A DNA stretch of 35,918 bases, taken from Bacteroidales bacterium. GTDB taxonomy: Bacteria > Bacteroidota > Bacteroidia > Bacteroidales > F082. Location: positions 1-35,918 of the forward strand of contig WFZS01000071.1 in assembly GCA_015489465.1 (NCBI GenBank), written 5' to 3'. This document shows, piece by piece, positions 1 to 35,918 of this stretch. Positions within the stretch are counted from its first letter, which is position 1. The number at the start of each line of letters is the position of its first letter. Both the position numbers and the translations under genes were made by a program. The notes below the pieces were generated by a model. The model saw only the letters and a program-made list of their open reading frames with translations. It did not search any database and was not told where the DNA came from.

Positions 1-611
1 GCCGGGAAGCCCACAATTCGCAACGGAATACCGTCTTTTTGAAATTCGTCAAACGAATCGACACAAAGCTGCTCGCTGAAAAAGGCTTTGCCGTTTTCAT
101 CGGCATCAATGGCAAAAACTTTTTTGTTTGCGGGTGCGAAAGTGGAATACATTTGATGGGCATAGGCAGCACCTTTACCTTCGGAAACCTTGGGTGAGTA
201 AGCGAAAATCAGGTAATTGACCTTTTCATCGCTTTTTAATCCGTAACTTTCGATGATACGCTGGCGCATGAGTGTTTGCCGTTCCTGCGATGCTTTGTCC
301 CACGAAATATGACTCTTTTGTCCGCTGGTTCCGCTGGAGGTAAAAGTAGCCGCCACTTCCGATTTGTCAATGGAAAGCAGATCGTACCATTTAAAAGCAT
401 CTACCAACAGATGCGGAATGCCGGCAAGGTCATCAATGGTTTCTACCGTATTGATATCGAAGTTTTCAGCATCGCAAAGGTTCCGGTAAATTTTATTGTG
501 TGCGTAATGAAACTCAAAAGCCTCTTTTACCGCCTGCACAAAAACAGCATCGGTTTCTTCGGTATGGTTTAGCGCATCTTTAATTTGAAAAAGTTTATTT
601 AAATATTTCAT
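1..611 (-). CDS. LuxE-like acyl-protein synthetase (partial, N-terminal part)
   Basis: The first 203 codons run from an ATG at 611 off the left edge of the window, so the C-terminus is missing. Residues 92-97 read SSGTSG inside FTSSGTSGQKSH, which is the adenylate-forming P-loop of the LuxE family; such enzymes activate a fatty acid as acyl-AMP and pass it to a protein or carrier thiol. A downstream stretch YLIFAYSP fits the same family. It is the last visible gene of a leftward operon and starts 30 bases after the stop of the PaaK-like gene. No luciferase genes are in view, so a role in light production is not supported; LuxE homologues also occur in lipid and polysaccharide acylation loci. 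The acyl substrate cannot be told. A LuxC-like reductase could lie further left, outside the window. Confidence 0.8.
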   Translation of the reverse strand, partial: MKYLNKLFQIKDALNHTEETDAVFVQAVKEAFEFHYAHNKIYRNLCDAENFDINTVETIDDLAGIPHLLVDAFKWYDLLSIDKSEVAATFTSSGTSGQKSHISWDKASQERQTLMRQRIIESYGLKSDEKVNYLIFAYSPKVSEGKGAAYAHQMYSTFAPANKKVFAIDADENGKAFFSEQLCVDSFDEFQKDGIPLRIVGFP

Positions 612-641
612 GTGTTTAGTATTTAATCATCGTTGTCATAT

Positions 642-1949
642 TTATTTAACCCGTTTGTCGTTCAGTCGTTTAACCTTTCCCGTTATGGGGCTGCGCGGCA
701 GTACGCCCAGATCGACAAACTCAACATCCAACGATACCAAACCCATCTCCTCGCCAACTTTAATATCGTTGATATTGGTTTTGATGTTGTTTTTAATATT
801 TCCTATAAGCTGTTTTGAATCTTCCGGATTTGACGATTCGATTTTCAGCATTATGTTCAAGTTTCCGTTGCTCAAGTCTTCGAGAATAAACTGGTAGTTG
901 GCACTGATGCCATGGGTGGAAACATAATCGGAAAACGATTTTTCAACGGTATCCATCGAAATGTACGCTCCTCCGATTTTAAAATCGTCGCCGGCACGTC
1001 CGCCAATAATAAAAGTGGGGTTTTTATCACCGCAGCTGCATGGTTTTCCTGTCCATTTGGCAACATCGCCAATGCGATAGCGGATGATGGGTTGCGAAAG
1101 ACGTTCCAGGTTAGTGATAAGCACTTCACCGGTTTCGCCGGGTTTGCAAACCCTGTTTTCTTCAAAATTATACAGCTCAACAAACTGGAAATCGGTGGGC
1201 AGGTGGTATTCGTTGGAGGCACAACTATCACACTGGTAGCCTATCAATCCGCAGTCGGCACTTGTATAGGCCAACGATTCAATCTTAACCTTTTCGCCAA
1301 AAGCTTTTCGCAAATGATGGCGTATCATTTCGCTCATGTGCTCTCCGGCATACCCGATAATTTTAACAAAATCAACCTTTAGGTTTTGTTGCAAAATCTT
1401 ATCGGCAAGAATTACGAAAACCGTAGGCAGGCTCAACAAAACCGTGGGTTTAAACTCCATAATGTAAGCAAGCATCTTATCAAAATCGATGTTGGCGGAG
1501 ATGGGAAGGTGGTTGGCTCCGATAAGCCTGATGTTGTCGTGCAGGGCTATAAACGAAGGCCAAAGGCTGCCTGCCACAAAAAGATTGGCAACGCAGTCCT
1601 CAGGTGTGATACCCATAAGTCGCAACGCATCCGCCTGACGTTGTAAAAACGCATCCCACTCGCGATAGGTAAGCATGGTATATCGAGCCAGCCCGGTAGA
1701 ACCACCGGTAGAGGTCATAATGGTTTCTTTGAGCGGCATTTCAAGGGTTAACATGCTCTCCGACTTGGGATAACTGTTGTTAAACAGCTCGTCTTTGGTG
1801 AGAATGGGAACCTTTAACCAATCGTCGTATGTGGAAACTGATGCTATCGATTTATATTTTTCGTTGTAAAATGCCGAATGTTTTTTGGCGTATTCAAAAA
1901 CACCTATTGCCTTTTGCAACGACTCTTCATTTGATAAATGTTTAAACAT
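642..1949 (-). CDS. PaaK-like adenylate-forming ligase (phenylacetate-CoA ligase family)
   Basis: This 435-residue protein has the usual length of the PaaK / coenzyme F390 synthetase branch of the ANL superfamily, which joins a carboxylate to CoA or another acceptor through an acyl-AMP. The P-loop STGGSTG is at residues 80-86. A YRIGDVAKW stretch and the hinge-like IGGRAGDDFKIGG follow, and the C-terminus has PITGKVKR, whose lysine near residue 425 fits the catalytic lysine of the mobile domain. Four cysteines in two pairs (CDSC, then CSCG) fit the structural metal site of this family. All main motifs are present, so it is probably active. The gene begins 2 bases after the preceding gene ends. 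The substrate is unknown; phenylacetate is not implied because no other paa gene is present. Confidence 0.85.
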   Translation of the reverse strand: MFKHLSNEESLQKAIGVFEYAKKHSAFYNEKYKSIASVSTYDDWLKVPILTKDELFNNSYPKSESMLTLEMPLKETIMTSTGGSTGLARYTMLTYREWDAFLQRQADALRLMGITPEDCVANLFVAGSLWPSFIALHDNIRLIGANHLPISANIDFDKMLAYIMEFKPTVLLSLPTVFVILADKILQQNLKVDFVKIIGYAGEHMSEMIRHHLRKAFGEKVKIESLAYTSADCGLIGYQCDSCASNEYHLPTDFQFVELYNFEENRVCKPGETGEVLITNLERLSQPIIRYRIGDVAKWTGKPCSCGDKNPTFIIGGRAGDDFKIGGAYISMDTVEKSFSDYVSTHGISANYQFILEDLSNGNLNIMLKIESSNPEDSKQLIGNIKNNIKTNINDIKVGEEMGLVSLDVEFVDLGVLPRSPITGKVKRLNDKRVK

Positions 1950-1951
1950 GA

Positions 1952-3301
1952 CTAATTTTTTATGGTGTGATGTTTTTGTGCTAATTTTTTTTGTGAGATG
2001 GGAACAACAGTAACCTTTACCAACTCTTCACCTGCCGCTGCCGAGAGTTTATCGTACTTGGCGGTAAATTCGTTGGACGACTCTTTTAAAAACCCGACCA
2101 CCGCTTTTTGATATTTTTCCGAAAGGCTCTCATGCTCTTCCAAAACGTATATGGTAAATTTTAAAAATTCCACATCGTTTTTTTCAACTTTTTCAACTTC
2201 GTACAATCCTCCGTATTGATAGCTTTCGTCCAACGAGTCGAAAAAATCGCCACTTGCATAGGTGTTTAAATTGGTTCCGTAAAAAACAATGGAATTGCTT
2301 ACACGGCCGAAAACATATAGCAATTCATCGGGAAGTTTGTCAAACAGTTCACGGCTTATGCCGGTATCTTTTAAAATCTCTTTGTGAATAATGCCGCCTG
2401 TATCTTTAGTATTGTAACGGATGAGAGGCACAAACTGATCTTTGGTTACCACAAGGCTTCCGTTTAAGCTTTCCATATAAGCGTGGTCGTTTTTAATAAA
2501 AAACATGGGAGGATTTTCGTCGTTAAACAGTTTTTTAGACCATTGCGGATGATTGTTTAAAAACTTGCGTAACAAAATGGTTTCACGGCTTTCGATGCCG
2601 AGGTCGCCGGTGTCAGCCGAGCCATACCCTGTTTTTACCACATAAACGTTATCGTGTTTATGTCCGAACATGCGAGCTGTTTTTTCTCTGAAATTTTCGG
2701 TAAAATATTCACCTACCACCGGAAAAAATATTTTTCCGTTGAGCAGCTCTTTTTCTTCCCTGAGCAATGCATAAATAATGCTGATGCTCGAAGGGTTGGT
2801 AATCCATACAATCTGTTCAAACATACTCCCGAACTCTTTGGCAATAAATGCCGATTCTTTAAGGTCGATGCCGGGTGTGGCAGTAACAACGCCATCGGTT
2901 TTGGCAGCAAGATTCCGCAGGGTACAGGCCAGTTGCATCCCGCCAATCCATGTTCCCAACGCCAGCGAAACCAATATTAAGGTTGATTTTTTATCGATGG
3001 AATAGTTGTCGATAAACAGCTCTCTTACTTTACCGAGATACTCCTCTTCGTCCTCCGACTCTTTAAGCCACAGCACACTGCCGCTTTTTGAAAATCCGCT
3101 GGAAGCTCCTATTAAAAAACATTTTTTAAAGCTTCCTTCGCGGATAAGGTCGCCCACAGGATAGGACAACAGGTAATTCTTTTTGTCGGTCAGCGGAATA
3201 TCTTCCCACCGTTTAGCCTCGTTAAAATGGTGTTTGGAAAGAAAACTTTCATATCCTTTTACGGTGTTGCGTACATTGTTAAATAGCTCAAATTTATCCA
3301 T
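1952..3301 (-). CDS. Divergent adenylate-forming (ANL/LuxE-like) protein
   Basis: The protein has 449 residues. The stretch IGASSGFSKSGSVLW (P-loop part about residues 67-74) resembles the glycine/serine-rich AMP-binding loop, and GYGSADTGDLG followed by LIRYNTKDTGGI resembles the adenine-binding and hinge motifs of PaaK and LuxE proteins. The C-terminus lacks the clear G-K-x-x-R lysine motif seen in the next gene and ends in a lysine/histidine-rich tail. It may therefore have altered chemistry, act only in transfer, or use another lysine. It lies between the MFS gene (16-base gap) and the PaaK-like gene (2-base gap), so it is almost certainly co-translated with them. The ANL relationship is inferred from motifs; the function is open. 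Confidence 0.65.
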   Translation of the reverse strand: MDKFELFNNVRNTVKGYESFLSKHHFNEAKRWEDIPLTDKKNYLLSYPVGDLIREGSFKKCFLIGASSGFSKSGSVLWLKESEDEEEYLGKVRELFIDNYSIDKKSTLILVSLALGTWIGGMQLACTLRNLAAKTDGVVTATPGIDLKESAFIAKEFGSMFEQIVWITNPSSISIIYALLREEKELLNGKIFFPVVGEYFTENFREKTARMFGHKHDNVYVVKTGYGSADTGDLGIESRETILLRKFLNNHPQWSKKLFNDENPPMFFIKNDHAYMESLNGSLVVTKDQFVPLIRYNTKDTGGIIHKEILKDTGISRELFDKLPDELLYVFGRVSNSIVFYGTNLNTYASGDFFDSLDESYQYGGLYEVEKVEKNDVEFLKFTIYVLEEHESLSEKYQKAVVGFLKESSNEFTAKYDKLSAAAGEELVKVTVVPISQKKLAQKHHTIKN

Positions 3302-3317
3302 GACTTATTTGTAAATT

Positions 3318-4502
3318 TTATTCAATATTCAACTCTTTAAGCCGGTAAACGCCAATGGCACTAAACAAGATTATCATCCCGCTTATTACAAAAACCCAAA
3401 ATATTCCAATGGTGCCTGTTACCGCTCCCATTACACCATAGCTGACCGGCTGCAACGAAAGTGACACGGCAATTATTAATGACATAATTTTTCCAAGCGA
3501 CTCTTGCGGAAGCCGTTTTTGATACAACGATATAAGCGTGATGTTAAACACATTGAGGAAAAACCCGATAACAAACATTTCCAACAGTTGTAAAAGCAAT
3601 ATGGACGTAAAGCCGGTAACGATAAAGGTACCACCCATGGACACAAAAGAAGCCGATAAAACGGTTCCGGGTTTTATGGTAAAGTTTTTTCCGGATAGCA
3701 ACAACGAGCTTGTAAGCATTCCTGTACCAATTGCTCCCATTAAATAGGCGATTACTTTAACATCCGCTTTAGCCATTATGGGAACAATAATGGTCAAAGA
3801 AGAAAAGAAAAAGTTTACAACCGCCATTTTGAGTATCATTTTGTGTACGATGGCGTACTGCTTTACCAGCCTGACACCTATTTTAATATCCTCAAGCATA
3901 GGCGTTGCCGTTTTTTTTAAAACATGGCTAACATCTTTAATGTTGAGCAGAAACAGTACCGACACCAAAAACATAGCTCCCGCGCCAATAAAGGCTTTGG
4001 TAACGCCCAGAGTTGCTATTATAGCCGAACCGAACAGCGGTCCGACAATGGAGCTGGCACTACCGCTAATTTGCTCAACGGCATTGGCTTGTGTAATTTT
4101 GTCTTCGGGAACCAACGAAGGAATAACCGCCAGGGAAGCAGGATTAAAAAATGCCGATGCCAATGAAATACCGATTGTTCCCGCAATGAGCCAGGTGGTA
4201 TTTAAAACGGCAATATGATAGAGCCAGGCAAACACCAAAACGATCAACAACCTGAAAAAATCGGCGGTCATCATAACGGCAATTTTGTTGTTACGGTCTA
4301 TCATGCTGCCGGCAAAGGGCGCAATTATTACGGCGGGCAGTGAGGCAGCCACCATGGCCAAGCCGACAATTAGCGCTGAGTTTGTCCATTTATAAACAAG
4401 CCATATAAGTATTAACGAGTGCATCCGTGATGCCAGTTGCGAACCTACCGTGGCTATCCAGAACCTGAGAAATACCGTGTTGTTCTTAAAAATATCTATC
4501 AT
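3318..4502 (-). CDS. MFS transporter (EntS/MFS_3-like exporter)
   Basis: This 394-residue protein has about twelve hydrophobic segments, the length and layout of the major facilitator superfamily. The first loop carries PFAGSMIDRNNK, a version of the MFS motif A (G-x-x-x-D-R). The N-terminus, with a membrane segment starting FLRFWIATVGSQLASRM, resembles the MFS_3 group that includes enterobactin and macrolide exporters. The start ATG overlaps the stop of the upstream ATPase-acetyltransferase gene by 4 bases (ATGA), so translation is coupled. Its place among three acyl-activating genes suggests that it exports the product of this pathway, but direction and cargo are inferred, not visible. Confidence 0.85.
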   Translation of the reverse strand: MIDIFKNNTVFLRFWIATVGSQLASRMHSLILIWLVYKWTNSALIVGLAMVAASLPAVIIAPFAGSMIDRNNKIAVMMTADFFRLLIVLVFAWLYHIAVLNTTWLIAGTIGISLASAFFNPASLAVIPSLVPEDKITQANAVEQISGSASSIVGPLFGSAIIATLGVTKAFIGAGAMFLVSVLFLLNIKDVSHVLKKTATPMLEDIKIGVRLVKQYAIVHKMILKMAVVNFFFSSLTIIVPIMAKADVKVIAYLMGAIGTGMLTSSLLLSGKNFTIKPGTVLSASFVSMGGTFIVTGFTSILLLQLLEMFVIGFFLNVFNITLISLYQKRLPQESLGKIMSLIIAVSLSLQPVSYGVMGAVTGTIGIFWVFVISGMIILFSAIGVYRLKELNIE

Positions 4503-5968
4503 TTGAGCACCTTCTCTTTCTCGCTGAAAATGTAGTTGAAAATTTCCTGCGCCTTTTCACCGTAGATTTTAATCTTCGATGAATCTATCGTTCCGTTTAA
4601 ATATTCAAAACGGATGGCATCTTTACCATTTAACAAAGAAGGTGCTATGCCGGCAAAAAAGAATTTTTCCCCCTCTAACTGTTCAACTAATTCAGTTATG
4701 TCGGAATGCTCAATTGAAATGAATAAAAAAATTACCTCCGCTTTAAGTTTAAACAAAAGGTTATAAAATGCTTTTTTAATAGTATCAAATGTGCTTGTGT
4801 CAGGTTCGGATACCTCGATAACACCGAACCCCCATCCTGCGTAATAATTCGATTTTACTTTATTGGTTCCCGAAACAGCATTTGGTGTCTTTTTTCCCGG
4901 AGTAAAGTCATAACCGAGATTATTGTAAATCTTTTCAATAATAGACTTATGCTTCGGCGGTAAAAAAAGGTTCCGGTTCCTTTTTATCAAAGGTTTGAAA
5001 TAGAACATGCAACTTTCGCGTTGCGAAAGAGTATTGCTTATTTGCCTGAAACTCAATTTTTGAGGCACCAATCCGAAAGAAAAGCCACAGGGGAACGAAC
5101 CGAAGCTTACATTTACTTTTTGGCTGAATACATGGGTTGTTACCGGTTGCGACATTATTCCTTCCAACTGAAGTTCCAAGGCTTTCTTTTCAAGCATAAC
5201 ACGCATTTTTTTCATCAGATTAAAGCCTCTATACTCCGGTGAAACCACTGCCTGCCCGCTTTCCGCAACAATGCCCAATGAAGGGCGCTCCAAAGCATAA
5301 TGGCCTACTATTTCATCACGCCGTTTGTCGTGACAAACAACCGATATGAGTTTACCGCTTTTGTTTTGTGCTATTATTCTTTCGGGGTAATAAAGATCCT
5401 CGTTAGGATACGTATAACCGTAAGCACGGTAAATGGTACGGGCTATTTTAATTGCATCGGAATCTTTAATAAATCTTATATCAATATCATTAATATCAAC
5501 TTTAACTTTTTCCTCTGCTTCAGGGCGTTTGTTATTAAGAATGGTAATGATATCACGCTGGGGCAATTCAAATGAAAGGCGAAACTCCTTACCTCCCGAA
5601 CCATGATTAACCCATTCTACTTTATCGGCATACTGCTTAATTAAAAACAGCTCCATTCCTTCGGTATCAACGGCATCAACATCTGCTTCCGGATGATATT
5701 GCTTTGCCAATGAACTGTCAAACGGCAACCCTTTGTCAAAAAAAGAAAGGATGAAATAAGAATCATCCACATCGGCAACAACCTTTATTGTCGATAATTC
5801 ACCGGGATTGAACGAATTTTTTAAAATATGTAAAAATGCTTCTTCGGAAATAAGCCTTAAATGTTGCAACATGTTTTCCGGTAAATTATATACTCTGGCA
5901 CTCTCTACAACAAAAGATTGAAGAACCAAAAGCATTCCGGTTTGATTGGGTAGTTGCAACTCGGTCAT
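4499..5968 (-). CDS. RsbW-like ATPase domain fused to GNAT acetyltransferase
   Basis: This 489-residue protein has two recognisable parts. Residues about 10-155 look like the HATPase_c_2 fold of anti-sigma kinases RsbW/SpoIIAB: an N-box-like SEEAFLHILKNSF, a G1-like FFDKGLPFD and a G2-like EGMELFLIKQYADKVEW. Residues about 170-330 look like a GNAT acetyltransferase, with the acetyl-CoA loop region VSPEYRGFNLMKKM. The last 150 residues look like a further GNAT-type half domain. In the N-box the usual Mg-binding Asn position is His, and the second G2 glycine is Glu, so kinase activity is uncertain. It is the first gene of the leftward operon, 41 bases downstream of a perfect -7 box. No sigma factor, STAS partner or SpoIIE phosphatase is in the window. 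Confidence 0.75.
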   Translation of the reverse strand: MTELQLPNQTGMLLVLQSFVVESARVYNLPENMLQHLRLISEEAFLHILKNSFNPGELSTIKVVADVDDSYFILSFFDKGLPFDSSLAKQYHPEADVDAVDTEGMELFLIKQYADKVEWVNHGSGGKEFRLSFELPQRDIITILNNKRPEAEEKVKVDINDIDIRFIKDSDAIKIARTIYRAYGYTYPNEDLYYPERIIAQNKSGKLISVVCHDKRRDEIVGHYALERPSLGIVAESGQAVVSPEYRGFNLMKKMRVMLEKKALELQLEGIMSQPVTTHVFSQKVNVSFGSFPCGFSFGLVPQKLSFRQISNTLSQRESCMFYFKPLIKRNRNLFLPPKHKSIIEKIYNNLGYDFTPGKKTPNAVSGTNKVKSNYYAGWGFGVIEVSEPDTSTFDTIKKAFYNLLFKLKAEVIFLFISIEHSDITELVEQLEGEKFFFAGIAPSLLNGKDAIRFEYLNGTIDSSKIKIYGEKAQEIFNYIFSEKEKVLK

Positions 5969-6008
5969 AAAAAAGTATTGGTATTAAACCGTTTGTAATT
6001 AGTATTTC

Positions 6009-6016
6009 CAAATGTA
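6009..6016 (-). promoter_or_regulatory. Bacteroidota -7 box for the LuxE/PaaK operon
   Basis: On the minus strand this reads TACATTTG, a perfect match to the Bacteroidota -7 consensus TAnnTTTG. It would start transcription near 6002 and give a leader of about 34 bases before the ATG at 5968. No clear -33 TTG element is seen at the expected distance. Confidence 0.55.
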
Positions 6017-6254
6017 CAAAACTTTGATCAATAACAGTAAAACAAAAACGGATTGATGTCTCTTAATAATTTGAAGATCCGTATTCAAATAGAGGTTAAA
6101 TAAAAGTAATAACTTGCGTAACCAAAAAATAAATGTAAATGTATAAGTTACGTTATTTTGATAGCTGTTACCAAACTTAAATAAAAACACAATAAATTAG
6201 ATGTTTTGCTCCTAACACTTTTTTAAATTTTTTAAAAAACTATCCATATTATAT

Positions 6255-6262
6255 TAAATTTG
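6255..6262 (+). promoter_or_regulatory. Bacteroidota -7 box for the phosphofructokinase gene
   Basis: TAAATTTG matches the TAnnTTTG consensus perfectly and lies 25 bases before the ATG at 6288, leaving a short A-rich leader. A -33 element is not evident in the surrounding T-rich sequence. Confidence 0.6.
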
Positions 6263-6287
6263 CAACTTCCAATAAACTAATAAAAAA

Positions 6288-7508
6288 ATGAAAGATTCAA
6301 TTGCAATATTATGCGGTGGCGGTCCCGCTCCGGGTATCAATTCCGTTATCAGTTCGGTATCGTTGGTTTTCTTAAGAGCCGGTTACAGGGTTATAGGGAT
6401 TCATGACGGATACAAAGGTTTGTTCAGTAAAGACGGAAATTACCAGGAAATTGATTTTGCTTTTGCGGATGACATACATAAAAAAGGTGGTTCCGCATTA
6501 AAGATGAGCAGGTATAAACCTAAAGATGAAGATTTTTCAACAGACTTTTTTGTTGAAAACAATGTTAAACTCCTTGTGACCATTGGTGGTGACGACACCG
6601 CATCAACAGCTAACAGAATAACAAAGTATTTGAGTGAACACGATGTAAAAATTCAAAATATCCATGTTCCCAAAACCATTGACAACGACCTTCCGCTGCC
6701 TCCGGGCATCCCCACATTCGGATACCAGTCGGCAAAACACGAAGGTGTTAGAATAAGCCAAACAATTTATGAAGACGCACGTACTTCGGGAAACTGGTTT
6801 ATAATTTCGGCAATGGGACGTGAAGCCGGTCATCTTGCATTCGGAATAGGTGCTGCAAGTAAATTTCCCATGATTATTATTCCGGAGATGTTTAACAAAA
6901 CCGAGGTTACTTTCGATAAAATCACACGTTTGTTGATTTCTTCAATAGTAAAAAGAAAAGTTATAGGAGTTGAATACGGTGTTGCCATCGTTAGCGAAGG
7001 AGTATTCCACTTTATGAGCGATGATGAAATTGAAAACTCGGGTGTAGTTTTTACTTATGACGAACACGGGCATCCCGAATTGGGCAATGTTTCCAAAGCT
7101 CATATTTACAATATTTTACTTCAGAAAAAACTTAAAGAGCTCGGGATCAAAGTAAAAAGCCGTCCCGTGGAAATGGGTTACGAACTTCGTTGTGTAGCTC
7201 CCACGGCATACGACCTTATGTATTGCAACTATCTGGGTATAGGTGTTAAAAAACTTTTTGACGAAGGTAAAACGGGATGTATGGTAACAGCTTCACCGGA
7301 CGGTAAAATAAAGCCTCTTTACCTTAAAGACGTAGAGGATGAAAACGGAAAGATAAAACCCCGTCTTGTGGATATGAACTCCGAAAAAACCAAACTCGTT
7401 TTTGATAACAGCATGTTATATATCGAGCCTAAGGACTATGAAGCCGCCAAACAGTGGCTTTCCAACCCGGAAGAATACGACTTCAAAAAAATCCTTAATT
7501 GGGATTAA
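6288..7508 (+). CDS. pfp: Pyrophosphate-type 6-phosphofructokinase
   Basis: This 406-residue protein phosphorylates fructose 6-phosphate to fructose 1,6-bisphosphate in cytoplasmic glycolysis. The N-terminus has the loop LCGGGPAPGINSV, residues 100-103 read GGDD, and residues 128-133 read PKTIDN. ATP-dependent enzymes have Gly at the second Asp of GGDD and at the Lys of PKTIDND; Asp103 and Lys129 here are the known marks of pyrophosphate-dependent enzymes, which work reversibly and can also serve gluconeogenesis. MGREAGHLA is the conserved substrate-binding stretch. The gene has its own promoter and ends in a strong hairpin. Family assignment is firm; phosphoryl-donor choice follows from the two signature residues. 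Confidence 0.92.
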   Translation: MKDSIAILCGGGPAPGINSVISSVSLVFLRAGYRVIGIHDGYKGLFSKDGNYQEIDFAFADDIHKKGGSALKMSRYKPKDEDFSTDFFVENNVKLLVTIGGDDTASTANRITKYLSEHDVKIQNIHVPKTIDNDLPLPPGIPTFGYQSAKHEGVRISQTIYEDARTSGNWFIISAMGREAGHLAFGIGAASKFPMIIIPEMFNKTEVTFDKITRLLISSIVKRKVIGVEYGVAIVSEGVFHFMSDDEIENSGVVFTYDEHGHPELGNVSKAHIYNILLQKKLKELGIKVKSRPVEMGYELRCVAPTAYDLMYCNYLGIGVKKLFDEGKTGCMVTASPDGKIKPLYLKDVEDENGKIKPRLVDMNSEKTKLVFDNSMLYIEPKDYEAAKQWLSNPEEYDFKKILNWD

Positions 7509-7515
7509 AAAATAT

Positions 7516-8481
7516 TCAAACCCGGGTAAAAATATCCGGGTTTTTTTCCATTAATTCTTTTACCTTTCTTACAATGGTTCCGGCAAGTTTAACATTAGAC
7601 TCGTGAGTCCAGCCCGCTATGTGGGGAGTAAGAACAACATTATCCATTTTTACAAGCTCTTTGAAATCGGAAGGCAAATCCTCTGCTTTCAAATTTTCAA
7701 ATGACAACCCTTCGTATTCAAGAACATCGAGGCAAGCACCTCTTACCTTCCCGGATTTCAGATTTTTAACCAAATCAGCTGTTTTCAGAACCCTACCCCT
7801 TGCAGTGTTAATAATAAAAATATCCTTTTTAAAAGAGTTGATAAAATTGTCATTTACCATAAATAGGGTTTCATCGGTTAACGGAACATGCATGCTTACC
7901 ACGTCACACTTTTCAAAAAGTTCTTCGAGGGTTGATTCTTTGACAAAATCATCTCCGAATCCCGTTTTATACTTATCATAAGCCAAAACTTCAGTGTCAA
8001 AACCTTTCAACTTATTAGCAAAAGAAGTACCCATATTACCGTAGCCTATTATTCCAACGGTTTTGCCTTCAAGTTCCAGGCCTCTGTTTTCCTCGCGTTT
8101 CCAAATCCCGTGACGCACTTCGTTATCAGCTCGCAAAATGTTGTTGAAAAGTGCCAACAACATTCCAAGAGCCTGCTCTCCCACGGCATTACGGTTTCCT
8201 TCCGGTGCATTTAAACATGTTATTCCTTGTTTTTCTGCATATTCAACATCAATATTTTCCATGCCGGCTCCCACTCTGCCGATAAATTTTAATTTGGAGG
8301 CTTTTTCCAAAATCTCCTTATCGAGCTTTATTTTGCTTCTTATCACAACCCCGTCGTATTCTCCGATTATCTTTTTATAATCATCGTACCCCAAGTCTTC
8401 AAAATAATCGCACTTAAAACCCAGTTTTTCCAAACCTCCGGGTAATGCAGGGTGAGTTGTATCTATAAACAAAACTTTCAT
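7516..8481 (-). CDS. D-2-hydroxyacid dehydrogenase (SerA-like, no ACT domain)
   Basis: This is an NAD-dependent 2-hydroxyacid dehydrogenase of 321 residues. The Rossmann motif is GIIGYGNMG. Catalytic residues are in the expected order: Arg in INTARGRVL, Glu in CLDVLEYEG, and His in LTPHIAGWTHES. The early GRVGAGMENID stretch resembles D-3-phosphoglycerate dehydrogenases, but no regulatory domain follows, so phosphoglycerate, glycerate or another 2-oxoacid could be the substrate. The ATG at 8481 is preferred to an in-frame TTG two codons upstream. It is the last gene of a three-gene leftward unit, 19 bases after the membrane-protein gene. Its final codons contain the terminator hairpin of the convergent phosphofructokinase gene. 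Confidence 0.88.
   Translation of the reverse strand: MKVLFIDTTHPALPGGLEKLGFKCDYFEDLGYDDYKKIIGEYDGVVIRSKIKLDKEILEKASKLKFIGRVGAGMENIDVEYAEKQGITCLNAPEGNRNAVGEQALGMLLALFNNILRADNEVRHGIWKREENRGLELEGKTVGIIGYGNMGTSFANKLKGFDTEVLAYDKYKTGFGDDFVKESTLEELFEKCDVVSMHVPLTDETLFMVNDNFINSFKKDIFIINTARGRVLKTADLVKNLKSGKVRGACLDVLEYEGLSFENLKAEDLPSDFKELVKMDNVVLTPHIAGWTHESNVKLAGTIVRKVKELMEKNPDIFTRV
7518..7547 (+). terminator. Rho-independent terminator of pfp inside the convergent gene
   Basis: The arms AAACCCGG (7518-7525) and CCGGGTTT (7536-7543) are perfect complements separated by a 10-base A-rich loop, and further T residues follow to 7547. It begins 9 bases after the pfp stop codon. The same bases encode the last residues (NPDIFTRV) of the dehydrogenase on the other strand. 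Confidence 0.85.
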
Positions 8482-8500
8482 TGACAATTTTTTTAAACTA

Positions 8501-8977
8501 TTACACTTCTATTTTCAAAAGTTTATTACCGTATTTGGAATAATGTAATTTAACTTTTCCTTTTTTCTCGGCTTCTTCAACTTCTTGTTTAGAAACCTCG
8601 AAAGTTGCATTATCCACATGAATCATAAAATTATTTTTTGACTTTTTACGTTTAAACCCCCAGGCATCAACAACGGAAATAACTTTTGACTTTTTTATCT
8701 TGCGCTCATCTTCATGTATTTCCAAAGGTTTTTCCAATATGATTTTTTTCCCTGATTTTATATCTTTCAACGAAACGCTTGCAACAATCCAAAACACGAA
8801 TAATGAGAATACAAAACCCAGTAACAATACCGAATACGGATCTATATTTACATGCCCTTTAAGTGCCAGAAAAAACACAACAGCGAAAAATGTAAATAGT
8901 AGAACGGCAAAAAATATACCCAGATAAATATCTTTTTTTAAAAGATTGATGTCTTCTTTTTCAAGAGGTTTTTCCAT
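8501..8977 (-). CDS. Small membrane protein of unknown function
   Basis: This 158-residue protein is not assigned to a named family. It has a short charged N-terminus and two hydrophobic segments (about residues 18-39 and 48-68) that form a membrane hairpin. A lysine-rich soluble domain of about 85 residues follows, containing the stretches VDAWGFKRKK and NATFEVSKQEVEEA, and ends in a basic beta-like segment. Both termini would be cytoplasmic by the positive-inside rule. It starts one base after the hydrolase gene ends and is followed 19 bases later by the dehydrogenase, so all three are probably made together. The soluble part could be a small beta-sheet domain. Confidence 0.75.
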   Translation of the reverse strand: MEKPLEKEDINLLKKDIYLGIFFAVLLFTFFAVVFFLALKGHVNIDPYSVLLLGFVFSLFVFWIVASVSLKDIKSGKKIILEKPLEIHEDERKIKKSKVISVVDAWGFKRKKSKNNFMIHVDNATFEVSKQEVEEAEKKGKVKLHYSKYGNKLLKIEV

Positions 8978-8978
8978 A

Positions 8979-9977
8979 TTAATTTTTTACAGGTTTTAAT
9001 CCCAAAATCCTTTCGGCAAACTCGAATGTTTTACTTTCCACCTTTTTATAATTTTTATTGTATATGGATGATGCTATGGGGTGACATCCGGCATCGGGAA
9101 ATGCGACCTTCATCTTTTTATCGGGAGGGGTACCGAGTTCATCATACATTTTCAACATAGCGTCAACACTAACCGTAGGATCTTTTTCATTTTCGTTTTT
9201 GTAATAATAGCCCAAAAAAACAGGTTGTTTAACCTTTTTAAATGTTTCGGGAGTCATTGTTGCCTCAACAAGTTCTATCATGGCACGAGGACCGTTAATA
9301 TGGTATCGGGATTGCCAATACTTTTGTATTTCGGGCGGGTCGTCATATTTTATAATCTTACCTTTTATCAATTTGGCAAAAGCATAACCGGCTTTAGAGG
9401 AAAGTAAATGAGCGCTTTTTTGGGCTACATCCACATTGGGAGAGTAAAGAATGAGGGCATCAATAACATCCGGATTATCGGCGGCAAGTTTCAATGATTG
9501 TGTTCCTCCCGTTGAAGTGCTCATCAAGATAACTTTATCACCCAACTGCCTTCCGAGTTCAACAGCTCTTTTTGCAGAGTTAAAATAGTTCTCGGGAGTT
9601 AAATTTTTTAAAGGTTCCTCACCGGCAAGACCGTGTTCGGCAAGTCTCGGACAAAACAGGTTCATTCCGTACCTTTTAGCAAAATCGTAATTTACAGGAT
9701 ATCCTTCCATACAGCTAGCCGAAAATCCGTGTAAATAAATCAAAACATAAGGGGTTTTCTCTTTTTTGTTTGAATCGGCCCATACAATTCTTGCCTCATT
9801 GCCCGGTTTAAGGTTTTTTGTTGTATCATTTTCCTTTTTTATCAATTGTTCAACCTCAACAGGTGTCATCGATATCGATTTGTCAATTTTACCATCAATC
9901 ATGGGTTTATAACTTTTACAACCGTAAGATAAAAATATTACGATAATTAATAATGTAAAAGGTTTTATAATGTTCAT
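8979..9977 (-). CDS. Alpha/beta hydrolase, probable lipoprotein
   Basis: The 332-residue protein begins with a hydrophobic segment ending in FLSYGC; Cys20 is a likely lipidation site, although the residues before it fit the lipobox only loosely. The mature part has an alpha/beta hydrolase core: an oxyanion-type HGFSASC, a nucleophile elbow MSTSTGG with Ser155, and a late His in DAGCHPI near residue 305. The elbow has Ser in place of the first Gly of the usual G-x-S-x-G. It is probably a cell-envelope esterase, lipase or acylglycerol hydrolase; the substrate cannot be told. It is the first gene of the unit that continues with the small membrane protein and the dehydrogenase. Confidence 0.8.
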   Translation of the reverse strand: MNIIKPFTLLIIVIFLSYGCKSYKPMIDGKIDKSISMTPVEVEQLIKKENDTTKNLKPGNEARIVWADSNKKEKTPYVLIYLHGFSASCMEGYPVNYDFAKRYGMNLFCPRLAEHGLAGEEPLKNLTPENYFNSAKRAVELGRQLGDKVILMSTSTGGTQSLKLAADNPDVIDALILYSPNVDVAQKSAHLLSSKAGYAFAKLIKGKIIKYDDPPEIQKYWQSRYHINGPRAMIELVEATMTPETFKKVKQPVFLGYYYKNENEKDPTVSVDAMLKMYDELGTPPDKKMKVAFPDAGCHPIASSIYNKNYKKVESKTFEFAERILGLKPVKN

Positions 9978-10058
9978 AGTTGTTAATTGTTTGAATGTAT
10001 TTTAAATTTATACATCGATTTATAAAAAAAGGAATATTAGCATTTGTTTTATTAATTT

Positions 10059-10066
10059 CAAAGTAA
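10059..10066 (-). promoter_or_regulatory. Possible weak -7 box for the hydrolase unit
   Basis: On the minus strand this reads TTACTTTG, one mismatch from TAnnTTTG. It would give a leader of about 75 bases before the hydrolase start at 9977. It is the best candidate in this 122-base gap, but support is weak. Confidence 0.25.
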
Positions 10067-10099
10067 TACCATTTAAAACAACTTATTTTAAAGGTTCAT

Positions 10100-10657
10100 T
10101 TATTTTTCCACAGCCTGCAAAAGTTTATTGTACCAATTTTCACCGAATTTTCTTATTAAAGGTTCTTTAAGATATTTATACAGAGGTTCGCCTTCCGACC
10201 TTCCTTTTTGTAATGCCGGAACACAAATATGCCACCTGTGATAGTTAACGGCAATCCTGTCGCCAACCTTATCCAAACGTATAGGATAAAGATGGCATGA
10301 AACGGGCTTGCGGAATTTTATTTTTTTCTCTATCCATGCTTTTTCTATAGCACAAAGAGCTATTCCTTTTTCAAAATACACAAAAGCACATTCCCTGTTA
10401 TTTACCAAAGGTGTAACATATTCCCCGTCAACATCATAATCAAAAACACCGTATTTATCAATAACCTCAATACCTTCGGAAGTCATAAAAGGTTTAATTT
10501 TCTCAAGGTTATCTTCAATTATCGAAATCTCATCTTCTTCCAAAGGGGCACCGGCATCACCTTCCACACAGCAATCGCCGTGGCATGATTTTAAGTCACA
10601 AGCAAACTTTATATCTTTTACATCATCACTTACAAGGACATTGTCAACAATAATCAT
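10100..10657 (-). CDS. DUF3109 family cysteine-rich protein
   Basis: This 185-residue cytoplasmic protein has the full-length layout of the DUF3109 family, common in Bacteroidota and related to zinc- or iron-sulfur-binding YkgJ-like proteins. The N-terminal part has closely spaced cysteines (CDLKSCHGDCC) before an acidic stretch. More cysteines follow in RECAFVYFEKG, ALCAIEKAW, PVSCHLYPIR and ICVPALQKG, giving nine in all. This pattern is the family hallmark and suggests metal binding. No signal peptide is present. It is a lone leftward gene divergent from the large secreted protein at 10778. The biochemical role of the family is not known to me. Confidence 0.9.
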   Translation of the reverse strand: MIIVDNVLVSDDVKDIKFACDLKSCHGDCCVEGDAGAPLEEDEISIIEDNLEKIKPFMTSEGIEVIDKYGVFDYDVDGEYVTPLVNNRECAFVYFEKGIALCAIEKAWIEKKIKFRKPVSCHLYPIRLDKVGDRIAVNYHRWHICVPALQKGRSEGEPLYKYLKEPLIRKFGENWYNKLLQAVEK

Positions 10658-10672
10658 AATTAATATTTTCGG

Positions 10673-10680
10673 TAAAAGTA
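10673..10680 (-). promoter_or_regulatory. Possible -7 box for the DUF3109 gene
   Basis: On the minus strand this reads TACTTTTA, which matches TAnnTTTG except for the last base. It is 15 bases upstream of the ATG at 10657, which would leave a very short leader. Confidence 0.35.
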
Positions 10681-10709
10681 ATTTTTTTACACTTTAAGAA
10701 AAAGTATAA

Positions 10710-10717
10710 TACCTTTG
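10710..10717 (+). promoter_or_regulatory. Bacteroidota -7 box for the large secreted protein
   Basis: TACCTTTG matches TAnnTTTG perfectly. Transcription would begin near 10724 and give a leader of about 54 bases before the ATG at 10778. Confidence 0.6.
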
Positions 10718-10777
10718 TAAAAGCAAATTCAAAAAATTTTAGTATATTAACAAGTAATTTTAACTACAAAAACACTC

Positions 10778-13700
10778 ATGAAAAAAATATACATATTTCT
10801 GACTTTAATTATTTTAAGTGTTACCGGCTACGGACAAACCACCCTTTCGGCGGGTGATATTGCTATTTTCGGCGTAAATACCGACAACCCCGATGATTTC
10901 GGTTTTGTTTTACTGGTTGATATAGATGCGGGTACTGAAATCAGATTTACCGACAGCGGTTGGAAATCCGATAACACATTCAGAGGTAACGAAGGTGCCG
11001 TAAAATATACTGCACCCACAGCACTTCCCGCCGGCACGGAAATAACCTATCAAGGTAATAGCTCAGATTTTACAGACGATAACGATTCATATGTTGGAAC
11101 CAACGGATTTAACTTAAGTGCATCAGGAGATCAGGTTTTTGCCTTTCAAGGTCCTTCGAACAACCCTACATTTATTTTTGCGGTACAAACCAACAGTACG
11201 GCATGGCAAACCGATGCCACTTCATCCAACAATTCTGCTCTTCCGCAAGGTTTGACGGACGGTGTAAATGCCGTTGCGGTTGGTTCCGGAAGCGGTAGCG
11301 GAGATGAATATGATAACGCCGCATATGACACAACGGGAACCACTTCAGGTTCGGCTTCCGAAATTTTAAGTGCAATATCCGATAATTCAAATTGGCTGGG
11401 GAACAACAGTACCCGTTATAACTTGGCAGATTTCGACTTTGATGTAGGTGTGGGTAATCCTTTAAATTTTACCGCCGTTCCGGCAACCACAGACCAAATA
11501 AACTTGTCATGGTCCAAGAATTCGGATAATGACAGTGTTATGATTGCATGGAGCAGTGACGGAACTTTCGGGACTCCTGTAAACGGTACCGTTTACAAAA
11601 CGGGGGATCCGATATCAGGTGGCGGAACGGTAATATATCGTAATGACGGAACATCATACAGTCATACCGGACTTACACAGGGAACGCATTATTATTACAA
11701 AGCCTGGTCGGTTAATAACTCCGGCACATATTCATCGGGGGTCGAGGCAGATACATCAACTCTTAAAGCCGAACCTTCAAACCATGTTGCCAATTTTACC
11801 GCAGGTAATTCAACAAGCACATCAATAAGTTTGTCGTGGGATGATAATGACGGTAGTGTTGCGGCTGACGGTTACCTCATAAAAATCAACAAAACAGGTA
11901 GTTTTACAACTCCCGTTGACGGCTCACCTGAAAGCGATGACACCGATGTTTCCGACGGGGCAGGTGAAGTAAACGTAAATCACGGCACTCAATCATATAC
12001 ATGGCAAAATCTGGATCCCAACACAACTTACTACTTTATTATTTACCCTTATACCAATTCGGGTAGCAATATAAATTACAAAACCGACGGCACCGTTCCT
12101 ACAACTTCGGCATCAACAGCCAATGTAAATTTAAATCTTATTATCTCGGAAGTTGCAGACCCGTCGGATAGCACTTATGCCAGGTTTGTAGAACTTTATA
12201 ACCTCGGTAGCAGTACAATAGATTTTAGTACCGATACATGGTACCTCGCACGACAGGTTAACGGTGGAACTTTTTACAGTGTACAATTATCAGGCTCAAT
12301 ACCATCGGGGAATACTTATGTGGTGGCATACAGCCAATCCAGATTTAACAACAGCTACGGTTTTAATCCCGATCAAGCAAGCGGTTATATTAACGGAAAC
12401 GGTGACGACGGTTATTTTTTATACTACGGAGGTGACCACACTACAGGCACTTTAATAGATGCTTACGGCGTAAGAGACGAAGACGGAACCGGAAAAGATT
12501 GGGAATACACCAACACTAAAGCCGTTCGATTACGTTCCGTTACATCGCCTAACACAACATGGACGGCATCCGAATGGGATATTCCTTCATCTGCAAGTAC
12601 CGGTGACATGACACCTTCAGCACACAATGAAAATGTTAACTGGCAAGGCAACACAAGTTCCGATTGGAATACAAAAGGTAACAACTGGAGTGGTGCGCAA
12701 GGATTTATTCCGGACGCTTCTTTCAATGTTACGGTTCCTCAAACATCAAACCAGCCGCATATTGACAATAGTGCAAGAAGTAACAATGTGTCTGTAAATT
12801 CAAATTCGGAGTTAATTATCGAGCCTTCGGCATCATTAACGGTTTACGGAAATATTTCGGTTGCTACATCTAAAAACAAAACCGCCGGTACCCTCAAAGT
12901 TAGCTCCGATAACACAGGCGACGCTTCATTAATTGTTAAAGGAAGTTCAACAGGTCCGGTTACTGTTCAGCGGTATGTTCAAGCCGGAGGTTGGCATTTA
13001 ATATCTCCGTCAACAACAGGCGTAACAGCACAAGATTTGTATATTGATTCAAATCATAACGCATGGTTAGTAGAGTTTGACGAAAGCGGTGACACTGCAG
13101 GCAGTTGGAGTTACATAACAGATTTATCGCAATCATTGACTGTGGGAACGGGATACTCATACTGGGTGGATGACCAGGATACTTCGTATAACATTGCAGA
13201 TTTTAAAGGTTCGTTGCAAACTCAGGATTTGACGGTAACACTTCAATATACCGATTCGGATCACGGATGGAATTTGTTGGGGAATCCTTTTTCTTCGGCT
13301 TTGGATTTTGATAAAGGCACTTGGGATCCCAATACCGTTACTTCGGGATTTATTTATGTTTGGGATGACGATTATAACGGCGGTGATTACCGCGTTTCAG
13401 GTACGGACCTTACAGATAATATTATCCCTATGGGACAAGGTTTTTTTGTGGAGGCTACAAGTTCGGGAAACTTTACCATTCCTGCCGAAGCAAGGGTGCA
13501 CAGCACACAAGATTTCTGGAAAAAATCCAAAGAAGAAAAGAACAAGCCTTACATTAAAATACAATTGGGAGGAACAGGTGTAGCCAATACCGTTTATATA
13601 GGTTTCCCCGATTTCGGTACCGACCAAAGGGATTATGCAGGAGATGCAAGGAAATTATATTCTTCGGCAACAAAACCGCAATTATACGCCGTAGAAAACG

Positions 13701-14212
13701 ATTTGGCTCTTTGTATTAATACCAAAGCACCTTTATCGGAAGAACATAACCAAGTTACGGTTCCTTTGTACCTTGACCGGGTTTCCGATGAAAATTACTC
13801 TTTAACATTTTCGGGAACGGAAAATCTTGAAAATACCGGTATAATTTTGGAGGATCTAAAAACAGGTTCCATGCAGGATATGAAAGAGAACCCCGTTTAT
13901 AATTTTACCTCCTCTCAAGGTGATAGTAAATCCCGTTTTTTGGTACACTTTTTAAGAAATGTTACGGGAATCCCCGATAATGAACCCATACCGGAAAATG
14001 TTAAAATCTATTCTTACGGCAAGGATGTTTATGTTAATTCCGTTTACGACGGTAAAGTGTTTATTTATAATATGCTGGGTGAAAATATTGCTAAAGCATC
14101 CGTTACAAATAACAAATTAAGGAAATTACATGTTGATCTTAACAACGCAATTGTTATTGTTAAAGTGATTTCCGGTAATTCCGTAACGGCAAAAACGGTT
14201 TTCTTACATTAA
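10778..14212 (+). CDS. Secreted multidomain protein with type IX sorting-like C-terminus
   Basis: The protein has 1144 residues. A signal peptide (MKKIYIFLTLIILSVTGYGQ) is followed by a beta-rich domain (about 22-220) starting LSAGDIAIFGVNTDNPDDF. Two fibronectin type III-like domains follow (about 225-325 and 337-450), each with an I-x-L-S-W core, then a lamin-tail-like domain (about 455-620) starting LIISEVADP. A beta-repeat stretch and a domain with GGWHLISPS come next. The last 70 residues (from 1075) contain KVFIYNMLGENI and end KTVFLH, the pattern of type IX secretion sorting domains. It is therefore probably exported through the outer membrane and attached to or released from the surface. 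No catalytic site is recognised; adhesion or scaffold roles are possible. It has its own promoter and stands alone. Confidence 0.85.
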   Translation: MKKIYIFLTLIILSVTGYGQTTLSAGDIAIFGVNTDNPDDFGFVLLVDIDAGTEIRFTDSGWKSDNTFRGNEGAVKYTAPTALPAGTEITYQGNSSDFTDDNDSYVGTNGFNLSASGDQVFAFQGPSNNPTFIFAVQTNSTAWQTDATSSNNSALPQGLTDGVNAVAVGSGSGSGDEYDNAAYDTTGTTSGSASEILSAISDNSNWLGNNSTRYNLADFDFDVGVGNPLNFTAVPATTDQINLSWSKNSDNDSVMIAWSSDGTFGTPVNGTVYKTGDPISGGGTVIYRNDGTSYSHTGLTQGTHYYYKAWSVNNSGTYSSGVEADTSTLKAEPSNHVANFTAGNSTSTSISLSWDDNDGSVAADGYLIKINKTGSFTTPVDGSPESDDTDVSDGAGEVNVNHGTQSYTWQNLDPNTTYYFIIYPYTNSGSNINYKTDGTVPTTSASTANVNLNLIISEVADPSDSTYARFVELYNLGSSTIDFSTDTWYLARQVNGGTFYSVQLSGSIPSGNTYVVAYSQSRFNNSYGFNPDQASGYINGNGDDGYFLYYGGDHTTGTLIDAYGVRDEDGTGKDWEYTNTKAVRLRSVTSPNTTWTASEWDIPSSASTGDMTPSAHNENVNWQGNTSSDWNTKGNNWSGAQGFIPDASFNVTVPQTSNQPHIDNSARSNNVSVNSNSELIIEPSASLTVYGNISVATSKNKTAGTLKVSSDNTGDASLIVKGSSTGPVTVQRYVQAGGWHLISPSTTGVTAQDLYIDSNHNAWLVEFDESGDTAGSWSYITDLSQSLTVGTGYSYWVDDQDTSYNIADFKGSLQTQDLTVTLQYTDSDHGWNLLGNPFSSALDFDKGTWDPNTVTSGFIYVWDDDYNGGDYRVSGTDLTDNIIPMGQGFFVEATSSGNFTIPAEARVHSTQDFWKKSKEEKNKPYIKIQLGGTGVANTVYIGFPDFGTDQRDYAGDARKLYSSATKPQLYAVENDLALCINTKAPLSEEHNQVTVPLYLDRVSDENYSLTFSGTENLENTGIILEDLKTGSMQDMKENPVYNFTSSQGDSKSRFLVHFLRNVTGIPDNEPIPENVKIYSYGKDVYVNSVYDGKVFIYNMLGENIAKASVTNNKLRKLHVDLNNAIVIVKVISGNSVTAKTVFLH

Positions 14213-14309
14213 TTCACGGTTTTTGTAACTTTTATTTACCAAAAGGAAGAAGAAGCAAAAACACAACAACCTAATTAAAGGTTAACGATTATAATTTTTT
14301 TAATAAAGT

Positions 14310-14347
14310 AGGGGAAATGTAAGCCTTATCGACTAACCATTTCCCCT
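14310..14347. repeat. 10-base inverted repeat between convergent genes
   Basis: AGGGGAAATG (14310-14319) and CATTTCCCCT (14338-14347) are perfect complements with an 18-base loop. The repeat lies between the 3' ends of the secreted-protein gene and the sulfatase operon. There is no U-tract on the proper side for either strand, so it is not a standard terminator, but it could stabilise or end both messages. Confidence 0.5.
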
Positions 14348-14357
14348 TCTTCGAATT

Positions 14358-14401
14358 TAAATCATATTTCGGTTCTATATAAAAAAAGGAACCGTGATTT
14401 A
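14358..14401 (-). terminator. Possible stem-loop downstream of the sulfatase operon
   Basis: The outer arms TAAATCA (14358-14364) and TGATTTA (14395-14401) and the inner arms CGGTTC (14370-14375) and GAACCG (14389-14394) can pair, with a 5-base bulge on one side. It lies 6 bases after the last sulfatase stop codon. It lacks a U-tract, so a terminator role is only tentative. Confidence 0.4.
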
Positions 14402-14407
14402 AGATTA

Positions 14408-16099
14408 TTAAAATTTCTTCTTCACAATATCGCTTTCCTTGTAGCCTATACGTTGTGTCATAACATAAAGGTATTTTCCCTTTGGAACTTTTATAGGTTC
14501 GTGATATACTTCCCAACCGGAATTTAAGTCGGGAGTAAAATCTTTATCACTTATTATGTAACCTATCGAAGCGCCTCTTGTGGGACATGTTAAAATGATT
14601 TTTCTTCCTTCTTTTTTTATTACCGCTTTTTTCGTTACAGGCTGAACTCCGCCAATCCACATATTCTGAACCAGTTGATTTTCGGAAATTGCTCCCAGGT
14701 CTCCCGTCTGTGCCAGAAAATCATCAAGAGCTTTACTTAATTCGGCAATTTTATCTTTATATTGAGGATCGTCTATAATGTTATGAACGTTATCAGGGTC
14801 AACCTTGCAATCATACAACTCTTCGGGAGTTTTATAAAGTCTGAACCAAAGGTTTTGCTCGGTATTTAATCTTCCCAGCTTATGCAACCTGAGAAGATCA
14901 TTCATCATATCTATATTTTTTCTGTAAGCAATATCTTTATAAAGAGGCCGTTCGGGATAATAGTTTCTTACGTAAAGGTATCTTCCGTCAAAAACAACCC
15001 TTATCCTGTCGGTAAACTCATCAAACCTGTCGGATGTCCCGAAAATGTATTTCCTTTCTTTTTTTGCTTTTTGAGGACCCATAAAGGCTTGACCTTGCAT
15101 ATAATCGGGAACCGGATATCCCGCAATAGAAAGTAATGTAGGAGCAAGATCAACAAATGAAATCAATTCTTTAACATGACCGTTTTCTATTTTTGATGGG
15201 TCCAATCCGTATTTTTTCTGATACTTTTCGGGAATTCTTACAATAAAAGGTACTTTTAGCCCCGACATGTAATGAAGACGTTTTCCGCGCGGCAACGGAC
15301 CACCGTGATCACTGAAAAAGAATATTATAGTGTTGTCGTAAAGTCCTAAATCTTTAAGTTTTTGTATTTTTTCACCTATCTGTTTATCAAGAGCTTCAAT
15401 ATTGGAATAGTTTCTTGCAACATCCCGCCTCACTATTGAATCGTCGGGATAATAAGACGGTAGAGGAACCTTATCGGGTGAAACGGTGAGAGGCAGATTC
15501 TTTCTTTTCCAAATCTGCGATTCGTGTGTAACGTTATGGTTATATACTGCAAACCAAGGCATCCCTCCGGGAGCATGAGTATAGTCGGCCTTTGTATTAT
15601 TTTCCGCCCAAGCGGTTACGGGAGCTGCAAATTGATAGTCTGTTTTTTGATTGTTGGTACAGTAATAACCGCTTATTCTCATATATTCCGAAAAGCATTT
15701 CACCTGCTCGGGGATTACCGCCGAATATTGAGGTACGGGATTTCCGTTAATGTCTTTTCCCATACCTACTTTTTTATATTTTCTTTTTCCCCACGACTGG
15801 ATATCAAGAGCCGTACGCATGTGCATGGTTCCTATGGAAGTAGGATACATACCGGTTATTATTGACGACCTGCTGGGGGCGCAAACACCTACAACGGCAT
15901 AAACATTATCAAAAACCAAACCTTCTTTAGCTAGCCGGTCAAGATTAGGAGTATGAGCCGTAGAGTCGCCATACATGGAAAGAGTCGGACTTATATCTTC
16001 ACATGTAAGCCATAAAATGTTCGGACGGTCATCTTTCTTTTGTCCAAAAGAATTAAACCAAAACAGAACTATTAAGGCTATAAAAACATACTTTTTCAT
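14408..16099 (-). CDS. Sulfatase, S1_8-like
   Basis: This is a type I sulfatase of 563 residues that removes sulfate esters from saccharides. A signal peptide (MKKYVFIALIVLFWFNSFGQ) sends it to the periplasm. The metal-binding start is NILWLTCEDISP, and the active-site Cys73 is in CAPSR, the signal for conversion to formylglycine. FFFSDHGG supplies later metal ligands. The wording around the active site (CAPSRSSIITGMYPTSIGT) resembles the S1_8 group, which includes enzymes acting on uronate-rich polysaccharides, but the substrate is not proven. It is the last of seven genes in the leftward operon, 8 bases after the previous sulfatase. The C-terminus ends in a lysine-rich tail. Confidence 0.9.
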   Translation of the reverse strand: MKKYVFIALIVLFWFNSFGQKKDDRPNILWLTCEDISPTLSMYGDSTAHTPNLDRLAKEGLVFDNVYAVVGVCAPSRSSIITGMYPTSIGTMHMRTALDIQSWGKRKYKKVGMGKDINGNPVPQYSAVIPEQVKCFSEYMRISGYYCTNNQKTDYQFAAPVTAWAENNTKADYTHAPGGMPWFAVYNHNVTHESQIWKRKNLPLTVSPDKVPLPSYYPDDSIVRRDVARNYSNIEALDKQIGEKIQKLKDLGLYDNTIIFFFSDHGGPLPRGKRLHYMSGLKVPFIVRIPEKYQKKYGLDPSKIENGHVKELISFVDLAPTLLSIAGYPVPDYMQGQAFMGPQKAKKERKYIFGTSDRFDEFTDRIRVVFDGRYLYVRNYYPERPLYKDIAYRKNIDMMNDLLRLHKLGRLNTEQNLWFRLYKTPEELYDCKVDPDNVHNIIDDPQYKDKIAELSKALDDFLAQTGDLGAISENQLVQNMWIGGVQPVTKKAVIKKEGRKIILTCPTRGASIGYIISDKDFTPDLNSGWEVYHEPIKVPKGKYLYVMTQRIGYKESDIVKKKF

Positions 16100-16107
16100 T
16101 TCCGGTA

Positions 16108-17520
16108 TTATTTAAGATTATATTTCCGCTGTGCTTTATGAAGTTCTTTACTCAAACTGTCAACTACCTTCTTATATTCGGGAAGTCCGGCAACATTTAC
16201 ATTTTCTTCGGGGTCTTTTTTGTGGTCGTACAACATACGGGCAAAAATTTTACCTTCTTTATTGGTAAACTCGGTATATCTGTACCTGTCCGTTTTAAAT
16301 GAATCTCCCGCTTTCCACCTGCTGAGTGCGTAATTCATTTTTTCAGGTTTTCCTTCTAAAATAGGAACAAGGCTTTTCCCTTGATTTTGTTCAAGTACGG
16401 GGATTCCCGCCAACTCCGACAATGTCGGATACACATCAACCATCTCCACAAGTGCATCCGACACCTTTCCTTTTAACTTTCCGGGCGCTATAACTATGAA
16501 AGGAACACGTAATGCAATGTCAAAGTTAGTATGTTTTGCCCATTCCTTATGTTCCCCAAGCTGCCAACCGTGGTCTCCCCAAAGGACAATAATCGTATTA
16601 TCGTAAAGTTTCAGTTTTTTCAGTTCGTCAATAAGAACTCCAACCAAACTGTCAATATAACTAACGGAAGCATAATATCCGTGTTTAAGCGTCAGCCTCA
16701 TCTCTTTATCTGTTATGTCGCCTTTTTTAGGAATACCGCGATAAGCCCTAAGCTCGCCCCATGAGCTTAATGCTATTTTCGGAACATCTTTGGGATAGAA
16801 ATAGTTGTCGGGTTCTTTTATATCATCTTTACCGTAAAGATCCCAAAAACGTTTAGGTGCAACAAAAGGGAGATGAGGACGGGCAAATCCTACGGCGAGG
16901 AAAAACGGTTGACCTGTTTTTTTGAAAATTTTAAGTTCTTTTACAGCGTTATTTAATGTTCTAACATCCAAAAAGGCTGTATCAGGAACACTGTCGGGAG
17001 TTATTTCATAAGGATATGAGCGTTTATATCCCGGTTCGGGGTGTTTATTGTATTCAAGGTTATCTTTGGTGTGATATTCAAACATGTTTTCGGCAGGGTA
17101 ATATTTACTCCACGAACGTTTTGAAGCATCGTGCTTACCGTGAATAACTTTACCAATTGATACGGTATAATATCCGTTTTCTTTAAAATGCTGACCCATT
17201 GTTATTGCTCCCGGAGTATCACGGTCTATTTCGGAAGCTGCCCTGGTAAACCTCGTCCTTGTAGGTCTGATTCCGGTATGCATACTTGCCCTTGAAGCAC
17301 CGCAAACGGGAACCTGGGCATACGCTTTGGTAAAAACAACACCTTCTTTGGCGAGTTTGTCAATATTCGGTGACTTTATTATTTTATTTCCATATACTCC
17401 CAATTCGGGTCTCAGGTCATCAATTGTTATAAACAAAACATTGGGTTTCTTGTTTTTTTGAGCAAAACAACCCTGCAGTGTTAATAAAACGGTTAACGTT
17501 ACTAATATTAATTTTTTCAT
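16108..17520 (-). CDS. Sulfatase, S1_7-like, with a CGASR active site
   Basis: This 470-residue type I sulfatase has a signal peptide; a Cys at residue 18 (TLQGC) could also be a lipidation site. The N-terminal ITIDDLRPELGVYGN and the later LWGDHGWQLGEHKEW fit the S1_7 group, which includes iduronate-2-sulfatase-like enzymes. Active-site Cys73 lies in CGASR, with Ala in place of the usual Pro; sulfatase-maturing radical SAM enzymes accept this form, so it is probably active. The HGYYASVSYIDS stretch is also typical. Its ATG overlaps the upstream sulfatase stop by 4 bases. The exact sulfate position removed is unknown. Confidence 0.9.
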   Translation of the reverse strand: MKKLILVTLTVLLTLQGCFAQKNKKPNVLFITIDDLRPELGVYGNKIIKSPNIDKLAKEGVVFTKAYAQVPVCGASRASMHTGIRPTRTRFTRAASEIDRDTPGAITMGQHFKENGYYTVSIGKVIHGKHDASKRSWSKYYPAENMFEYHTKDNLEYNKHPEPGYKRSYPYEITPDSVPDTAFLDVRTLNNAVKELKIFKKTGQPFFLAVGFARPHLPFVAPKRFWDLYGKDDIKEPDNYFYPKDVPKIALSSWGELRAYRGIPKKGDITDKEMRLTLKHGYYASVSYIDSLVGVLIDELKKLKLYDNTIIVLWGDHGWQLGEHKEWAKHTNFDIALRVPFIVIAPGKLKGKVSDALVEMVDVYPTLSELAGIPVLEQNQGKSLVPILEGKPEKMNYALSRWKAGDSFKTDRYRYTEFTNKEGKIFARMLYDHKKDPEENVNVAGLPEYKKVVDSLSKELHKAQRKYNLK

Positions 17521-18935
17521 TTACGTGAATTTTTAGGCTCAACGGCGTTTATTTCTTTTTTCCAATCATCAAGCTGTTTCAGTAATTTTTCAGCAAGTTT
17601 TTTATTTTCATCAGCAATATTGTCTTGTTCGTACGGATCTTTTTCAAGGTCGTAAAGTTCCGTTGTATTATCATCTAGATAGTTTATGAGTTTATACTTT
17701 CCTACTCTTATTGCAGAAGCATTATGGTCGCCTGTTGAATGAGGACGGGCACGCGGCGAGTGCCAATATAATGTTCTACCGGTTTCTTTTTTACCCTCCA
17801 TGAAGGGTTTTAAACTGATACCGTCAAGATGTTGTTTCGGCATCAACGGTAATCCGTTCAGGTCGAGAAGTGTGGGGTATAAATCCGTTGTTACGACTAC
17901 TTCATCAACATTTTTCTTTTTGTTGAACTCTTTATCATATATAATGAAAGGCACTTTTAAACCGCCTTCGTAAACATGACCTTTACCGGCTCTCAAAGGC
18001 AAATTGCTGGTTGCCAGAGGACGTTTATTACCGGCACCTCTATTTGAAAGTCCGCCGTGGTCGGATGTAAAAACAATTATTGTATTATCAAGAAGACCTT
18101 TGTCATCAAGTACTTTCATTATTTCTCCAACACTTTTATCCACGGTTTCAATCATTGCGGCATAAACCGCATTATCTTGATGTGTTTTTGTTTCACCGTC
18201 TTTTAAAATTATATCTGGACCTTCAAAAGTCATTGTTTTAAGTTTATCTCTGTATTTTTTAACAATACTGTCGGGAGCTTCAAAAGGAGTATGGACACCG
18301 TAATGGCAAAGCATGGCAAAAAAAGGCTTTCCGTGATGATCCATGTTTATGAATTCGATAGTTTCCTCGGTTAATCTGTCGGTAAGGTATTCTCCCGGTT
18401 TTCCACCGTCCAAGCCCACAATATCTTTATGTTTACCGGAAATTTTAGGATTACGGCTTTCGTTATAGGGATAAAAATAGGACTTGGGAGCACCGGCGGC
18501 ACAACCTCCTTTATTTATATCGTAACCTTTGTTTTGAGGCCAGTCTTCAGGTTTATGTCCGAGGTGCCATTTGCCTGCAAAAAATGTGTGATACCCGTTA
18601 TTTTTAAATGCCTGACCAATCGAAATATCAGTTGACGAAAGTGAATTGTTACCTCCGGGAATTTTATTTCTTGCCGGAAATTTTCCTGTCTGTATAGCAT
18701 ATCTCGAAGGAAGACAACGGGGATGGGCAACATAAGCATTATGAAACTCGACTCCCGATTCAGCCAATTTATCGATATTAGGTGTTTCATACAGCTTTGA
18801 TCCGGTATGAGTCAAGTCATGATAACCCAAGTCATCAATAACAATTACCACCACATTTTTCTTTTTTTGTGAAAAAGAGGCAGCTGTTGAAAACAACAGG
18901 ATTACCGTCAATAAAAACCTAAGGCTTTTTCTCAT
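17517..18935 (-). CDS. Sulfatase, arylsulfatase A / S1_16-like
   Basis: This type I sulfatase has 472 residues when started at the ATG at 18935, which gives a clean signal peptide (MRKSLRFLLTVILLFSTAAS). An in-frame TTG five codons upstream (18950) is less likely. The metal site begins IVIDDLGYHDL and the active-site Cys74 is in CLPSR. FTSDHGGLSNRGAGNKR and the later AGKGHVYEGGLKVPF are typical of the arylsulfatase A-like S1_16 group. KWHLGHKPEDWPQNKGYD is the conserved lysine-histidine stretch. It starts 15 bases after the sulfatase-GH10 fusion and overlaps the next sulfatase by 4 bases. It acts in the periplasm, probably on a terminal sugar sulfate. Confidence 0.88.
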   Translation of the reverse strand: MRKSLRFLLTVILLFSTAASFSQKKKNVVVIVIDDLGYHDLTHTGSKLYETPNIDKLAESGVEFHNAYVAHPRCLPSRYAIQTGKFPARNKIPGGNNSLSSTDISIGQAFKNNGYHTFFAGKWHLGHKPEDWPQNKGYDINKGGCAAGAPKSYFYPYNESRNPKISGKHKDIVGLDGGKPGEYLTDRLTEETIEFINMDHHGKPFFAMLCHYGVHTPFEAPDSIVKKYRDKLKTMTFEGPDIILKDGETKTHQDNAVYAAMIETVDKSVGEIMKVLDDKGLLDNTIIVFTSDHGGLSNRGAGNKRPLATSNLPLRAGKGHVYEGGLKVPFIIYDKEFNKKKNVDEVVVTTDLYPTLLDLNGLPLMPKQHLDGISLKPFMEGKKETGRTLYWHSPRARPHSTGDHNASAIRVGKYKLINYLDDNTTELYDLEKDPYEQDNIADENKKLAEKLLKQLDDWKKEINAVEPKNSRK

Positions 18936-18950
18936 ATTATATTTAATCAA

Positions 18951-21900
18951 CTACTTTACTTCTTTCATGTAAACATCATCAATCCAAGCGGGATTATCTC
19001 CGTTCAACCATTTATTTACGGCTATTTTTACAGTCTTATGATTTCCCGAATTAAATTTTATGGAAACCTTTTTATAATTATCATCCGAAGAAGTTACCAC
19101 TTTGTTTTTCTCTCCTTCCATCAGAACCACGAGTTTAACTTTTTCCCCGCCATATGATTTGAGCCATGCAGAAACCTCATAATCGGTATTTTTCTTAACA
19201 TTAACAAACTGGTTTGCACCCGATTTATCTGCCGCTATCATTAAACAACTCTCACCGCTATGCTGATTGCCGCCGAAATCGAGTTCAGTTTCACCGTAAT
19301 TGAGCCATGGTTTGATTTGTCCTTCAAAACCTCCGTTTTTAATCAAATTGTTTTTATCGTCAAATTCATTTACCGATTCGGGAATTTCAAAAGTAAGTTC
19401 CAGGTCGTCAGGATTTTCCAGCACTTTTTGAATAGCGTAATATGCCGGTTTGGCTCTTAATTTTTCATCAAAAATAAACCTGTAATTTCCTCTGTGTTTA
19501 TTATCAACAGGTCCGTCGTATAATCCCCAAGTATTGAAACCTACAACTCCCGTATTCCTTTTCTTTAACAACACTTTTAAAATATTTGCATAAGTAACGG
19601 CTTGCTCTTCAGCCATTTTTTTTGTAAACGCATCACTGTTTTTAAACGTATAATCAATTTCCGTTACATGAAACTCCAAACCGTTTGAGTGTGCCCAGTC
19701 AATCAAATCTTCGAGGTATTTCAAATCCTTTTTATTAAGAGCAACATTAACATCGGGACGTAAGTGTGCTTGCCAACCTATTCCGTCAACCCTCAAACCT
19801 TTTTTCTTGAGATATAAAACCGTTTTTTTAACTTTTTCCCAAGCAGCAGGCTCCATACGTACATGCTGGTTGTAAATCAGTTTAATATCCGGAGCATACT
19901 TATTTGCTATTTCAAATGCTTTTACGATATAAATGGGAATACTGTCTTCGTTTAGCCCTATTTTCAACCATGGATTTTCCCACTGGTCCGTTCCGGGTTT
20001 AGGTCCGAACCACGTTCCGTCGGCATTAACGGTTTCATTTACAACATCCATCCATTTAATCGTGGGGTTCCCGTTAAACCTTTTACATTGACGTGTCATA
20101 TACTCTTCCATAACCTGTTCGAGTTCTTCAGGTGTTCTGTTATCTTCCAGAGCCCATTTTGATGCCTGCGGACTTACGGGACCGTGAAGACGCATCACCA
20201 TATTATGATTTTTGGCAAACCTCACAAGGTTATCAATTCTATCCCAACGCCAAATACCGGGTTCGGGATGAACATATGATTGTTTTGCGGCATTTTCGGG
20301 AGTTGTGTACGAAAATTGCTCGGCAAGGAGGTCCAGGGCTTTTTTATCATAGCGGTAGCTTACGGTTGCTCCGACGTACACCGTGCCGGGTTTAAAGTTT
20401 TTGGCAACCAATTCTCTCAAAGGGGTTCCTTTGGGTTTGCCCGGTACTTCATTCGCCATAAATGTCAATGATGCATCCGGTACCAAATCTGTTCCTACCT
20501 GACTGTCGAGAAAATCGTGTAACTTTTTTTCAAGCTCGGCCGCAACTTCTTTATATTTTTTGTTTTTTACAAGATTTTTTGTTTCCAGCGGGTCGGCTTG
20601 ATAATCGTATAATTCTCTACCGATAATATTTTTATCTTTTCTCGGTTTGGTTGAAACATAATCTTCATACCACTCGGTATATCTGTACCTGTCCGTTCTA
20701 ATGGAGTATCCCATACCGCCTTTGGGTCTGGGCCACTGTGAAACAGCATATTTTTTATCAATATCTTTACCTTCAAGAAGCGGAACAAGACTTTGCCCTT
20801 GCAATAAAGTATCTTTTTCCAATCCGGCAAGGTCACACAACGTGGGATAAATATCCAAACTTTCTACCGGTATTGAAGTCTCCCCCGGTTTTTTTGAAGG
20901 GTCTATTATTATTAAAGGTAAATGTGTGGCCTGTTCAAAATTGGTATGCTTTGTCCAAAGTCCGTGGTCACCCAGATGAAAACCATGATCACCCCAAAGA
21001 ACAATAATGGTTTTATCGAGTAAATTTTGTTTTTCAAGTTCGTTGATAACTTTTCCTATTTGAGCATCAATATATGATGTTGCCGCATAATAACCGTGTA
21101 TTAATTCCTTTTGTTTTTCGGGATCCAATTCACCGTATTCATCAATTGTTTTGGGAATATCCGTATAAGATCTCAATTCCGGATTGTTATGATATGCAAC
21201 GTCTGGACTTCCTTTTGCATGCCTTTGAAATTTGGCAAGTTTTATATCTTTTTCATCGTATAAATCCCAATATTTTTTAGGAGCGGTAAAAGGCAAGTGC
21301 GGTTTTTTGAAACCGACCATCAAAAGAAAAGGTTTATTGCTTTTTGCAAATCGATCAATCTTTTTTATTGCATCATTTGCAATCCAGCCGTCAAAATAAT
21401 AATCATCCGGAACGTCGGCTTTATCTGTGGAGGGTCTAAAGTTTTTTCTTAAATATTTTTCCAGTTGTTTACCTTTAAGACCCTTCAGTTCACCTAATTT
21501 CTTAGCAAAATTATATTCCGCTTTTGCTTGTTTTGATTGATATTCTCCCAAAACAGGATAAGGACTTGTATGCGGAAGTTTGTAAGGAGGTTTATAAGGA
21601 ATAGTCCATGACCGTCCGTCATAAGTTCTTTTATCAACGCTTCTGGGATCGAATATTTTACCCGTTGCGCATGTAATATATCCGTTTTGTTTAAAGTATT
21701 GAGGAAGCGTAACAACATTGGGGTTCTTGCTTCTTATATATGTTTTAAGATCCCAAACTTTTGTCCTGTCGGGACGCCAACCCGTTAACATACTGGCACG
21801 TGAAGGTCCGCAAACAGCTTGTTGTGTATAAGCGTTTTTAAAAACAAAACCTTTGGAAGCCAATTTATCGATATTGGGAGTTTTAGCAACCACGTCACCG

Positions 21901-22028
21901 TATGCTCCAATGGTCGGTTTAAGATCATCTACAGCTATAAAAAGAATATTTTTTTTGTTTTGAGCTGATAATGATAATGTTAAAATTAACGATAGTAATA
22001 AAAAAGAATATTTTTTCATAGACTGCAT
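18951..22028 (-). CDS. Sulfatase-GH10-carbohydrate-binding fusion
   Basis: This 1025-residue secreted protein has three parts. Residues 25-515 are an S1_7-like sulfatase with VDDLKP and Cys73 in CGPSR, and the metal stretch LWGDHGFHLGDHG. Residues about 540-870 are a divergent GH10 (xylanase-family) barrel: acid/base Glu665 in WMDVVNE and nucleophile Glu790 in FHVTEID, plus WQAHLRPDV and NTWGLYDG. Residues about 893-1025 form a beta-sandwich resembling CBM4/9 modules, starting NLIKNGGFEG. One enzyme could thus desulfate and cut the same chain, a sulfated xylan or another glycan. A start at an internal ATG (22019) is equally possible. The sulfatase part closely resembles the next gene upstream, at 22100. 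I see no frameshift or stop at the junction, so the fusion is genuine. Confidence 0.88.
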   Translation of the reverse strand: MQSMKKYSFLLLSLILTLSLSAQNKKNILFIAVDDLKPTIGAYGDVVAKTPNIDKLASKGFVFKNAYTQQAVCGPSRASMLTGWRPDRTKVWDLKTYIRSKNPNVVTLPQYFKQNGYITCATGKIFDPRSVDKRTYDGRSWTIPYKPPYKLPHTSPYPVLGEYQSKQAKAEYNFAKKLGELKGLKGKQLEKYLRKNFRPSTDKADVPDDYYFDGWIANDAIKKIDRFAKSNKPFLLMVGFKKPHLPFTAPKKYWDLYDEKDIKLAKFQRHAKGSPDVAYHNNPELRSYTDIPKTIDEYGELDPEKQKELIHGYYAATSYIDAQIGKVINELEKQNLLDKTIIVLWGDHGFHLGDHGLWTKHTNFEQATHLPLIIIDPSKKPGETSIPVESLDIYPTLCDLAGLEKDTLLQGQSLVPLLEGKDIDKKYAVSQWPRPKGGMGYSIRTDRYRYTEWYEDYVSTKPRKDKNIIGRELYDYQADPLETKNLVKNKKYKEVAAELEKKLHDFLDSQVGTDLVPDASLTFMANEVPGKPKGTPLRELVAKNFKPGTVYVGATVSYRYDKKALDLLAEQFSYTTPENAAKQSYVHPEPGIWRWDRIDNLVRFAKNHNMVMRLHGPVSPQASKWALEDNRTPEELEQVMEEYMTRQCKRFNGNPTIKWMDVVNETVNADGTWFGPKPGTDQWENPWLKIGLNEDSIPIYIVKAFEIANKYAPDIKLIYNQHVRMEPAAWEKVKKTVLYLKKKGLRVDGIGWQAHLRPDVNVALNKKDLKYLEDLIDWAHSNGLEFHVTEIDYTFKNSDAFTKKMAEEQAVTYANILKVLLKKRNTGVVGFNTWGLYDGPVDNKHRGNYRFIFDEKLRAKPAYYAIQKVLENPDDLELTFEIPESVNEFDDKNNLIKNGGFEGQIKPWLNYGETELDFGGNQHSGESCLMIAADKSGANQFVNVKKNTDYEVSAWLKSYGGEKVKLVVLMEGEKNKVVTSSDDNYKKVSIKFNSGNHKTVKIAVNKWLNGDNPAWIDDVYMKEVK

Positions 22029-22099
22029 TTTATAAAAGAAACCCTTTAATAATAATCAATTACGATTAAATATTAAAGAGTTCCCGAACTGTTAAAACA

Positions 22100-23677
22100 T
22101 TATTTTACCTTATCTGTTCCTATTTGACTTTTAAGAAAATCATGCATCAATTTTTGCATTTCCCTAACTACCTCTTTATATTCGGGATCATTTACATAAT
22201 TATGAGTTTCCAACGGATCTTTTTCATAATCGTAAAGCTCACGGGCAGTAGGTTTTTTACCGTTTAACGGTTGAGTACTTCTGTAATCTTTATACCACTC
22301 CGTATATCTGTATCTTTCGGTTCTTACGGTATATCCCATCCCGTTATATTTTCTGTAAGCAGGCCATTGCGAAACGGCATATTCCATATCAGTCCTTTTT
22401 CCGTCCAACAACGGTTCAAGACTTTTACCTTGTAAAGTAGGTTCGGGTTTCAAACCTGCAAGTTCGCAAAGTGTAGGATAAATATCCAAAGTTTCAACGG
22501 GAATTGTTGATTTTCCAGGCTTTTTACCCGGATCGTATATAATCAAAGGCAACCTGGTAGCCTGTTCAAAATTGGTATGCTTACACCACAATCCGTGATC
22601 GCCCAAATGCCAGCCGTGGTCTCCCCATAAAACAACTATGGTATTTTCATCAAGTCCAAGATCTTTTAAAGCTTTAAGAACCTTTCCCACTTGTGCATCA
22701 ACATAGGAAGTTGCAGCATAATAACCGTGAACTAAACGAGGTTGAATTTCCATACTCACATGACCCTGTTTATCCACAACATAACGCGGAATATCGGTAT
22801 AACTCCTTAGTTCGCCGTTGGTATGATAAGCTACACCGGGACCGTTAACGGAATGTTTTTGCCATTTTGCAACAGGCACTTTATTTTCATCGTACAAATC
22901 CCAATATTTGGAAGGAGCAACAAACGGAAGGTGAGGGCGTTTGAATCCTACCATCAACATGAACGGCTTATTGTCCTTTGAAAGTTTTTTCAGCTTGTTG
23001 ATGGCATCTAAAGCGATGGCTCCGTCCTCGTATGCGTTATCAGGCACATCGGCTTTTTCGGTAGAGGGTTTGTAATGCTTACGCATATACCTGTCTATTT
23101 TTCCGCGTTTCATACCGGCGGCTTTCAATGAGTCTGAAACTCTTTTGTAAAGTTTTAAATATCCGGGAGATTGGTAATATCCTAATTTAGGCGGTTTATT
23201 GTCCGCATAAGTCTTTAGCTGATAAGGATATTTATAGGGTTCGGACCATGAACGTCCGTCATAAGTTTCCTTATCCACACTTCGCGGATCGAAAATTTTA
23301 CCTGTTCCCAATACAGTATAACCGTTCTCTTTAAAATATTGCGGAAGTGTAACGACATCGGGGTTTTTATCCCTTATTAATGTTTTTAAATCCCAAACTT
23401 TTGTCCTGTCGGGTCTCCACCCTGTCAGCATACTGGCTCTTGAAGGTCCGCAAACAGCTTGCTGGGTATAAGCGTTTAAAAAAACAAAACCTTTATCGGC
23501 AAGTTTATCGATATTGGGAGTTCTGGCAAAATCATCACCGTAAGCTTTAATGGTCGGTTTTAAATCGTCAACAGCTATAAAAAGAACATTCTTTTTTTGC
23601 TGTGCAACAGTGTTAAACGAAATACCCGATAGCAATGCCAAAGAAATGACAAACGTTAAAACCTTTTGTATTTTCAT
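22100..23677 (-). CDS. Sulfatase, S1_7-like (paralogue of the fusion's N-terminus)
   Basis: This type I sulfatase of 525 residues has a signal peptide ending near FNTVAQ. Active-site Cys76 lies in CGPSR, followed by ASMLTGWRPDRTKVWDLK, which is the same in the fusion protein. The metal motif is LWGDHGWHLGDHGLW. Similarity to the fusion runs from the N-terminus to the last residues (HDFLKSQIGTDKVK against HDFLDSQVGTDLVP), so the two genes look like a tandem duplication. S1_7 enzymes commonly act on 2-O-sulfate of uronates or related sugars; the actual substrate is unknown. A 71-base gap with no promoter separates it from the fusion gene. Confidence 0.9.
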   Translation of the reverse strand: MKIQKVLTFVISLALLSGISFNTVAQQKKNVLFIAVDDLKPTIKAYGDDFARTPNIDKLADKGFVFLNAYTQQAVCGPSRASMLTGWRPDRTKVWDLKTLIRDKNPDVVTLPQYFKENGYTVLGTGKIFDPRSVDKETYDGRSWSEPYKYPYQLKTYADNKPPKLGYYQSPGYLKLYKRVSDSLKAAGMKRGKIDRYMRKHYKPSTEKADVPDNAYEDGAIALDAINKLKKLSKDNKPFMLMVGFKRPHLPFVAPSKYWDLYDENKVPVAKWQKHSVNGPGVAYHTNGELRSYTDIPRYVVDKQGHVSMEIQPRLVHGYYAATSYVDAQVGKVLKALKDLGLDENTIVVLWGDHGWHLGDHGLWCKHTNFEQATRLPLIIYDPGKKPGKSTIPVETLDIYPTLCELAGLKPEPTLQGKSLEPLLDGKRTDMEYAVSQWPAYRKYNGMGYTVRTERYRYTEWYKDYRSTQPLNGKKPTARELYDYEKDPLETHNYVNDPEYKEVVREMQKLMHDFLKSQIGTDKVK

Positions 23678-23704
23678 CTGTTTAAATTTTTTGTTTTTAT
23701 GATA

Positions 23705-23750
23705 ATGAAGAAAATAAACCTGCCTGTCTGACAGGCAGGAATTTCTTCAT
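23705..23750. repeat. Long hairpin with a 10-base palindrome in the intergenic gap
   Basis: CCTGCCTGTC (23719-23728) and GACAGGCAGG (23730-23739) are perfect complements around a single T. Outside them ATGAAGAAA (23705-23713) and TTTCTTCAT (23742-23750) pair as well, leaving small internal loops of 5 and 2 bases. It fills the 95-base gap between two sulfatase genes. The inner palindrome resembles dispersed repeats common in Bacteroidota genomes. It may process or attenuate the operon message, since no U-tract follows. Confidence 0.75.
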
Positions 23751-23772
23751 ATTCAGGAACTCCCGATGAATT

Positions 23773-25398
23773 CTAATTTATATTACCGAAATCTTTATCG
23801 GTTATTTCCCTGAACTCTTCTAATGAAGCGGTATCACCAACAGCTTTCATAACACTGTCAAGTTTATGTTTCATCATGTTAAAAACATCTTTATAGGCAG
23901 GGTCGTAAGCCACATTATTGAGTTCGTGCGGATCTTTTTCAAGATCGTAAAGTTCCCATTGGTCAATGTTATAGTAAAAATGAGCCAATTTATATCTATC
24001 GGTTCTTATTCCGTAATGGGGTTGAACATGGTGCCAGAAAGGCCATTCGTAATAATGCATGTAAACGGCATCCCTCTTAACTTTTGATTTTCCGGTTTCG
24101 GCGATATCTTTAAAACTTCTGCCTTGAACCTCTTTCGGAACATCCAGTCCTGCAAAATCAACAAGTGTGGGTGCAAAGTCAACATTGGAAAGCAAATGAT
24201 TATCTGTAGTACCGGCTTTTATGGCTTTCGGATAACGCATCAGGAAAGGCATTCTGAAAGATTCTTCATAAATAAACCTTTTATCGAAGAAACCGTGATC
24301 GCCCAAGTAAAATCCCTGGTCACCCGTGTAAACAACTATAGTGTTATCCGCCAATCCGTTTTTATCCAGGAAATCAAGTACTCTACCAACGTTATCGTCA
24401 ACGGATTTTACACAAGCAAGGTAATCTTTTATAAATCTTTGATATTTCCATTTACGTGCTTCTTCAACGGTTTTACAACCGGGAGGCATCCAATTTTCAC
24501 CGGGATTGTTTCCGTAACTATACCATTTTTCCAAAGCTCTTCCTTTTAACCCTTTTGGCGGTTTCAGTTTCATATCTTTCCGGTTAAGAAAATCCATTGT
24601 CATCCAAGTGTCGCCTGCGGTTTTTTCGCGGGTTTTGTAATCGTCATTAAAAGTTTCGGGATAAGGAAGTTCTGCGTCGGGATACATGTTTGCATATTTG
24701 GCTCTTGTCGTATCGGGGAACCAATTACGGTGAGGTGCCTTATAATGCAAAAGCATTAGGAAAGGTTTGCCTGAATCTTTAACTCTTTCCAACCAGCCTA
24801 TAGCCGAGTCGGTAGTGATATTTGTAGCATAACCTTTTATAACTTTTTGTTGTCCGTTGTAATTATAAACGGGATTGTAATAATAACCTTGTTGTCCCGG
24901 GTTGTTATGATACATAAAATAATCAAATCCCCTCGGTTCCGTTCCAAGATGCCATTTACCCAACATGGCGGTTGTATATCCCGCATCATGTAATTCTTGA
25001 GGGAATGTCCACTGGTTAGGATTAAAATGACCGCCATGTTCATTTTTATAATAACCGTTTACATGGCTGTATTTACCGGTAACGATAATAGCCCTGGAAG
25101 GTCCGCAAATGGGGTTTGCACAATAAACATTATCAAACCTTTTACCTTCTTTGGCAATTCTGTCGATATTAGGTGTTGTAAAATACTTGGCATACCTTTT
25201 ATTGTATGCGGTAATCGCTTGAGTGGTGTGGTCGTCACTCATGATAAAAAGGATGTTGGGACGTTTTGCCTCAACCGTCTCTTTTTTCGTTTCTTTTTTA
25301 TTTTCCTTGTTTTTTTGCGAACAGGAAACGGAGAATAATCCTGCAGCGATCACAACTGCAACGGCGATCAATAAGGTTTTTGATTTAAAAAAATTCAT
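23773..25398 (-). CDS. Sulfatase, S1_11-like (N-acetylglucosamine-6-sulfatase group), lipoprotein
   Basis: This 541-residue sulfatase has a hydrophobic N-terminus ending in LFSVSC; Cys26 is a likely lipidation site, followed by a lysine/glutamate-rich linker. The metal motif is FIMSDDHTTQAI, and active-site Cys98 lies in CGPSR. The stretch KWHLGTEPRGFDYF and the later YTGDQGFYLGDHGFFDKR resemble the S1_11 group, which includes N-acetylglucosamine-6-sulfatases. It is the second gene of the operon, 12 bases after the GH3 gene. Anchoring to a membrane sets it apart from its neighbours, most of which have ordinary signal peptides. The substrate could be another 6-O-sulfated sugar. Confidence 0.88.
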   Translation of the reverse strand: MNFFKSKTLLIAVAVVIAAGLFSVSCSQKNKENKKETKKETVEAKRPNILFIMSDDHTTQAITAYNKRYAKYFTTPNIDRIAKEGKRFDNVYCANPICGPSRAIIVTGKYSHVNGYYKNEHGGHFNPNQWTFPQELHDAGYTTAMLGKWHLGTEPRGFDYFMYHNNPGQQGYYYNPVYNYNGQQKVIKGYATNITTDSAIGWLERVKDSGKPFLMLLHYKAPHRNWFPDTTRAKYANMYPDAELPYPETFNDDYKTREKTAGDTWMTMDFLNRKDMKLKPPKGLKGRALEKWYSYGNNPGENWMPPGCKTVEEARKWKYQRFIKDYLACVKSVDDNVGRVLDFLDKNGLADNTIVVYTGDQGFYLGDHGFFDKRFIYEESFRMPFLMRYPKAIKAGTTDNHLLSNVDFAPTLVDFAGLDVPKEVQGRSFKDIAETGKSKVKRDAVYMHYYEWPFWHHVQPHYGIRTDRYKLAHFYYNIDQWELYDLEKDPHELNNVAYDPAYKDVFNMMKHKLDSVMKAVGDTASLEEFREITDKDFGNIN

Positions 25399-25410
25399 TT
25401 TTTTAATTAT

Positions 25411-27726
25411 TTAATTTACGGTTAATTTTGTTTTTAAAAGGTCTTTATTTTTTGATGATTTCCCTACCATTACAGTAAAAGTACCGGGTTCAACAACATA
25501 ATTCATATTTACATCATAAAAAGCCAGTTTAGAAGCGGGGAGTGTAAATTTGACGGTTTTGGTTTCCCCCTTTTTCAAGCTGATTCTTTTATAATCTTTT
25601 AACTCTTTTACGGGTCTTGTGGCAGATGAATAATCATCTCTGATGTATAGTTGAACAATTTCATCACCATCAAAATTTCCCGTGTTAGAAATTTTTACCG
25701 AAACGGTTACGGTATCATTTGCCGATATTGTATTTTTATCAAGTTGAAGATCGGAATATTTAAAAGTTGTATAACTCAAACCTTCTCCGAAAGCCCAAAG
25801 AGGCTCACCGGGAATATCTATATACGGGTGAAAATATGAAGAAGGTTTGTAATTATAAAAATTATTCAACTGTCCGGTGCTATAAGGAATAGTAACTGTA
25901 AGTTTTCCGGAAGGATTTACATCTCCTTTTATAACTTCAGCTATTGCCCTGCCTCCGAAATCCCCGGGTTCCCATGCTTCGATAATAGCGGGAATATTTT
26001 CTTTAATCCAAGGTTCGCTTAATGGTCTTCCGTTAACAAAAACCACTACCACATTTTTGTTATTTGCATATATACCTTTTATAAGCTCCAATTGATTGCC
26101 CATCAGGTTTAAAGAACCCCTGTCAATATTTTCACCGCAATTATTCTCACCCTTATCGTATCTTAACGAATTTGAGCCCACAACAACCACAACAGCATCA
26201 TAATCACCTGCTTTTTCTATAGGTTTCTTTATAAGCTCATTATCGGGATGAAACAAACTTTCGCCGCTGTTGATAAAATCCACTTGCGATTTTTTAAAAA
26301 TATTTTTTACACCTTCGTAAACAGTTATAACATTTTCTTCCGGTTGTTTATATGCCCAGTCACCTAATATCCTTTGGTTGTTGGCATTCGGCCCGGTAAC
26401 AAGAATCTTTTTCGCATTTTTTAACGGTAAAAAGTTGTTTTCGTTTTTCAATAATATTATTCCTTCGCGAGCAGCTCTTAACGCAGTTTGTTGATGTTTT
26501 TTACTGAAAAGAACCTTTTTTTCCCGTTTCTCGTCAACATAGGGATTTTCAAATAATCCAAGCATAAACTTGGCTTTCAAAATTTTACTTACCGCCCTGT
26601 CAACATCTTCTTCCGGAACTTGACCTTCGCGAACCAGTTTAGCCAAAGGCTTTAAAAAACCGGGTCCGTGCATATGCATGTCCATTCCGGCGGTTACCGC
26701 CAGTTTTACAGCCTCCTCTTGTGATTTTGCCACATGATGAAGTGTGTGAATTCTTTCGATATCCATCCAGTCGGAAACGACAAATCCTTTAAACCCCCAC
26801 TCTTTTCTCAAAATATCCGTCAAAAGGTGTTTGTTCATATGTGCAGGTATTCCGGAAACTTCATTATGAGCGGCCATAAATGTATAGACGCCGGCTTCCA
26901 CCTGAGCTTTGTACGGAGGCAGCCATATTTCGCGCAACTGTCTTTCGGAAACATCTATCGGTGCGGCATTTGTTCCGTTGTAAGGTTCGCCGCCGCCAAG
27001 AAAGTGTTTTGCACATGCAAGAATATTATCTTTTCCGAAATTGCCTTGATAGCCTTTGGTAAATGCAACACCCATTCTGGAAATCAGATAAGGATCTTCG
27101 CCGAAAGTCTCTCCTGTTCTTCCCCAGCGCGGGTCCCTGGCAACCTCAACGTTAGGGGAAAATGTCCAGTGCATTCCGGTAGCTCTAACTTCTTGTGCCG
27201 TTTCTTTTGCCACTTCATACAGAAGGTCATCATCCCATGTTGACGATAGAGATAATTGTGTGGGATATACCGTAGCTCCGCTGATAAAAGCCTGTCCGTG
27301 TATGGCGTCAATACCTATCAGCAAAGGTATTTTCAACCTTGATTGCATAGCAAGCTTTTGCAACTCATTGGCTTCTTTCAAACTTTTAACATGTAAATAA
27401 GAGCCTATCTCTCCTCTCTTTGTCATCTCCATCATATCCCCGGGAGTAATTCCGGGGTAAAGACTGTACTGATCGTTTGATTTATCCGATTTTCCTTTTA
27501 AATGCTCCCTTGATTTTTTCAAATGCTCTATGGAAACATATTGACACATCTGCCCGATTTTTTCTTCCGGTGTCATTCTGGACATCAGGTCTTTAACACG
27601 GACATCAACAGGCAATTCAGGGTTTTGATAAGGTAATTTTTTTTGTGCTTTTACCGTAACGCTTCCAAAAAGAAAAATAAATGGAAAAATTATGAAAGCT
27701 ATTGAACGTCCAATATGTTTTACCAT
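25411..27726 (-). CDS. GH3 family beta-glycosidase (BglX-like)
   Basis: This 771-residue exported glycosidase has the normal length for BglX-type GH3 enzymes: a signal peptide (to about residue 28), a TIM barrel with KHFLGGGEPYNGTN (residues 240-253) and the nucleophile Asp319 in VVSDW, a second alpha/beta domain, and a C-terminal fibronectin-III-like domain that supplies VTVSVKISNTGNFDGDEIVQL. It removes single beta-linked sugars such as glucose or xylose from chain ends, retaining configuration. It is the first gene of the sulfatase operon, with a perfect -7 box about 94 bases upstream. Beside a GH10 module, a beta-xylosidase role is plausible, but residues do not decide between glucose and xylose. 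Confidence 0.9.
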   Translation of the reverse strand: MVKHIGRSIAFIIFPFIFLFGSVTVKAQKKLPYQNPELPVDVRVKDLMSRMTPEEKIGQMCQYVSIEHLKKSREHLKGKSDKSNDQYSLYPGITPGDMMEMTKRGEIGSYLHVKSLKEANELQKLAMQSRLKIPLLIGIDAIHGQAFISGATVYPTQLSLSSTWDDDLLYEVAKETAQEVRATGMHWTFSPNVEVARDPRWGRTGETFGEDPYLISRMGVAFTKGYQGNFGKDNILACAKHFLGGGEPYNGTNAAPIDVSERQLREIWLPPYKAQVEAGVYTFMAAHNEVSGIPAHMNKHLLTDILRKEWGFKGFVVSDWMDIERIHTLHHVAKSQEEAVKLAVTAGMDMHMHGPGFLKPLAKLVREGQVPEEDVDRAVSKILKAKFMLGLFENPYVDEKREKKVLFSKKHQQTALRAAREGIILLKNENNFLPLKNAKKILVTGPNANNQRILGDWAYKQPEENVITVYEGVKNIFKKSQVDFINSGESLFHPDNELIKKPIEKAGDYDAVVVVVGSNSLRYDKGENNCGENIDRGSLNLMGNQLELIKGIYANNKNVVVVFVNGRPLSEPWIKENIPAIIEAWEPGDFGGRAIAEVIKGDVNPSGKLTVTIPYSTGQLNNFYNYKPSSYFHPYIDIPGEPLWAFGEGLSYTTFKYSDLQLDKNTISANDTVTVSVKISNTGNFDGDEIVQLYIRDDYSSATRPVKELKDYKRISLKKGETKTVKFTLPASKLAFYDVNMNYVVEPGTFTVMVGKSSKNKDLLKTKLTVN

Positions 27727-27819
27727 AGCATTTGTTATTAAAACAATAAATATACATAACCGGCAAGGTTACGCATTAAAACATGAATAAAAAATATCAG
27801 GGATTTCATTCACAATATG

Positions 27820-27827
27820 CAAAGTTA
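27820..27827 (-). promoter_or_regulatory. Bacteroidota -7 box for the GH3-sulfatase operon
   Basis: On the minus strand this reads TAACTTTG, a perfect match to TAnnTTTG. Transcription would start near 27813, giving a leader of about 87 bases. No comparable box was seen in the gaps between the later genes, so this may be the only promoter for all seven. No operator repeat is clear in the leader. Confidence 0.6.
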
Positions 27828-27898
27828 TAATAAATCAAAACTTTTTTTAATATTTTATGTTAAAAATTAACGCAGGTCCGAACTTAATAAATTGATAA

Positions 27899-28534
27899 CT
27901 ATTCCAAAAAGCTAACTACTCCCGTGGTATGATCATACATTGCTCCTACAATGTCAATCTCTTTATTTTTATACATCCGGTATAAAACGGCGCTTTGACT
28001 TTTAATATCCTCCAACGCAAGTTCAACATTTTTGCGGGCAACAGCATCAATAAATTCCGGATTTTGAGAATTGTCATATGTCATTCCGGCATCCACTTTG
28101 GCAACCGCAAGTTTTATAGGCTTTAAAGCTGCCGTAAGATTTCCCAGTTTTACATCATCAACGGCACCTTTTACGGCACCGCATGAGGTATGCCCTAACA
28201 CTACAATTAATTTTGAACCCGTTACCGCACAAGCATATTCCATACTTCCCAAAATATCCCGGTTTACTATATTTCCGGCAATTCTGGTAATGAACAAATC
28301 ACCGATTCCCTGATCAAATATTATTGACGGCATAACCCTTGAATCTATACATCCCAAAACTATTGCAAAAGGATGTTGTGAGTCTATCGTTTCTTTAATA
28401 TGCCAACTGTGATCCCTTTCGATTGTATTATTTTCAATAAATCTTTTATTACCTTCTTTTAACATCTCCAAAGCCAAAGAAGGGGTCATTTTACTTAAAA
28501 TCTCTTTATTTTTAACTTTATCGTGAAAGTCCAT
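27899..28534 (-). CDS. Beta-class carbonic anhydrase
   Basis: This 211-residue cytoplasmic enzyme interconverts carbon dioxide and bicarbonate. Zinc ligands are visible as Cys62, His115 and Cys118 in GCIDSR and GHTSCG, with the catalytic Asp64-Arg66 pair. Length is normal for the family. Its ATG overlaps the stop codon of the SulP gene by one base, so the two are translated together. This pairing is well known: SulP transporters linked or fused to carbonic anhydrase are thought to bring in bicarbonate, for biosynthetic carboxylations or pH control. It lies 172 bases from the sulfatase operon promoter gene, in the same direction, but is separated by that operon's own promoter. Confidence 0.95.
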   Translation of the reverse strand: MDFHDKVKNKEILSKMTPSLALEMLKEGNKRFIENNTIERDHSWHIKETIDSQHPFAIVLGCIDSRVMPSIIFDQGIGDLFITRIAGNIVNRDILGSMEYACAVTGSKLIVVLGHTSCGAVKGAVDDVKLGNLTAALKPIKLAVAKVDAGMTYDNSQNPEFIDAVARKNVELALEDIKSQSAVLYRMYKNKEIDIVGAMYDHTTGVVSFLE

Positions 28535-30198
28535 TATTTATAATTTTTTAAATAATCCGATATTTCATCGTAATTATTGAAAATCTCATCTTCATTTATC
28601 AAATCGGGGATGATATCTATTTTTTCAAACATTATCCTGGGCTGTTCTTTTATTTTGTACAACAGCACTTTTTTGCCTTTAGTTTTTAATTCCAATACAG
28701 CTTCTTCCATGGCATACATTCCGCTTTGGTCAACATAATCAACCTTTTCCATGTTAAAAATCACTATCTCGGATTTTTCAGGTATTGATTTTATAAATTC
28801 TTTAAAGCCGGCAATCATCCCGAAAAACAAAGCTCCGTCAATATGTTTAATATAAACTTTATCGCCCAATGAGTTTACTATTTTCCTTTCTTCCTCAGAA
28901 AGATTTTCGATATCCGACAGCGATATAACCTTACTGCCTCCTTCAACCATATCGGCTGTTTTTTTCATAAAAACAAAAGACGCCAGTACCATACCCGCCG
29001 CTACGGCAACCAACAGGTCAACAAACACCGTTAAAAGAAGTACCACTATCATTATAACGGCATCCGAAACGGGAACGGATTTAATATGTTTCAATCCTTT
29101 GTAATCTATTATACCCAAACCAACGGTTAACAAAATACCTGCAAGAACGGCATTTGGTATTTCTCCCACCAACGACCCCAGACCAAGAAGTATAAATGTT
29201 AAAAGTATTCCCGCGAAAACTCCGGAAAGCCTGGTTTTACCACCCGATTTAACATTAATAACGGTACGCATTGTAGCTCCCGCACCGGGTAATCCGCCCA
29301 CTATACCTGCACCTATATTACCTATCCCTTGTCCTATAAGCTCTTTATTACTGTTATGTTTTGTTTTGGTAATGTTATCGGCAACAACGGATGTCAGTAA
29401 CGAATCAATAGCGCCCAAAACAGCCAAAGTAAAAGCATACTCCAAAATTAAAACCACCGTTTTATAGTCAGTAAAAACCGGTATAAAATCAAGGTGAAGT
29501 TTAGGCAATCCCGTAGGAAGTTCTCCATTGGAATTCAATTTTAAAATTAGATTTCCCGGAACAAAAAAGTAAACTAACAACGAAACTACTATCAAAGCTA
29601 CCAAAGTAGCGGGCACCTTTTTTGTTATGTAGGGAAATCCGTAAATAATGGCAACGGTAAGCAACGCGGCGCCAAAAGAATAGATATTTAAAAGTTCGGG
29701 GATTTGATGCAAAGCCGATATTGTTCCGAAAGCACCTCCCGAGGGGCTTACCGCACCGATAAAAGGAAAAATTTGAGTGATAACTATGATAAGACCTATT
29801 CCGCTCATAAATCCCGAAATCACCGGATAAGGTATATATTTAATATATTTTCCGACTTTTAAAACTCCGAGCAATACTTGTATTAATCCGGTTAAAACAA
29901 ATGCGGCAACTATTACAGGCATGGCTTTTTCAAGACTTCCCGTAATTTTTATAACCTCTATAATCATAACTGCGGAAACAACCGTCATCGGAGCTGTAGG
30001 TCCCGATATTTGCACTTTGGTTCCTCCGAAAACAGATGCTAAAATGCCAAGTGCTATTGCACCGTATAAACCCGCTATAGCTCCCAGTTCCGTTTGCTCG
30101 CCGAAAGCCAAAGCCAAAGGTAAAGCTACGATACCTGCCGTAATGCCTCCGAAAAGGTCTCCTTTAATGTTTGAAAACAAACCCGAAACTTTTTTCAT
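28534..30198 (-). CDS. SulP family anion transporter with STAS domain
   Basis: This 554-residue inner-membrane protein has the SulP fold: many hydrophobic segments in the first 400 residues, including GGITAGIVALPLALAFG, and a C-terminal STAS domain (about 440-550) with VDYVDQSGMYAMEEA. The family moves sulfate, bicarbonate or other anions, commonly with sodium or protons. Direct overlap with a carbonic anhydrase gene argues for bicarbonate uptake. Nearness to sulfatases could suggest sulfate, but that operon has a separate promoter and makes sulfate in the periplasm, where another system may take it up. A perfect -7 box precedes the gene. Confidence 0.92.
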   Translation of the reverse strand: MKKVSGLFSNIKGDLFGGITAGIVALPLALAFGEQTELGAIAGLYGAIALGILASVFGGTKVQISGPTAPMTVVSAVMIIEVIKITGSLEKAMPVIVAAFVLTGLIQVLLGVLKVGKYIKYIPYPVISGFMSGIGLIIVITQIFPFIGAVSPSGGAFGTISALHQIPELLNIYSFGAALLTVAIIYGFPYITKKVPATLVALIVVSLLVYFFVPGNLILKLNSNGELPTGLPKLHLDFIPVFTDYKTVVLILEYAFTLAVLGAIDSLLTSVVADNITKTKHNSNKELIGQGIGNIGAGIVGGLPGAGATMRTVINVKSGGKTRLSGVFAGILLTFILLGLGSLVGEIPNAVLAGILLTVGLGIIDYKGLKHIKSVPVSDAVIMIVVLLLTVFVDLLVAVAAGMVLASFVFMKKTADMVEGGSKVISLSDIENLSEEERKIVNSLGDKVYIKHIDGALFFGMIAGFKEFIKSIPEKSEIVIFNMEKVDYVDQSGMYAMEEAVLELKTKGKKVLLYKIKEQPRIMFEKIDIIPDLINEDEIFNNYDEISDYLKNYK

Positions 30199-30224
30199 AA
30201 ATAAATAATTTTATATGTAAGTCG

Positions 30225-30232
30225 CAAAAATA
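30225..30232 (-). promoter_or_regulatory. Bacteroidota -7 box for the SulP-carbonic anhydrase operon
   Basis: On the minus strand this reads TATTTTTG, a perfect match to TAnnTTTG. Transcription would start near 30218, about 20 bases before the ATG at 30198. Confidence 0.55.
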
Positions 30233-30322
30233 TGTCAAAGCCTGCATGTTTCGGATATTTTTAATTTTTTTAACTGTTTTAAGGATGTTTACAACACGTA
30301 TAAACCGTAATGTTATATTTCT

Positions 30323-30330
30323 TACTTTTG
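30323..30330 (+). promoter_or_regulatory. Bacteroidota -7 box for the DUF2490 gene
   Basis: TACTTTTG matches TAnnTTTG perfectly. It would start transcription near 30337, which rules out the upstream in-frame ATG at 30310 and supports translation from 30358. Confidence 0.55.
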
Positions 30331-30357
30331 ATAAAATTAATGAATTTGATTATTGAA

Positions 30358-31092
30358 ATGTTTACCGGAAAATCATTTGACAAAAAAATAACTACCCTGT
30401 TTTTAGCAATATTGATTTTGCTTTTTAAAACTTCTTTTGCACAGGAAACTACAAAACCGGGATGGGACAATCAGATATATTTCAGCAACAAAATAGCCGG
30501 AGGAAAAAATAAAATCAGATATTCAGGTGAAATCCAGGTACGTTTACGTAACAATTTCCAATCGCTCGACAATTGGTTTGTTGAAGGTACGGCAACATAT
30601 TTGGCAAATAAATGGCTTGAAATAGTGCCCGATTTGAGATTTACAGTAAAGCCCGACAAAATTGAAATAAGACCCGGTATAGGCATTCTTCTGAAAAAAT
30701 TCGTAGTTAACTGGCAGTTTATTAACCAAGTCAAATGGCAAACCGATTTTGCATCAAAAGGCAATACCACTCATGCTTTCAGAGAGGTGGTTTTTGTAAA
30801 TTACAGACATCTGAATGAAAAAATAATAAATACACTGGTTGCCGGCTTTATATACAAAATGACTCCCGACAGAAATTATACTCAGTACATCAGAGTTGGA
30901 CCGGGGGTATCATATATCTTTGATAAAAAACACATCCTTAACTTCAGTTATTTTGTGGGTGTGGAAAACAGGTTGTTAAATGAAACGGATACAAGAGGTT
31001 CTTGGCTATGGTCGGGGATACCTATGCTTCAGTTGGTTATAAACATTACTAAAAGATATACATACCAACCCGCTTATTATTTTAATTTTTAA
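30358..31092 (+). CDS. DUF2490 family outer-membrane protein
   Basis: From the ATG at 30358 the protein has 244 residues and a signal peptide-like start (MFTGKSFDKKITTLFLAILI) ending near TSFAQ. Earlier in-frame ATGs at 30310 and 30340 are less likely because the -7 box at 30323-30330 lies between or next to them. The mature part consists of alternating beta strands with aromatic girdles and ends YQPAYYFNF, as expected for a small outer-membrane barrel. The opening GWDNQIYFSNKI and the strand pattern match DUF2490, a Bacteroidota family of unknown role. It is a single gene between the SulP unit and the cytochrome bd operon. Confidence 0.8.
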   Translation: MFTGKSFDKKITTLFLAILILLFKTSFAQETTKPGWDNQIYFSNKIAGGKNKIRYSGEIQVRLRNNFQSLDNWFVEGTATYLANKWLEIVPDLRFTVKPDKIEIRPGIGILLKKFVVNWQFINQVKWQTDFASKGNTTHAFREVVFVNYRHLNEKIINTLVAGFIYKMTPDRNYTQYIRVGPGVSYIFDKKHILNFSYFVGVENRLLNETDTRGSWLWSGIPMLQLVINITKRYTYQPAYYFNF

Positions 31093-31136
31093 AGCTTTTT
31101 TAACAAAAAAGATTTTATTTAACAAATAATATCTAA

Positions 31137-31144
31137 TATATTTG
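31137..31144 (+). promoter_or_regulatory. Bacteroidota -7 box for the cytochrome bd operon
   Basis: TATATTTG matches TAnnTTTG perfectly and lies 24 bases before the ATG of the DUF4492 gene at 31169. The expected start is near 31151. No second promoter was noted before cydA, so the small gene is probably part of the cyd message. Confidence 0.6.
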
Positions 31145-31168
31145 TATGTATTCAATATGTAATTGATC

Positions 31169-31402
31169 ATGCAAATATTCAATCTTGCAAAAAAAATTTT
31201 TCTCTTTTATTATGAAGGGTTTAAAAACATGACCGTCGGAAAACGGTTATGGGTTATAATACTTGTAAAACTCTTTTTCATGTTTGCAATATTGAAGCTT
31301 TTCTTTTTTCCGGATTTTCTTAAGACAAATTTTTCGACAGACAAACAGCGGAGTGATTATGTTATTGAACAAATGACTTCGCCGGTAATTAATAATAAAT
31401 AA
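31169..31402 (+). CDS. DUF4492 family small membrane protein
   Basis: The protein has 77 residues when started at the ATG at 31169; an in-frame TTG two codons earlier is less likely. It has an amphipathic, aromatic N-terminus (FLFYYEGFKNM), then MTVGKRLWVIILVKLF and one strong membrane segment ending LKLFFFPDFL. This is the DUF4492 pattern, found beside cydA in many Bacteroidota. It begins the cyd operon, 11 bases before cydA. It probably helps assemble or stabilise the bd oxidase, but this is inferred from position and the role is unproven. Confidence 0.88.
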   Translation: MQIFNLAKKIFLFYYEGFKNMTVGKRLWVIILVKLFFMFAILKLFFFPDFLKTNFSTDKQRSDYVIEQMTSPVINNK

Positions 31403-31413
31403 AATATAAGGGT

Positions 31414-32958
31414 ATGGAAAATTTTAATTTGGCATTGGTAGATTGGTCTCGTGCCCAGTTTGCATTAACGGCACTGTATCACTGGATATTTGTTCCGTTA
31501 ACGTTGGGTACAAGTTTCATTATAGCAATAATGGAGACCATCTATGTAAAGACCGGAAATGAAATCTGGAAAAAGATTACAAAATTCTGGATGACGCTTT
31601 TCGGCATCAACTTTGCGATTGGCGTTGCCACCGGAATTATTCTGGAATTTGAGTTCGGCACCAACTGGTCGAACTATTCCTGGTTTGTCGGTGATATCTT
31701 CGGAGCGCCTTTGGCGATAGAAGGTATTATGGCATTCTTTATGGAGTCCACTTTCATTGCAATCATGTTTTTCGGGTGGGATAAAGTAAGTAAAAAATTT
31801 CACCTGGCAGCTACATGGCTAACGGCTATAGGTTCAAACCTGTCCGCTTTATGGATTTTAACCGCAAATGCATGGATGCAGAATCCCGTTGGAATGCATT
31901 TTAATCCGGACACGGCAAGAAATGAAATGGTTAATTTCTGGGATGTGCTTTTTTCACCCACCGCCGTAAACAAATTTTTACATACAATAACATCTGCTTA
32001 TACATATTCGGCATTGTTTGTTATAGGTGTTAGTGCATGGTTTTTAATTAAAAACAGAAATGTTATTCTCGCCAAAAGAAGTATGGTTGTCGCTTCCACT
32101 TTCGGACTTTTGGCTTCTTTATTCATGCTTATTACAGGTGATGAAAGTGCACGACAGGTTTTCAGAACGCAGCCTATGAAACTTGCCGCCATGGAAGGTC
32201 TTTACAGGGGGGAAAGTAATGCTCCTTTGGTGGCTTTCGGGTTATTCAGAGATGAACCGACTCCCCAAAATCCTAAGGCTAAAGAGTGGATTTTAGATAT
32301 AAAAATACCCAACATGTTGTCATATCTGGCGGCACTGGATCCCAATGCTTTTATTCCCGGGGTGCACGATCTTGTGCATGGAAATAAAGAGCATGGTATT
32401 GAATCGTATTACGACAGGATAAAAAGAGGAAAAATAGCCATAAAAGCTCTTGCCGATTATAAAGCGGCTAAAAAAGAGGGTGATGACGATAAAGCTTACG
32501 AAAGTTTGAAACTTTTTAAAGCCAATTACAAAGATTTCGGATACGGATATTATGATGACCCCCACGATTTGATACCTAATGTACCACTGACATTCTATTC
32601 ATTTCATACGATGGTGGGATTAGGTGTGCTGTTTATTTTAGTCTTTTTACTTTCAATGTACTATTCCGTTAAAGATAAAATAACCGCTAAAAAATGGTTG
32701 CTTTGGGTTGCTTTACTTTCTATCCCATTAGGATTTTTGGCACAAGAAGCCGGTTGGATGGTTGCCGAATTCGGGCGTCAACCGTGGGTGGTACAAGATT
32801 ATATGCCTACCCTAACGGCAGTTTCCAATATAAACACTACTTCGGTTATAATAACATTTTGGCTTTTTGCAGTAACATTTACCGTTTTGTTGATTGCCGA
32901 GGTAAAAATTATGCTTAATCAAATTAAAAATTTTAACGAAGATGACGGAGGACATTAA
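31414..32958 (+). CDS. cydA: Cytochrome bd ubiquinol/menaquinol oxidase subunit I
   Basis: This 514-residue inner-membrane subunit carries the haems and oxidises quinol while reducing oxygen to water. His23 in ALYHWIFVPLT fits the haem ligand near the N-terminus, and GAPLAIEGIMAFFMESTF contains the two conserved glutamates of the proton path. The quinol loop begins QPMKLAAMEGLY and is of the long type, with a charged stretch of lysine-rich helices (about residues 305-380) before FGYGYYDDP. GRQPW, a conserved quinol oxidase motif, follows near residue 450. The enzyme supports growth at low oxygen. cydB follows after 2 bases. Confidence 0.97.
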   Translation: MENFNLALVDWSRAQFALTALYHWIFVPLTLGTSFIIAIMETIYVKTGNEIWKKITKFWMTLFGINFAIGVATGIILEFEFGTNWSNYSWFVGDIFGAPLAIEGIMAFFMESTFIAIMFFGWDKVSKKFHLAATWLTAIGSNLSALWILTANAWMQNPVGMHFNPDTARNEMVNFWDVLFSPTAVNKFLHTITSAYTYSALFVIGVSAWFLIKNRNVILAKRSMVVASTFGLLASLFMLITGDESARQVFRTQPMKLAAMEGLYRGESNAPLVAFGLFRDEPTPQNPKAKEWILDIKIPNMLSYLAALDPNAFIPGVHDLVHGNKEHGIESYYDRIKRGKIAIKALADYKAAKKEGDDDKAYESLKLFKANYKDFGYGYYDDPHDLIPNVPLTFYSFHTMVGLGVLFILVFLLSMYYSVKDKITAKKWLLWVALLSIPLGFLAQEAGWMVAEFGRQPWVVQDYMPTLTAVSNINTTSVIITFWLFAVTFTVLLIAEVKIMLNQIKNFNEDDGGH

Positions 32959-32960
32959 AA

Positions 32961-34118
32961 ATGTTTGAAAATTTATCATATTTAGCATTACAAGAGTACT
33001 GGTGGGCAATAGTCAGCCTGCTGGGAGCATTTCTGGTATTTTTACTTTTTGTTCAGGGAGGACAAACCTTGCTGTACACTCTCGGTAAAAATGAAAAAGA
33101 AGTCAGCGTCCTTGCAAATTCAATTGGCAGGAAATGGGAGTTTACATTCACAACCCTGGTAACTTTCGGTGGTGCAGCTTTTGCATCATTCCCTTTATTT
33201 TATTCGACAAGTTTCGGCGGAGCATACTGGGTGTGGATGTTGATACTTTTTGCTTTTATAGTTCAAGCGGTATCTTACGAATACAGAAGCAAAGCCGATA
33301 ACTGGCTGGGAACGAAAACTTACGATATGTTTTTATATGCCAACGGATTGCTGGGGACTATTCTTTTGGGAACTGCTGTGGCAACGTTTTTCACAGGTTC
33401 GCAATTCCATGTTGACGAATTACACCGTTCTTACTGGGATTCACCTTTTAAAGGTCTTGAACTCGCTTTTAACTTCGGAAGATACCAAACTTACATAAAC
33501 CTTTCTTTGGGTTTGGGAGTGTTCTTCCTTTCACGTGTATTGGCGATTTTATATTTCATGAACAATATTGAAGAAGAAAATATAATAAGCAGAGCAAGAA
33601 AAAAACTTGTGCCCAATGCAGTACTGTTTTTAGTTTTCTTTTTATTTTTTCTTATTAACATCCTAGTTATCGAAGGTTTTAATTATGACCCCATAACTAA
33701 AGCCGTTAACATGGAATCATTCAAGTACTTACACAACCTTTTGGCTATGCCTTCGGTTTTAATATTAATGTTACTTGGAGTTATAATGGTTCTTTGGGGA
33801 ATATTCAGAGCTATAACGGCTTTTGAAAAATGCGGTTCAAAAGCTATTTGGTTTACGGGATTGGGAACCGTATTCACGGTTTTTTCATTATTCTTAATCG
33901 CAGGATATAATCATACGGCATTTTATCCTTCGGTTTCCGACCTTCAAAGTTCGTTAACGATAGAAAATGCTTCATCAAGTAAATACACACTTGTTGCAAT
34001 GAGTTATGTTTCATTAATGGTGCCGTTTGTATTAGCTTATATTTGGTATGCTTGGAAAGCTCTTAATAAAAAGAAACTTTCGGTTAATGAATTGGAAAAA
34101 GACGGACACGCATATTAA
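32961..34118 (+). CDS. cydB: Cytochrome bd oxidase subunit II
   Basis: This 385-residue membrane protein has eight or nine hydrophobic segments. The N-terminal YWWAIVSLLGAFLVFLLFVQGG fits the CydB opening (W-W-x-I-V-x-x-x-G), and the following GRKWEFTFTTLVTFGGAAFASFP is a conserved family stretch. CydB has no haem in most enzymes but is needed for complex stability and dimerisation. The gene is 2 bases after cydA. A purine-rich tract and a tiny membrane-protein gene follow, in the place where CydX lies in other bacteria. Confidence 0.95.
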   Translation: MFENLSYLALQEYWWAIVSLLGAFLVFLLFVQGGQTLLYTLGKNEKEVSVLANSIGRKWEFTFTTLVTFGGAAFASFPLFYSTSFGGAYWVWMLILFAFIVQAVSYEYRSKADNWLGTKTYDMFLYANGLLGTILLGTAVATFFTGSQFHVDELHRSYWDSPFKGLELAFNFGRYQTYINLSLGLGVFFLSRVLAILYFMNNIEEENIISRARKKLVPNAVLFLVFFLFFLINILVIEGFNYDPITKAVNMESFKYLHNLLAMPSVLILMLLGVIMVLWGIFRAITAFEKCGSKAIWFTGLGTVFTVFSLFLIAGYNHTAFYPSVSDLQSSLTIENASSSKYTLVAMSYVSLMVPFVLAYIWYAWKALNKKKLSVNELEKDGHAY

Positions 34119-34148
34119 CGTTGAATAAAATAAGAAAGGGAAAATATC

Positions 34149-34262
34149 ATGTACACAGAACAGATAATATGGTTTATAGTTTGGCCTGTATTTATATGGT
34201 TTTCATATAAAATGGTTAGGTTGGCATTAAAAAAGTTTGAAAAAAATTCACGGAAAAGTTAA
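34149..34262 (+). CDS. 37-residue single-helix protein, CydX-like position
   Basis: This small gene runs from an ATG at 34149 to TAA and encodes 37 residues: MYTEQIIWFIVWPVFIW, then FSYKMVRLALKKF and a basic tail. One tryptophan-rich hydrophobic helix (about residues 5-20) and a positive C-terminus make it a tiny membrane protein. A purine-rich site AAGAAAGGG (34132-34140) lies 8 bases before the start, which is unusual support in this phylum. It comes 30 bases after cydB on the same strand. CydX and CydS-type subunits have the same size and place, but the sequence is not clearly homologous to enteric CydX, so the call rests on position and form. Confidence 0.65.
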   Translation: MYTEQIIWFIVWPVFIWFSYKMVRLALKKFEKNSRKS

Positions 34263-34287
34263 AACATCCGTAAATAAAGTTCCGGTG

Positions 34288-35826
34288 TTAATATTTAAGC
34301 ATTTTACGCCGGATCTTTCTTTTTTGTCTTTTATTCAAACTGAAAAAGCATCCTCCCAGATTATCAGGATTACATCTTCCTTTATCCAAAAAGAATTTTA
34401 TTGCAAAATAGATATCTGCATTATTCAAATCCCGCATATCCAACAACGAAAGTAAAGATTCGGTACCGATAAACAAATTGTATATACGTAATGAAAGACC
34501 TGCACGAAAAAGGTTATAATTAACTACCGATAAGGGCATGCTTACCCCGAAATTTAACGACTCATATCTGGGAACAAAAGCCAACTGGGCAGCTCTTTTT
34601 ACATCTTTCAAGTGAAACTGAACAGGCTGTATGGCAAACAAAGACGCATAAAAATGACGATAAATGTGATAATCGAATTGCATACTTACCGCCGACGGCA
34701 ACCCTATATAAATGGTTGAATCAACAAATGAAGAATCCGGGTCCCCCGTTAACTCGTTGCTTATATACCGCATGTAATCATTTATAGTATTTCCTTTCGG
34801 ATTTAATAAAGTATCGGGTATGGCAAATGTATTTGTCACATAATAGTTATGTAACCCCGCATTTTTTTTAAACCTGATTCCACCGAAATCCAAAAATGAC
34901 AACCCTATTCTATAATAGTAATCTTCATACATATATGCACACATCTTTTCCTCTCTTCTATTTTTGGGAACATACACCTTACGTTTTTTTGTGTAAACAA
35001 TTCCGGCATCCAAACCCAAACCGAACCCCAGTGTTTTGCCTAATATAAACTTTTTGACATTATAGTTTTTAAAATCATCACCGAGAGCATAACCTATATC
35101 GGCATCCATTTCATAGTAAAAAACGTTTATGTTGTCGGGAACCAAATAGTCAAGCTTTTTAAAAGTTGAATAAAAGGCGTTTTTACCCAGAAGAATCTTG
35201 CCGGTTATTCCGAATGAGAAAGAAGATTTAGATTTTGTATAATATTCATAAGCATATGTTAAATTTATTTCATTCCAGGTCATTTCCGAAATACTGAAAA
35301 CCGAATCATTGAACCTTTGTTTCTGTAACGGTTTATAAGTCAAGTCTTCATACGAAAAAACTCCTACATCCCAAGGTATATTAACCTCTGAGTTAGCAGT
35401 TCTTACCAACATCGACATCCCGAAAGAGTGATGTTTGAATTGCAACATTGCTGAAGGCCCCATTATTTTTCCCGAAACATTGCCCCATTTAGCTAATGAA
35501 TCTTTATAATAAAAAAAGTGTTTGCGAAAACTGAAAACACTATCATTTACTAAAGTCTTCAACGGGATAACTCCGAAAAAGTTACTATCTTCTTTTGGAA
35601 TATATAAATAATTATTTGCAAAATCGGCAGAGCCGCCTATAATATTTACGTCAAAAAAATGTTTACTATGACTTATAAGAGCCGGATTTATCTGTGCCGA
35701 CCAAATACCACCTCGATTATCTGTAGTAATACCTAAAGCTTCTTGAGAACGAACTTCCGGACAATTAACAAATAAAATAACAGCTATTAATTGAATTAAA
35801 AAGTAACCGCTAAATTTCCTACTCAT
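34288..35826 (-). CDS. DUF5723-like outer-membrane protein
   Basis: The protein has 512 residues. A signal peptide ends near CPEVRSQ. The mature part starts ALGITTDNRGGIWSAQINPALI, a pattern seen in Bacteroidota beta-barrel proteins (N-P-A-x-x near the start) and close to DUF5723. Alternating aromatic beta strands continue to YFAIKFFLDKGRCNP, and the last 25 residues are very basic, which is odd for a barrel end and suggests a periplasmic or exposed tail. A perfect -7 box lies 43 bases upstream. It is convergent with the cyd operon, with only 25 bases between the two stop codons. Function is unknown. Confidence 0.7.
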   Translation of the reverse strand: MSRKFSGYFLIQLIAVILFVNCPEVRSQEALGITTDNRGGIWSAQINPALISHSKHFFDVNIIGGSADFANNYLYIPKEDSNFFGVIPLKTLVNDSVFSFRKHFFYYKDSLAKWGNVSGKIMGPSAMLQFKHHSFGMSMLVRTANSEVNIPWDVGVFSYEDLTYKPLQKQRFNDSVFSISEMTWNEINLTYAYEYYTKSKSSFSFGITGKILLGKNAFYSTFKKLDYLVPDNINVFYYEMDADIGYALGDDFKNYNVKKFILGKTLGFGLGLDAGIVYTKKRKVYVPKNRREEKMCAYMYEDYYYRIGLSFLDFGGIRFKKNAGLHNYYVTNTFAIPDTLLNPKGNTINDYMRYISNELTGDPDSSFVDSTIYIGLPSAVSMQFDYHIYRHFYASLFAIQPVQFHLKDVKRAAQLAFVPRYESLNFGVSMPLSVVNYNLFRAGLSLRIYNLFIGTESLLSLLDMRDLNNADIYFAIKFFLDKGRCNPDNLGGCFFSLNKRQKRKIRRKMLKY

Positions 35827-35869
35827 AAAACCAAATCAAAAAAACAAATCAATATTCACAATTACGCGA

Positions 35870-35877
35870 CAAAGTTA
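35870..35877 (-). promoter_or_regulatory. Bacteroidota -7 box for the DUF5723-like gene
   Basis: On the minus strand this reads TAACTTTG, identical to the box before the GH3 gene and a perfect match to TAnnTTTG. A TTG on the same strand at 35900-35902 is at a workable distance for a -33 element. The leader would be about 36 bases. Confidence 0.6.
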
Positions 35878-35918
35878 TTATTTTCACAATCATTATTATC
35901 AATAAATAATTATAAATA

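Follow-up and report, generated by a model that had tools for sequence, protein, structure and literature searches.

A single gene of a bacterium from the order Bacteroidales raises the question of why a sulfatase, a GH10 enzyme and a binding module should be joined in one protein, and which polysaccharide such a protein would attack. The gene lies in a stretch of 35,918 nucleotides (contig WFZS01000071.1, assembly GCA_015489465.1), the whole of which was analyzed and is called the window here. The gene and its parts are as follows.

18951..22028, minus strand: fusion gene, S1_7-like sulfatase, GH10 and CBM_4_9, 1025 aa (from the ORF, Pfam and full-length homologues)
21963..22028, minus strand: signal peptide-like N-terminal stretch MQSMKKYSFLLLSLILTLSLSA, aa 1-22, without a lipobox Cys (by sequence inspection only)
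20514..21953, minus strand: sulfatase module, aa 26-505 (PF00884 and PF16347; nearest solved relative 6HHM)
21810..21812, minus strand: Cys73 of CGPSR, predicted formylglycine precursor (C in 81 of 83 S1_7-like relatives)
21648..21650, minus strand: Asp127 in GKIFD, where 6HHM and iduronate-2-sulfatase have the His of GKVYH or GKVFH (alignments)
20424..20495, minus strand: inter-module linker, aa 512-535, about 100 residues shorter than in most flavobacterial-type fusions
19413..20423, minus strand: GH10 module, aa 536-872 (PF00331; model match to xylanase 10B, 3nj3)
20154..20192, minus strand: rebuilt loop RLHGPVSPQASKW, aa 613-625, replacing the canonical HTLVWHxQ, with its Trp-His lost
20034..20036, minus strand: Glu665, GH10 acid/base in VVNE (alignment)
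19659..19661, minus strand: Glu790, GH10 nucleophile in HVTE (alignment)
19008..19352, minus strand: CBM_4_9 module, aa 893-1007 (Pfam; beta-rich in the predicted model)

The triple fusion in a single ORF, first pointed out in an earlier note on this DNA, is real. The reading frame begins with ATG and has no internal stop, and each of the three modules scores above its own Pfam cut-off: Sulfatase (PF00884) at residues 26-402 (E 1.9e-49) with SGSH_C (PF16347) at 353-505, Glyco_hydro_10 (PF00331) at 549-868 (E 1.3e-47; 163 bits against a cut-off of 22.1) and CBM_4_9 (PF02018) at 893-1007 (41.3 bits against 25.9). One scan of genome contigs, together with genome searches, yielded 14 further fused homologues, of which 13 are full-length or nearly so and one (L024) is truncated. 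Misassembly and a chance reading frame are ruled out because the fused state is kept in these 14 loci from other genomes. The protein is probably periplasmic, given that no T9SS tail was found on it and that its N terminus, though signal peptide-like, has no lipobox. A structure model of the whole protein has a mean pLDDT of 67.9 and a pTM of 0.46, too low for reading the domain arrangement or the geometry of the sulfatase active site; its GH10 part is better.

The sulfatase module had been labeled S1_7-like, and fairly so. Its best PDB matches by sequence are 6HHM and iduronate-2-sulfatases, the latter being another near relative, and 6HHM is also the best solved relative by predicted fold, with 34% identity in the fold alignment. 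This structure is P18_S1_7, the S1_7 ulvan sulfatase of Formosa agariphila, which takes the 2-O sulfate off xylose in ulvan; reviews concur on the sugar and disagree on endo versus exo action (PMC9096561; PMC8360166). Subfamily S1_7 also includes enzymes for other sugars, among them one for kappa-carrageenan 4S (PMC9096561). Unlike the fusion, P18_S1_7 is a single module, carries His at the position of Asp127 and belongs to an ulvan pathway.

The signature of sulfatase family S1 is present in the fused module, which has Cys73-G-P-S-R and conserves D34, D35, D347, H348, K124, H244 and K360. Position 127 is Asp in 32 and His in 50 of the 83 S1_7-like relatives, and the same Asp is carried by a stand-alone sulfatase next to the fusion gene (22100-23677). 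Since Asp is common to so many of these sequences, Asp127 is probably functional, and what the His does in catalysis may be accomplished in another way. The replacement of a catalytic His throughout this clade also means that the specificity of the sulfatase may differ from that of 6HHM.

Membership of the second module in GH10 rests on its profile match, its pair of catalytic Glu residues and a GH10 xylanase fold (Z 36). The model aligns with xylanase 10B (3nj3) at a Z of 36.3 and an rmsd of 2.6 over 313 residues, and its nearest neighbors by fold are xylanases, including one with bound xylobiose. The positions TPxN..K, Q.H and NxW are retained alongside both Glu residues. The best sequence match to any solved GH10 reaches only about 94 bits. 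Thermotoga xylanase 10B (1VBR, 3NJ3) has the fold and the catalytic Glu pair in common with the fusion GH10 but differs in its canonical HTLVWH loop, in having no sulfatase and in a sequence that is only about 30% identical.

The HxxxWHxQ motif is usual in xylanases and is no requirement for GH10 membership; the loop region of HTLVWHxQ lines the -1/-2 subsites. In the fusion, the typical motif is absent after strand 3 and RLHGPVSPQ stands there instead. All 21 members of this GH10 clade have RLHxPxxPQxSxW in place of HTLVWHxQ, with R, H, P, P, Q, S and W of the rebuilt loop invariant and the first His and the Gln of the canonical motif retained. With changes at the -1/-2 subsites, the clade may recognize sugar or sulfate in another way, and the lack of the canonical Trp-His may give it a specificity different from that of textbook xylanases. 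A second GH10 of the same clade, lipoprotein-like and 43% identical, is encoded on another contig of the window's genome (C78; L014:8726-12689), where its neighbors are a GDSL esterase and a beta-helix protein with a T9SS tail; it is possibly another part of the fusion's pathway.

The claim that the catalytic residues of both parts are intact is thus correct for Cys73, Glu665 and Glu790, all of which are in place, and has to be qualified for position 127 of the sulfatase, where Asp stands for His, and for the GH10 loop without Trp-His. Whether the sulfatase could be matured in its own host also bears on activity. No anSME (TIGR03942, SPASM) was recognized in the window's genome, even though several sulfatases are encoded there. 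The genome has two FGE-domain (PF03781) genes, located beside PorP/SprF-like and MurF-like genes, and these look like the gliding genes GldK and GldJ (names assigned by inspection). An FGE-domain gene is present at one of the relatives' fusion loci (L039). Gene absences in the window's genome are not proof, because the assembly is a draft in 209 contigs that is 98% complete. The expectation that both activities are likely is reasonable but unproven, given the clade-wide substitutions in both modules and the lack of a recognized maturase in the fusion's own genome.

Genetic context supplies further clues to the substrate. The fusion gene belongs to a run of genes that extends on one strand from a GH3 to an S1_8-like sulfatase, with gaps of -4 to 95 bases. 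The neighbors are these.

27899..30198, minus strand: carbonic anhydrase and SulP sulfate permease, upstream of the run and related to it by same-strand position only (Pfam)
25411..27726, minus strand: GH3, nearest solved relative a beta-xylosidase (7ZB3)
23773..25398, minus strand: sulfatase, nearest solved structures GlcNAc-6-sulfatase 5G2V and other exo-sulfatases
22100..23677, minus strand: stand-alone sulfatase, S1_7-like, with 66% identity to the fused one and grouping with type A fused sulfatases (type A is defined below)
17517..18950, minus strand: sulfatase, nearest solved relative S1_16 (9FO1)
16108..17520, minus strand: third S1_7-like sulfatase (6HHM best)
14408..16099, minus strand: S1_8-like sulfatase (9BB9 best)

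A SusC/SusD pair, the mark of a polysaccharide utilization locus (PUL), was not found on the window's contig by Pfam; the SusD genes that were found sit on other contigs. Elsewhere in the window, a protein of 1144 aa with fn3 and lamin-tail domains is encoded beside the sulfatase run on the opposite strand (10778-14212), a run of LuxE-like, AMP-binding, MFS and HATPase genes occupies 3-5968, and the ORFs at 1952-3301, 8501-8977 and 34288-35826 have no Pfam match at E 0.001.

The fused homologues fall into two types. In type A (the window, L016 in genome G142, L021, L022 and L024), the CBM is present and the linker is short. Type B, the flavobacterial type (L023, L029, L030, L031, L033, L034, L039, L048 and L083), has no CBM and, in every case except L023, about 100 extra residues between the modules. 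Sulfatase and GH10 also occur as separate genes of one locus in three Flavobacteriaceae (L037, L075 and L076) and one member of the Melioribacteraceae (L038). Carriers of such split loci include the cultured species Snuella sedimenti and Aurantibacter aestuarii. The GH3 and the sulfatase types of the window recur in many relatives' loci. The fusion is rare in the genomes sampled, being present in 2 of 173 from the window's own family, with the window included, and among 395 from its class in the window only. SusC and SusD adjoin the fusion in L021, a type A locus from a MAG labeled Chlorobiota, and in G142. The latter genome is complete in one contig, and its type A fusion is surrounded by a hybrid two-component regulator, SusC, SusD, GH3, sulfatases, a BD-FAE-type esterase, a GDSL esterase and a T9SS-tailed GH5. 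Mobile or viral carriage of the fusion was considered and rejected: no confirmed viral contig matched the GH10 clade, no plasmid record contained the fusion and the window has no tRNA.

The note had implied that a sulfatase joined to GH10 is a rarity, which does not hold. Krueger et al. 2019 (PMC6794258) had already reported that a "sulfatase domain-containing GH10", accompanied by GH3 and two sulfatases, recurs among North Sea flavobacteria as a sulfated-xylan locus. The window's locus has this pattern of a sulfatase-containing GH10, GH3 and at least two more sulfatases; the likeness consists in sulfatase and GH10 within one gene and in the adjoining GH3 and further sulfatases. Three type B loci (L031, L039 and L048), each with the fusion, GH3 and two sulfatases, match it as well. 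The window's fusion differs from the type of Krueger et al. in its C-terminal CBM_4_9, in lacking the insert of about 100 aa and in a sulfatase of a different lineage, and its locus differs in lying outside the Flavobacteriaceae, in having five further sulfatases and in having no SusCD on the contig. The architecture is therefore already known, and the CBM-bearing type of the window, probably fused separately, is a variant of it. As the note had supposed, no biochemical test of the architecture, in either type, emerged from the open-access literature. A characterized marine fusion of a sulfatase with another glycosidase does exist in P36 of F. agariphila (GH78 rhamnosidase and S1_25 sulfatase, 6HR5; PMC8360166), which is unlike the window's fusion in GH family, sulfatase subfamily and sugar.

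A sulfated beta-xylan locus, PUL136, is known from Formosa sp. Hel3_A1_48, and SusC/D-like proteins of a sulfated-xylan PUL were reported in bloom metaproteomes by Kappelmann et al. (PMC6298971). The type B locus L048 comes from MAG AB_MB169, a name listed for an Aurantivirga MAG in which a xylan PUL is predicted (PMC10108472). In all eight type B genomes with enough contig, the retrieved sequence flanking the fusion contains a xylose isomerase, the sole one found in that genome, which argues for a xylose backbone. In the two type B loci that were scanned, this gene scores 673 and 676 bits (cut-off 533) and adjoins an XylB-like kinase and a sodium symporter. Xylose isomerase also occurs elsewhere in six other genomes. 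In three of the type B loci (L029, L033 and L083), GH10 genes of a more distant type occur in the vicinity of both the fusion and the xylose isomerase cluster. Neither the window's genome (98% complete) nor its complete relative G142 yielded a xylose isomerase, and no xylulokinase XylB exceeded the cut-off in the window's genome. Because G142 is a single contig, type A loci can evidently occur without xylose isomerase.

A sulfated xylan or xylose-containing polysaccharide, as originally suggested for this enzyme, remains the best-supported substrate when the GH10 and S1_7-like relatives, the beta-xylosidase-like GH3, the relatives' esterases and the xylose isomerase and xylulokinase-like genes are taken into account. 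More specifically, an acetylated, sulfated beta-xylan is favored by the role of 6HHM, the type B flanks with xylose isomerase and the content of the G142 locus together. We consider it reasonably probable that the fusion is a periplasmic three-module enzyme that desulfates and cuts fragments of sulfated beta-xylan. Cys73 would be converted to formylglycine, and the S1_7-like module would then strip sulfate from xylose, most likely at the 2-O position by analogy with 6HHM. Next, the GH10 module would cleave beta-1,4-xylosyl bonds of the same chain with retention, using Glu665 as acid/base and Glu790 as nucleophile, and the CBM would keep the chain close to both active sites. The beta-xylosidase-like GH3 and the five further sulfatases nearby would finish the oligosaccharides. 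Location, substrate, sulfate position, order of action and the activity of each module are all what we infer from these comparisons.

Other readings of the same evidence have to be weighed. The target might be ulvan or another mixed polymer whose backbone consists only partly of sulfated xylose, so that Xyl2S is desulfated and GH10 cuts at xylose. The closest characterized sulfatase and an S1_8 enzyme do act on ulvan Xyl2S (PMC8360166; PMC9096561), and the window has both S1_7-like and S1_8-like genes. However, neither an ulvan lyase nor a GH78 is among the Pfam matches of the window and the relatives' annotated loci, which have xylan-type esterases and GH3 instead. In general, moreover, GH10 enzymes require runs of beta-1,4 xylose, and we regard an ulvan-like target as distinctly unlikely. 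Less improbable, though still doubtful, is that the GH10 clade has some other specificity (for another pentose, for xylan with methylation or branches, or for exo or reducing-end action on short chains) and that the sulfated sugar is not plain xylose-2-sulfate. The loop common to the 21 clade members, Asp127 in place of His, the low score against solved GH10 structures and the missing xylose isomerase of the window's genome and G142 would all be explained in this way, but the preserved Glu pair with TPxN..K, Q.H and NxW, the xylose isomerase beside the flavobacterial fusions and in the six other genomes and the beta-xylosidase-like GH3 of the locus speak against it.

Finally, one catalytic module might work while the other has become a binding or spacer domain, as the active-site substitutions in both and the unrecognized maturase could suggest. 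Degenerate modules usually lose core residues first, whereas here the core active-site residues vary little or not at all among the aligned fusions, all core residues of the sulfatase are retained and the stand-alone neighbor carries the same Asp. A single working module is therefore very improbable, and a bifunctional enzyme for sulfated beta-xylan remains the preferred reading.

In the sulfatase trees, the fused domains of types A and B form two separate groups. The minimum number of changes is two in a quick tree and in the bootstraps of a careful one, with one origin in 0 of 200 bootstraps. A tree in which the fused sulfatases of both types are held together is rejected (p-AU 0.0068), the tested group having been chosen with a first tree already in view. 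GH10 modules from the fused genes cluster with those from the flavobacterial split genes, and the remaining GH10s of the set fall outside this cluster. As the sulfatases of types A and B belong to two lineages, two origins of the fusion are probable. A single origin is thus rejected by the constrained tree, although a later exchange of sulfatases could mimic two origins. Either history would imply selection for keeping both activities together. The stand-alone sulfatase at 22100-23677 is probably an old duplicate of the fusion's sulfatase half. A bolder combination, which we put forward as an unlikely possibility, is that the fusion originated two or more times and signals that desulfation and cleavage are obligatorily coupled on a single sulfated-xylan chain, that the rebuilt -1/-2 loop of this GH10 subfamily accepts sulfated xylose and that the sulfatase uses Asp for His in catalysis.

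New here, relative to the known architecture, are the two sulfatase lineages, the split-gene loci in four genomes, the adjoining xylose isomerase (8 of 8) and the clade-wide active-site changes in both modules. Gene loci and expressed SusC/D proteins have led to the view that bloom bacteria commonly feed on sulfated xylans (PMC6794258; PMC6298971), and no characterized enzyme that cuts sulfated xylan was found in the open-access literature. Two apparently independent fusions of a sulfatase with one GH10 clade, a split version and a xylose isomerase beside eight of them single out a definite enzyme whose substrate can be clearly predicted. If confirmed, it would offer a tool to detect sulfated xylan in algae and a test of whether desulfation has to come before cleavage. 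The relatives, being fused or split and with or without the CBM, provide built-in controls. In the split Melioribacteraceae locus (L038:4614-10248), a T9SS-tailed GH10 is located between two S1_7-like sulfatases.
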